A stretch of 45,563 nt of DNA from contig JAGGYC010000142.1 in the NCBI GenBank assembly GCA_021162745.1, positions 1 to 45,563 of the forward strand. Direction: 5' to 3'. Within the stretch, counting starts at the first letter, position 1. Each line of letters begins with the position of its first letter. This DNA is from Desulfuromonas sp. (lineage in GTDB: Bacteria; Desulfobacterota; Desulfuromonadia; Desulfuromonadales; Desulfuromonadaceae). Positions 1 to 45,563 of this stretch are shown here, piece by piece. Position numbers and translations under genes: made by a program. The notes under the pieces are model-generated. The model was not told the origin of the DNA and did no database searches. It saw only the letters and a program-made list of their open reading frames with translations.

Positions 1-2
1 AA

Positions 3-257
3 TTTAAATCCAAGGTTGCTATTGAAGCGATTCGTGGAGTTAAGACTGTGAATGAAATTGCTCAGGAATTTGGGGTTCATCCGACTCAGGTCGGTCAATG
101 GAAAAAAGAATTGCAAGAGCAGGCTTCGAGTGTTTTTGATACTAAACGTGGTCCCAAGCCAGATCCGTCAACTAGTTCAGAGCGACTCTACTCTGAGATA
201 GGGCGCTTAAAGATGGAGCTGGATTGGCTTAAAAAAAAGTCTGGGATAAGCCAGTAG
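3..257 (+). CDS. IS3-family transposase OrfA (5' partial)
   Basis: This is the helix-turn-helix protein that recognises the element ends. The frame is open from base 3, so the true start lies outside the window; the GTG at 48 is inside the coding region. The visible part has the typical IS3 OrfA pattern: an FKSKVAIEAI-like opening, an HTH (VNEIAQEFGVHPTQVGQWKK), then a leucine-zipper-like tail ending at LDWLKKK. Close to the end there is an A8G run (231-239), the expected position of the -1 frameshift that makes the OrfAB transposase. The stop codon at 255-257 lies inside the orfB frame. Confidence 0.85.
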   Translation, partial: FKSKVAIEAIRGVKTVNEIAQEFGVHPTQVGQWKKELQEQASSVFDTKRGPKPDPSTSSERLYSEIGRLKMELDWLKKKSGISQ

Positions 258-1201
258 AGGAACGTCGACCATGGATCGATCGGCATGATCCTTTAGCGGT
301 AACCCGACAATGTGCCCTAACTGGTGTCAACCGTTCCACAATATACGCACCACAATCGGTTATCAAACCGAATGAGCTGGAATTGCTACTATTGGCTGAA
401 ATTGACGCTGAATATACGCGTCATCCATTTTACGGTAGCCGTAAGATGGTGGTGTATCTGCGAGGCAAAGGCCATCTAATCAACCGAAAGCGGATTCAAC
501 GGCTAATGGGCATATTGGGTCTGGCAGGTATGGCACCAGGACCAAATACTAGCCGTCCGCATCCGCAGAATAAGATTTATCCGTACTTGCTCAGAGGCGT
601 AAGTGTGACACGCCCCAATCAGGTATGGAGCACAGACATCACCTATATCCGCCTAACTCGCGGATTTGTGTATCTAGTTGCTGTGATCGATTGGTATTCG
701 CGCAAAGTACTAGCATGGCAATTATCGAATACGCTTGATAGCGGATTCTGCGTAGAGTGCCTCGATCAGGCGCTAAGCAGATATGGCGTCCCTGATATTT
801 TCAATACCGATCAAGGGTGTCAATTCACGAGCGATGCGTTTATCAGCGTCCTCAAGTTGCATAAAATCACAATCAGCATGGATGGCCGTGGCCGAGCATT
901 AGATAACATCTTTGTGGAAAGGCTATGGCGAAGCGTCAAGCACGAAGATGTGTATCTGAGAGGCTATACTGACATGCCTGAATTGCAGGCAGGATTAGCT
1001 AAATACTTTGAATTCTACAACACAGAAAGAACTCATCAGTCACTAAATTACAATACGCCAGAACAAGTTTATGAAACAGCAACCGGAGGTGGAGCAATAA
1101 TTGTAGATAAATTCGGCAACAATAAAGATAAGGACTCTCTAAAGGAAGCGACTAAACCGGGGCAACAACGTTCAGTTGCATGTAGCCAGCTACAATCTTA
1201 A
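233..1201 (+). CDS. IS3-family transposase OrfB, made by -1 frameshift
   Basis: The catalytic half of the transposase is an rve-type DDE integrase core. The frame opens at the A-rich run 231-239 and continues without a stop to 1201, so residues before the first usable start (about 383) are also conserved (KPVEERRPWI, then a VNRSTIYA motif). This is what a programmed frameshift predicts. The three catalytic acidic residues are visible: D in VWSTDITYI, D in IFNTDQGCQFTS, and E in DNIFVERLWRSVKHE, followed by the usual YNTERTHQSLNYNTPEQVY ending. The length is normal for the family. The insertion may have caused the breakage of the neighbouring pilus-related fragments. Confidence 0.9.
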   Translation, partial: KKVWDKPVEERRPWIDRHDPLAVTRQCALTGVNRSTIYAPQSVIKPNELELLLLAEIDAEYTRHPFYGSRKMVVYLRGKGHLINRKRIQRLMGILGLAGMAPGPNTSRPHPQNKIYPYLLRGVSVTRPNQVWSTDITYIRLTRGFVYLVAVIDWYSRKVLAWQLSNTLDSGFCVECLDQALSRYGVPDIFNTDQGCQFTSDAFISVLKLHKITISMDGRGRALDNIFVERLWRSVKHEDVYLRGYTDMPELQAGLAKYFEFYNTERTHQSLNYNTPEQVYETATGGGAIIVDKFGNNKDKDSLKEATKPGQQRSVACSQLQS

Positions 1202-1244
1202 ATTCAATGAAATATTGTCTTGACCAACGGGTCCACTTTACCTG

Positions 1245-1440
1245 CGGCCTCTGTGCAATCGAACCTGGAATGGGACAACTCTTCACGACAAACAATTTCT
1301 CCATCGCCTTCATCATATTCACATGAGTCATCTTCATCCACAAACGCCATATAATCATAACCGTCTCGACTAAACACCACCGTAACTGACTTGTTCAGCC
1401 TCACCGCTTCCATACGAGATTGGAATAACACATTTTTCAA
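1245..1440 (-). pseudogene. GspH/FimT-type pseudopilin fragment, truncated at both ends
   Basis: The minus-strand frame reads FQSRMEAVRLNKSVTVVFS, then a VDEDDSCEYDEGDGE acidic stretch, which resembles the central part of GspH/FimT pseudopilins just after the N-terminal helix. The prepilin leader and hydrophobic helix are missing: there is a TGA two codons upstream of the apparent TTG start at 1440. The C-terminus reads straight into the IS3 end (the VDPLVKT residues are IS sequence). The fragment therefore looks like an internal piece of a minor pilin left by rearrangement. It lies opposite to the intact pilus operon that begins 0.8 kb downstream. The family assignment rests on a short stretch and is moderate. 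Confidence 0.5.
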
Positions 1441-1442
1441 AT

Positions 1443-1775
1443 CTCAGCACAGCAGCCCTCGACGCCTTGCAACACTACCGCTGGCCCGGCAATGTCCGCG
1501 AGTTGGAAAACATGATGGAAAAAATCATGATTTTCAGCACCACGCCCACCATTGAATGCAGTGATCTTCCTGCGGAGATCCATTGCCCGGAAAGGTCAAT
1601 TTCCACAACCTATCATTCCCTGTCACTGAAACAGGCGATCCCCGCTCTGGAGCGCGACTATATCCGCCAGGCGTTGCAACAGACCAACGGCAATCGTGCC
1701 CAAGCGGCAAAGATTCTCGAAATCAGCTTGCGGTCACTGCAGTACAAAATAAAAGAGTACGAAATCAAGGAATAA
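1443..1775 (+). pseudogene. C-terminal fragment of a sigma-54-dependent regulator (NtrC/PilR type)
   Basis: The frame starts abruptly with LSTAALDALQHYRWPGNVRE. The WPGNVRELEN motif marks the end of the AAA+ domain of sigma-54 activators. A Fis-type helix-turn-helix follows (ALQQTNGNRAQAAKILEISLRSLQYKIKEY). Everything upstream (receiver, Walker motifs, GAFTGA loop) is missing, and the sequence before about 1440 belongs to the inverted pseudopilin fragment, so this is a 5'-deleted remnant. Its position just upstream of pilVWX-pilY1 suggests the remnant of a PilR-like pilus regulator, but the fragment alone cannot show which family member it was. A shorter protein from the TTG at 1467 would only be a DNA-binding stub. 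Confidence 0.75.
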
Positions 1776-1780
1776 TACAC

Positions 1781-1805
1781 GTAGGTCGGGCACTGTCCGA
1801 CCTAC
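1781..1805. repeat. Small perfect palindrome after the regulator fragment
   Basis: GTAGGTCGG and CCGACCTAC (9 bp arms) flank a 7-base loop, 5 bases after the stop codon of the fragment. There is no T-run, so it is either a weak terminator or a dispersed palindromic (REP-like) unit. Confidence 0.5.
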
Positions 1806-1994
1806 AAAACTCAAATACCATTATTAATGTTTCGGGATTCAAGCCGCCCTAAATGATACGCAAACATTGCAGCCTTCATGCAAACCTTGCACCCGTTCAA
1901 TGAGCTGCCAGATCTTCGGTTCACACCCTTTGGGCGGATTCCCATAGATAAACTTTCCTGATTATTATCAATCATCCGCTATGGCAAAACCCTT

Positions 1995-2077
1995 CGTCAC
2001 TCCCGCGAAGGCGAGAGTCCAGACACTGTTACAAGCTGCTGTAAACCTCTGAATCCCCGCCTTCGCGGGCATGACGG
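1995..2077. repeat. Long imperfect inverted repeat of the 'cccgcgaaggcggga' intergenic type
   Basis: The left arm about 1995-2022 (CGTCACTCCCGCGAAGGCGA...) is complementary, with a few mismatches, to the right arm about 2049-2077 (...CCCGCCTTCGCGGGCATGACGG). This is the layout of a common bacterial palindromic intergenic repeat. The rest of the gene-free stretch 1856-2202 shows no credible coding frame. Confidence 0.6.
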
Positions 2078-2202
2078 CTATTATTTCGCTGCCACAAATC
2101 AAGAGTTAAAAACTCAGCGGAAGATTCGTACTAATTCCTTCGAGCCTTCAGGAATTTTCCTATTTTAACAAAAGAGGAAGACCAACCAAGCCAAGTTAAA
2201 CA

Positions 2203-2220
2203 TTGGCACGAATCTTCCAT
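2203..2220 (+). promoter_or_regulatory. Candidate sigma-54 promoter of the pilus operon
   Basis: TTGGCACGAATCTTCCAT matches the -24/-12 consensus (TTGGCACG, N4, TTGCA) with one change, CC for GC at -12. The GG pair (2205-2206) and the -12 position are 10 bases apart as required. It lies about 60 bases before pilV. Pilus genes of related bacteria are commonly RpoN-dependent, which fits. Confidence 0.55.
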
Positions 2221-2278
2221 AACATTGATACTGGCAAAAGAAACATTTCTGAATACACCCCGGTTAAAGGGAGGTCCC

Positions 2279-2743
2279 ATGAGTCAACAACACAACAATG
2301 AAAACGGCTTTACCCTGATTGAAGTGATGATTGCCCTGACCATTTTTGCCATTGGTCTGCTGGGCGTGGCGGGAATGCAGGTTACAGCCCTTAAGGGAAA
2401 TTCCACGGCTCATTCTGTTTCGGCCAAGGTGGCATTGGGCAGCGGGATAATTGAGGAGTTTTTAGCTTTGGAAGGAAACGATCCACGGTTAACAACTGAA
2501 GTTACTGATGACCCGTGGGCTTTTGCTACAGAAGAAGTGGATCCTCCGACAGATCCTCCTACTTTTACTGACGTTGAAGAGATTAACATCGCCGGAGCAG
2601 GAAATTGTTCGGCAACTGTTACCGTCAATGCCGATCCCGTCATCGGCACTACAACTTATACCGGCCTGACCCAAATAGTGGTCACCACACACAACCCCAA
2701 AGGTCGTGATGTAGAACAAACAATCATGAAGCGGAGATACTAA
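2279..2743 (+). CDS. pilV: Type IV pilus minor pilin PilV-like
   Basis: This is a minor pseudopilin thought to sit at the pilus tip and prime assembly. The start at 2279 is chosen because GGGAGGT precedes it and because it gives a normal short leader. The prepilin peptidase site is G10/F11 with Glu at mature position 5 (FTLIE), followed by a hydrophobic helix ending at GVAGMQ. The protein has 154 residues, normal for PilV. The segment GFTLIEVMIALTIFAIGLLG is typical of PilV rather than of the major pilin. It overlaps the pilW start by one base (TAATG), implying translational coupling. It is the first gene of a pilV-pilW-pilX-pilY1 operon behind the sigma-54-like promoter. Confidence 0.88.
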   Translation: MSQQHNNENGFTLIEVMIALTIFAIGLLGVAGMQVTALKGNSTAHSVSAKVALGSGIIEEFLALEGNDPRLTTEVTDDPWAFATEEVDPPTDPPTFTDVEEINIAGAGNCSATVTVNADPVIGTTTYTGLTQIVVTTHNPKGRDVEQTIMKRRY

Positions 2744-3762
2744 TGGCTTTAAAACGGATTAACACCTCAAAAGGTTTCACCCTGGTTGAACTGCTGGTTG
2801 TCATGGTCATCATGGGTCTGGTTATCACCTCCGTCTACAGCCTGTTTCTCAACAGCAAGAAAACGGCCAACACCTCGGAAGAAGTGGTTGACGTACAGCA
2901 GAATGTGCGCGTAGCAATGGAAACTTTAGTCACGGATATCCGCATGGCGGGGTTTCTGGTTGATGGAACACCCATCATCACCGCTCCGGCAACGCTTGGC
3001 GTTGACGACAATGATGATGGGGATCTCGACGACACAGAAGACAGCGGAGAATACTTCTCCTTTCAAACCTGTTCCGCCAGAAAAACATATGCCCGCATTT
3101 TAAACGAAGATGCTGGTGGTGCTGGTCTTATTGTGGAAGCGGACATGGCACCGCTTTTTGTTGAAGAAGACCTTGTCACCATTATCCGTCCGACAACAAA
3201 CAATTCCATCTTTGACCTTTTGGAGGTAGATTACGTCACGGTTGATGATCGTACAAACAACCGCATCCCTCTGGCGACTTCCCCAACCAACACTGATGAT
3301 CCAGCTGGCTATGCAGTGGCCTCAGTCGGCTCAATAAAGGCAGGCGACATGATCGTTAGAAAAATCGACGATGAGGCGTTACCTGCGACCGACCCCAACT
3401 ATGCACCGACGATTATTCGCTACTGGCTGCGTCCTGCGGCGAATGGCGGAAGCAACAATTTTGAACTGATGAGGGGAGTTGTTAATGCAGCAGCCCCTAC
3501 TACTTTCGCTGAAACCAGCCTTATTGCCAGCAACATCCCCAACGATGCAGTAAATCATCCAGACCAACAGCTACAACTTACCTACCTATTAGAGGATGGA
3601 ACTGAAACTGCGGCACCGGCAGATCTAGATCAAATCAGGGCTATCCGCATCAATATTTCAGGACAAACCGACAACACAAAAACAGGGCTGGATAACTACT
3701 CCGGTGTTAAAACACGTAACTTGCAAACCGTTGTTAAAATCCAGAATGCCTTTGGAGGATAA
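2743..3762 (+). CDS. pilW: Type IV pilus minor pilin PilW-like
   Basis: A 339-residue prepilin with cleavage site G11/F12 and Glu5 (FTLVE), then the transmembrane helix LLVVMVIMGLVITSVYSLF. The following VQQNVRVAMETLVTDIRMAGF segment is the PilW hallmark just after the helix. The large C-terminal domain is rich in Asp, Asn and Thr (for example DDNDDGDLDDTEDSGE around residue 87-103), which could bind calcium. The length agrees with other PilW proteins. It is coupled to pilV by a TAATG overlap and followed by pilX after four bases. Role by family: part of the tip complex with PilV, PilX, FimT/FimU and PilY1. Confidence 0.88.
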   Translation: MALKRINTSKGFTLVELLVVMVIMGLVITSVYSLFLNSKKTANTSEEVVDVQQNVRVAMETLVTDIRMAGFLVDGTPIITAPATLGVDDNDDGDLDDTEDSGEYFSFQTCSARKTYARILNEDAGGAGLIVEADMAPLFVEEDLVTIIRPTTNNSIFDLLEVDYVTVDDRTNNRIPLATSPTNTDDPAGYAVASVGSIKAGDMIVRKIDDEALPATDPNYAPTIIRYWLRPAANGGSNNFELMRGVVNAAAPTTFAETSLIASNIPNDAVNHPDQQLQLTYLLEDGTETAAPADLDQIRAIRINISGQTDNTKTGLDNYSGVKTRNLQTVVKIQNAFGG

Positions 3763-3766
3763 ACTG

Positions 3767-4351
3767 ATGTGCTTAACCAATAAAAGAAGAATCTATTTTT
3801 GGAACAGACAAACCAACAATCAGGACGGCTTTGTTTTGATCCTGACCATGGTGATGCTTGCCACCCTGAGCATTTTGGGTGTCATGGTGCTGAATACCAC
3901 CGATACGGAACTGAGCATCACCTCCAATTCACGCATGAACAGCAACGCTTTTATCGCCTCCCAGCTGGGGATAGAATATTCAAAAGTAAAAGTTAATCGA
4001 GACCACCAAGTCATCCCTGAAGACACAGATGCAAGTCCGGATCCGGTGCTCGAGGATAGAACGAATTACGACTTAATCAACGACGATACCGATCTGGTGG
4101 CCCTGCTGCCTGCCGAAATTGAACTGGAAGCTACAAGTGTCAATGAGATTTATCACTATTTAGGCCCTGATTCAAAACACAAGGTAACATCCCAAAGCGC
4201 CGACAATACCACAAACACCTACATGACAACGGAGGAAGGTGGTAGTCAGGATACGCCATACTACCGTATTTCTTTGGGGGTAAAAGTACGTGGGCGTACC
4301 TCTTCCCACGTAGAAACAATTATTGAACGTGTCGGCAGTACAAGCATATAA
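3767..4351 (+). CDS. pilX: Type IV pilus minor pilin PilX-like
   Basis: The start at 3767 is preferred because GGAGG precedes it and it follows the pilW stop directly. The protein (194 residues) has an N-terminal leader of about 21 residues ending in QDG, then FVLILTMVMLATLSILGVMV. Unlike the other pilins of this operon it lacks Glu at mature position 5 (Leu instead), a feature of PilX family members. The TELSITSNSRMNSNAFIASQ segment after the helix is PilX-like. The gene ends 32 bases before pilY1. Annotation rests on the N-terminal pattern and operon order; the C-terminal half is not distinctive. Confidence 0.82.
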   Translation: MCLTNKRRIYFWNRQTNNQDGFVLILTMVMLATLSILGVMVLNTTDTELSITSNSRMNSNAFIASQLGIEYSKVKVNRDHQVIPEDTDASPDPVLEDRTNYDLINDDTDLVALLPAEIELEATSVNEIYHYLGPDSKHKVTSQSADNTTNTYMTTEEGGSQDTPYYRISLGVKVRGRTSSHVETIIERVGSTSI

Positions 4352-4383
4352 ATATAAATCGCTGACTTGAAACCGGAGGCATT

Positions 4384-7300
4384 ATGAAAAACATATTTAC
4401 ACTTTTTACAGTGGGTGCATCTCTTTTTGTCATCTGCACCATTTCCTATGCAGAGCCTGATTATTATCTCGGTGATGCCAACGTTTACGCAGGGTCATCA
4501 GTGAGTGTGGCACCAAATATCATGCTTTTGTTTGACGTATCAGACAATATGACCAGAACTGGTTCAGCCATTGATTACGACCAAAATGGTGATTATATTT
4601 CAAAATACGAAGCACTTATGGATGCTGACGGGGATCCTTATGAAAGTGAATATATCTCTGACCGAGTTTATGTTCAACTCGTTGCAGGTACGGCTAGTGA
4701 TGCAAGAATGACCGTAAATCCTGATGATGATGGCTACTACGTTTCTTATGAGCCAGCCCGTACAGCTCTTAAAGAAAAAGGTACTTGGGTAGGCAGGCTT
4801 GCAAAAGGGGAACTTGACGACAAGGCTGCTCTAACCTATTTCACAGGCGACATGGCTTGTTTGATGTTTGAACTGAGTCAAGTACCTCTGGCCCCATGGG
4901 ATAGCGACACATTGTACAAAGTTGGTGATGTGGTTGAAGCAACGGTCGGGGGTGTACTGAGTAAGTTTGTTTGTGTTCTCGCTGATGACGGAGATGTTGA
5001 TACTATTACCGGTTCTCCTGGTGTTGATCCACCAGAGTGGGATCTCAGTGGTGCCCAAATTACAGATAATGAATTGATATGGGAACCTGCAAAGTCTGCC
5101 CTGGCCGTGGCAGCCAGTGTATTGAAAATGGTCGCTTACGAACTTAGGGGCCAGGTAAACCTTGGTGTCGCTATTCTCGATGAACTCAATATAGGTGCTC
5201 GAATTCTACAGCCTTTAATTAATACAACAGCGGATGAGGACTTGACAACCTTTGAGGATTCGATGGATGCTTTGGCGGCCCTTGAGATCACTGGCAATCA
5301 CTGGCAAGTGAATGAGGCTCTTTGGGATGTCGGGACCTATTATAATGGAGATACATCAGAAGCATTTTCTGCCAGAACAAAGGGGGTTACATTCTCCCCA
5401 GCAGCTGAGTACTGGTGTCAATCAAACAATATTATTCTGGTTACCAGCGGTCTGGACAGCCCATTGTCAAAAACAGCGGGAGTCGTAGATGATTTCGTTA
5501 AGGAAACTGCGTCTGGAACGATCGACCCAGATGGGACAGCCCTCGACGTTGCCAAGCATTTGTACGATAATCTTGATCCATCATACCTTGACACTGAGGG
5601 GCATCCATTTCATGTTAAAACACATGTCATCCAGCTTTTTTCTGAGTTAGAACAGCTTATAGAAACTGCTTACTACGGCGGAGATGGCCTTTACTATTCA
5701 CTCAGCAGTGCAGAAGAACTTCAAGCAATCCTGAAGGACCTTATCTTGGGATTACTGGAAGCCGACTCATCCTTCGTCGCCCCCGTTGTTCCCGCCAGCC
5801 CGGAAAGCCGTGCCTACAGCGGCAAGCGAATCTTCCTCGGCTTTTTCAAGCCCAAGAATGATGAACTCTGGTACGGCAATCTGAAAAAGTTCGGTTTGGA
5901 CAGCGACAATGCCATCACCGGATTTAATTCTTCAGACGCCTTGGTACCGGCAACCGATGATGACGGTTTCTTCCTCATGGATACAGATGGCAATCCCACT
6001 ATTCGATCCTTCTGGGGGACGGAAATGGATGGTGGAAAGGTGGAAATCGGCGGTGTTGGAGCCAAATTGAAAGCCCGTTCATCAGCGCGAAACATCTATA
6101 CCTATACCGGAACAAGCACAGACTTGACGGATTCGTCCAATGCTTTTTCCGTCGCCAATGTGTCAAATCTCTTTTCGGATATGAACGTGGACGGTGTCGA
6201 TGATGCAGCAAAAACACTTGAAGCAACCAAATTAATCGGATTTGTCCATGGCTACGATACTTATAGCGCAACGCCAACGGCCCAACGGTCCTGGATCATG
6301 GGCGACATCATGCACTCCAAACCGGTTTTCCTGAACTATGAGCGTTACACATTCAGTGATGACAACGAAGCCGATGAAAGCGTGAATAAAGGCTATGTCT
6401 TTGTTGGGGCCAATGACGGCATGCTGCATGCGTTTAAGGATGTGGACGGAGAAGAAGCTTGGGCCTTCATCCCCCCAGATCTATTGCCGAATCTGCAACA
6501 TTTGACGGATACGGATCACCATTATTACTTTGTCGACAACTCCCCATTTCTTTATGTTCACGACAAAGATGGCGACGGCAACATCGAAACAACGGGTACA
6601 GATCACGACAAGGCTATTCTCATCTGTGGTATGCGCCGTGGCGGAGGGACGAGCACCATTACCAGCGAGAGCCAAGGTTCCTATTTTGCTCTGGATGTTT
6701 CCGTGCCGGAAAGTCCAAAACTGCTGTGGCAGATCAACAGTGACAGTACGGGCTTTGCCGAGCTGGCCCAAACCTGGAGTTTGGCGCGCGTGACCAGTAT
6801 GCACGTTAACGGCGTTGATAAAATCGTGGCAATCTTTGCAGGCGGTTATGATACCAATGAGGATCTGCGTTACGGTGCCAAGCAAAGGTTCCCTGCGGGT
6901 ACCGATGCAACCACTGTAACCTCAGACGCTTCAACCGGGGAGGGCTTTGTTGACAGCGGCGATTCTGCGGATCCTTCTACGGATACGGATCCTTATTTAC
7001 CCAGTGGGCGCGGACTTTACATCACCGAGGTGGCCACCTTCACTGCTGATGGAGATCTTGATCCCACCTCACCGGGCGCATTGATCTGGAAATATACCTA
7101 CGGTGATACGGAGGCTTCAGACTCGGCGGACTCCTCAACTTGGCAAACCGATGATGACATGACCTATTGCATACCCAGCGAGCCACTGCTGCTGGATACC
7201 AATTTTGACAATCATACTGATCACATCTATATCGTCGATGCCGGAGGTCGACTGTGGCGATTCAATGTCGCTGATGGAGAAAAATCAAAAAATTGGTCGG

Positions 7301-8079
7301 GTCGGATCATTTTTGAGGCCAACAATGACACCGCCAATGGCACCGACGTTGGCCGCAAGGTGTTCTACAAACCGACAGCCACAATCAACGGCCTGGATAC
7401 GGTCCTTTATTTTGGCAGCGGCGACCGGGAACATGCTCTCAACACCAACGTCATTGACCGATTGTATGCCGTACGCGATCGAGAAAGCGAAGAAGGTCTC
7501 AGCCCGGTTCCATGGCCGCTGAATGAATCAAATCTGGTAGATATAACTGAAGACGAATTACAAGACGATACAGTATCTGATACTGATAAAGCCGCCATTC
7601 GCGCTCAGCTGACCGGAGATTATTCTGATGGCACAAACACCTACTATGGCTGGTTCATCAAACTGGACGAAACAGACGATGATGGCAATCCAACCCATGC
7701 AGGCGAGAAGGTTCTTTCTTCACCCAAAGTGTTCGCCAATGTCGCCTTCTTCACCACCTACCAACCGGCATCAACAGCGGACAACGATGATCCCTGTGTC
7801 GGCCAATTGGGACCCGGACGTTTATATGCAGTCAACGCCGTGACCGGCGAAGCAGCATTTAATTTTGATACCAGCAATGATACAACCGACGCCGACGGCA
7901 ATCCCGTTGAGGTAAAAGAAAAATCCGACCGAGTCCTTGAGGTAAAGCATGGCCTCCCGCCTGAGCCGCTGATTCAGGTGGATGAAGAGGGGGATGTCTC
8001 CGTTAAAATTGAAACAATGGATGTTGATCCGGAGTTGAAAATTGATCCTCTGTACAATCTTTACTGGATGAAGTGGTAA
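4384..8079 (+). CDS. pilY1: Type IV pilus tip adhesin PilY1-like
   Basis: A 1231-residue secreted protein with a signal peptide (residues 1-23, ending TISYA). Residues about 44-470 look like a von Willebrand factor A-type region: NIMLLFDVSDNM at 45-56 occupies the metal-site strand, but reads D-V-S-D-N instead of D-x-S-x-S. The C-terminal half is the PilY1 beta-propeller: VGANDGMLHAFKDVDG and WAFIPPDLLPNL near 670-700, an EF-hand-like calcium loop DKDGDGNIE at about 727-735, and a propeller blade near 938 (DAGGRLWRFNVADG). Known PilY1 proteins sit at the pilus tip and control retraction and adhesion in a calcium-dependent manner. AGCCGGAGGC-type spacing (ACCGGAGGCATT) gives a good ribosome site. 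The next gene starts four bases after the stop. Confidence 0.92.
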   Translation: MKNIFTLFTVGASLFVICTISYAEPDYYLGDANVYAGSSVSVAPNIMLLFDVSDNMTRTGSAIDYDQNGDYISKYEALMDADGDPYESEYISDRVYVQLVAGTASDARMTVNPDDDGYYVSYEPARTALKEKGTWVGRLAKGELDDKAALTYFTGDMACLMFELSQVPLAPWDSDTLYKVGDVVEATVGGVLSKFVCVLADDGDVDTITGSPGVDPPEWDLSGAQITDNELIWEPAKSALAVAASVLKMVAYELRGQVNLGVAILDELNIGARILQPLINTTADEDLTTFEDSMDALAALEITGNHWQVNEALWDVGTYYNGDTSEAFSARTKGVTFSPAAEYWCQSNNIILVTSGLDSPLSKTAGVVDDFVKETASGTIDPDGTALDVAKHLYDNLDPSYLDTEGHPFHVKTHVIQLFSELEQLIETAYYGGDGLYYSLSSAEELQAILKDLILGLLEADSSFVAPVVPASPESRAYSGKRIFLGFFKPKNDELWYGNLKKFGLDSDNAITGFNSSDALVPATDDDGFFLMDTDGNPTIRSFWGTEMDGGKVEIGGVGAKLKARSSARNIYTYTGTSTDLTDSSNAFSVANVSNLFSDMNVDGVDDAAKTLEATKLIGFVHGYDTYSATPTAQRSWIMGDIMHSKPVFLNYERYTFSDDNEADESVNKGYVFVGANDGMLHAFKDVDGEEAWAFIPPDLLPNLQHLTDTDHHYYFVDNSPFLYVHDKDGDGNIETTGTDHDKAILICGMRRGGGTSTITSESQGSYFALDVSVPESPKLLWQINSDSTGFAELAQTWSLARVTSMHVNGVDKIVAIFAGGYDTNEDLRYGAKQRFPAGTDATTVTSDASTGEGFVDSGDSADPSTDTDPYLPSGRGLYITEVATFTADGDLDPTSPGALIWKYTYGDTEASDSADSSTWQTDDDMTYCIPSEPLLLDTNFDNHTDHIYIVDAGGRLWRFNVADGEKSKNWSGRIIFEANNDTANGTDVGRKVFYKPTATINGLDTVLYFGSGDREHALNTNVIDRLYAVRDRESEEGLSPVPWPLNESNLVDITEDELQDDTVSDTDKAAIRAQLTGDYSDGTNTYYGWFIKLDETDDDGNPTHAGEKVLSSPKVFANVAFFTTYQPASTADNDDPCVGQLGPGRLYAVNAVTGEAAFNFDTSNDTTDADGNPVEVKEKSDRVLEVKHGLPPEPLIQVDEEGDVSVKIETMDVDPELKIDPLYNLYWMKW

Positions 8080-8083
8080 CGCC

Positions 8084-8722
8084 ATGCGGATTATATTATT
8101 TTTTACTATCATCTGTCTGGCTGTCGGTACTGCCGCAGCCGGACAGAATCAGTCCATCATTGAAAAACTGCGGGTTACACCGGCGCAGTTCAACCGGGGA
8201 ACGGGACTTGAAATTGAACCGGTTCTACCCTCCGATGCCGATCAGGACTATGAATTTGAATATCGCTGGTTTGTCAACGGCGAAGAAAACATCTATGAAA
8301 CATCCGCCGATTTTCCGGGAGACGAGTTACAACGCGGCGACCAGCTGACCATTGAGGTAACACCGATCACACAGGACGGGGAACGACTGAAATCATTTGT
8401 TTCTCAGCAACTCACTACGGCCAATGCGTCACCGATAATTACATCCGAGCTACCGGAGCAACTGTCCGGCAATGTTTTTTCCTATCAGGTGGAAGCAACC
8501 GATCCCGACGATGATCCATTAACCTTCAGTCTGGAAGATGCCTCGCAGGAGATGACCATTGACGGCACCAGCGGCGAACTGGTTTGCAACTTGGATCAAC
8601 ATCAGGAAGCATCATCGTTTTCGGTTGTCATCGTCGTTAAAGATCCCTTTGGGGGCCGCGATGAGCAACGGTTTAAACTCGATCTGTCCTTTGTCGAACA
8701 AAAGGGGGAGAGTAATGAATAA
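8084..8722 (+). CDS. Secreted protein with Ig/cadherin-like domain in the pilus operon
   Basis: A 212-residue protein with a signal peptide (about 1-20, ending GTAAA). Residues about 25-115 form one beta-rich region (YEFEYRWFVNGEE is Ig-like). Residues about 118-205 resemble a putative Ig/cadherin-type repeat: ASPIITSELPEQ, then EATDPDDDPLTFSLE and a VVVKDPFGG-like ending (VVIVVKDPFGGRD). DPDDDPL is the usual calcium-site style sequence of such repeats. It begins 5 bases after pilY1 and overlaps the next pilin gene by 8 bases, so it is in the operon. The function is unknown; exported Ig-like folds beside PilY1 suggest a periplasmic or surface helper of tip assembly. Confidence 0.7.
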   Translation: MRIILFFTIICLAVGTAAAGQNQSIIEKLRVTPAQFNRGTGLEIEPVLPSDADQDYEFEYRWFVNGEENIYETSADFPGDELQRGDQLTIEVTPITQDGERLKSFVSQQLTTANASPIITSELPEQLSGNVFSYQVEATDPDDDPLTFSLEDASQEMTIDGTSGELVCNLDQHQEASSFSVVIVVKDPFGGRDEQRFKLDLSFVEQKGESNE

Positions 8723-9158
8723 ATATAGAAACAATCAGGGCTTCACCTTGATTGAACTCCTCGTCGCCATTGCCATTATGGCAATCATGATGGCCTTTGC
8801 AGCACCGTCGATGATTCAGTGGCGGGATAATGCCCAGATTAAAGAGGTAGCTCGGGACGTGTTGGGAGGACTGCGCCAGGCCCGCAGCCTGGCAATTACC
8901 GACAATCAGCAGATAACTGCCACGATTGATCCCGACGGGCACCAGTTGAGCTATGGCACAATAACGAGAGAGCTATCTGGGAATGTCGGATTGGAAACTA
9001 GCGCTGATGATGCGACGTGGTCAACGACTGTTGATGGTGTAACGATATTCTACCCTAACGGTTCATGTAGTGCCGAATTGTATATCAGAGTTAACGCCGA
9101 CGATAATTTGAAAGTCGGCATCAATTCAAAAGCAACCGGTCTGGCAAGAATGGATTAA
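8715..9158 (+). CDS. FimT/GspH-type minor pilin
   Basis: The start at 8715 follows GGGGGAG and overlaps the previous stop by 8 bases; the longer upstream frame lies inside the previous gene. The 147-residue protein has the cleavage site G9/F10, Glu5 (FTLIE) and the helix LLVAIAIMAIMMAFAAPS. The following ARDVLGGLRQARSLAITDNQ segment is the GspH/FimT signature. A late NGSCSAELYI motif corresponds to the conserved FYPNG..SAG region of the family. It is probably the FimT/FimU-like component completing the tip set. A strong hairpin follows at 9207. Confidence 0.85.
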   Translation: MNKYRNNQGFTLIELLVAIAIMAIMMAFAAPSMIQWRDNAQIKEVARDVLGGLRQARSLAITDNQQITATIDPDGHQLSYGTITRELSGNVGLETSADDATWSTTVDGVTIFYPNGSCSAELYIRVNADDNLKVGINSKATGLARMD

Positions 9159-9206
9159 GCCTCTCCTTCTGAACATCCCTCAATAGAGAAAACGCCCCCA
9201 TCCTGA

Positions 9207-9229
9207 CCTTCCCCCATCAAGGGGGAAGG
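9207..9229 (+). terminator. Terminator-like hairpin after the pilus operon
   Basis: CCTTCCCCC (9207-9215) and GGGGGAAGG (9221-9229) form a perfect 9 bp stem with a 5-base loop; the following AACTTTCTT is only weakly T-rich. The rest of 9230-9360 is very AT-rich and probably holds the promoter of the next pilin gene. Confidence 0.5.
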
Positions 9230-9363
9230 AACTTTCTTGATTGATTCGCACAAGTATAAAAATAATATTATTTAAAAATATCAATAAATTCTTATCAACA
9301 CACTTGCCTTCCGGTGAAAGACTCGTACTCTTAGTAAAAAATAATTACCACTGAGGGTACATC

Positions 9364-9900
9364 ATGAAAAATGCGCAAGGGTACACTTTAATGGAGTTGG
9401 TGCTCATAATTGCAATTATGGGCATCCTGATGGCATTCGCGTTACCGGCTCTTGGGGTGTTTCGCTCAAATGCATCGGAGAAGGAAGCGGCGCGACAGGT
9501 ATTTGCGGCCCTGAGAAATGCAAGGATCCTGGCAATTTCTCACAATGTTGAGTACCAGCTGGCTTTTGATCTCGATTCAAGCAGTTATTGGCTGGAACGG
9601 GGAAATAGGGCCAGCAACAGCGCCACGTGGACCAGAATTTGTGACTATACAGGGTTCGCCTCTGATACAATCATGGCAACCGGCGTCAACTGTACAAACA
9701 TTTCCGGCGACGGCAACAATGGCACGGCAGACAACAAAATACAGTTCAATCCCAACGGCACCTGCGGCTCAAGTGGTACGGCAAACGCTCGTTATATCTG
9801 TGTAATGGGCAGCGATGGATCAAAAAAATTCAGAAGCGGAGTGCCGTCATCTTCAACCGGACGGGCGGTGATTCATCGCTGGAACGCGGGGTGGAAATAG
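9364..9900 (+). CDS. Second FimT/GspH-type pseudopilin
   Basis: A 178-residue prepilin with a very short leader: G6/Y7, Glu5 (YTLME), helix LVLIIAIMGILMAFALPALG. The KEAARQVFAALRNARILAISHN segment is the GspH/FimT signature, and FNPNGTCGSSGTANARYICV near residue 128-147 matches the conserved C-terminal strand. Cysteines in the C-terminal domain could form disulphides. It has its own upstream region (205 bases, AT-rich) and is separated from the first operon by a hairpin, so it may be expressed independently. It may have arisen by duplication of the fimT-like gene, although the two differ considerably beyond the N-terminus. Confidence 0.82.
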   Translation: MKNAQGYTLMELVLIIAIMGILMAFALPALGVFRSNASEKEAARQVFAALRNARILAISHNVEYQLAFDLDSSSYWLERGNRASNSATWTRICDYTGFASDTIMATGVNCTNISGDGNNGTADNKIQFNPNGTCGSSGTANARYICVMGSDGSKKFRSGVPSSSTGRAVIHRWNAGWK

Positions 9901-9978
9901 AATTCAGTCAACCACGGGCCACCCATTAGTTACGAGGCAACAACACCCTTTCACTCAGACCGCACCAAGGAGATCATG

Positions 9979-10575
9979 ATGAAAATCTTCGCGAAGTTCC
10001 TTTTTCTGGCGCTAGCACTGCTTTTATCCGGCTGTGTTGCAGGTCAGTCGATCCCGATGGCCTATGAGCCAACTTCTACTACGGTAGAAAAGCTGGCGAT
10101 CGATGTTCAAGTTCTATCTGCCGATCAACGCTCTTTTGTGCTCGACGGCGACAAAAACCCGAACTATATCGGCCATTACCGGGCAGGCTTCGGCAATACT
10201 TGGGATGTGACCACCCAGAATAAACAACCCCTTGCCAACAACCTGCGTCAGGACGTTTCAAGCGATCTGACGGCTCTGGGCTTTGACGTTGTCACCACGG
10301 ATGCTAGTCGTATTTTGACCATTGTCATTCAAGATTGGAATTTTGATACCTATACCAACGGCAAGATGTGGTATCGGATTCTGGTCTCGGTTGACTCCAC
10401 CAAGGGGGAACGATTGGCCGAATCTGTCCTCGAAGATACCATCATCATCAAAGGGAGCGTCTGGGTCGGGGCTAAAGCTGCCGTCGAACGCGAACTGCCT
10501 AAAATATATATGTCTGTTGTCAACCAGATTGCCAGGGACAACCCACAAATCCTCGGCGCGCTGAAATCAAAATAA
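9979..10575 (+). CDS. Outer-membrane lipoprotein of YajG-like type
   Basis: A 198-residue protein with a lipoprotein signal: a hydrophobic stretch and lipobox LLSGC near residues 14-18, so Cys would be lipidated. The second of two adjacent ATGs is chosen because AAGGAG lies 6 bases before it. The mature part (IDVQVLSADQRSFVLDGDKNPNYIG..., NNLRQDVSSDLTALGFDVV, ILTIVIQDWNFDTYTNGKMWY) has the arrangement of YajG-family lipoproteins, in which an N-terminal strand precedes a domain with paired helices. The family match is from memory and moderate. No operon partner is obvious; the VF530 gene starts 33 bases downstream and could be co-transcribed. Confidence 0.6.
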   Translation: MKIFAKFLFLALALLLSGCVAGQSIPMAYEPTSTTVEKLAIDVQVLSADQRSFVLDGDKNPNYIGHYRAGFGNTWDVTTQNKQPLANNLRQDVSSDLTALGFDVVTTDASRILTIVIQDWNFDTYTNGKMWYRILVSVDSTKGERLAESVLEDTIIIKGSVWVGAKAAVERELPKIYMSVVNQIARDNPQILGALKSK

Positions 10576-10608
10576 ACCTGACGTACAGAAAAGGATCAAT
10601 CGGAACCC

Positions 10609-10824
10609 ATGACTGAACCGCGAACAAGCGACCCGCTACACGGCATCACCCTGGAACAGATTGTCACCAGTCTAGTAGACCATTACGGCTGGAAAGAGCT
10701 GGGCCAGCTTATCGATATCCGCTGTTTTAATAATGACCCTTCAGTGAAGTCGAGTCTCAAGTTTTTGCGAAAGACACCGTGGGCGCGCAGCAAGGTGGAA
10801 AAGCTGTATCTGGATACGCAATAG
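10609..10824 (+). CDS. VF530-family (DUF2132) small DNA-binding-like protein
   Basis: This 71-residue protein matches the VF530/DUF2132 family closely over its whole length: [20 protein letters not shown], then [20 protein letters not shown] and [13 protein letters not shown]. The family has a known small helical fold and is annotated as DNA-binding on structural grounds, but its role in the cell is unknown. GGATCAAT lies before the ATG and is only a weak ribosome site. It is followed by about 460 bases without a gene. Confidence 0.88.
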
Positions 10825-11041
10825 CAAAGAGCGTCTTGATTTTACCAGAAACCATGTTCACGGGCTTCTTTGCGCAACCGCCCCCTGTGCAACTGCACAC
10901 AACCGTTTTGTGGATCAGTGGTCAAACTTATACGGGTCTGGCTGTGTTCGACACACAATCCCTTTGTTAAAGTTACCGACATCAAGACTTGTTGTGGCAG
11001 GCGAGACTTGATACCTCCTTTCTTCCTCGATAGTAAAAATA

Positions 11042-11077
11042 CAAAGCCGGTTCGGATGCCTCCCCGAACCGGCTTTG
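11042..11077. terminator. Strong intrinsic terminator hairpin
   Basis: CAAAGCCGGTTCGG (11042-11055) pairs perfectly with CCGAACCGGCTTTG (11064-11077), a 14 bp stem with an 8-base loop; A-rich on the left and T-containing on the right, so it may work in both directions. It sits in the gene-free stretch 10825-11286, in which no coding frame is credible; that stretch also holds a short dyad GCGACGT/ACGTCGC at 11109-11130 before the heat-shock genes. Confidence 0.75.
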
Positions 11078-11286
11078 TTGCGTCCAGGGGATAACACCAC
11101 TGTCGCAAGCGACGTTGTGTGCGACGTCGCACGACACCAATCACCGTGGCAGCGCAAACCACCACCAAACTACATCCAATTGATTTCATTGATAAATCCA
11201 ACAACAAGCACCGTTGGCACAAAGCGTGATACAGACAAAAGTGAAACAACAGACGCTCAAACTACTTTTTCAAAAGGAGAACAATC

Positions 11287-11745
11287 ATGGCACACTTTGA
11301 TCTTTTCAACGAAATGGACCTGCTGCGCCGCGAAGTTGACAACACCTTCCGTAACTTTGCTCTGGGACCGATGAGCACCCCGACCTTTCTGCCCGGCAGC
11401 ACCAGCGGCGATTACCCACGGCTCAATATCAGCAGCAACGAAAACAACCTGTACATCGAGGCACTGATGCCTGGCATCCGCCCGGAGGATCTGGAACTGA
11501 GTGTCATGCAAAACACCCTGACCCTGTCCGGCGAGCGCAAAGCGGACAGTGACGATGATAACAATGGCGAACGCACCTGGCATCGCCGCGAGCGCGGCAT
11601 CGGTCGCTTCATGCGCACTATTGAGCTACCCACCAGTGTCGATACCAGCAAGGTGGACGCCCTCTGCCACGACGGCATCCTGGCCATCACCCTGCCCAAG
11701 GCAGAGCACCTGAAAGCCAGGAAGATCAGCGTTTCGGCCAACTAA
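11287..11745 (+). CDS. Small heat-shock protein (Hsp20/alpha-crystallin)
   Basis: A 152-residue ATP-independent holdase chaperone. The N-terminal arm (MAHFDLFNEMDLLRREVDNTF) is followed by the alpha-crystallin domain from about residue 45 (PRLNISSNENNLYIEALMPG). The signature pair is present: LTLSGERK near residue 80 and GILAITLPKAE near 133-143. The C-terminal tail KISVSAN contains the I-x-V motif used in oligomer assembly. AAAAGGAG lies 7 bases before the ATG. It is followed 38 bases later by a second hsp20 gene, a tandem arrangement often seen where the two proteins form mixed oligomers. No CIRCE element was found upstream. Confidence 0.92.
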   Translation: MAHFDLFNEMDLLRREVDNTFRNFALGPMSTPTFLPGSTSGDYPRLNISSNENNLYIEALMPGIRPEDLELSVMQNTLTLSGERKADSDDDNNGERTWHRRERGIGRFMRTIELPTSVDTSKVDALCHDGILAITLPKAEHLKARKISVSAN

Positions 11746-11783
11746 TCAAACCCGCCAGCACTGTCAACAAGGAGAATACAACC

Positions 11784-12173
11784 ATGAAAGAGCAAGCACT
11801 TAACAGCCGACAGACATTAAGCGATAACGATGCCACCCGCAGCCCCCAGCGTTTTTTACGCCCAGCCGTCGATATCGTTGAAACCGAGCAGGCCCTGACG
11901 GTACGTGCCGATATGCCCGGTGCCAACAAGGAGGGACTGGAATTGCATATGGAACAGGGGATCCTGACCCTCAAGGCGCAGATCAGTGCCCCAGAGGATA
12001 AAAACTATTTACTGCGTGAATTCAAAGCAACCAGCTACTGGCGACAGTTCCAACTCAGCGACGACTTTGATCCGGAACAGGCCGTTGCCAAATTCAGCAA
12101 CGGCGTGCTGACCTTAACCCTGGCCAAGCGCGAGGCGGTAAAGCCGCGCCGCATTGCCATCAACTACAATTAA
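11784..12173 (+). CDS. Small heat-shock protein (Hsp20), second of a pair
   Basis: A 129-residue Hsp20 protein. The alpha-crystallin domain starts near residue 27 (RPAVDIVETEQALTVRADMP), continues through ILTLKAQ and ends with NGVLTLTLAKREAVKP, the GVLxLxLxK pattern. The PRRIAINYN tail carries an I-A-I motif. The N-terminal arm is short and unlike that of the upstream hsp20, so the two are diverged paralogues rather than a recent duplication. AAGGAG is 10 bases before the ATG. A strong terminator follows at 12218, so the pair forms a two-gene operon. Confidence 0.9.
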   Translation: MKEQALNSRQTLSDNDATRSPQRFLRPAVDIVETEQALTVRADMPGANKEGLELHMEQGILTLKAQISAPEDKNYLLREFKATSYWRQFQLSDDFDPEQAVAKFSNGVLTLTLAKREAVKPRRIAINYN

Positions 12174-12217
12174 TCACCCGCTCCATCCATTTTAAAAAAT
12201 ACCCGACCTCCACACCA

Positions 12218-12256
12218 ACAACGCCGCAGTCGCCACGCTGCGGCGTTGTGTGTTTT
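12218..12256 (+). terminator. Intrinsic terminator of the hsp20 pair
   Basis: ACAACGCCGCAG (12218-12229) pairs with CTGCGGCGTTGT (12238-12249), a perfect 12 bp stem with an 8-base loop, followed by GTGTGTTTTCCCTTTT. Confidence 0.8.
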
Positions 12257-12297
12257 CCCTTTTGCGGCACACTTGACCAGCGACAGCACTGCTCTAA

Positions 12298-13125
12298 TCA
12301 ACCATCGCAAACCCCATCCCGCTCTTCTCCCCCTTCAATACCCATAGCCTGTAGCAACGACAGGAAAGTTTCTCGCTCCGGCTGCTGTTTATAGTGGCGT
12401 AACCACGGCAACAGCTGATCACGTTCGGGCAGGGCCAGCACGGCACGAATGGCCTGTGCCAACTGGGTTCCCCACAACAGCCCCTGCACCAGCGAGGTGA
12501 CATTGTTGGGTCGGCGCCGATCACTGCTGTGGCTGAAATCGATCAACGTCAACCGCTCACCATCGATAAACAGATGTTCAGTGGCGCAGCGTAGCGCACC
12601 GTGATCGATGCCGGCTTCATCGAGGGCAAAGCCCTGCCATAACAACCGCCTGAGCAGTGTCTGCATCTGCGCGACGCCAATCGTATCGCGCTGCAACCAT
12701 GCCCCGAGACTGATACCGGTTAAGCGTTCCATCACCAGAACATCACCCTGATGGGCCAGCAGTCTCGGGCCGATCGCCAAAGCGTTGACAGCCTTATGCA
12801 AACGCGCCTCGTCACTCAGGTCGCGTTGCCGGCAATCGCACCGCCGCAGTTTGATCGCCACCGATCGCCCCTGCCAATGTCCAGCCAGAACCAGGCCACA
12901 GTAACCGACGCCGAGCACGGGCCGCCCTGCGAGTTGAATTGGACCTTCAGCGATCAGCCCCTCAACACCGAGCTGACGCAGTTGCTGCATCATGTCGCGC
13001 TGGAGATCACGGTCATCATGCGGATAACTAAGCAAGCGCAGGTAAGAATGATCACCATCGAGGGGAATCAAGGCCATAGGGGACACAGCGGCAATAGGGG
13101 GAACAAGGTGGTCAACAATGGTCAT
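12298..13125 (-). CDS. RIO/COG2112-like protein kinase
   Basis: A 275-residue protein resembling the predicted Ser/Thr kinases of the COG2112 group, mostly known from archaea. Visible motifs: glycine-rich loop LGVGYCGLVLAG (71-82), VAIK with K92 as ATP lysine, E106 in SDEARLHKA, IGPRLL, VMERLTGISLGAWL, a catalytic-loop-like AGIDHGAL (171-177) with D174, and LIDFSHSS (195-200) with D196 in place of the DFG metal aspartate. It runs convergent to the hsp20 operon. The start is GTG-ATG; the ATG is chosen. The first 60 residues could be a separate HTH-like N-terminal part. The substrate is unknown, and the family identification is by motif memory. Confidence 0.7.
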   Translation of the reverse strand: MTIVDHLVPPIAAVSPMALIPLDGDHSYLRLLSYPHDDRDLQRDMMQQLRQLGVEGLIAEGPIQLAGRPVLGVGYCGLVLAGHWQGRSVAIKLRRCDCRQRDLSDEARLHKAVNALAIGPRLLAHQGDVLVMERLTGISLGAWLQRDTIGVAQMQTLLRRLLWQGFALDEAGIDHGALRCATEHLFIDGERLTLIDFSHSSDRRRPNNVTSLVQGLLWGTQLAQAIRAVLALPERDQLLPWLRHYKQQPERETFLSLLQAMGIEGGEERDGVCDG

Positions 13126-13289
13126 CACAACTCTCTTGATTTAGAACAGATCAAACAATGATGGCGTCGCAAAAAGTCCGCCCTACTGCGTTACAGCGTT
13201 TTATCAAGACCTCGACATACAACATATATGTCTTCACCTTTGAAAAAACACCAGGCCTTGTAGGTCGAATTTTTTGCTTAGCCATCTTA

Positions 13290-13522
13290 TTCATTTTTGC
13301 GAAACCATCAAACAATAGACGGCTAATTTTTCAGATGGCCAACCACAAGTCAAGATTGAACTCGCTGCCACAGCTAACACACCCGTAACATGCCTCCAGC
13401 CCTGAGGTTTCTTGACCTTTTAAGCCATCTGGCATACCCTATCGCCACACTTTCACCTACCCTGGCCTGAGAGAGCTGTTTTTTGTATACAACAAGTGAT
13501 TTTTCCCAATTTGTCGTTGTCG
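13290..13522 (+). repeat. IS630 3'-end repeat, copy 1
   Basis: About 230 bases, from TTCATTTTTGCGAAACC to TTTGTCGTTG, recur with few differences in the same orientation at 31817-32048. The sequence comprises the last codons of an IS630-family transposase (minus strand) plus about 160 bases of non-coding IS end. The two copies bracket the whole tetrapyrrole island. The 13129-13289 stretch before it has no credible gene. Confidence 0.9.
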
Positions 13523-13985
13523 GCTTTTGCCCACGCCTGTGTTTCTGAGCGAAGTCTTTCTATGTTCTCGATTCGTCGTCCAGAAAGACACTGGCGCGTC
13601 ATTGAGCTGAGTTCGTTTTCAGCTACATTCAACCAACTGCCATGCTTTGGTGTGTAACAAAATTCAATCCGTTTCTCCAGTTCACGTGCTTTCACGCTGC
13701 GCCAACCTGACAGTGGTTCCGCAAACACGAAGATGCAGGCAGTACCGGCCCGTTCATACTCATAATCCACGCGACGCGGGTGCTCTTTGCTCGCGGGTAT
13801 CGGCTTGCAAGTTTCCCTGGTCAATTGAACGGGTTACTCATCCATGCAGACCACTGGGTAAGCCTCATCATACGGCTGCATGTAGACTTAATAAACAAAT
13901 TCAAAATAGTCCTCCTGCAATCGATCCGCTCGGTTTGGTTCCACCAGAAACAAAGAACCTTTTGCTCCGACCTGGCTCACTGAGT
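13453..13985 (-). pseudogene. Degenerate IS630-family transposase
   Basis: The minus-strand reading aligns with the second half of IS630 transposases: PYDEAYPVVCMDE (the DE catalytic region), TRETCKPIP, then DYEYERAGTACIFVF, RIEFCYTPKHGSWLNVAENE and a final WAKADNDKLG. The frame is broken by at least two in-frame stops: one just before TRETCKP, where the family has Gln, and one before VYMQPYDE. The 5' half is missing; the receptor gene begins its end at 14011. It is a dead IS copy, and its terminal 230 bases are duplicated at 31.8 kb. Confidence 0.85.
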
Positions 13986-14010
13986 CAGAGCCGAACGATA
14001 TTTGTTGCGA

Positions 14011-15858
14011 TTAAAAATTCAGGTTCAGCCCAGCCATGAAACGAACACCGTCATCAGGGTAACTCTGATGGAGCTCGTAATCGGCGTCCAGCAGGTTGTA
14101 GCCATTGAGATAGACCTCCCCGCCGAGCTGTTTCACAGTGATAGACCGAATCAGCTTAATATCAACCGTGCTGTACCCGGCCAGCCTGCGCTCCGCGCTG
14201 TTTTCCGGATCGGTATAGCGATGATTCGCGGCCCTGAGCGCAACCTCCAGCCTGGTTCCGTCAGCGAAGGATCTTTTTACGGTAATTTTCCCCTGATGCT
14301 CGGGGGTGTACGTCAGCGATCCGCCGGTCTCTTCATTCTCGCTCTTTTGCCAGATGTAGCTGATATCGACACCAAGCACTGCACTCAACTGGTATTTCAG
14401 CGCCAGTTCGAGACCCTGCCGCCAGGAGCTGGAAACGTTCTCCGGCCTGCTGATCAGGTCATTCCCGCGCACGTAGATAATCTGATCGCGATAGTCGCTG
14501 CGGAACAGGGTCGCCTGCACCGTCCGCCCCTTGTCGAAGCGGTGTTCAAGGCCCAGATCGCAGGCCCATACCTCCTCTTCATCCAGGTCAGGGTTACCCC
14601 TGGCCTGGTCGTAGGAGCCATGACTGCTCTGGTAGAGTTGCCCAAAGGATGGGGCGTTGACCGTATAGCCGATATTGACCTTGAACAGGCTCTTGGGTCC
14701 GAGCTCATAGCTTAATCCGCCGGTAAAGGCGGGAGCAAAATCGAAATCGTTGGTGTAATCGCCGCGCAGGCCGAGACTGCTCGCCAGCTTGCCGAAATCC
14801 CGATCGAGCTGGCCGCTCAGCGCCAGAGTCTGACGCCGATGCTCGCCGGTCATAGTGTAATCGATCGCTTCGGTTTCCCCCTGCCCTCCCAGCCGTAGCG
14901 CCCAGGCGCCGTCAGCGGCGGCCCAAGTGTTTTCCCCTTTAAGACCGATTTTGGTCACATCCAGTTCAGAGATTACCCCAGTCTGGGATTTGTCTTCGAG
15001 GTCGGTGCGATCGACATAGGCCTTAATCGAATACTCGCTGTTCTCTCCAGTCACCCCCTCCAGCCGGAAATCGAAGGCGGCCTTACTATAGTCCTGCCAC
15101 GCATCCGGGGTCGGGTTGTAGGTCGGCCCTGCGGAGCCATGTTCACTGATGTACAGGCGCCCATTGACTTCATAGCTGGTCAGCGCGGCGATCTTCCGGT
15201 CCCAGTGGAAACTGAACCCGCCGCTATCGCGATCGCTGTTGCTGCGCTTGCCGTCGTGATGCTTGGCGCTGGCGGTCAACATCATGCCGCCGTTGTGACG
15301 CGGAACCAACAAACTATAGCCCGCCGTCGCCACACCGTAAGACCCGCCGCTGAGCTTGAGGGTTGAGCTGTTGCGCCCGGCGGGCGACTTTTCCCTGGCG
15401 CTGCTGCGAGTTTCAATATTGATCGCCCCTTCAGAGGCTCCAGAACCGATCCAGACCGGAACGGGCGGCTTATAGACGGTGATCCGTTCGACCATATCGA
15501 TGGAGATATTGTTCAGGTTGACGCTGCCGTACTGGCTGGAATTGACCGGTCTGCCGTTGATCAGCACCAACACCCCGCTTCCTTTACCCGAGCCACGAAT
15601 GGAGATCGATGCGCCCATTCCCGCGCCCCGTTCCCGCACCTCGACGCCGGACATGCTGCCTAAGGCTTCACCCAGGTTGAAGAAATTGCCCTCGTCGATT
15701 TCGCTACGACCGAGGGAGACGACCCGTTGCGGATGGTTGCGGATATATTCGGTGATTTTTTTCGCAGTGACGACAAGCTCATCTAAAGAGACCACCTCGG
15801 CGCCTTCATGCCCTGCGGCCGTGACAGGCGACGTCACAGCAAAAGAGAACAGAGACAA
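14011..15858 (-). CDS. TonB-dependent outer-membrane receptor (second, HmuR-position)
   Basis: A 615-residue receptor with a TonB-box-like LDELVVTAKK near residue 28, a plug domain (RVVSLGRSEIDEGNFFNLGEALGSM..., VLINGRPVNSSQYGSVNLNNI, IEVRITVYK-like strand) and a 22-strand barrel ending in the usual aromatic residue (GLNLNF). The NAPSFGQLYQSSHGSYDQ..GNPDLDEEE stretch lies where haem and cobalamin receptors have FRAP/NPNL. It is the last gene of the cobN-DUF2162-exbB-DUF2149 block, the position of HmuR in Bacteroidetes haem loci. The start is odd: the only in-frame start is TTG; an ATG at 15877 beginning MKKILL fits a signal peptide but is one base out of frame. Substrate not determinable here. 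Confidence 0.85.
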   Translation of the reverse strand: MSLFSFAVTSPVTAAGHEGAEVVSLDELVVTAKKITEYIRNHPQRVVSLGRSEIDEGNFFNLGEALGSMSGVEVRERGAGMGASISIRGSGKGSGVLVLINGRPVNSSQYGSVNLNNISIDMVERITVYKPPVPVWIGSGASEGAINIETRSSAREKSPAGRNSSTLKLSGGSYGVATAGYSLLVPRHNGGMMLTASAKHHDGKRSNSDRDSGGFSFHWDRKIAALTSYEVNGRLYISEHGSAGPTYNPTPDAWQDYSKAAFDFRLEGVTGENSEYSIKAYVDRTDLEDKSQTGVISELDVTKIGLKGENTWAAADGAWALRLGGQGETEAIDYTMTGEHRRQTLALSGQLDRDFGKLASSLGLRGDYTNDFDFAPAFTGGLSYELGPKSLFKVNIGYTVNAPSFGQLYQSSHGSYDQARGNPDLDEEEVWACDLGLEHRFDKGRTVQATLFRSDYRDQIIYVRGNDLISRPENVSSSWRQGLELALKYQLSAVLGVDISYIWQKSENEETGGSLTYTPEHQGKITVKRSFADGTRLEVALRAANHRYTDPENSAERRLAGYSTVDIKLIRSITVKQLGGEVYLNGYNLLDADYELHQSYPDDGVRFMAGLNLNF

Positions 15859-15982
15859 CCAAAAGTATCTTTTTCATTTCAATTCCAATCCAAATAGCTC
15901 ACTGATTTAACGAAGACTGAACCTATAAACGTGCTGGTCTTTAACCGTTTGAGTTTCCATGCGTGTTCCCCCCAATGAACTC

Positions 15983-16339
15983 TTACTCGGGGACATAAAC
16001 CAGCGATCCATCCTTCATGCGGTAGGCGATGCCGAGACGTTCTCCCTGACCACTTGCCTTCTGCTTAGTGACCTTCATCGCTTTGATCTTTTGACCTTTT
16101 TTCGTAATAATCTCCATCTCGCCATTCTGGTTCTTCTTCATGATGGTGAAATCCGCTTTGGGGTCGAAAAGATCCTGAAGGTGATAGGCGGAAAACAGGG
16201 TCACAATCAGGGCGACGATAAACACCAGCCCGACATCGAAGAGATTGGCGACCGCCGCCATAGGATCCTCTTCGCTGATCGACTCGCTGTCATATCCTTT
16301 ACGACCGGGGGCCACCCGCCTTTTGGTGAAATATCTCAT
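15983..16339 (-). CDS. DUF2149 (ExbD/HmuV-like) membrane protein
   Basis: A 118-residue protein of the DUF2149 family. After a basic, cytoplasmic N-terminus (about 1-25) comes EDPMAAVANLFDVGLVFIVA with one transmembrane helix (about 34-53) and D35 at the start of it, in the place of the essential aspartate of ExbD/TolR. The C-terminal 60 residues (KADFTIMKKNQNGEMEIITK...) would be periplasmic. It overlaps the end of the ExbB-like gene by 4 bases (ATGA), so both are translated together. Together they form a proton channel-like pair that may energise the neighbouring receptor or the chelatase. The corresponding gene in Porphyromonas and Bacteroides haem loci is hmuV. Confidence 0.8.
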   Translation of the reverse strand: MRYFTKRRVAPGRKGYDSESISEEDPMAAVANLFDVGLVFIVALIVTLFSAYHLQDLFDPKADFTIMKKNQNGEMEIITKKGQKIKAMKVTKQKASGQGERLGIAYRMKDGSLVYVPE

Positions 16340-16989
16340 GCCGCCTGCGCCTCTGCCGTAACTTCGCTTTCCTCATCAATGGGGGTCTTCGAATAGTTTT
16401 GCGTGAGCACCTCGGTGGCCAGTTCCATGTTTTTGATATCTTCCTCAAGCCACCTTTTTTCTACGGTATGAAAGACGAAGGCGAGAATGCCGAGCGCCAG
16501 CCCCACCACCGTCGTGGTGAAGGCGATCACCAGATCGGAAGAGAGTTTAGTCATATCCCCCTGGCCCAGCGCAGCCAACCCAGTCCCCATAGGGATGAGA
16601 GTGCCGATCAGGCCGAAGCCGGGGCCAACGCGGACCACGATCATGAGCCGGTCGAGACTTTTCTTGATCTTCAGGATGCTTTCCTGCAGCAAGTTTTCCA
16701 CCTCCGCCTCCATCAGGCTACCCCCTTGTTTCAACACGATGTGCAAAGCAGCAATGTAATTGTTGACCCGATGACTAACAATCCCCGTATGGTTACCGTC
16801 ATTGATAATTCCGGTAAGGGTGCCGGTTTTGTATTTCCTGAGTCTCGTCCGCTCAATGTAATCGGCGCAAAAAGTGCCGATAAGTACAAGTATCCAGACA
16901 GTCAATATAGCGAGAAGCGCCAATACTGGGTAGAGAAGGGAAGAGGCAATAAGGTAAATGAAGGATTTAATCAACGCCATGATGTCCAT
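16336..16989 (-). CDS. MotA/TolQ/ExbB-type proton channel protein
   Basis: A 217-residue inner-membrane protein with the TolQ/ExbB arrangement: a first long hydrophobic segment (9-40), a cytoplasmic loop (41-120), then two paired helices GPGFGLIGTLIPMGTGLAAL (122-141) and LVIAFTTTVVGLALGILAFVFHTV (153-176). The conserved glycine/proline motif GLIGTLIPMGTGL matches the TolQ/ExbB core, as does the TTVVGLALG helix. It starts on the stop of the DUF2162 gene (TAATG) and overlaps DUF2149 by 4 bases. It lacks a normal ExbD partner in the window; DUF2149 occupies that place. Position matches hmuU of Bacteroidetes haem loci. Confidence 0.85.
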   Translation of the reverse strand: MDIMALIKSFIYLIASSLLYPVLALLAILTVWILVLIGTFCADYIERTRLRKYKTGTLTGIINDGNHTGIVSHRVNNYIAALHIVLKQGGSLMEAEVENLLQESILKIKKSLDRLMIVVRVGPGFGLIGTLIPMGTGLAALGQGDMTKLSSDLVIAFTTTVVGLALGILAFVFHTVEKRWLEEDIKNMELATEVLTQNYSKTPIDEESEVTAEAQAA

Positions 16990-17753
16990 TACTTAATACT
17001 CCTGATTTTAATTATTCTTGTTGCAAAGCCGATCATCCCGGCAGCGATGATGAATCCACAGAACAGAATCTGATTCTTTATATTAATGGTTGATACTTCG
17101 CCTTGGTATTGGGCGAGACGATAAATCTTGTCGATATCCCCAAACTGGGGCATGACGCTGACGGAGAGGCCGAAATAGACGGCAATAGCCACCATGAACA
17201 TCCCGAGCATGGTTTCCGGAGTTGCGTTCAGGCGCTTCTGCAGGATATTAAAGAGCGCAATGGAGATAAAATTAATGGCCATGAAGCCGACGTACATCAA
17301 AAAAACTGCCCTAGTTCCATCTTCAGGATAAAAAGAGAGAAGGAATGCCACGCTCATAAAAACCACTGTTCCACAGACGGGGCAAGGTACGGCCATGGTC
17401 AACCACCCGAAGCGCTTCCCGATCGAATCCTTTTCCCCCTCTTCTTTCTTTCCCCGCCTGAGCAGCGCGACACCCCAGATCGACATCAACCCGGCCAGCA
17501 GCAGGTGGAGGGACATACCGGACTTCATAAAGCCCTGCATGGCATCAAAATGCTGCAGGAAGTCGATGCGCTCAATGAATTCCATAGAGACGAAAAAGAG
17601 GAGAAAATAGATCAGACTATGCAGCACCAGTGCCACCGTCTGCGTTTTCCAACCCCGTTTCGCACTCAAAAAATAGCTCAGCCCTACACCGCTCTTAAAA
17701 GCAAAGACGCCGATGCTGAAAAACACCCCCAGCAATAAACTTTTTATTTCCAA
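16989..17753 (-). CDS. DUF2162 multi-pass membrane protein with a CPVC motif
   Basis: A 254-residue protein of the DUF2162 family (putative transporter) with about six to seven hydrophobic helices (for example residues 4-25, 37-56, 79-99, 118-140, 151-170, 182-200, 227-246). Residues 122-128 read VPCPVCG, a C-x-x-C pair (C124, C127) in a membrane helix, which could bind metal or be redox active. The start is TTG at 17753, supported by GGGAGGA about 9 bases before. It lies between the CobN-like gene and the ExbB-like gene in the same operon and corresponds to hmuT of Bacteroidetes haem loci by order. Function unknown; transfer of released metal or of the macrocycle is an inference. Confidence 0.75.
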   Translation of the reverse strand: MEIKSLLLGVFFSIGVFAFKSGVGLSYFLSAKRGWKTQTVALVLHSLIYFLLFFVSMEFIERIDFLQHFDAMQGFMKSGMSLHLLLAGLMSIWGVALLRRGKKEEGEKDSIGKRFGWLTMAVPCPVCGTVVFMSVAFLLSFYPEDGTRAVFLMYVGFMAINFISIALFNILQKRLNATPETMLGMFMVAIAVYFGLSVSVMPQFGDIDKIYRLAQYQGEVSTINIKNQILFCGFIIAAGMIGFATRIIKIRSIK

Positions 17754-17795
17754 AAGATTTTTCCTCCCAAATTCTCCAAAGAAACCGTCGTCGGC

Positions 17796-20700
17796 TTACC
17801 CCTCGCTCCGTGAGCGCCGACGGTGCCGAATCCCCAAAACCACCGCGAGCATGATTCCAAGAACAAAGAGGGAAGCAAGCCACTGCACCCCAGAAGAGGT
17901 CATCTGCGTCGATTCGTCCTCGTTGCGCACCTCTTCCATCTTGTACCCCTCGACAACATCCTGCTCCTGTCCTTCGTCCGACCGCTGGGCCTTATCCTTT
18001 TGAGGCTGCTGCTGTTGTTCCTGCTCAATCTGTCGTGAACTCTCTTTGACGAATCCCGCCACAAGCTGTTTCTGCAGAGCTTGGTGATCCTCCACCTGTT
18101 GTTCAAGAGTCTTCTGAGCCATCTTTTCGATCGCCATTTTGAAGCGCTCCACCATCTCGGGGCTGAGCACCCCCGGAACGGAGACGATATTTACCACCAT
18201 CTGATTGAGAGCGGGGTTGTTGCAGGTGTGATCGCAACAGGCGACACCTTTTTCCACCATGCTCACGGCGTATTCCACCGCCAGCTTCTGGGTCACCTTT
18301 TCTTCGGCCTGCCAGTAGTCCTTGCGCACCGCCTCCAGCATGCGAGCAGTCAAGGACTGGTAGGCCCAAGGGTTATTTTTGTTGAAAAACTCCTTCAGTT
18401 CCTGACCGTACTTGTCCTCAACGTAGACCTCGAAGGTCTGCTCCCAGCGCGCCTTGTCCATGGCATCGGGGACCGTCACCTGCCAGCCCCACATATACTC
18501 CACAAACTTAGCCATTTCCCGGGCACCTGCGTAGTTCTCTTTCTTCATCCCCTCGATCCACTCGGGGTTCAAATAGCGGGTCCGCAACTCACGGCCAATG
18601 GTCTTGGCGAGCTTCTCCACCCTAACCTCACCCCGTTTGCGCTGCATGGTCACCCGGGTATCAGGAGCCTGCCCTCGCACATTTTTCACCGCCAACGACA
18701 AGCCACCAAGATACTGAAAGAAATCGTCGTTATCCATGGTGCCGTAGACATTGGAGGAGATGGAATGCACCGCCGTATCTACATCCCGGAGGTTTTCTCG
18801 AAACGCCTGTTTCACCGGGACGCCCCACTTGCCGCCGCCGATGGCAAACTGGCTGCGATTCATGAACACCTTGGAAATCTCTTCATCCGATTCCCAGAAT
18901 CCGGAAGCCCCGACCATTTCAGATACGCCGTTGCCATAGGAGCCTGGTTTTTCGGTGAAAATCCGGAAACGGGACTGCTCTTGTGCCTCCTGTTCGCTCA
19001 TACCGGCCTCTTTCAAGGCCTTCTTGATGCGGGCGGTGTTTTTCACCAGCAGGTTCTCGATATCGGTCTGAACAAGAGCCTTTTGAATCGCCGTGTCGAT
19101 AAATAGAAGCTTGTCAGGAAAAAGATCGCGATAGAGCCCTGAGGGGTTGATGAGAACATCAATCCGGGGCCGACCCAGCTCCTTGCCGGGGATAACGCGG
19201 GTCCCTTTCACTCTGCCGGCGGTATCCCACACCGGCTCTAAGCCGATGAGATAGAGAATGGTGCTTTCGTTGAGCCCCTCGTTGCGGATGGTTTCCACGG
19301 CCCAGAGCACCATGGCCACTTTTTCCGGATACGTTCCGTCCTCCTTCAATTTCTGCTCGATCAGATCGATGGCCGCCTTTTTCCCCAGCTCCCAGGCCGC
19401 TTTTGACGGCACTTTGGCGGGTGAAAAACCGTAGAAGTTTCTCCCGGTGGGGATGGAAGCCCTGTTACGTATGGGATCGTTGCCCTCTGCGGCGGGGATA
19501 TAACGGCCGTTGAGAGCCCGGATGTAGTTATCCATCTCCTGCCGAGCTGAAGCGGCCAGATCTGCTTCCACCCGGGTGCGATCCTCATCGGGGTTGGCTT
19601 TCATGATCAGCGCAACCGTATCTCTGGCCGCCTGTTGCGAATAAGGGGTGCCGAAGGTATGTATCCCGTATGGCAGGCTATTCGTGTCGATTTCATGCAG
19701 GAACCCATCCAGAGCCATTACCGCTTCAGCGTCGAATCGCTCCAGCCCCAGGTCTTTCAACAGGCCCAGTTTTGTGGCCAGAGCACTTAACTCTTCAAGA
19801 TAGGCTGCGGCGGTTGAGCCCCCTCTGGCTTTAGCCAACTCATACTTTTCCATCAACTTTTTGAGTTGGGCATACTCATTGTAGAGATCCGCTTCTTTCA
19901 TGGGAGGGGTCAAATGGCCTATGATCACACCTCGCCCACGACGCTTGGCCTGAATCCCCTCCCCCACGTCATCGATGATGTAGGGATAAATGTTGGGAAT
20001 TGCACCTATCAGCACCTCCGGCGGATCGGATGGAGCCAGGGCCACCTGTTTACCCGGCAACCATTCGTGGGTCGCATGGGTACCCAGATGCACCATGGCG
20101 TCAGCGCCGAATTTTTCCGACAGCCAGAGATACGCGGCAATGTACTGATGATGGGGATAAAGGGTGGGATCGTGATACAGCTTCATGGGGCTGTCACTCC
20201 ATCCCCGGGAGGGTTCCGGCATCAGCACCAAGTTCCCCAGTTTCACCATGGGAAAGATGAGATCGCCATCCTTGGTCATAATCTCGCTGGTTTCCGGTCC
20301 ACCCCACTGAGCCAGCACTTTGCTGCGGAAATCTTCCGGCAGTTTTGCAAACCATAGCTTATATTCCTCTATGGGAACCCGCACTGCGTCACCAGCGGCA
20401 AGCATAGCGTCCAGTTCCCCCGGCGCCCACGAACCGATGTTACGTCCCGTCTTCAGGATCATCTCCTTGATGCTTTTTTCGGTCAGCTTTCCGGTGCCTT
20501 CAACCCGGTAACCTTCCTGACCCATCCGCTTGAGCATCGCCTGAAGGCTGCGGAAAACATTGAGGTAACTGGCCCCGATATTGTGCTTGCCCTGGCTGTG
20601 ATTGTAATAAAGGATGGCCACCTTCTTTTCCGCGTTGGCTTTGCCCTGCAAAGCCGCCCACATTTGCAAACGCGGTAGTAGCATATCAAGGGTTTCGTCG

Positions 20701-21740
20701 ATGGTTGCATAGACATACAAAGTCTTGCCGGTCTGCGGATCAGTATAAGAGCTCTTACCACACAGAAGCGTCGGTTCAATGGCTCCGGCTGTTTCGGGGT
20801 TGTCTACCGCCCAGGCGGTTTCGATGGGAGAAAGTCCGATGGGACTTTTACGCCAGTCGTCGATATCCCCGGCATAGGAGCGAATCACATTGAACACAGG
20901 AATATCCAACTCTTGGATGTCCCGTCTGACCTGTTCGTTCAGGGCAGACCAGAATTTCAAGGTAAAGGCCAGCAACATATCCACCGGTGCCTTGCCGTCA
21001 ACCCGTTTCAGGTATCTGTTCAACACCGGTCCCGGAGAACCAAAGCAAGGCAACACGTTGAATCCGGCCTTTTCAACCTTGCGGATAACCTCTGCAGCCG
21101 CCTCGACCTGGCCTTGCTGCAAGGTGGAGACAAAAAAACAAAGCCCCACCCAGCGGCTGTGCTCAGAATAGCCGGCGCTGGTGGCATACCAGGCCTTGTA
21201 ATCCTGCAACGAAGAAAACCGCTGCGGCGCGTCAGGGTGGTAGAGGCAATCATTCTCAATGAGCTGCAGCGAACCATAGCTGACCGCCGGGTCGATCTTT
21301 TTGTGAACCGCCAGCCGCACCATGTTGGCGACATTGTCAACGCTTAAGTTGTCGAAGTAGGCACTGATCTGGGGATCAAATACAAACCCCTGCTTCTGCA
21401 GCGCCTTATCATCCCGAGAACCACGCAGGGCATAAATGGTCCGCCCTGCGACCAACCCTTCTTTTATCAGATAGTCACTTAGGGAAGGACTCATCACATC
21501 GACAAGAATCACGGAAGAATTGGCAAGAAACGATCGCGGCTGCGAGTTGTCCGTTAACTCGTTGAGGGTAAAAAAACGCGCATCGATGGATGACGGCAGA
21601 TCGAGGGACTGCAGCGCCTGTTGGGCCAGGTAGCTGTTGGTCTCAATCACCAGCAGGGAAAGTTTTCCGGCCAGGGTGATAGTCGGCGTCAAAACAACGA
21701 GCAAGAAGGCGATCAGGAAAAGTCGTTTCATATAAATCAT
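17796..21740 (-). CDS. Exported, membrane-anchored CobN-like chelatase (HmuS type)
   Basis: A 1314-residue member of the CobN/BchH large chelatase subunit family. The core motif HLGTHATHEWLPGKQ lies near residue 549, followed by IIDDVGEGIQAKRRGRG, both characteristic of CobN; NPSGLYRDLFPDKL and WESDEEISKVFMNRSQFAIG are further family landmarks. Unlike cytoplasmic CobN it has a signal peptide (MKRLFLIAFLLVVLTPTITLAG) and a C-terminal helix (1285-1304) followed by RHRRRSRSEG, so the body should face the periplasm. A Gln-rich segment (about 1240-1265) precedes the anchor. No CobS/CobT or ChlI/ChlD ATPase is present nearby. Family knowledge: HmuS-like proteins remove iron from haem; CobN inserts cobalt. 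Here B12-related neighbours leave both options open. Confidence 0.88.
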   Translation of the reverse strand: MIYMKRLFLIAFLLVVLTPTITLAGKLSLLVIETNSYLAQQALQSLDLPSSIDARFFTLNELTDNSQPRSFLANSSVILVDVMSPSLSDYLIKEGLVAGRTIYALRGSRDDKALQKQGFVFDPQISAYFDNLSVDNVANMVRLAVHKKIDPAVSYGSLQLIENDCLYHPDAPQRFSSLQDYKAWYATSAGYSEHSRWVGLCFFVSTLQQGQVEAAAEVIRKVEKAGFNVLPCFGSPGPVLNRYLKRVDGKAPVDMLLAFTLKFWSALNEQVRRDIQELDIPVFNVIRSYAGDIDDWRKSPIGLSPIETAWAVDNPETAGAIEPTLLCGKSSYTDPQTGKTLYVYATIDETLDMLLPRLQMWAALQGKANAEKKVAILYYNHSQGKHNIGASYLNVFRSLQAMLKRMGQEGYRVEGTGKLTEKSIKEMILKTGRNIGSWAPGELDAMLAAGDAVRVPIEEYKLWFAKLPEDFRSKVLAQWGGPETSEIMTKDGDLIFPMVKLGNLVLMPEPSRGWSDSPMKLYHDPTLYPHHQYIAAYLWLSEKFGADAMVHLGTHATHEWLPGKQVALAPSDPPEVLIGAIPNIYPYIIDDVGEGIQAKRRGRGVIIGHLTPPMKEADLYNEYAQLKKLMEKYELAKARGGSTAAAYLEELSALATKLGLLKDLGLERFDAEAVMALDGFLHEIDTNSLPYGIHTFGTPYSQQAARDTVALIMKANPDEDRTRVEADLAASARQEMDNYIRALNGRYIPAAEGNDPIRNRASIPTGRNFYGFSPAKVPSKAAWELGKKAAIDLIEQKLKEDGTYPEKVAMVLWAVETIRNEGLNESTILYLIGLEPVWDTAGRVKGTRVIPGKELGRPRIDVLINPSGLYRDLFPDKLLFIDTAIQKALVQTDIENLLVKNTARIKKALKEAGMSEQEAQEQSRFRIFTEKPGSYGNGVSEMVGASGFWESDEEISKVFMNRSQFAIGGGKWGVPVKQAFRENLRDVDTAVHSISSNVYGTMDNDDFFQYLGGLSLAVKNVRGQAPDTRVTMQRKRGEVRVEKLAKTIGRELRTRYLNPEWIEGMKKENYAGAREMAKFVEYMWGWQVTVPDAMDKARWEQTFEVYVEDKYGQELKEFFNKNNPWAYQSLTARMLEAVRKDYWQAEEKVTQKLAVEYAVSMVEKGVACCDHTCNNPALNQMVVNIVSVPGVLSPEMVERFKMAIEKMAQKTLEQQVEDHQALQKQLVAGFVKESSRQIEQEQQQQPQKDKAQRSDEGQEQDVVEGYKMEEVRNEDESTQMTSSGVQWLASLFVLGIMLAVVLGIRHRRRSRSEG

Positions 21741-21827
21741 CCCGGTCAGGGCACGGCGAACCGTGCCCTGATTTATGTAGTCAACAGGTCAGAATACGGC
21801 AGGCAGATCAAGCCCCCTCTTCCAATG

Positions 21828-23840
21828 TCAATGGGCCTGGAAACAGATCCCGTTCATAAGACTGTTGAGGGCCTTATGCAGCACAACCGGCAGGCCATCC
21901 AGCTCAATCAGGTCTGTCATCGGTCCGATCGGCCGACCGGCGATCTCCTGCGCAATGGCATTGCACCACATGTCAAAGGCCCCGAGGTCGCTGACCAGGC
22001 CCTTTTCGTAATCGTCACTGATGGTAAAGGCCGCTTCGATAAAGTTGGCGTAGCGCGATTGCAGCAGCAGATCCTCCAAAGCGGCGATGCGCTCTTTGCG
22101 GGTCATGCCGTTCTCGCATGTCTCGCTGACGACAAGGCTATGGGGGCTGATCTTCCGCTCTTTGAGGCGACGGAACACCGTGCGCTCACCGACAATGCCG
22201 TTCTGCTTGTACACCGCTTCGCGCACCCCCGCGTAAACCGCTTTGGAGATCAGCTCACCCATCTTGGTGTGTCCCCCGGCGTTTTCGATGAGGGTTCCCG
22301 TTCCCTGAACCACCAGAACGTTGTCGGTGCCTGTTCCGGTCGCTTTGTAAATCCGGGCGCTATAACTGCTGCGGATGTCCATGTCCATCAGGGCGGCGGT
22401 TTTTGCTTCGGTCGCTGAGATAATCGCCCGGGTCATGGCCCGTAGGGCAAGCTGCATGTTGGTCATGATGAGGACATTGATCGTCCCCGGCTCGTAATAG
22501 CCGCCCAGATCTTTCGACATGCGCAGGGCGTTGTGCTCAACCCCGGCGGTGACCAGCGCAAACACTTCCATGTCCTGATATTTCTCGCTTTTGACGGCCA
22601 GATTGTCCATGTCCGCACCGGTAAACAAAAAGCAACCCGTCTCCTGCGACACGTCAATGGCGTCATAGGTTTCGGCACGGGACACTTTAAGCCCCTTTTT
22701 GTGCAGCATATTCCAACAGGGCGGGGGAGTATAATTGTTGCCGACGGTCATGATGCCGCTTCGCTGCCCCTCCAGGGTGGAGACCACCGTCATGGGCTGT
22801 TTGAAGTCGACGATGAGACTTTTGTAGCCGAAGTCGTTGATATTGCTATAAGCAATGCGCGCATCCTTGACGTACGGCAGCTCCAGATCGATGGGACGGG
22901 TCCGCGTGACACCGGTTTCAAGAACCAAGTTATCGGCGTCGGAAAATTCCTCCTCGTAAATATTGGCGGAAAGCCATTTGACGAAATAACCGATATTGGT
23001 CGCGGCACGGCAGGTCAGCTCGCAGGGGTAGCTGAAAAAGCATTTATCGGCAACGGCGGGAACATCCTTCCAGCCGGGCTGGGTCAACAGCGGGATGGCC
23101 GCCGCCTTATCGTTTCCGCAGCCGTAAAGAACCTGGGGATTGTAATTCGTCCACTCCTCTTCAGTGACCTCAACCACATTCCCCTGCTTGCCAAAGTGGG
23201 GAGCAATTCCCCCGGCGGCGGCAATGAGTTCATTCTGAAAGGTATCTTCTCCGGGGGTCATGATGGAGTCACTGCACATGACACGCATCACCCTTTTCCG
23301 TTTTTCAGCCGGGATCTTGGCCACCTTCGCGGCAATGAGGCGCAGCTCTTCCTGGTTCTTCTTGACCAGGCACACCGCGTCCTCTTTTCGGTCAAAGGTG
23401 TCGCCGAGAAGCAAAATGTTTTCAAAGGCGTCGTCAAGGGAATGAGGTTCAAGGGCAATAAGCGGGATATTCTCCTTACTGAAGCGCTGGCGAACCCCCT
23501 TCTGCAGGGAGGAATAGAAAATCACATCGGGCTTGAGCTGCGCCACCCGGTCCAGGTTCGGGGTAAAGAAGCCGCCCACAGTCTGCTTACCCGCCGTCTG
23601 AGGAGGATAGGTGCTGTGGTAAGTGATGGCAGTGACCGCATCTTGAGCCCCGAGCCGCAGAATCGTTTCGGTGATGGAGGGGACCAGGGAAACAGCCCGT
23701 TGGGGCCGTTCCGCAATGGTGATGTTCTGCCCCTGGCTGTCGGTAAAGGTGACCGGGTAAGCAAAGACCACTGCGGTGCTCAAAAAAGCAACGATGAAGA
23801 AAACGGATGACAACAAGTTTTTAAATGAAGTGTTCAACAT
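21828..23840 (-). CDS. Exported BtuF-CbiZ fusion: corrinoid binding plus amidohydrolase
   Basis: A 670-residue two-domain protein. Residues 1-27 are a signal peptide (SSVFFIVAFLSTAVVFA). Residues about 28-310 form a BtuF/FepB-type binding domain (ERPQRAVSLVPSITETILRL, LKPDVIFYS, WKDVPAV). Residues about 330-560 match CbiZ, adenosylcobinamide amidohydrolase: VTAGVEHNALR near 429, GTINVLIMTNMQLALRAMTR, TEAKTAALMD, KATGTGTDNVLVVQGTG near 500 and GHTKMGELISKAVYAGVREA. A further 120 residues follow. CbiZ normally cleaves the side chain of adenosylcobinamide to give cobyric acid for salvage; here it would act in the periplasm. The ATG at 23840 is preferred to the TTG before it (GGGAG upstream). It is followed 88 bases later by the CobN-like gene. 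Confidence 0.85.
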   Translation of the reverse strand: MLNTSFKNLLSSVFFIVAFLSTAVVFAYPVTFTDSQGQNITIAERPQRAVSLVPSITETILRLGAQDAVTAITYHSTYPPQTAGKQTVGGFFTPNLDRVAQLKPDVIFYSSLQKGVRQRFSKENIPLIALEPHSLDDAFENILLLGDTFDRKEDAVCLVKKNQEELRLIAAKVAKIPAEKRKRVMRVMCSDSIMTPGEDTFQNELIAAAGGIAPHFGKQGNVVEVTEEEWTNYNPQVLYGCGNDKAAAIPLLTQPGWKDVPAVADKCFFSYPCELTCRAATNIGYFVKWLSANIYEEEFSDADNLVLETGVTRTRPIDLELPYVKDARIAYSNINDFGYKSLIVDFKQPMTVVSTLEGQRSGIMTVGNNYTPPPCWNMLHKKGLKVSRAETYDAIDVSQETGCFLFTGADMDNLAVKSEKYQDMEVFALVTAGVEHNALRMSKDLGGYYEPGTINVLIMTNMQLALRAMTRAIISATEAKTAALMDMDIRSSYSARIYKATGTGTDNVLVVQGTGTLIENAGGHTKMGELISKAVYAGVREAVYKQNGIVGERTVFRRLKERKISPHSLVVSETCENGMTRKERIAALEDLLLQSRYANFIEAAFTISDDYEKGLVSDLGAFDMWCNAIAQEIAGRPIGPMTDLIELDGLPVVLHKALNSLMNGICFQAH

Positions 23841-24030
23841 CAAATCTCCCGGAAGGGTCGATCGGCCCGTTCATGGAATCCCCTGAAAAACAGATCGCCC
23901 GTCCGTCCACGGCAAGCCGACCTATCTCGGCATTCATGGCGTGCATTCAAAGAATCCATCGTATGAAACCATTACGGGATGGCCAAGCAAGCAGCGCAAT
24001 GGCCTCGAATCTATTTCTTGAATTTAAACA

Positions 24031-24061
24031 GCCAGGCCGAGGTGTTACGCCCCGGCCTGGC
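24031..24061 (-). terminator. Hairpin after btuB
   Basis: GCCAGGCCGAGG and CCCCGGCCTGGC form a 12 bp stem with one mismatch, 28 bases after the btuB stop codon, followed on the minus strand by CTGTTTAAATT. This would reduce read-through into the BtuF-CbiZ operon, which then needs its own promoter in 23844-24030, where no clear one was seen. Confidence 0.55.
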
Positions 24062-24088
24062 CAGTCGATCAACGTGCGTTGACAAGTC

Positions 24089-26053
24089 TTAGTAGGTGTA
24101 TTTCAACCCAACAAAGAACGTTCTGCCCGGCATGGGATAACCGAGGACATACGCATAGTCCTTATCAAACAGGTTGTCGATCTCCCCTCTCAGCGACAGG
24201 GCGCCTGCCCCTTCCTTCTGGAAGAGTTCCTTTTCGAGGGTCAAATCGGCAATAGTAAAACCACCTTTTTTCACATCACTATAAGGCCAGCTAGAGTAAT
24301 CGGTTACGGTCTGCTCACCGGTATAAGCGAAATTCAGCTTGGCATTGAAGCCGTTGAGATCGCTGAACTTCAGACCGTAAGAGGCATTGATATCCGAGAT
24401 GTAGAGCAGATCGTCGCCAGTTTCATCATCTTCATATTCGTCGAGGTAGACAATGTTGCCATAGGCTTCCAGCCCGAAGCCCCAAGAGAACAGGGCGCCA
24501 AGATCCGTTGAGAAATCCCCTTCGCAGCCTCTGATGGTCGCTTCGCCGAGATTTTTCCAAGTCTTGACACCATCATGTTTAACCGAAACGATCTTATCCT
24601 CGAAATCGGTGTAGAAGTAGGTCACTGAAGCCTTAGAGGCGTCAAAGATGAAATCGACGCCCGCTTCATAGGTTTTACTTTTTTCAGGATCCAGATCCGG
24701 ATTCCCCAGGTAGTGAGTACTGCCGGAGACGTAATCCGCTGACAGTTGGTCGGCATCGGGAATCACGAAGGCTTCACCGTAGTTCACGCGCAATTTCACG
24801 TTGTCGTTCAGCAGATAGGCCACACCGGCGGTCACGTTCAGATCGTCATCATCCTGCTCGCCACCGCTATCACCCGACATATCCAGTTCGTAGCTGTCAA
24901 AACGCAGGCCACCGGTGAAGATCAGGCGGTCATTGAGGAATTTTGTCTTGCCAAGCAGGATGTACGCCAGGCTGTCATACTCGGTTTCCATGGCGCTCCA
25001 GGAGGTATCCACCTCATAGTCGGCCCAATCAATGCCCGCCGTCAGCAGGGTGGAGCCGAAGTTGCCGGTCACTTGCGCCTGGGCGCCCTGGCTGTCGGTA
25101 TCCCGTTTAGAAGGGATGCCGTTATCCCAAAAGGTGGGGTTGCTGGCAACGGGATCGTGCCATTCGGATGTATCTTCGCCGAAGAAATAACGACCCATCC
25201 AAGAGAAACGCTTATCGGCCGTCGCCCCTTCATAGGTGAAATCGACGGAATGGTTCTCTTTGTTGGAGAAATTATCGAGGTCGTTCTTGGCAATGTTGCC
25301 GGGATTACCGGCCTTATCGGAGTCAAAATCGGTGTAGATGATGCCAAAGCGGTTGTTCGGCAGAAACTCATAACCAAGGTTTACACTGGCATTGGTTCTT
25401 TTATCATAGCCGGTGTTGTGGAACTTGTCGCCGTCACCGGTATCGTAGTCATCCATGGAGGATTCACTGATGCTACCGGAAAAATCGACCCCTTTGACTT
25501 TAGCTGAAAATCCTACGCTCATCTCTTCATAACCGTAGCTTCCCAAGCCGCCTTCGACAAAGAACTCGGGCACGTCTTTACCCTGCTTGGTAATGACGTT
25601 GATAACGCCACCCATACCGGCCGAACCATACTGCACACCGGCGGGGCCACGAATAATTTCAACCCGTTCGATATTCTTGGTCATGATCTGGGCCAGGTTG
25701 CCGGTGCCGGAGCGTCTGCCATCAAGCAGCAACAGAATGTGACCACGCAAATCGTTGCCGTGGCTTTCGGTTTTGAAGCCACGGATACCGACGGAGGTCA
25801 GAGACCCCGGGTACTTATGGATATGGCCGACATTCAGGTCCGCCAGCAGGTCACCAAGATCCCTCGCCGAAGAGGATTTGATCTCCTCTTGAGAGATGAC
25901 AACGATGTTGGCAGTAACATCTTTTTTACTTTCTTCCACCCTGCTGGCGGTAATGACCATTTCGTCCAGGGTTGTGGCGGCCATGCCAGCCAGGGCGGCG
26001 CCCGGCAGAGCCATAGCCGCCAAGAGTGCGGATAAAACCAACTTCTTTTTCAT
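24089..26053 (-). CDS. btuB: TonB-dependent cobalamin receptor (BtuB-like)
   Basis: A 654-residue outer-membrane receptor. The start at 26053 is chosen because GGAGG lies upstream and it begins a clean signal peptide (MKKKLVLSALLAAMALPGAALA). A TonB-box-like TTLDEMVITASR follows, then the plug domain (VVISQEEIKSSSARDLGDLL, GHILLLLDGRR, IERVEIIRGPAGVQYGS, GGVINVITK) and the barrel, ending KYTY. A FVIPDADQLSADYVSG..GNPDLDPEKS stretch is in the region conserved in BtuB. The B12 riboswitch and terminator immediately upstream are the strongest evidence for corrinoid transport. It is the first gene after the riboswitch in the minus-strand island. Confidence 0.9.
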   Translation of the reverse strand: MKKKLVLSALLAAMALPGAALAGMAATTLDEMVITASRVEESKKDVTANIVVISQEEIKSSSARDLGDLLADLNVGHIHKYPGSLTSVGIRGFKTESHGNDLRGHILLLLDGRRSGTGNLAQIMTKNIERVEIIRGPAGVQYGSAGMGGVINVITKQGKDVPEFFVEGGLGSYGYEEMSVGFSAKVKGVDFSGSISESSMDDYDTGDGDKFHNTGYDKRTNASVNLGYEFLPNNRFGIIYTDFDSDKAGNPGNIAKNDLDNFSNKENHSVDFTYEGATADKRFSWMGRYFFGEDTSEWHDPVASNPTFWDNGIPSKRDTDSQGAQAQVTGNFGSTLLTAGIDWADYEVDTSWSAMETEYDSLAYILLGKTKFLNDRLIFTGGLRFDSYELDMSGDSGGEQDDDDLNVTAGVAYLLNDNVKLRVNYGEAFVIPDADQLSADYVSGSTHYLGNPDLDPEKSKTYEAGVDFIFDASKASVTYFYTDFEDKIVSVKHDGVKTWKNLGEATIRGCEGDFSTDLGALFSWGFGLEAYGNIVYLDEYEDDETGDDLLYISDINASYGLKFSDLNGFNAKLNFAYTGEQTVTDYSSWPYSDVKKGGFTIADLTLEKELFQKEGAGALSLRGEIDNLFDKDYAYVLGYPMPGRTFFVGLKYTY

Positions 26054-26088
26054 ACTTCTGTGCCTCCAGAAAATGATATTTCCGGGGT

Positions 26089-26129
26089 AAAAAAAATCCC
26101 CGGATCGTAATAATACGACCTGAGGATTT
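26089..26129 (-). terminator. Riboswitch-controlled intrinsic terminator before btuB
   Basis: On the minus strand, AAATCCTCAGGTCGTA and TACGATCCGGGGATTT form a 16 bp stem (one mismatch, G-U pairs) with a 4-base loop, followed by eight T. It lies between the B12 aptamer and the btuB ATG, so it is the expected expression platform: closed when B12 binds. Confidence 0.85.
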
Positions 26130-26187
26130 CCCTTTTTTATCCACAAGTATGCTGCCGACACTTGTCCAGAGAATCGGCAAATATAAC

Positions 26188-26347
26188 CTTTCAGGCAGGT
26201 CTTCTGACTTTCGGATCATCCTACTAACCGCGCCTTCCCGTCCATTTTAGACAGTGACATTATACGGTGTTCGTCCCCGATTACAGCGGTGGGCCCGTCC
26301 CCGATTTTCACGGGAGTTCCCATTTAAGCTCAATGAGCGCCTGAAAG
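26188..26347 (-). promoter_or_regulatory. Cobalamin riboswitch upstream of btuB
   Basis: On the minus strand the region has the B12 box (GTCAGAAGACCTGCC), the GCCGCTGTAA-like core (CACCGCTGTAATCGGGGACG), and GGGAA..CCCGTGAAAATCGGGGACG. The P1 helix closes with CTTTCAGGC at the 5' end (26347 side) and GCCTGAAAG at the 3' end. Together with the downstream terminator this indicates repression of btuB and perhaps the following operon by adenosyl- or other cobalamin. Confidence 0.93.
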
Positions 26348-26764
26348 ATTGGTGATTTTTTTCGCTAAATAACAATCCTTTTCAAATCAAGAGAATAAAC
26401 TCGACGCAACAACGTCATCCCAAAACTACCGCAATTTAATCAAGCAGGGTCCATGCCAAACAGCGCCCCCCCCAAAAAAGCACACGGCGCCATGAGAGAT
26501 AACCCATTATTTTACTGACGCTTCTCAACATTATTTTTTACGCTGTGGGGTCTAAAAGCGATAAGCCTGGGAGGATGCCATTTTGATACAAACTGAGAAA
26601 ATGGTACATTTTTCGGGAAAACCACGAAAAAATGGGGGCCCCTTCCCCCGACCACTGACAACCTCAACAGAAAAATTCGCGTGTCCCCATTCCCAGTTCC
26701 AGGCTAAAAAAAAAACGACAACTATCCGTATCCGGACAATGAAGCAACATGGAGCCTGTCCACC
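26348..26764. other. Gene-free stretch between btuD and the btuB riboswitch
   Basis: No credible coding frame. It should contain the promoter for the riboswitch transcript near 26350-26400 (minus strand), where TTGATT and TTGAAA boxes exist but no well-spaced -10 box is convincing. The sequence GGGGGCCCCTTCCCCCG near 26635-26652 forms a G/C-rich self-complementary patch. Confidence 0.4.
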
Positions 26765-27556
26765 TTACCTCAGAAAGCGTTTCGGAACGAGATGAACCCT
26801 CGGGTAGTTACCCACAGAGCTCATATCCACCATCAGGTTACATTCGTACACCCTTTCCAATAACTCCTTGTTAAGCACCTGATCCGGCGCCCCCATACAG
26901 GCGATCTGCCCCCGCGAGAGAACCAGCACCTGGTCGGCATACATGGCGGCCAGATTCAACTCGTGGGAGATCATCACCACCGTGATGCCATGGTCGTTTT
27001 TAAGCGTTTCCATCAGATCCATGATGCGCGCCTGATGGGCCAGATCCAACGCCGAGGTGGGTTCATCCAAAAGCAATATTCGAGGCCTTTGGCAAATGGC
27101 ACGAGCAATCAACACTCGCTGCCGCTCACCGCCGGAAAGCTCATCCAGCCGCCGATCGGCCAAGTGGATGATATCGGTAATCATCATCGCCTCCTGGGCC
27201 AGTTCCAGATCCTCAGGCGTTTCAACGCCCAGCATCCCCAAATGGGGGGCCCGCCCCATAAGCACCACTTCGGTAACGCTGAAGGGAAACTCAACGAGCA
27301 CATTTTGAGGCACATAAGCGACCTGCTGGGCCAGCGCCCTGGGATTGTAATCCTTTAAACAGCGCCCCATGACCGTGATGTCGCCATCCTGGGCAGACAG
27401 CAGGCCGGTCAGCAATTTGAGCAGGGTCGTCTTGCCCGAACCGTTGGGGCCGATGATGATAAAAAATTGCCCAGCCGCCACATCAAAACAGATTCGGTCA
27501 AGAACAGTACGCCGTCCAAACGATTGAGTCAGGTTTTCTACCGAGATTGCCGTCAT
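26765..27556 (-). CDS. btuD: Corrinoid ABC transporter ATP-binding protein BtuD
   Basis: A 263-residue ABC ATPase. Walker A is GPNGSGKTT, the Q-loop is in YVPQNVLVEFPFSVTEVVLMG, the signature is LSGGERQRVLIARA, Walker B is RILLLDEPTSALD, and the switch His is in VMISHELNLAA. The FSVTEVVLMGRAPHLG segment is typical of the FecE/BtuD group for iron-siderophore, haem and B12. The reading frame has GTG-ATG at the start; ATG is used. It follows btuC after 37 bases and closes a btuF-btuC-btuD operon. Substrate assignment rests on the B12 riboswitch upstream and the surrounding corrinoid genes. Confidence 0.88.
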   Translation of the reverse strand: MTAISVENLTQSFGRRTVLDRICFDVAAGQFFIIIGPNGSGKTTLLKLLTGLLSAQDGDITVMGRCLKDYNPRALAQQVAYVPQNVLVEFPFSVTEVVLMGRAPHLGMLGVETPEDLELAQEAMMITDIIHLADRRLDELSGGERQRVLIARAICQRPRILLLDEPTSALDLAHQARIMDLMETLKNDHGITVVMISHELNLAAMYADQVLVLSRGQIACMGAPDQVLNKELLERVYECNLMVDMSSVGNYPRVHLVPKRFLR

Positions 27557-27593
27557 CACAATGGTCCAATCGGTCCGGGGTTGAGGGGGCCGG

Positions 27594-28601
27594 TCACGTG
27601 TTCGACTTTTTCAGTAAGTAAACAAACAGGGGGGCTCCGATCATCGCCGTCACAACGCCCACCGGCATCTCCCCCTGTTCGGGCAACGTGCGGGCAAGGG
27701 TATCACAGATCACCAGAAACGCGGCGCCCCCCAAAATCGATGCCGGGGTCAGAATACGGTGATCCGAGCCCAAGGCCAGCCGCAACATGTGAGGCATCAC
27801 CAGCCCGACAAAGCCCACCAGCCCGCAATAGCTTACTGTCGCGCTGACCATCAAGGTGGTGACCAGCAACAACAGGGTACTGGTAGCCTTGACATTGACC
27901 CCCATGCTCCGGGCCATGTCATTACCCAGGGCAAACAGATTCATGGCGTGGGAACGGGTAAAAATTACCACAAAGCAAGGGACCACAGTCACCCCCAAGG
28001 CGATCACATTACCGATATTGGCGGCAGAAAGATCGCCCATGAGCCAGAAAAGGATATTGTGCAGGCGGCTGTCCTGGGTCATGGAAACCAAAAACATAAT
28101 GATCGCCGAACAAAAGGCATTGACCATTACACCAGACAACAGCAGGTTGTTGGTCCACAACCGGGCACTTTGCGAAGCCATGATATAGAGCACCATCAGG
28201 GTAGTGAGGCTGCCGGCAAACGAAGTCAGCCAGACGCCGGGAAAACGCGACAATCCCATCAGGATGCCGATAATGGCACCGATAGCCGAACCACCGGAAA
28301 TCCCGAGGATATAGGGTTCGGCAAGGGGGTTGCGCAACAGGGCCTGGAACACCATCCCCCCCAGGGAAAGGGTGGCCCCCAGAAAAGCGGCCAACAGCAC
28401 CCGCGGAAAGCGCAAACGCCAGACAATATCATGGAGCAGCGACCCTTCACCCGTTCCCGTCAGTCCCTGAATCACCGGCGTTAACGCAAAACCGGCGGAT
28501 CCCGTGGCCAGGCCCAACACCATGACGACAGCCAGAATCACCATCAGGACCAGGGAGACCAGGACCATTCGCCGCACAAGCGCCGAGGTGGCAAAACTCA
28601 T
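27594..28601 (-). CDS. btuC: Corrinoid ABC transporter permease BtuC
   Basis: A 335-residue FecCD-family permease with about ten hydrophobic helices. Family landmarks: RFPRVLLAAFLGATLSLGG, FQALLRNPLAEPYILGISGG, a WLMGDLSAAN segment and VGFVGLVMPHMLRLALGSDH, the coupling-helix region contacting the ATPase. The ATG at 28601 is used because it overlaps the btuF stop (ATGA) and follows GGAGAG. It imports the substrate delivered by BtuF. The GC content and codon use resemble the rest of the island. Confidence 0.9.
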   Translation of the reverse strand: MSFATSALVRRMVLVSLVLMVILAVVMVLGLATGSAGFALTPVIQGLTGTGEGSLLHDIVWRLRFPRVLLAAFLGATLSLGGMVFQALLRNPLAEPYILGISGGSAIGAIIGILMGLSRFPGVWLTSFAGSLTTLMVLYIMASQSARLWTNNLLLSGVMVNAFCSAIIMFLVSMTQDSRLHNILFWLMGDLSAANIGNVIALGVTVVPCFVVIFTRSHAMNLFALGNDMARSMGVNVKATSTLLLLVTTLMVSATVSYCGLVGFVGLVMPHMLRLALGSDHRILTPASILGGAAFLVICDTLARTLPEQGEMPVGVVTAMIGAPLFVYLLKKSNT

Positions 28602-29521
28602 AGCTTCTCTCCAAACAGTTGGGGATGGATATAGCACGCCATCTGCTCCAGCCCCTCCACCAGCCGCGGCGTTGGCCGGTCAAAGGTATTGGAGGGGGCG
28701 ATAAAAACCCGGTTATGTGCAACGGCCGGAATCGAAGGCCACTGGAACCAGTCGGCCTTGATCCGCTCAAAGACGGTGGAGCGCGCCATGGAGGTGATGA
28801 TCAGCACTTCAGGCACCAGGCAGATCACCTGTTCACGGGAAAAACGGGGATACGGTGAAGGCCCCGCAGCCAGATTGATCCCACCGGCGGCCTCGATAAG
28901 CTGGTTGATAAAGGTAGCGGTTCCCGCTGAGACGATAGGAGTCACGCCAATTTGAACAAACACCTTGGGCTTATTCTGCACCAAAGCGACTTTCTGCTTC
29001 ACCCTTGCGGTGCGGGTGCGCATATCGCCAACAATCTGCCGGGCCTTGTCGGAAGCGTTCAACAGTTTGCCAACGGTTTCAATACTCTGCATCACCGTCT
29101 CCATATCCTCCGGATGGAGGGCGACAAACGGGATGTTGAGCGCCGCCAGCTGCGCCGCGCCTTTTTGCGGTTTATGATCCTTGGTGGCGATTCCGATGCA
29201 CAGATCCGGCTTCAAAGCGGCGATCCGTTCCACATCGAGTTGAACATAAGAACCCACCTTGGGCAGATGGTCCGCTTCGGGGGGATAATCGCTGAAACGG
29301 GTCGCCCCCTTGAGGATCTCCTGCCGCTCCAGGGCATAAATGATCTCGGTAATGCTGGGAGCCAGGGCCACGACCCGTTTCGGCTCACACGGCACTTCAA
29401 CAACACGACCGAGGGCGTCGGTTATGCAACGCGACCCGGCCATGGCCGGGTCGGCAACAACCATCCCGGCACAGACCAGAAGGAACGTTAAACTCAGTAT
29501 CACCAGTGTATTTCTAGGCAT
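28598..29521 (-). CDS. btuF: Corrinoid-binding periplasmic protein BtuF
   Basis: A 307-residue binding protein. The start at 29521 follows TGGAG and opens a signal peptide (LVILSLTFLLVCAGMVVADPAMA). The mature part shows the BtuF pattern: CEPKRVVALAPSITEIIYAL, ATRFSDYPPEADHLPKVGSY, LDVERIAALKPDLCIG, then SKQGTATF-like FINQLIEAAGGINLA and a C-terminal FDRPTPRLVEGLEQMA. Its stop codon overlaps the btuC start by 4 bases. A second, fused BtuF domain is present in the gene at 21.8-23.8 kb, so the island has two different binding proteins. A broken activase gene and a B12 riboswitch lie upstream. Confidence 0.9.
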   Translation of the reverse strand: MPRNTLVILSLTFLLVCAGMVVADPAMAGSRCITDALGRVVEVPCEPKRVVALAPSITEIIYALERQEILKGATRFSDYPPEADHLPKVGSYVQLDVERIAALKPDLCIGIATKDHKPQKGAAQLAALNIPFVALHPEDMETVMQSIETVGKLLNASDKARQIVGDMRTRTARVKQKVALVQNKPKVFVQIGVTPIVSAGTATFINQLIEAAGGINLAAGPSPYPRFSREQVICLVPEVLIITSMARSTVFERIKADWFQWPSIPAVAHNRVFIAPSNTFDRPTPRLVEGLEQMACYIHPQLFGEKL

Positions 29522-29630
29522 TGTTCTGACTCCACAAATTTCGGGGGCAACGTATCGCTCGATCATATTCCAACCATACCTCTTTACACGCCCTCTGCGC
29601 TACCCGGCTTACGGCTTATGGCTTACAAGG

Positions 29631-29880
29631 TCAATGAACAGGCGGCGCCATTTCAAAAAATCGTCCCGTTCCGGCTGCAAATTTATCGTTCACCTTGATA
29701 TCCTGCCCGCCGATATTGCTGACGGTACGGACCCCTTTGATGCTTAAGAGAAACACCCCCAAAGCGTTTGCAGAGACTTCATCGATCACCTTATGAACAT
29801 TGTGCATCAAACTCTTGCCATAACCGGTCACCGCGATCCCTTCAATATCATTGCGGTCCAGGGAGCGTTCGGCCCTACAC
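29631..29880 (-). pseudogene. Fragment of a BadF/BcrA/HgdC-type ATPase activator
   Basis: The minus-strand frame reads RNDIEGIAVTGYGKSLMH, then ISANALGVF-like EVSANALGVFLLSIKGVRTV, SNIGGQDIKV and NDKFAAGTGRFFEMA. These are landmarks of the acyl-CoA dehydratase/benzoyl-CoA reductase activator family (IGGQDSK and NDKCAAGTGRFLE). About 20 residues that should lie between IGGQDIKV and NDKFAAGTGRF are missing, the N-terminal ATP site is lost, and the conserved Cys of NDKCAAGTG (an Fe-S ligand) reads Phe. It is a decayed remnant, ending 110 bases before btuF. It probably was the first gene behind the B12 riboswitch at 30.4 kb. Confidence 0.7.
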
Positions 29881-29884
29881 TGAC

Positions 29885-30240
29885 TGGTTAAGGCAGTTAC
29901 TATGGCGTCTGCTGACTTCTGGCAAACTATCCCAACACCTTACGATGTTGGTAGCCTGAGGCAGATTGCCAGATCTCCCAGGGTAATTCGCGCGACCTTC
30001 ATCCCATATACGCGCCGCATTTACAGCCCCACCTATCTGGATGACTATTGGGCTTCTCACCCAGATGGAACTGCCTCGTATGCACTTTCTGTTCGTTGGG
30101 CCAAGATTTTGCCTGCGGCTTCCTCCCCATATCACCTCACGATAATGCAGTTGCCGTTCAGCTAACGGTTCCCGTCATCAGGGTCCGTAGAGGACTTTCA
30201 CCTCCAAGTCACCAGTTGGGCACCACACCCAACTGGATAG
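29885..30240 (+). repeat. Non-coding element of recurrent type, identity uncertain
   Basis: From about 29885 the sequence changes abruptly from activase remnant to a stretch with an apparent open frame (SADFWQTIPTPYDVGSLRQ, ARSPRVIRATFIPYTRRIYS) that I recall only as a spurious ORF repeatedly annotated beside mobile elements. Its right part has a perfect 9 bp hairpin CCAGTTGGG/CCCAACTGG (30212-30236). It separates the B12 riboswitch from the genes it should control. Which mobile family it belongs to cannot be settled from the sequence alone. Confidence 0.45.
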
Positions 30241-30272
30241 TGCTTTCGCGCTACGCGCCATGCTTGACAAAC

Positions 30273-30309
30273 AAAAAAAGCCCGCGCAACCAATGGTTGC
30301 GCGGGCTTT
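30273..30309 (-). terminator. Intrinsic terminator downstream of the second B12 riboswitch
   Basis: On the minus strand, AAAGCCCGCGCAACC and GGTTGCGCGGGCTTT form a perfect 15 bp stem with a 3-base loop followed by a T7 run. It lies about 65 bases past the aptamer, as an expression platform would. Confidence 0.9.
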
Positions 30310-30375
30310 CCGAATTTAAAGCACCTTCAAATGCCACGTCCCGTACCAAGGGAGACTACTGTGGCGATGTCCGTT

Positions 30376-30525
30376 AAGGCAGGTCTTCTGGCTCGCGAAT
30401 CTTCCTCAGGGCTCCCTTCCCAACCTCAACGGTCAGTGGTTTCAAGCCCTTCGTCCTCGCTTACAGCGGCGGGTCCGCGGGGGATTTACACCCCTCTTCC
30501 CTATTAAGCCCTAGACGGGCACCAT
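30376..30525 (-). promoter_or_regulatory. Cobalamin riboswitch 2
   Basis: The minus strand reads, 5' to 3', CTAGGGCTTAATAGGGAAG, GGACCCGCCGCTGTAAGCGA, GGACGAAGG and the B12 box GCCAGAAGACCTGCC, all hallmarks of the cobalamin aptamer. The outer P1 helix is less clear than in the copy at 26.2 kb. A terminator follows; beyond it are the unidentified element, the activase fragment and btuFCD. Confidence 0.92.
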
Positions 30526-30550
30526 GGATATCAATATTTAATTTTACGGC

Positions 30551-30579
30551 ATAGTGCAGGGCTTTAAAAGTTAAGTCAA
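30551..30579 (-). promoter_or_regulatory. Candidate sigma-70 promoter for riboswitch 2
   Basis: On the minus strand TTGACT (30579-30574) and CACTAT (30556-30551) are 17 bases apart, about 25 bases before the aptamer. The -35 box is good and the -10 box weak. The rest of 30580-30748 shows no gene. Confidence 0.45.
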
Positions 30580-30748
30580 TAGCAAAACCACCAAAACCTT
30601 ATGGTTTCCACTACTCGGGACCAGGCCAGGCTAACTACCTGATTTTGAATGAAAAACTCATAAAAATACCCTAATTTACAGCAATTCCCGATTAGGTGAT
30701 TACTGCGGAAGCGGTAGCATAAAGCACCAGACATAAAATAATTCCTGA

Positions 30749-31711
30749 TTAGCACTGATCTTCCGCCAAGCGTAACCAGCGCTCTGGACAGCTGCCGGTA
30801 TTTGCCGCAGCGTAGATTAGACGGGGCAATATAGTCGTAAGATCAAAACGTCTGTTAAAGCGATATTGGTACTCGCCAAGATAACGATGGGCGTATTTTC
30901 CAAAGTCAAAAGCATGGTATGTTCCACTGATCGCAGTCTTTAGGTTGCCAAGAATGGTATTAACCCAAGTAAAGCACTCCATGTCGGTGCTTTTTCGATT
31001 TTTACCGACAACTTCTCGCTGATAGACGCACCCCGCAGTCGTAACTGGCTAGAAACACCACAGGCCATCAGAAACAATCATTGTATGTTCTGGGACTAGA
31101 GATCGGTTGACCCAAGTCTCAACTTCTTCACCGCTGAATGTATTGACCTTAGAAAATACAGCATAGACTGGGTTGTTCTGTTCGTTAGTTTGAATCGCAG
31201 CAATAAAGGGGACTTTGTTCTTAGATCCGCGACCAGCCTTACCTCCAGGGTTTTCTCCACCAAGGTAAGCATCGTCAATCTCTACGCGGCCCGAGAGCTT
31301 GGTTGTTTCTTCTCGTTAAACATGACCTGCATAAAGCTTGCGCTTCATTCTCCACGCTGCTGGGTAGCTAATACCGATTAAGCGCTTTAATTCGAGAATT
31401 GATACGTTGTTTTTTGTCTGGCTCAAGACGTACATGGCTTGAAACCAGATTGTCAGAGGTAGCTTGGTTGAATGAAAAATTGTTCCTTCAGTAAGTGTTG
31501 TTTGAGCGCGGCAGTTACGGCACTGAAAGATTTTCACGCTACCTTGGCGGCGATAATGATAATATTCGCCACTTGAACATTTTGGGCATCTAAACCCCTG
31601 TGGCCAACGAGAATTTTCAAGGACTTCCTCGCATTGCTGCTCGGTACCGTATTGTGCAAGTAACTGATTCAGGCTCATTCCCGCTTGGAACTGTATTTTG
31701 TTTGTTTTCAC
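30749..31711 (-). pseudogene. IS1595-family transposase with two in-frame stops
   Basis: The intact first part (131 residues) has the N-terminal zinc ribbon (CPKCSSGEYY, then CRNCRAQTTLTEGTIFHSTK) and WRMKRKLYAGHV. A TAA follows, after which the same frame continues with the DDE-type core LSGRVEIDDAYLGGENPGGK, KNKVPFIAAIQT and IVSDGLWCF, then a TAG, then TDMECFTWVNTILGNLKTAI, GTYHAF and YRFNRRFDL. Two nonsense changes in one frame, with no frameshift, make this a recently inactivated copy. About 105 bases (31712-31816) of IS end separate it from the IS630 repeat. Confidence 0.88.
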
Positions 31712-31816
31712 GGCATTTCTCCTTAGGATAGATGCCGTAATGATAAATCACCACTATGTCAAAAAGTGTCACCCCAACCAAAAAAATGTGGTGGCGGAAG
31801 ATTAGTGCTTATCAGG

Positions 31817-32048
31817 TTCATTTTTGCGAAACCATCAAACAATAGACGGCTAATTTTTCAGATGGCCAACCACAAGTCAAGATTCAACTCGCTGCCACAG
31901 CTAGCATAGCCGTAACCTGCCTCCATCTCTGAGGTTTCTTGACCTTTTAAGCCATCTGACATACCCTGTCGCCACACTTTTACCCACCCTGGCCTGAAAG
32001 AGCTGTTTTTTGTATACAACAAGTGATTTTTTCCAATTTGTCGTTGCC
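31817..32048 (+). repeat. IS630 3'-end repeat, copy 2
   Basis: Near-identical, same-orientation copy of 13290-13522, ending at TTTGTCGTTG, immediately inside the livH frame. Only the IS end remains; there is no transposase beyond the last codons. It marks the right boundary of the tetrapyrrole island. Confidence 0.9.
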
Positions 32049-32876
32049 GGAATCACCACGGGTGCCATCTATGCGTTGATCGCCCTCGGCTTCAGCGTGG
32101 TGCATAACACCATGGGCATCGTCAACTTTGTTCAGGTCGATTTTGTCTCCCTGGGGGGAATGCTGATGTTCTCGGCATTACTGGCCCTCGGTTTGCCGAT
32201 GATTCCCGGACTGTTGCTGGCGGTGGCCGGGGTGGCCATGCTGGCCATGCTGGTAGAACGCTTTGGCTTACGGCCATCGCGCTCGGACAACGAACTGGTG
32301 CTGATCTTTTTGACCATCGGCCTGTCGATCATTATCCGCGGCGCCATGAAGCTGATCTGGGGCACCAACCGCATGGCATTACCGCCGTTGAGTGGTAACC
32401 AACCGATCCATATCTTCGGTGCCGCCGTACTGCCCCAGGCGCTATGGATCATGGCGCTGACGCTGCTGGCCATTGTTGTGCTGAGCTGGTTTTTCTACCG
32501 CACCCCGTTGGGGCTGGCCATGCGCGCCGTAGCCTCCAACCCGACGGCGGCAGCGGTGGTCGGCATTGCCGCCGGGCGCATCCGTCTGACCAGCTATGCC
32601 ATTGCCGGCGCTCTGGGTGGGCTGGCCGGGGTGCTGGTCACCCCCATCACCACTTTGAGTTACGATGTCGGCGTGCTGCTCGGCCTCAAGGGCTTTGCCG
32701 CCGCTATTCTCGGCGGCTTCGGTTCGTTTCCCGGCGCTATTTTGGGTGGTGTGATCCTCGGTTTGCTCGAATCCCTGTCGGCGGGCTATCTGTCCAGTGG
32801 TTATAAGGATGTGGTGGCTTTTATTGTGCTGCTGTTGGTGCTGTTTGTCCGCCCCAAGGGGCTGTTAGGTAAATAA
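32010..32876 (+). CDS. livH: LivH-type ABC permease with an IS-derived N-terminus
   Basis: A 288-residue inner-membrane permease of the branched-chain amino acid (HAAT) ABC family: ITTGAIYALIALGFSVVHNT, INFVQVDF-like IVNFVQVDFVSLGG, RTPLGLAMRAVASNPTAAAV and GGFGSFPGAILGGVILGLLE, with about eight hydrophobic helices. The first about 12 codons (32010-32046, TTG start, YTTSDFFQFV) lie inside the IS630 repeat, and native sequence begins near AGITTGAIYAL. Normal LivH proteins start about ten residues before that point, so the length is close to normal and the protein could still work. It heads the livH-iorA-iorB-livM-livG-livF operon but has lost its native upstream region. Confidence 0.82.
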   Translation: MYTTSDFFQFVVAGITTGAIYALIALGFSVVHNTMGIVNFVQVDFVSLGGMLMFSALLALGLPMIPGLLLAVAGVAMLAMLVERFGLRPSRSDNELVLIFLTIGLSIIIRGAMKLIWGTNRMALPPLSGNQPIHIFGAAVLPQALWIMALTLLAIVVLSWFFYRTPLGLAMRAVASNPTAAAVVGIAAGRIRLTSYAIAGALGGLAGVLVTPITTLSYDVGVLLGLKGFAAAILGGFGSFPGAILGGVILGLLESLSAGYLSSGYKDVVAFIVLLLVLFVRPKGLLGK

Positions 32877-32880
32877 TTCC

Positions 32881-32918
32881 AAGGTCAAGGCTGCAGGACG
32901 AAACCCGCGACCTTGAAC
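32881..32918 (+). repeat. GCTGCAGGACGAAACCCGCG intergenic repeat, copy 1
   Basis: The segment GGCTGC(A/G)GGACGAAACCCGCGA..TTGA.CTT recurs at 37420-37451. Here AAGGTC (32881-32886) and GACCTT (32909-32914) also enclose it as an inverted repeat, so it can fold into a hairpin between livH and iorA. Confidence 0.6.
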
Positions 32919-32978
32919 TTAAGATTTATGATCATAAGAATTAAATTGTCTGTTTAAATTCGTTAAAGGAACCAATTT

Positions 32979-34826
32979 ATGGATACTCAAGCCGATGTAC
33001 AACTGTTGATGGGCAACGAGGCCATGGCCTGCGGCCTGCTCGAAGCCGGCTGTCAGGTGGCCGCCGCCTATCCCGGCACGCCGTCGACGGAAATACTCCA
33101 ATCCCTCATCGACCGCCGGGACCAGGCCAAAGAGCCGCTGCACATCGAGTGGTCGGTCAATGAAAAGATCGCCTTTGAGGTCGCCCTGGCCGCCAGCTAC
33201 ACCGGTAAGCGCAGTGTGGCGGTGATGAAACAGGTGGGCCTCAATGTCGCCGCCGACCCGTTCATGCGTAGCGCCTACCTCGGTGTCAAGGGCGGGCTGG
33301 TAACCATCGTCGCCGACGACCCCGGCCCGCACAGTTCACAGAACGAGCAGGACACGCGGCTGTTCTGCCTGCAGGCGCGGGTACCGGTGTTTGACCCGGC
33401 CAGCCCGGCCGAGGCCAAACAGCTGGTGTCGGTAGCCTTTGAGCTGTCGGAAAAATACCAGATCCTCACCGTACTGCGTCCGGCCACCCGCATCTGCCAC
33501 TCGCGACAGAATGTAGCCCTGCAACCAATGCAGACATTGCAACGGAAAGCCCATTTTGAAAAAAATACCGCCCGCTGGGCGGCGACACCACCCTTCCTGC
33601 CGGCACTACATAAAAAACTCAACGATAACCTCGACGCCATTGCTGCAGAACCGCACCTGCAACCGTTGAAAACAGCGGGCGACGGCAGTCAACCGCGCAC
33701 GGCGCTAGTGGCCTCAGGGATCGTCTATGGCCACCTGGTCGATCTGCTCGAGGAACTGGGCTTGAGCGATCAAATCGACCTCTATCAGGTGGTGATGCCC
33801 TATCCGCTCAATCCGGCCTGGGCGGCACAACTGCGCAACGATTACGACCGCGTACTGGTGCTGGAAGAGACCTATCCGGTGATTGAACTACAGATGGCCC
33901 ACCTCGGTGTCGTCGGTAAACAGAGCGGCCACGTTCCCAAAGAGGGAGAGCTGACCCCGGATGTGATCTACAAGGTACTGGCTGGTTTCCTGGAGCTTGA
34001 ACCACCGGCCACCGCCCCGGCTGACAGCCGTGGCCGCCGCCCCTCGCTGTGTGCTGGTTGCCCCCACCGTTCGGCGTTCTACAGCATCAAAAAATGCTTT
34101 CCGAAGGGGATCTTCCCGTCGGATATCGGCTGTTACACCTTGGGGATCAACCTCGGTGCCGTCGATACCGTGCACTGCATGGGCGCCTGCATCAGTCAGG
34201 GTGCGGGGTTCTATCAATCCTATGTTCAGGATGCCCAAGACGTCGCGGGAGGTGACTTCCCGACGGTGGTGGTCACCATCGGTGATTCCACCTTCTTCCA
34301 CTCCGGCATCACGGCGCTGATCAATGCCGTGATCCAGAAGGCACGCATCATTGTCGTTATCCTCGACAACGGCACCACCGCCATGACCGGTGGCCAGCCG
34401 GTACCGCACCTCGGCATTACAGCTATCGGCGAGCCGACCACCGCCATCGCCATCGAACCACTGGTCAAAGCCAGCGGCGTTAATTTTCTCGAATGCTGCG
34501 ATCCCTACGACAACGACGACTTTGAAACCCTGCTCAAGCAAGCCGACACCCATATTCGCAAACCCGATGGCGGCGTAGCGGTGTTGATCTCGCGTCACGG
34601 CTGCCTGATGGAGCGCCACGTTGCCAGAGCCCAGCCCCGTTTTAAGATCGACATCACCGATGACTGCATCGGCTGCCGACGCTGTGTCGAAGCCTTTGAG
34701 TGTCCGGCGCTGGTGATGAACGAGGCCACCACGGTGGCCGAAATCGATCAGGATCGCTGCATCGGCTGCGGTACCTGCATTCCGGTCTGTCCGGTAAAGG
34801 CGATCATCAAGGGGGAACAACTATGA
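32979..34826 (+). CDS. iorA: Indolepyruvate:ferredoxin oxidoreductase alpha subunit
   Basis: A 615-residue TPP-dependent 2-keto acid oxidoreductase subunit. It oxidatively decarboxylates aryl pyruvates to aryl-acetyl-CoA with reduction of ferredoxin. The N-terminal pyrimidine-binding domain (GNEAMACGLLEAGCQVAAAYPGTPSTEI) is followed by a middle domain and the TPP domain (CAGCPHRSAFYS, GDSTFFHSGITALINA, LDNGTTAMTGGQPVPH). The C-terminus has two 4Fe-4S motifs: CIGCRRCVEAFECP and CIGCGTCIPVCP. AAAGGAA precedes the ATG. The 615 length is normal for IorA. Stop overlaps the iorB start (ATGA). Confidence 0.93.
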   Translation: MDTQADVQLLMGNEAMACGLLEAGCQVAAAYPGTPSTEILQSLIDRRDQAKEPLHIEWSVNEKIAFEVALAASYTGKRSVAVMKQVGLNVAADPFMRSAYLGVKGGLVTIVADDPGPHSSQNEQDTRLFCLQARVPVFDPASPAEAKQLVSVAFELSEKYQILTVLRPATRICHSRQNVALQPMQTLQRKAHFEKNTARWAATPPFLPALHKKLNDNLDAIAAEPHLQPLKTAGDGSQPRTALVASGIVYGHLVDLLEELGLSDQIDLYQVVMPYPLNPAWAAQLRNDYDRVLVLEETYPVIELQMAHLGVVGKQSGHVPKEGELTPDVIYKVLAGFLELEPPATAPADSRGRRPSLCAGCPHRSAFYSIKKCFPKGIFPSDIGCYTLGINLGAVDTVHCMGACISQGAGFYQSYVQDAQDVAGGDFPTVVVTIGDSTFFHSGITALINAVIQKARIIVVILDNGTTAMTGGQPVPHLGITAIGEPTTAIAIEPLVKASGVNFLECCDPYDNDDFETLLKQADTHIRKPDGGVAVLISRHGCLMERHVARAQPRFKIDITDDCIGCRRCVEAFECPALVMNEATTVAEIDQDRCIGCGTCIPVCPVKAIIKGEQL

Positions 34827-35344
34827 AACAACAGATTATTGTCAGTGGTATCGGTGGCCAGGGTGTGCTGTTTTTAATCCGGCTGATCGCTCAGGTAGCG
34901 GTCAATCGCGGCCTGGCGGTGTTGACCTCGGAAACCCACGGTATGGCCCAGCGCGGCGGTACCGTGCTGTCGACCATCAAGGTCGGTGCCTTTGCCAGTC
35001 CACTGATCCGTGCCGGTCAGGCCGATGTCGGCCTGCTGTTGTGGGACGCCAACCTGCCGGTCCACGCCCCGCTGTTGCGTGACGGTGCAAGCCTGGTGAT
35101 CAATGCCGAACAATCGGTCGCCGGCGCACAAGCGAAACAATGTATCGCCGCATCGCGTATGGCGCGCGACATGGGCAATGCTGTGCTGGCCAACCTGATC
35201 CTGCTCGGCCTGGCGATACAACAGCAGACGCTGTTCTGCAGTGCCGCCGACTGTGTACAGGCGATCCGCCAGTTGGCGCCAGAACGCTTTGTCGACCAGA
35301 ACCTGCAGGCCTTTCAACTCGGCCTCAACCACACCAACGACTGA
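34823..35344 (+). CDS. iorB: Indolepyruvate:ferredoxin oxidoreductase beta subunit
   Basis: A 173-residue gamma/beta-type subunit of the 2-oxoacid ferredoxin oxidoreductase family: IIVSGIGGQGVLFLIRLIAQ at the N-terminus and ETHGMAQRGGTVLSTIKVG, the family landmarks for CoA/ subunit contact. The start at 34823 overlaps the iorA stop by 4 bases and follows GGGGGAA; the longer upstream frame lies in iorA. Together with IorA it forms the enzyme acting on indolepyruvate, phenylpyruvate and hydroxyphenylpyruvate. The gene ends 17 bases before livM, so enzyme and transporter are produced from one message. Confidence 0.92.
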   Translation: MKQQIIVSGIGGQGVLFLIRLIAQVAVNRGLAVLTSETHGMAQRGGTVLSTIKVGAFASPLIRAGQADVGLLLWDANLPVHAPLLRDGASLVINAEQSVAGAQAKQCIAASRMARDMGNAVLANLILLGLAIQQQTLFCSAADCVQAIRQLAPERFVDQNLQAFQLGLNHTND

Positions 35345-35361
35345 TCGGATAAGGGTTCGTG

Positions 35362-36360
35362 ATGACGCGCTACGACAAACTGCTCTATTTTATCCGTCTC
35401 CACCACACCGGCTTGACGGTCTGCGCCTTCAGTGCGCTGTTGCTCCTCTATCCGCTGGTGCAGGACAACCCCTACACTCTGGGTCTGTCGAATCTGGTGG
35501 CGATCCATGTCATTATCGTCCTCGGTCTCAACCTGTTTATCGGCTATACGGGTCAGATCTCCCTCGGCCATGCCGCTTTTTTCGGTCTCGGCGCCTACGG
35601 TACCGCCATCGGCACCGTCACCTTCGAGCTAGCACCGTGGCCGACACTGGTCGGTGTCGCCGCGTTGGTAGCGCTGGTGGCCCTGATCATCGGCATCCCT
35701 ACCCTGCGGCTGTCGGGCCATTATCTGGCCATGGCCACCCTCGGTTGCAACAGCGTCGTCCATACGGTGATGTTGCAGTGGGACGAGGTGACCGGCGGCT
35801 CCAGCGGTTTTGCCGGTATTCCCCCTCTGGCCATTGGCGCCTTTGCCTTTGATGATGAGGTGCGCTTCCACTATCTGGTATGGACCATCGCCCTGATCAG
35901 TCTGCTGCTGTGTCTGAATCTGGTCCGCAGCGGCGTTGGCCGTGGCTTGGCCGCAGTGGCTGGCGACGAAACGGCTGCCGAAGCGCTGGGGGTCAATACG
36001 CGACGCAGCAAGATCAATGTCTTTGTGCTGTCGGCAGTGCTGGCCTCAGTGGCGGGCAGTCTATTTGCCCACTGCTACAGCTATGTCAGCCCCGATTCGT
36101 TCAACATCTTCGTCTCCACCGATCTGGTGATCATGGTGGTGGTCGGCGGCATGGGCTCCATCTGGGGTTCGTTGTTCGGTGCCACCTTCATCACCCTGCT
36201 GCCGGAATGGATCGACATCTTCGACGCCTACAAGGATCTTGTCCACGGCGGCGTGCTGGTACTGGTACTGATGTTTCTCCCCCAGGGCTTTGTCACCGGT
36301 CTGGTCGATCTGATCAAAACCCGCAGCGCCTTGCGCAGGAGTCGCCATGCTACATCTTGA
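35362..36360 (+). CDS. livM: LivM-type ABC permease
   Basis: A 332-residue second permease of the amino acid transporter. Landmarks: LGLNLFIGYTGQISLGHAAF, GIPTLRLSGHYLAMATLG, GVNTRRSKINVFVLSAVLAS and VVVGGMGSIWGSLFGATFITLLPE, all typical of LivM. About ten hydrophobic helices are predicted. The start is GTG-ATG; ATG is used, with GGATAAGG upstream. It overlaps livG by 14 bases. With LivH it forms the transmembrane channel. Confidence 0.9.
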   Translation: MTRYDKLLYFIRLHHTGLTVCAFSALLLLYPLVQDNPYTLGLSNLVAIHVIIVLGLNLFIGYTGQISLGHAAFFGLGAYGTAIGTVTFELAPWPTLVGVAALVALVALIIGIPTLRLSGHYLAMATLGCNSVVHTVMLQWDEVTGGSSGFAGIPPLAIGAFAFDDEVRFHYLVWTIALISLLLCLNLVRSGVGRGLAAVAGDETAAEALGVNTRRSKINVFVLSAVLASVAGSLFAHCYSYVSPDSFNIFVSTDLVIMVVVGGMGSIWGSLFGATFITLLPEWIDIFDAYKDLVHGGVLVLVLMFLPQGFVTGLVDLIKTRSALRRSRHATS

Positions 36361-37111
36361 CGGCGTGAGTAAACAGTTCGGTGGCCTGCCGGCGTTGTCC
36401 GAGGTCAGCTTTTCGGTGCCACGTGGTCAACTGACGGCGCTGATCGGCCCCAATGGTGCCGGCAAAAGCACCCTGATCAACTGCATAACCGGCGTGCTGC
36501 AACCAACATCCGGTGCCGTCCGTCTTGAAGGTGAGGAGATCACCAGCCTGCCGAGCCATGCCATTGCCCGCTGCGGTGTGGCACGCACCTTTCAGAATCT
36601 GAAGTTATTTGAACGGTTAACGGTACTCGATAATGTGCTGACCGGCCTGACCGTCGAAGGGGGTAACAGCATGATGATGGCCATGTTGCGCCTGCCCTAC
36701 CTGCGCCACCGCGAACGTCGGCTCAAGCTGCGTGCCCTGGAGGCACTGGATCATTTTGGCCTCAGCGACAAAGCGCAGTGGCCGGCCTCGGTAATGGCCT
36801 ACGGCGATAAAAAACGGCTGGAGCTGGCCCGTGCCACGGTCAGTCAGCCGCAACTGCTGCTGCTCGATGAACCGGTAGCCGGTCTCAACGCCACCGAGAC
36901 CGAAGCCGTGGCCTGCCAGCTGCGTCGGCTGCGCCGCGCCGGTCAAACGCTGCTGCTGGTGGAGCACGATATGGAACTGGTGATGAAACTGGCCGATCAG
37001 GTGGTCGTCCTCGACAGTGGCTGCGTCATCGCCTGTGGCACCCCCGACGAGGTGCAGTGCAACCCGCGCGTTCTTGAGGCCTACCTCGGTCGCATGGACG
37101 CCACGGCTTAG
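36347..37111 (+). CDS. livG: LivG-type ABC ATP-binding protein
   Basis: A 254-residue ATPase: Walker A GPNGAGKST, Q-loop region RTFQNLKLFERLTVLDNVLTGL, Walker B LLLLDEPVAGLN, and H-loop LLVEHDMELVMKLADQVVVLDSG. The signature reads MAYGDKKRLELARA in place of LSYGQQRRLEIARA, a modest change that keeps the Gly and the LELARA end. The start lies inside the end of livM (14-base overlap). It is followed by an unusual 507-base gene-free stretch before the livF fusion, which breaks an otherwise tightly spaced operon. Confidence 0.9.
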   Translation: MLHLDGVSKQFGGLPALSEVSFSVPRGQLTALIGPNGAGKSTLINCITGVLQPTSGAVRLEGEEITSLPSHAIARCGVARTFQNLKLFERLTVLDNVLTGLTVEGGNSMMMAMLRLPYLRHRERRLKLRALEALDHFGLSDKAQWPASVMAYGDKKRLELARATVSQPQLLLLDEPVAGLNATETEAVACQLRRLRRAGQTLLLVEHDMELVMKLADQVVVLDSGCVIACGTPDEVQCNPRVLEAYLGRMDATA

Positions 37112-37618
37112 TACTTCGTCCCAGGAATAACGTATTGTTCTTCATCAACGGATAACTGCACAGAGGAACAATGGTGTCACACCAACAGGGTTCTGCACAA
37201 CAATGCCACGGAAAAAGTAGAGCGCGATAAACGAACAAGTTACCCAATGCCGTAGCTCAGAAAAAGAGAAAACTCAGTCGACCTCAAGGGCGACTTGCCG
37301 CCAAGGTGAAGCATAACGGAAACCGACTCATCGTCGGTGGGTTTGCGACTCCCGGAGGGTTGGTTTTAAAAGCCATTTCTTTGCTCACTTTCTTTGGGGC
37401 TTTACAAAGAAAGGGTGTCGGCTGCGGGACGAAACCCGCGAACTTGACTTTGATTTTAAGGGTTTTGCGAAAACACGTCGGATTGTGCGAACCGCTGTCG
37501 TTTCATGGTCCGTAAACATCTGGGACAGCCCCCGATGACCCTGGGGACAGTCCCGAGTTTACTCCGTCATGTGATCTTCTTGCTGACGTGCTGAATAGTT
37601 ACAAAAAGGAAACGATCA
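37112..37618. other. Gene-free insert between livG and livF
   Basis: No credible coding frame. It contains a stretch with direct and inverted pieces (CTTTCTTTGGGGCTTTACAA.., then a repeat of the GCTGCGGGACGAAACCCGCG element at 37420-37451) and, at about 37522-37555, GGGACAGCCCCC..GGGGACAGTCCC, an imperfect hairpin of the REP type. The RBS AAAAGGA lies just before 37619. The insert may be accreted repeats and could contain an internal promoter for livF. Confidence 0.55.
37420..37451 (+). repeat. GCTGCGGGACGAAACCCGCG intergenic repeat, copy 2
   Basis: Close copy of the repeat at 32887-32918; the GCGGG..CCCGC core forms a short hairpin, suggesting a mobile palindromic unit dispersed within this operon. 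Confidence 0.6.
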
Positions 37619-39712
37619 ATGCTGGAATTAAAACAGATCACCGCTCATTACGGTGCCGCCCAGGCCCTGTTCGGGGTTAACCTGCAGGTCAAAGCCGGTG
37701 AAACCGTGGCACTGGTCGGCGCTAACGGCGCGGGAAAAAGTACCCTGCTCAAATGCCTGATAGGGCTGATCACCCCCAGTGGCGGCCAGGTACTGCTCGA
37801 TGGCCAGGATGTCACCGGTCGTACCCCGGCCTACATGGTGCGGCAGGGGGTAGCGCTATCACCGGAAGGACGCGAGGTGTTCGCCGAACTGTCGGTGGAG
37901 GAGAACCTGCAACTCGGTGCCATGGCCCTCAAGCTCAACCGCAGTGAACAACAGACCCGTATCGACGAAGTCTATCAACGCTTTGCCAAACTCGGTGAGC
38001 GCCGCCAACAACTGGCCGGCACCCTGTCCGGCGGCGAACAACAGATGCTGGCCATGGGTCGGGCGCTGATGGCCAAGCCACGGCTGCTGCTGCTCGATGA
38101 ACCGAGCCTTGGCCTGGCGCCACGCATCACCGACGAAATCTTCGCTATCATCCATCAGTTGGCCCGCAGCGGCACCGCCATTCTGGTGGTTGAGCAGAAC
38201 GCCGCCCGCGCCCTGAGTTCATCGGATCGCGCCTACCTGTTGGCCAACGGCCAGCTGGTACAACAGGGCGCCAGCAATGAACTGCTCAACGATCCGGCAT
38301 TGCGCGCCGCTTTCCTCGGTGCCGCCAGTCATAACAGTCCCGAAGCCAGCCGCCTGGGTGCGGCCGGTTTGACCAATATCCGCCTGGAGAAACCCGATAT
38401 GCGCCAACAAAACTTCATGCCCAACTTCACCACCGAACAACAGCTCAAAGACCATCAACTCGCAGGCCTGCAATGGACGCTGCACCACGCCTACGAGGGC
38501 TCAAGCTTCTACCGTGAACAGCTGGATGCAGCCCAGATCCGCCCGGAGATGATCAAGTCTCTCGACGATCTGCGCCGCCTGCCGTTTACCGATGCCGACG
38601 ATCTACGCGCAGGTTATCCATTTCCGCTGCGTGCCGTGCCATTTGAACAGATCGTCCGCGTCCACGCCAGTTCCGGCACCACCGGCAAGCGCAAGGTGCT
38701 GTGCTACACCCAGAAAGACCTCGACGACTGGACCGACTTCTTTGCCCGCTGTTACCAGATGGCCGGGGTCACGCCGTTGGATCGTATTCAGATCGCCGTC
38801 GGCTACGGGGTCTGGACGGCAGGGATGGGCTTTCAGCTCGGCTGTGAAAAGATCGGCGCCATGGCGGTGCCCATCGGCCCCGGCAACATCGATATGCAGA
38901 TCCAGTTCCTCATCGACTTCCAGTCGACGGTATTCTGTTCCACCGCCTCCATGGCACTGCTGATGGCCGAGGAGATCCACCGCCGCAGCCTGGCCGACAA
39001 GATCGCCGTCAACAAGATCATCTACGGCTCCGAGCGCTCCTCAGTATCAATGCGGCGCAAGATTTCCGAGCTGTTCGGCGGCGCAGAGCTGTTCGACATC
39101 ACCGGTCTTACAGAACTCTACGGCCCCGGCACCGGCATCGAATGCCCCGATCACGACTGCATCCACTACTGGGGCGACTATTACATCATGGAGATTGTCG
39201 ATCCAGAAACATTGCAACCGGTGGCCGACGGCGAATGGGGCGAGATGGTGGTCACCACCCTGTGCAAGGAAGCGGCACCGTTGATCCGTTACCGCACCCA
39301 CGACATCACCCGTATCATCCCCGGGGCCTGCAGCTGCGGCAACCCGCTGCCGCGCCATTCGCGCATCAAAGGTCGCAGCGACGACACCATCAAGTTCCGC
39401 GGTGTCAATATCTATCCAAGCAGTGTCGACACCATCCTCTCAGAAGTACCGGGCCTCGGCAGTGAATATCAGATTCACCTCACCCGCGATGCCGTTTCAG
39501 GCCGTGATCACATGCGCATGGTAATTGAACGTGGCGAGGGCATCGATGACAATCGAAACGCCGAGCTGATCCACGAAGCCGGCCATCAGATCAAAAAGCA
39601 GCTGCTGGTCAGCGCCGAACTGGAGCTGGTGGCCTATGGCAGCCTGCCGCGTTCAGAGCGCAAAAGTCAACGGGTGTTTGACAGCCGCATTGAAGATGAC
39701 ATCGTTGAATAA
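37619..39712 (+). CDS. LivF ABC ATPase fused to phenylacetate-CoA ligase
   Basis: A 697-residue two-part protein. Residues about 1-236 are a complete LivF: Walker A GANGAGKST, signature LSGGEQQMLAMGRA, Walker B RLLLLDEPSLGLAP, H-loop LVVEQNAA. A linker of about 25 residues leads to residues about 262-697, a PaaK-type AMP-forming phenylacetate-CoA ligase: ASSGTTGKRKVL at 350-361, ITGLTELYGPGTGIECP, RTHDITRI, and RIKGRSDDTIKFRGVNIYPS. At 38399 (residue 261) there is an ATG with GGAG 9 bases before it, so the ligase could also be made alone. LivF energises uptake; the ligase activates aryl acetates to the CoA esters made by IorAB or coming from outside. Confidence 0.85.
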   Translation: MLELKQITAHYGAAQALFGVNLQVKAGETVALVGANGAGKSTLLKCLIGLITPSGGQVLLDGQDVTGRTPAYMVRQGVALSPEGREVFAELSVEENLQLGAMALKLNRSEQQTRIDEVYQRFAKLGERRQQLAGTLSGGEQQMLAMGRALMAKPRLLLLDEPSLGLAPRITDEIFAIIHQLARSGTAILVVEQNAARALSSSDRAYLLANGQLVQQGASNELLNDPALRAAFLGAASHNSPEASRLGAAGLTNIRLEKPDMRQQNFMPNFTTEQQLKDHQLAGLQWTLHHAYEGSSFYREQLDAAQIRPEMIKSLDDLRRLPFTDADDLRAGYPFPLRAVPFEQIVRVHASSGTTGKRKVLCYTQKDLDDWTDFFARCYQMAGVTPLDRIQIAVGYGVWTAGMGFQLGCEKIGAMAVPIGPGNIDMQIQFLIDFQSTVFCSTASMALLMAEEIHRRSLADKIAVNKIIYGSERSSVSMRRKISELFGGAELFDITGLTELYGPGTGIECPDHDCIHYWGDYYIMEIVDPETLQPVADGEWGEMVVTTLCKEAAPLIRYRTHDITRIIPGACSCGNPLPRHSRIKGRSDDTIKFRGVNIYPSSVDTILSEVPGLGSEYQIHLTRDAVSGRDHMRMVIERGEGIDDNRNAELIHEAGHQIKKQLLVSAELELVAYGSLPRSERKSQRVFDSRIEDDIVE

Positions 39713-39761
39713 GAATAGCCAATAATCCATATTCTATCAGTCGATAACTGGAGAGGAAAAC

Positions 39762-40913
39762 ATGAAACAATTCTTTAGTCTGTTAGCCATGCTAACGCTG
39801 CTGACGTCGCCGGCACTGGCCAGCGACACCATCAAGATCGGCGCATTCTTCGATCTGTCGGGCCGTGCCGCCTTTATCGGCACCCCGACCAAACTGGTGG
39901 CCGAGATGGTGGTCGACAAGATCAACAGCGAAGGGGGGATTAACGGCAAGTTGTTGGAACTGGAAGTGGGCGACACCGAAGCCAATCCGTCCAAGGCGGC
40001 CTCACTGGCGAAAAGGTTTATCTACAAGGATCAGGTAACCGCCATCATCGGCCCCACCATGACCGACACCGGTATGAACGTGAAAAAGATTGCTGACAAA
40101 GGGAAAACCCCGATCTTCATGACCGTTGGTGGTGACCCGGTGATCATGGCCGGCAAGTTCGGCTCCTTTGAGTGGGTGTTTAAATCGCCTCAACGTTCCA
40201 GCATTGCCGTACAACGACTGTTCAGCTATCTCAAAGAGAAGGGCTTAAGCCGTGTCGCCCTGCTCTCGGCAAACGACGGCTTTGGTCAAGATGGCGCACG
40301 CTGGATGAAAAAACTGGCTCCGGAGTATGGTATCGAAATCATTGTCGAAGAATCGTTCGGCACCCGCGACACCGACATGACCGCCCAACTGACCAAGGCC
40401 AAGAACGCCAATCCGCAGGCGTTGATCACCTGGACCATCGGCCCGGCTGGTTCCATCGTGGCCAAGAACAAGGCCCAGCTCGGCATTGAACTACCGCTGT
40501 TCCAGTGCCACGGCCTACCCGATCCCAAGTATATTGAACTGGCCGGTAGTGCCAGTGAGGGCGACCGCATGCCGGCGACAAAACTGCTGGTGGCCGACGC
40601 CCTGCCCGATAGTGATCCGCAAAAGGCGGTGATTCAAAATTTTATCCAGCTATATAAGGAGAAGGGTTACGACAAGCAGTTCCCCATCAATACCCATTCC
40701 GGTTACGCCTGGGATGCAATCATGATCGTCGCCAATGCCATGAAGAAGGTCGGTACCGATCGCGCTGCCCTGCGTCAGGAAATTGAGAACACCAAAGGTT
40801 ATGTCGGTGTTTCCGGTATCTATAACCTGACCGCAGAAGACCACAATGGTTTGGCGATTGACTCAATGGTAATTGTCGAGGTGAAGAACGGAAAGTTTGT
40901 CCTTGCCGACTAA
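39762..40913 (+). CDS. livK: LivK-type periplasmic amino acid-binding protein
   Basis: A 383-residue substrate-binding protein with a signal peptide (FFSLLAMLTLLTSPALA, residues 4-20). The mature protein shows the type I periplasmic-binding fold: IKIGAFFDLSGRAAFIGTP, VDKINSEGGINGKLLELEVG, AIIGPTMTDTGM and RVALLSANDGFGQDGARWMKK. The specificity cannot be read from sequence; the iorAB and CoA-ligase genes point to aromatic amino acids or aryl acids. GGAGAGGAAAAC precedes the ATG. It is the last gene before a strong terminator. Confidence 0.92.
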   Translation: MKQFFSLLAMLTLLTSPALASDTIKIGAFFDLSGRAAFIGTPTKLVAEMVVDKINSEGGINGKLLELEVGDTEANPSKAASLAKRFIYKDQVTAIIGPTMTDTGMNVKKIADKGKTPIFMTVGGDPVIMAGKFGSFEWVFKSPQRSSIAVQRLFSYLKEKGLSRVALLSANDGFGQDGARWMKKLAPEYGIEIIVEESFGTRDTDMTAQLTKAKNANPQALITWTIGPAGSIVAKNKAQLGIELPLFQCHGLPDPKYIELAGSASEGDRMPATKLLVADALPDSDPQKAVIQNFIQLYKEKGYDKQFPINTHSGYAWDAIMIVANAMKKVGTDRAALRQEIENTKGYVGVSGIYNLTAEDHNGLAIDSMVIVEVKNGKFVLAD

Positions 40914-40937
40914 CCTTTCCGATTTCCTGTTATCTGA

Positions 40938-40964
40938 GGGCTCCGCATAGCGGGGCCCTTTTTT
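40938..40964 (+). terminator. Intrinsic terminator of the liv-ior operon
   Basis: GGGCTCCG and CGGGGCCC form an 8 bp stem around CATAG, followed by six T (40959-40964). Confidence 0.85.
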
Positions 40965-41011
40965 ATTGCATAAACCGCCATGGCTCCGTCCTATGCCGTC
41001 CGAACAGAAAA

Positions 41012-41060
41012 TGATATACTGTGTTTTTCGCTTCAACCTAGAAACTGTAGTTTCCAGGTT
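41012..41060 (+). promoter_or_regulatory. Extended -10 promoter and operator-like dyad before the sigma-54 activator
   Basis: TGATATACT (41012-41020) is a good extended -10 element. It is followed by a 26-base dyad AACCTAGAAACT GT AGTTTCCAGGTT (41035-41060, 11 of 12 pairs match), 12 bases before the ATG. It lies just after the likely start of transcription, suggesting autoregulation or a leader hairpin. Confidence 0.5.
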
Positions 41061-41072
41061 CAAAGGTGACCC

Positions 41073-42380
41073 ATGAATTTACCCCAAGACAATCCCCTCC
41101 ATCTGCAAACCATTCTCGACAGTGTCGCCGATGGGGTATTCACCGTCGACAACGAACTGCGCATCACCACGCTTAATCGTGCTGCCGAAGAGATGACCGG
41201 CTTCAACCGTGAGCAGGCGCTGGGCCAACCCTGTTGTGAGATCTTCCGCACCAATGTCTGTTTTGATGGTTGCCCGTTACGCTGCGCCTTTGCCAGCGGT
41301 GAAAACATCACCAATGTCGAGGTTGATATCCTCGATCGGCACAACCATGAGATCCCGATTTCCGTCAACGCATCGGTATTGCGCGATAAGGATGGCAACG
41401 CCATCGGCGGGGTGGAAACATTTCGCGACCTGTCACAGCTGCGCGCCCTGGCCAGTGAAGTTCAGGGGCATTTCAGTTTTCATAACATGATCAGCCGCAA
41501 TCCACACATGCAGCAACTCTTTGATATCCTGCCCGACATCGCCAATAGCGATGTGACGGTGCTGCTGCAGGGCGATAGCGGCACCGGCAAGGAACTCTTT
41601 GCTCAGGCTCTGCACGATCTCAGCCCGCGCGAGGAGAAACCACTGGTAGTGATCAATTGCGGTGCCCTGCCCGAACAGTTGCTGGAAGCAGAAATTTTCG
41701 GCGTCCGCAAGGGGGCCTATACCGGAGCAGTAGCTGATCGCAGTGGTCGCCTGGCCATAGCCGAGGGGGGAACGCTGCTCCTCGACGAGATCGGTGACCT
41801 GCCGCTCCCCCTGCAGGTTAAATTATTACGGATGCTGGAAAACAACCAATACCAAGCGCTGGGCAGCGACGAAACGCGCCGCGCCGATGTCCGTTTTATT
41901 GCCGCCAGTCATTGTGATCTCGACCAACTGGTGGAACAAAAACAGTTCCGCCAGGATCTGTTTTACCGTCTCAATATCGTCACCTTGAAAATTCCCGCCC
42001 TGAGCGAGCGCAGTGAAGATATTCCGCTACTGCTGGATATGGCACTGCAACGTTTCTGCCATAAATACGGTAAAAAAATTCACCGCTTCAGTCCTCAGGC
42101 GATGGAACAACTGCTTGTCTATCCCTACGAAGGGAACGTGCGTGAACTGCTCAACATTGTCGAACGTGCTGTTATCCTCTGCCGCGGCCAGCAGATCGAC
42201 CTTCAACACCTGCCCGTCACGACGAACAACTCATCGCCAGCGACACGCCACCGCAATCCTGACCGTCATAGACTGCAACAGCTGCTGCTGCGCTTTCAAG
42301 GTAACCGTCAACAACTGGCTCACCATTTAGGGGTTGATCGCACCACCCTGTGGCGATGGATGAAAAAACACCAGCTTTAA
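41073..42380 (+). CDS. PAS-domain sigma-54-dependent transcriptional activator
   Basis: A 435-residue enhancer-binding protein. Residues 11-115 are a PAS domain with a cysteine cluster (C54, C55, C63, C67, C71) in QPCCEIFRTN..CFDGCPLRC. The AAA+ domain follows: Walker A GDSGTGKE at about 167-174, GAYTGA near 215 (a variant of the GAFTGA loop that contacts sigma-54), Walker B LLLDEIGDL near 237, then VRFIAASHCDL and YPYEGNVRELLN. Residues about 394-435 form a Fis/HTH_8 DNA-binding domain (GNRQQLAHHLGVDRTTLWRWMKK). No receiver domain, so it senses its signal itself. Two GTTGCA dyads and a sigma-54-type promoter follow it. Confidence 0.93.
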   Translation: MNLPQDNPLHLQTILDSVADGVFTVDNELRITTLNRAAEEMTGFNREQALGQPCCEIFRTNVCFDGCPLRCAFASGENITNVEVDILDRHNHEIPISVNASVLRDKDGNAIGGVETFRDLSQLRALASEVQGHFSFHNMISRNPHMQQLFDILPDIANSDVTVLLQGDSGTGKELFAQALHDLSPREEKPLVVINCGALPEQLLEAEIFGVRKGAYTGAVADRSGRLAIAEGGTLLLDEIGDLPLPLQVKLLRMLENNQYQALGSDETRRADVRFIAASHCDLDQLVEQKQFRQDLFYRLNIVTLKIPALSERSEDIPLLLDMALQRFCHKYGKKIHRFSPQAMEQLLVYPYEGNVRELLNIVERAVILCRGQQIDLQHLPVTTNNSSPATRHRNPDRHRLQQLLLRFQGNRQQLAHHLGVDRTTLWRWMKKHQL

Positions 42381-42422
42381 CCGTTCGTCAACCATCGGAC
42401 GTTGCATAGCGCTGCACACCGT

Positions 42423-42436
42423 GTTGCAAATGCAGC
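42423..42436. promoter_or_regulatory. Candidate enhancer site 1 (GTTGCA-N2-TGCAGC)
   Basis: GTTGCAAATGCAGC, one base from a perfect dyad, is inside a larger 12 bp inverted repeat CACCGTGTTGCA/TGCAGCACGGTG (42417-42442). It is about 170 bases before the sigma-54-like promoter. Confidence 0.5.
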
Positions 42437-42501
42437 ACGGTGGTTAACCGTTAAAATTCCAGATAGTTAACGTTCACCTTCCCACAACAATGCTGCCCAG
42501 A

Positions 42502-42517
42502 CGTTGCACTTGCAACG
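42502..42517. promoter_or_regulatory. Candidate enhancer site 2 (CGTTGCA-N2-TGCAACG)
   Basis: CGTTGCACTTGCAACG is a perfect 7 bp dyad, centred 80 bases after site 1 and about 85 bases upstream of the -24 box, a normal enhancer distance. Confidence 0.55.
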
Positions 42518-42592
42518 CGCCATGTTTAATGCCGTCTCATCACGCCATTCGTAACTAGATGATTTAACGACAAAATGTCTTGGCGCCTCCAT

Positions 42593-42608
42593 TTGGCACC
42601 CTTCTTGT
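42593..42608 (+). promoter_or_regulatory. Candidate sigma-54 promoter of the NifX-like gene
   Basis: TTGGCACCCTTCTTGT matches the -24/-12 consensus with GT in place of GC at -12; GG at 42595 is 10 bases before GT at 42607. Transcription would start near 42619, only about 5 bases before the ATG at 42624, so the transcript would be nearly leaderless. Confidence 0.55.
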
Positions 42609-42623
42609 AGTAGCACAACCCCC

Positions 42624-43025
42624 ATGCCTGATTCATCATCCCATAACATTCTGATTGCGATCCCCAGTTATAATCAACGTGTTTCTCCTCGCTTTGATCA
42701 GGCGCGTGAGTTTCATCTGGCAACTGTCGATCTGCGCCAGCAACGCTGCCTGCAAATCAGCACCCAGGACTGTTCGCAACCGCCTGACAAAATATGCACA
42801 TGGTTAAATCGCTTTGGTGTGCATGGGGTGATCTGTTCTGGAATTCATCAGAAACATCAACTGCAACTCCACGAGCTGGGCATCTGGCTGACTTGGGGTA
42901 TCAGTGGCGATATTAAACAAGTCCTCGACCACTGGCTGGAACATAAACAGTGGGGAACGGAGTCAACACCGCTCATTCCCGACAATGCACGTTGGCATGC
43001 CACGTGTAACGATTACTCGCTGTAA
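42624..43025 (+). CDS. NifX/NafY-like dinitrogenase cofactor-type protein
   Basis: A 133-residue protein opening with ILIAIPSYNQRVSPRFDQAREFHLATVD, the start of the dinitrogenase iron-molybdenum cofactor (NifX/NifB C-terminal-type) domain: a beta strand followed by the SPRFD loop. Further family features: VHGVICSGIHQ and LGIWLTWGISGDIKQVLDHW. These proteins bind Fe-S or FeMo-co precursors; stand-alone copies occur widely without nitrogenase and their role is unclear. No nif genes are in the window. No ribosome site precedes the ATG. It lies 243 bases after the sigma-54 activator, which may be its regulator. Confidence 0.8.
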   Translation: MPDSSSHNILIAIPSYNQRVSPRFDQAREFHLATVDLRQQRCLQISTQDCSQPPDKICTWLNRFGVHGVICSGIHQKHQLQLHELGIWLTWGISGDIKQVLDHWLEHKQWGTESTPLIPDNARWHATCNDYSL

Positions 43026-43119
43026 TTACAGCGAATATTTTAATGCGATGTGCCGTGCACCGGAGAGGGTGGTGATCACAGCAGAGCAAGACCCAAAGCT
43101 TTATGTAATGTTATGATTT

Positions 43120-43168
43120 GGCAGGGCCATGCAATGAACACCTTTTGATGCAATGTTATGGCCCTGCC
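43120..43168. terminator. Long hairpin after the NifX-like gene
   Basis: GGCAGGGCCAT (43120-43130) pairs perfectly with ATGGCCCTGCC (43158-43168) around a 27-base loop that itself holds GCAATG twice. There is no T-run, so it may be an attenuating or stabilising hairpin rather than a typical terminator. The remainder of 43026-43303 has no gene. Confidence 0.45.
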
Positions 43169-43303
43169 ACCTATTTTCCTCCCCCCCTGTTATACATCCT
43201 GCACTCTACCCGTTCCTCATCTCGTATCACAATGCTGGCCTGTTACCACGACATCGGCTACACTGTTGCCTGTCTCTTTAATTTCACCCTATGAGGTCTA
43301 ACC

Positions 43304-43834
43304 ATGTTTCTCGATCTGTTGCGCCAACGGCGCAGTATCCGTAAATTTACCGGTGACGCCATCACCAGCGAACAACTTCAACAACTACAGGAAGCCATAC
43401 TGCGCGCCCCCAGTTCTCGTGGTCTTGATCCATGGCAGTTCATTTTTGTCACTGATCCTGAGGTCATTACCGCCCTGTCCAAAGCCAAACCTAATGGCGC
43501 GGCATTTCTGGAACAGGCAAAACTTGCGGTGGTGATTTGCGCCGACCCGGAACGCTCTGACGTCTGGGTCGAAGACTGCGCCATTGCTGCATTCTGCCTG
43601 CAACTGCAAGTCAGCGATTCCGGGCTGGCCAGCTGCTGGGCGCAAATCCGCTGCCGGCAACATGAGGACGGGCAAAGTTCGGAAGAGTACGTTCGGCAGC
43701 TGGTAAAACTGCCTTCAACCATGCGGGTAGATTCAATTATCGGCATCGGGGTCGGCGACGAAGAGAAGTCAGGCCATGACTGTGAGCTGCTGAAATGGTC
43801 ACGCATCCACGACCAGAGCTATAGCGAGGAATAA
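43304..43834 (+). CDS. Nitroreductase-family FMN protein
   Basis: A 176-residue NAD(P)H/FMN-type oxidoreductase. FLDLLRQRRSIRKF near the N-terminus is the FMN phosphate-binding motif; APSSRGLDPWQFIFVTD (35-51) is the flavin loop, and LQLQVSDSGLASCW near 104-117 contacts the isoalloxazine region; GIGVGDEE sits at the C-terminal end. At 176 residues it is slightly short, as in the compact subgroup of the family. The physiological substrate is unknown. It is followed 9 bases later by the DUF445 gene, perhaps co-transcribed. Confidence 0.88.
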   Translation: MFLDLLRQRRSIRKFTGDAITSEQLQQLQEAILRAPSSRGLDPWQFIFVTDPEVITALSKAKPNGAAFLEQAKLAVVICADPERSDVWVEDCAIAAFCLQLQVSDSGLASCWAQIRCRQHEDGQSSEEYVRQLVKLPSTMRVDSIIGIGVGDEEKSGHDCELLKWSRIHDQSYSEE

Positions 43835-43843
43835 TCCTGAATC

Positions 43844-45436
43844 ATGCTGTCTGATTTTGAACACTACCTGCCATGGCTGCTGCCACCGCTACTCGGTGCT
43901 TTAATCGGCTATGTCACCAATTACATCGCCATCCGCATGCTGTTTCGCCCCCTTCATCCATGGCGGATTGCCGGTATCCGTGTGCCGTTGACACCGGGAA
44001 TCATCCCGTCGCAACGTCGGCAACTGGCGCGTAAAATGGGGGAGATGGTCGGCGACCATCTGCTGACCAGTGATGATGTCGGTCATGCGCTGGAAAAACC
44101 GGAGTTCAGCAAAAAACTACGCGCTGCCGTCGGCGACAAACTTGATCAGTTTATCGGTCGCTCCCTCGGCGCCCCCATCACCCTGTTGCCGGTGCAATTT
44201 CACCAACGCTTTGCCGACCTGCTCGAAACCCTGCGCTGGAAATTTGTCCGCGCCCTGAATCGCCACCTGGCATCCGAGCGTTTTGAACAACAGTTGACGA
44301 CGTTTTGCGGCGACTATATCGACCAGCTGTTGCAACGCAATCTCAGTTCACTGATCGACGATCCCCGCCAGACATTATGTCATCGCCTTGATGAGCGGTT
44401 ACAGTCATGGTTGAACTCGGAACGGGCCGAGGAACTGATCGGCCAATTTATCGACCAACGACTCCATGGCCTGCTCGACTCGCAGCGTTCATTGCGTGAT
44501 CTGTTACCGGAAGAGTTACTCGATGGACTGCTTGAGCTACTGGAACAGGAACTGCCGGCGCTACTCGAACAGCTGTCCGAGCTGCTTGATGACCCCGAGG
44601 TGCAGCAACAGTTGGAACTTAAAGCACGCGACGGCATCGCGGGTTTTATCGATTCAATTGAGGGATTATCAACACTGATCGGCGCCCTGTTCGACATGGA
44701 GAAGATCTATGCCCGGCTGCCGGAATTCATGGAAACCGCCAGTGTCGAACTGAAGCAATGGCTCAGCTCCGAAAAGGTTCAACAGCAGGTGGCGCACACC
44801 CTGCGACAACGTCTTGAGGGTTGGCTGGATCGCCCGCTGCTACACTTTATGGAACAGATGCCGTACGAAAAAGTGGTCGGTCTGCAACATTTTGTTGTCA
44901 GGCGACTGCTCAACTGGTTGCGTAGTGAACAGACCCGCACGACATTGCTGGAAAAGGTGGGGCATGGCATCGACACCATCAAGGATCGTCCTCTGGGCGA
45001 ATTGATCGACCCACTGTTGCCGGGAAATGGACGCCGTCAAGCCGGATCATTGATTGCAATCACCATTATTGGTCAGCTGCGATCAGAAACCTCGCAACAG
45101 GCGATCGATGCACTGATTCGGGATCGGATCGAGCAGTGGATTTACCACCGCCCCCTCGGCCAGATCAGTCGCTACCTGCCCAGTGATGGGCGCGACGAAC
45201 TGGCCCAGGGACTCTTTGACCAGCTGACAACCATGCTGAAAAAAGAGATCCCACCCATGGTGGAAAGCCTGGATATCTGCCGCACCGTTGAAGACAAGGT
45301 CAACACCCTCGATATTCTCAAGGTGGAAGAATTGCTGATGGGGATCATGAAAGAGCAGTTTAAATATATCAACCTGTTCGGCGCCCTGCTGGGGATGCTG
45401 ATCGGCCTGCTTAATTTAGTGCTCTATACACTCTAA
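43844..45436 (+). CDS. DUF445 family (YheB-like) membrane protein
   Basis: A 530-residue protein with a conserved DUF445 start: PWLLPPLLGALIGYVTNYIA (transmembrane helix about 7-27), then IRMLFRPL and GIIPSQRRQLARKMGEMVGD. The middle 400 residues are mostly helical, with many charged and Gln/Leu-rich stretches (LLELLEQELPALLEQLSELLDD), compatible with coiled coils. The last helix (about 505-530, NLFGALLGMLIGLLNLVLYTL) anchors the other end. The function of the family is not known. Length is normal. The 127 bases after its stop hold no recognisable gene before the window ends. Confidence 0.85.
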   Translation: MLSDFEHYLPWLLPPLLGALIGYVTNYIAIRMLFRPLHPWRIAGIRVPLTPGIIPSQRRQLARKMGEMVGDHLLTSDDVGHALEKPEFSKKLRAAVGDKLDQFIGRSLGAPITLLPVQFHQRFADLLETLRWKFVRALNRHLASERFEQQLTTFCGDYIDQLLQRNLSSLIDDPRQTLCHRLDERLQSWLNSERAEELIGQFIDQRLHGLLDSQRSLRDLLPEELLDGLLELLEQELPALLEQLSELLDDPEVQQQLELKARDGIAGFIDSIEGLSTLIGALFDMEKIYARLPEFMETASVELKQWLSSEKVQQQVAHTLRQRLEGWLDRPLLHFMEQMPYEKVVGLQHFVVRRLLNWLRSEQTRTTLLEKVGHGIDTIKDRPLGELIDPLLPGNGRRQAGSLIAITIIGQLRSETSQQAIDALIRDRIEQWIYHRPLGQISRYLPSDGRDELAQGLFDQLTTMLKKEIPPMVESLDICRTVEDKVNTLDILKVEELLMGIMKEQFKYINLFGALLGMLIGLLNLVLYTL

Positions 45437-45563
45437 ACTGGACTTTAGAGTTGCAGCAATCCCGTTACTACCATTTCCGGTAGCTGGAGATGCCAATTAA
45501 ATTGTCAGTAAACACCGCTGTTAAGCTCTTTTGTGTTTATCAGGCGGTCGTTTGTTGTTTAAG

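Follow-up and report, generated by a model that had tools for sequence, protein, structure and literature searches.

A cobalamin riboswitch-linked gene set with an exported class I chelatase in Desulfuromonas: a candidate module for cobalt or corrinoid salvage

Introduction

The closest described relative of the locus considered here is the hmuYRSTUV system of Bacteroidota, in which HmuS, an NADH-dependent heme de-chelatase, takes iron out of heme; its markers are the motif LSLDHxxEFMGG with axial His1209, His254-Gly-Arg (HGR) in the neck, a methionine-rich insertion, and the heme ligand Met79 in the head domain (PMC12583661). Rocha et al. (2019; PMC6460266) credit Rodionov et al. (2003) with BtuS, a third CobN type proposed to serve metalloporphyrin salvage. 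The tests published under this name, as presented there, concern heme iron in Bacteroides; free porphyrin went up, not down, in a Bacteroides fragilis double BtuS mutant, and the main text does not use the term “riboswitch” (PMC6460266). In Chlorobium, chelatase genes (cobN, bchHID) and cbiZ lie near cobalamin receptors and riboswitches, and the same account treats CbiZ remodeling of cobinamide and pseudocobalamin and speculates that Chlorobaculum chelatases beside a cobalamin receptor place cobalt into acquired cobalamin (PMC8620254). The cytoplasmic reference systems, CobNST and ChlHID/BchHID, have catalytic subunits of the same class I family as the chelatase described below. CbiZ remodels cobinamide and pseudocobalamin in archaea and Rhodobacter.

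Results and Discussion

Organization and Recurrence of the Locus

The window, a 45,563-nt stretch of a Desulfuromonas sp. contig, had been annotated from its sequence as carrying on one strand a B12 riboswitch followed by genes running from btuB to a second TonB receptor, and every one of these parts was confirmed, on the minus strand, at approximately 14011–26359 (window annotation; Table 1). ORFs were called mechanically, so that starts and gaps are approximate; the likely true start of the btuB-like gene, read from the sequence, is the ATG at 26053. As the initial annotation noted, the content of the block from chelatase to second receptor resembles that of hmuRSTUV: the locus shares with hmuYRSTUV a TonB receptor, a doubly anchored exported class I chelatase with the His538 equivalent (His555), a polytopic membrane protein, an ExbB-like protein, and DUF2149 (PMC12583661). 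It differs in that cobalamin riboswitches and CbiZ surround it and DUF2162 replaces HmuT; compared with Chlorobium, it has ExbB, DUF2149, and DUF2162, in place of bchI and bchD (PMC8620254).

Table 1. Positions and supporting evidence of features in the window.
Feature	Position	Strand	Evidence
Second TonB-dependent receptor	14011..15858	-	Pfam
DUF2149, ExbD-like	15983..16339	-	PF09919, 118 bits
MotA/TolQ/ExbB-like proton channel	16336..16989	-	PF01618, E 6e-13
DUF2162 polytopic membrane protein	16989..17753	-	PF09930, 118 bits
Exported, membrane-anchored CobN-like class I chelatase (predicted), 1314 aa	17796..21740	-	Pfam PF02514, 1056 bits
Exported BtuF-CbiZ fusion (predicted)	21828..23843	-	Pfam; hydrophobic N-terminus
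GC-rich hairpin, weak T tail, btuB/fusion gap (possible attenuator)	24029..24063	-	14 pairs, 10 GC
btuB-like TonB-dependent receptor	24089..26161	-	Pfam barrel + plug
Terminator hairpin with U tail	26088..26135	-	RNA fold -22.8 kcal/mol
Cobalamin riboswitch RF00174 upstream of btuB-like gene	26177..26359	-	Rfam 111.6 bits, gathering 31.5
btuD, btuC, btuF-like ABC importer genes adjoining module	26765..29566	-	Pfam
Second cobalamin riboswitch, upstream of btuFCD	30361..30541	-	Rfam 114.8 bits

The module is a recurrent gene set, not a chance arrangement of a single locus. Its genes were found again, with the full set not in each case, in 104 other non-duplicate loci (105 with the window counted in; the set excludes ten duplicates and four loci lacking DUF2149), whose holders include sulfate-reducing and related bacteria. 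The corrinoid surroundings recur as well, with a cobalamin riboswitch in 69/105 loci and CbiZ in 54/105. The riboswitch stands immediately 5′ of a core gene in 18/105 loci (a class that includes L077 and L126, where 616 and 437 nt intervene, and L135, which rests on a 22-bit, 38-nt piece at a contig end), 5′ of a block-heading receptor or CbiZ in 37/105, and elsewhere in the locus in 14/105. Altogether, 100 riboswitches were counted in 108 loci, against 3.4 expected from the density in the same genomes; 31 of them, detected earlier by Rfam, also served to build the search model. These counts keep weak matches in L104 (25 bits), L115 (25 and 34 bits), L107 (34 bits), and L135 (22 bits) and leave out those in L069 at 11424 (25 bits) and L051 at 8666 (17 bits). 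An Rfam recheck of seven loci confirmed 13/13 positions. No riboswitch was found in 17/105 loci despite at least 700 nt of upstream sequence, in any of three Sphingobacteriaceae loci (0/3), or in the three HmuS loci checked (0/3).

Riboswitch Control Within the Window

B12 riboswitch control, which the initial annotation ascribed to the whole system, is likely for btuB, 5′ of which lie both riboswitch and terminator hairpin; this hairpin (z -6.2 against 200 shuffles) is likely the expression platform. The same control may extend to the chelatase group, but the 245-nt gap between btuB and the fusion gene contains the hairpin 24063–24029, a possible attenuator, so that a single riboswitch-headed transcript reaching the chelatase is not certain. 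The second riboswitch is followed by a terminator-like hairpin (30311–30275), and group II intron sequence lies between it and btuFCD.

The Exported Chelatase

Hydrophobic segments at residues 7–25 and 1286–1304, located by hydropathy rather than by a signal-peptide predictor, suggest that the chelatase is exported and anchored at both termini. Its landmarks are His555, Asp1006, and CCDHTC at 1168–1173. The protein was aligned to the solved structures 9d26, 7c6o, and 4zhj, and its best solved-structure match by sequence is HmuS (9d26), from which its head domain is too diverged for confident alignment. Judged from this alignment, it is related to HmuS yet fails three HmuS-specific features. 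In place of the LSLDHxxEFMGG motif, absent from the window chelatase, it reads TMDNDDFFQYLGG, with Asp1006 at the position of His1209. Asp occupies this position in 83/85 module enzymes and 5/5 B12-type CobN rows, and His in 3/3 HmuS, 2/2 BchH, and the solved HmuS (9d26) and ChlH (4zhj), a contrast that is a feature of the present alignment and not a published definition of CobN. Because the Runella chelatase also has Asp here, Asp1006 is no proof of a corrinoid substrate; in the Azospirillum brasilense enzyme the residue is His, although a riboswitch match is found nearby. The HGR motif, present in 3/3 HmuS, is absent from the window chelatase, in a loosely aligned region. The methionine-rich insertion corresponds to only 22 residues, against 132–321 in three HmuS; insertion length by itself is not HmuS-specific, since CobN rows have 84–136 residues and, of the three HmuS compared, only that of Prevotella is strongly Met-rich (31 Met).

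His555, equivalent to His538 of the superfamily (domain III), is conserved in 85/85 module rows, and 84/85 module chelatases have a C-x4-C motif, the cysteines of which are absent from the HmuS of Bacteroides finegoldii and Prevotella. A tree built by a quick method with a midpoint root, from which a Cupriavidus row (L182) was excluded as being in the wrong frame, separates the exported chelatases from CobN/BchH (support 99) and HmuS from the other exported chelatases (support 97), which would place the module enzyme outside the CobN clade and in a clade apart from HmuS. BtuS is likewise an exported CobN-like protein outside the CobN and ChlH groups, and the module probably includes proteins for which that name was coined. 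The initial annotation suggested that chelatase and amidohydrolase might both act on a corrinoid outside the cytoplasm and knew of no established pathway of this kind; the two might equally serve parallel arms under common control. With the BtuS type and the Chlorobaculum speculation already published, the module is not wholly new.

Confinement of these chelatases to heme loci, with no B12 link in other genomes, is contradicted by the riboswitch and CbiZ counts and countered by the missing HmuS features. On the same two grounds a heme-only role is unlikely, and the substrate is probably cobalt or a corrinoid, not heme alone.

A Putative Proton-Driven Motor and DUF2162

DUF2149 has one hydrophobic segment, which carries Asp35 (conserved in 34/34). 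Where 5 kb of sequence flanked DUF2149 on either side (49 loci), ExbB was nearby in all and CobN in 47, and DUF2162 was missing within 7 kb in 14/49. DUF2149 was matched in 1/14 control genomes, that of Methanosarcina acetivorans, which also matched CobN and DUF2162 (the latter perhaps below cut-off); this archaeon has no outer membrane. Conserved-neighbor clustering was dominated by antisense ORFs, and CbiK, TonB, and ExbD were taken further: CbiK occurs in 32/109 loci, additional TonB genes in 24/109, and additional ExbD genes in 22/109, T. lovleyi being one example with such TonB and ExbD genes. No CobST or ChlID motor gene scored above cut-off among the scanned window ORFs; the same genome matches PF01078 at 11 places, of which the strong one lies on a different contig. 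The module chelatase shares Asp1006 with CobN but differs from CobNST and ChlHID/BchHID in being exported and anchored, with ExbB/DUF2149 instead of the ATP motor. An ATP-driven motor could not work at this site, as there is no ATP, and ExbB/DUF2149 may be the motor of the chelatase.

DUF2162 has a conserved His83 and a CPVC motif at 124–127 (CPxC in 39/39). Searches with its AF2 model (pLDDT 83) by Foldseek (best E 0.095) and VIA (Z up to 9.3) returned nothing significant, and the matches are mostly helical membrane proteins. Profile comparison gave a weak C-terminal match to HmuT (prob 25.6%). In Runella, where the module lies inside a hyp operon, a permease-like protein with NicO and DsbD_2 matches, both below cut-off, takes the place of DUF2162; homology between the two is not detectable (prob 0.2%). 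A literature search covering a minority of subscription journals listed no paper on DUF2162, and none was noticed among the papers listed that describes an exported BtuF-CbiZ alongside an exported chelatase.

The BtuF-CbiZ Fusion, Receptors, and Importer

The fusion is predicted to comprise a substrate-binding domain (Peripla_BP_2, E 4e-18) and an adenosylcobinamide amidohydrolase domain (CbiZ, PF01955, E 8e-51; 173 bits against a gathering threshold of 27). It differs from known CbiZ in being joined to a BtuF-like domain and exported; 44/45 long BtuF-CbiZ fusions have a hydrophobic N-terminus. The 50 fold matches listed for its model (pLDDT 86) are substrate-binding proteins (periplasmic metal, heme, or B12 binders). 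The sequence matches listed include no solved relative of the CbiZ domain. In L050, L057, and L062, the chelatase ORF overlaps or directly adjoins that of the fusion.

Both receptors match NCBIfam models below cut-off, so that their names are weak: for the first, a heme/hemoglobin receptor model (182 bits) ranks ahead of BtuB (167 bits), and the second scores best against TonB-B12 (115 bits, cut-off 600). The adjoining ABC ATPase reaches 271 bits with a heme ABC model whose cut-off is 261 bits, and the ABC permease and binding protein score best, below cut-off, against B12 models. In the same genome, two CbiK-type cobaltochelatases start, by eye, with signal-peptide-like segments, which points toward cobalt chemistry outside the cytoplasm.

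Proposed Function and Alternatives

We infer a B12-regulated branch of exported class I chelatases for cobalt or corrinoid salvage. Through the TonB receptors, a corrinoid or another chelate of cobalt would reach the periplasm, where BtuF-CbiZ would bind corrinoids and cut the aminopropanol amide, so that the ABC importer would receive a product of the cobyric-acid type. The anchored chelatase would act at the metal center of a cobalt complex and would most likely extract the cobalt, much as HmuS extracts iron. ExbB and DUF2149 would link the enzyme to the proton gradient, replacing the ATP-driven CobST/ChlID motor; DUF2162 might pass the liberated metal, or electrons, through the membrane toward cobalt insertion by a CbiK-type enzyme. 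This cobalt-harvesting scheme is our best explanation, held tentatively at somewhat less than an even chance. Metal removal by HmuS, the hyp-operon module of Runella, and CbiK in 32/109 loci favor harvesting. The best matches of the first receptor and the ABC ATPase to heme models, the absence for DUF2162 of a significant fold match and of homology to the Runella protein, its lack in 14/49 DUF2149 neighborhoods, the sub-threshold NicO and DsbD_2 matches of the Runella protein, and the riboswitch-less loci (17/105, and 0/3 Sphingobacteriaceae with one) count against it.

Cobalt in corrins is very inert. Stripping would moreover destroy a needed corrinoid, and foreign corrinoids become usable again through CbiZ; removal therefore better suits a putative non-corrinoid cobalt chelate. 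Simple removal is also poorly matched by the raised free porphyrin of the B. fragilis mutant (PMC6460266). The scheme overlaps with a division into two arms, in which receptor, BtuF-CbiZ, and ABC importer handle corrinoids while second receptor, chelatase, and DUF2162 handle a non-corrinoid cobalt chelate, under common control because both relieve B12 shortage. Riboswitch loci without CbiZ (54/105 against 69/105), the frequency of CbiK, and, in the window, the possible attenuator that sets btuB apart make two arms a credible alternative, if below even odds, but the ORF overlaps or abutments in three loci suggest that chelatase and fusion share a step. The main rival to harvesting is insertion or exchange, by which the same machine would place cobalt in imported metal-free or wrong-metal corrinoids within the periplasm and BtuF-CbiZ would prepare the repaired cobyric acid or deliver it to the importer. 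The active-site Asp common to B12-type CobN, the exported fusion, and the signal-peptide-like CbiK-type enzymes suit it, and it was already voiced for Chlorobaculum (PMC8620254); we consider it doubtful, because HmuS and the hyp-operon relative speak for removal, a permease partner would be superfluous, and a source of metal-free corrinoids is not documented in this analysis.

Broader still, and rather unlikely as a whole, is a general extracytoplasmic machine, a class I tetrapyrrole chelatase with an ExbB/DUF2149 proton motor rather than an ATP motor, whose sisters would serve iron (HmuS, heme), nickel (the Runella hyp locus), and cobalt (the riboswitch-linked branch), the last stripping or exchanging the cobalt of imported corrinoids once CbiZ has trimmed them. 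Ordinary HmuS-type acquisition of heme iron beside B12 genes would account for the HmuS structure match, the hmuRSTUV-like content, and the heme-model scores of first receptor and ABC ATPase; it is very improbable given the three missing HmuS features and riboswitches in 69/105 module loci against 0/3 HmuS loci. As to DUF2162, a DsbD/CcdA-like carrier of electrons that reduces the metal, with the chelatase C-x4-C near the C-terminal anchor as acceptor, would fit the conserved cysteines of both proteins (39/39 and 84/85) and the NADH dependence of HmuS (PMC12583661). We regard this role as unlikely beside that of a metal permease: none of the fold matches reached significance, the cysteines are missing from the HmuS of B. 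finegoldii and Prevotella, and Cys/His sets also bind metals.

If cobalt or corrinoid salvage is the correct reading, sulfate reducers, anammox bacteria, and Rhodocyclales would work on the metal of B12-type molecules, or free cobalt from chelates, outside the cytoplasm. The module makes ATP-free working of class I chelatases testable, and it cautions against reading a “CobN” annotation in these genomes as a sure sign of aerobic B12 synthesis or heme use. A nickel context considered for A. brasilense (NikR nearby) was dropped, as a 64-bit cobalamin riboswitch match (own model) lies between its module and ABC genes; a nickel context remains for Runella alone.

Content and recurrence of the module

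All elements that the initial annotation had claimed for the window (a cobalamin riboswitch, TonB receptors, a BtuF-CbiZ fusion, a CobN/Mg_chel chelatase, DUF2162, an ExbB-like protein, and DUF2149) were found there. By hydropathy, the chelatase has a hydrophobic segment at either end, and the BtuF-CbiZ fusion a single N-terminal one. The host draft genome comprises 163 contigs (2.9 Mb; 97% complete), and among the matches listed the closest named DUF2149 match is from a Desulfobacteraceae MAG (88% identity).

The window block is a recurring module. Across 395 genomes of the phylum, 36 scored above cut-off for DUF2162. The locus set combined the 38 DUF2162 places fetched with a DUF2149 search (the best 80 of at least 407 confirmed relatives, named records); once ten duplicates were taken out, 105 loci with DUF2149 remained, the window counted in. 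DUF2162 or DUF2149 served to select the loci, with B12 genes playing no part; the loci are mutually related. Forty-nine DUF2149 loci are flanked by 5 kb or more of sequence on either side; within 7 kb of DUF2149 they have ExbB (49), CobN (47), DUF2162 (35), and a TonB receptor (35), and 31 have any CbiZ in the locus. The BtuF-CbiZ fusion is within the block in 45/105 loci, and any CbiZ is present in 54/105. Among the chelatase ORFs of 1200 aa or longer (84), 76 have an N-terminal and 83 a C-terminal hydrophobic segment; 44 of the 45 long fusions have an N-terminal one. Rhodocyclales and their relatives have different CbiZ fusions close to the module, with a carbon-nitrogen hydrolase or DUF4019 as partner. 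Cultured strains that carry the module include Trichlorobacter lovleyi SZ and Azospira oryzae DSM 21223; the locus of the latter showed no DUF2162.

Coordinates of features in the window, in fetched loci (L100–L154), and in loci of the window's own genome (L176, L177)
Feature	Location	Strand
Intron, BadF-like, and IS1595-type sequences	window 29640-31740	-
ATPase/AMP-binding ORF	window 37619-39712	+
Runella module	L154:5287-13321	
Other CbiZ fusion	L100:13589-15946	
Other CbiZ fusion	L107:5258-7285	
Other CbiZ fusion	L109:6168-7406	
Other CbiZ fusion	L125:2922-4586	
CbiK homologue	L176:7076-8062	
CbiK homologue	L177:1063-1962	

Cobalamin riboswitches

In the window, a hairpin with a U tail (z -6.2) and then btuB come after the riboswitch; a GC-rich hairpin separates btuB from the BtuF-CbiZ fusion, so that from the window alone we can only infer riboswitch control of the chelatase. 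Run on the first 38 loci except L068-L070, Rfam placed cobalamin riboswitches in many of them. Our own model, built from 31 riboswitches and applied to all loci, agreed with Rfam at 13/13 positions in the seven loci compared. A riboswitch stands directly before a core gene in 18/105 loci (e.g., 120 nt before the chelatase in L046 and 71 nt before DUF2162 in L132), before the block-heading receptor or CbiZ in 37, and elsewhere in the locus in 14; 17 have none, and another 19 also lack one but have a contig end no more than 700 nt away. Across 108 loci, 100 riboswitches (spread over 72 loci) were counted vs. 3.4 expected from the density in the window's own genome (six in 2.9 Mb). With loci grouped manually by record title, riboswitches occur in 0/3 Sphingobacteriaceae, 6/9 Planctomycetota, and 5/8 Betaproteobacteria loci; none was found in three HmuS loci or in the Runella locus. 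T. lovleyi has three matches, two of them just before the module's receptor. Paired matches, close together on the same strand and preceding either the module or its receptor, occur in L052, L058, L061, L105, L111, L123, L127, and L139. Between the second window riboswitch and btuF lie a group II intron sequence (Rfam) and, by eye, a BadF-type-activator-like fragment, with an IS1595-type zinc-ribbon ORF upstream of that riboswitch.

Class of the chelatase

BtuS has been reported as a third CobN type, with credit to Rodionov 2003 (PMC6460266), and two BtuS are named in Methanosarcina barkeri (PMC10846266). B. thetaiotaomicron HmuS is a reported de-chelatase; a methionine-rich insertion, Met79, His254, and LSLDHxxEFMGG containing His1209 are given as HmuS-specific features (PMC12583661). 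HmuS (9d26) is the closest solved relative of the window chelatase, and CobN (7c6o) the second. Unlike HmuS, the window chelatase lacks HGR, reads TMDNDDFFQYLGG at the place of LSLDHxxEFMGG, and has 22 residues at the insertion, compared with 132-321 in three HmuS and 84-136 in CobN rows. The place of His1209 is occupied by Asp in 83/85 module rows (Gly in the other two) and in 5/5 CobN rows, of which three are labeled from B12-synthesis neighbors and Streptantibioticus and Sinorhizobium from homology alone (records unannotated there). His occupies it in 3/3 HmuS (labeled by HmuY alongside), 2/2 BchH, solved HmuS, and solved ChlH. Among plasmid-borne relatives, Azospirillum has His, and Diaphorobacter, Pseudoalteromonas, Runella, and Trichlorobacter have Asp. 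C-terminally, CCxHTC is present in 69/85 rows and C-x4-C in 84/85. A quick maximum-likelihood tree (56 rows, midpoint root) sets the exported enzymes apart from CobN/BchH (support 99) and HmuS apart from the remaining exported enzymes (support 97); Runella has a long branch and its placement is unsure. By its sequence, the window chelatase is classed as neither HmuS nor a B12-type CobN.

ExbB, DUF2149, and DUF2162

From the constant linkage, and because the window genes that were scanned include none for an ATP motor, we infer that ExbB/DUF2149 may form a proton-gradient motor. Candidate proton-path residues are Asp35 of DUF2149 (34/34) and Thr130 (37/37) and Thr158 (36/37) of ExbB, a role that we assign by analogy with ExbBD. 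Besides ExbB/DUF2149, extra TonB genes occur in 24/109 loci and extra ExbD genes in 22/109; on the T. lovleyi plasmid, TonB and ExbD genes come after the module, and thus ExbB/DUF2149 need not be the TonB energizer. Among 14 control genomes, DUF2149 matched only in Methanosarcina acetivorans, an organism without an outer membrane, which also had a genome-level profile match to CobN. DUF2162 matched in M. acetivorans and M. jannaschii, one of the two above cut-off.

DUF2162 has CPxC in 39/39 and His83 in 38/39 sequences; its predicted structure gave no significant fold match. On a Runella slithyformis plasmid, a module of receptor, permease-like protein, ExbB, DUF2149, and CobN-like chelatase lies between hypF and hypC, inside a hydrogenase-maturation (hyp) operon. 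In the DUF2162 place is an annotated "urease accessory protein" with under-cut-off matches to NicO and DsbD_2; it carries HAFEADH, a motif of NiCoT/UreH permeases. This locus suggests a nickel version of the module.

Proposed function

Our first choice, held with modest confidence, is cobalt removal: the chelatase would take cobalt out of a cobalt complex, DUF2162 would be the route of the freed cobalt into the cell, and CbiK would consume it. HmuS, the known relative, takes metal out, and the Runella relative sits where metal is wanted. The own genome encodes CbiD, CobS, a single CobN-family protein (that of the window), and two CbiK proteins with signal-peptide-like starts (by eye), one after a cobalamin riboswitch and the other at the head of a cbi cluster that also encodes a Gate-domain-like membrane protein (under cut-off). 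CbiX gave no match there outside one of the two CbiK proteins, and CbiB was not found in this incomplete draft. CbiK genes occur in 32/109 loci; in other genomes, CbiK near the module has signal-peptide-like starts, by eye, in L088, L104, L112, and L080. One paper reports, for delta-proteobacteria, B12 elements preceding cbiK as well as a candidate cobalt transporter, cbtX; the terms "cobN" and "cbiZ" are absent from its main text (PMC545781).

The main rival to removal is cobalt insertion into, or exchange on, imported corrinoids, which accords with the CobN-like Asp of the chelatase as well as with the CbiZ fusion; chelatases beside cobalamin transport have been speculated upon in green sulfur bacteria (PMC8620254). 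Two arms with separate substrates would be compatible with removal or insertion, and confidences in these readings therefore overlap. That the system serves heme alone is improbable. A Bacteroides fragilis double btuS mutant reportedly grows poorly on heme iron, yet has increased free porphyrin (PMC6460266), and hmu operons with DUF2149 are listed among those that are iron-regulated (PMC10434189). In NCBIfam, all scores listed for both window receptors are under cut-off, the first with a heme-receptor model on top (182 bits) and BtuB second (167), the second with TonB-B12 on top; B12 models, under cut-off, lead for the adjoining ABC permease and binding protein, and the score of the adjoining ABC ATPase against a heme ABC model (271 bits) exceeds the cut-off of 261. 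Because these names are mixed, we give the heme reading slightly more weight and its converse slightly less; a role in cobalt or corrinoid handling, not confined to heme, is nevertheless probable.

Elsewhere in the window, an ABC-transporter ATPase and an AMP-binding (phenylacetate-CoA-ligase-like) enzyme share a single ORF, adjoined by branched-chain permeases and a TPP/ferredoxin oxidoreductase gene.
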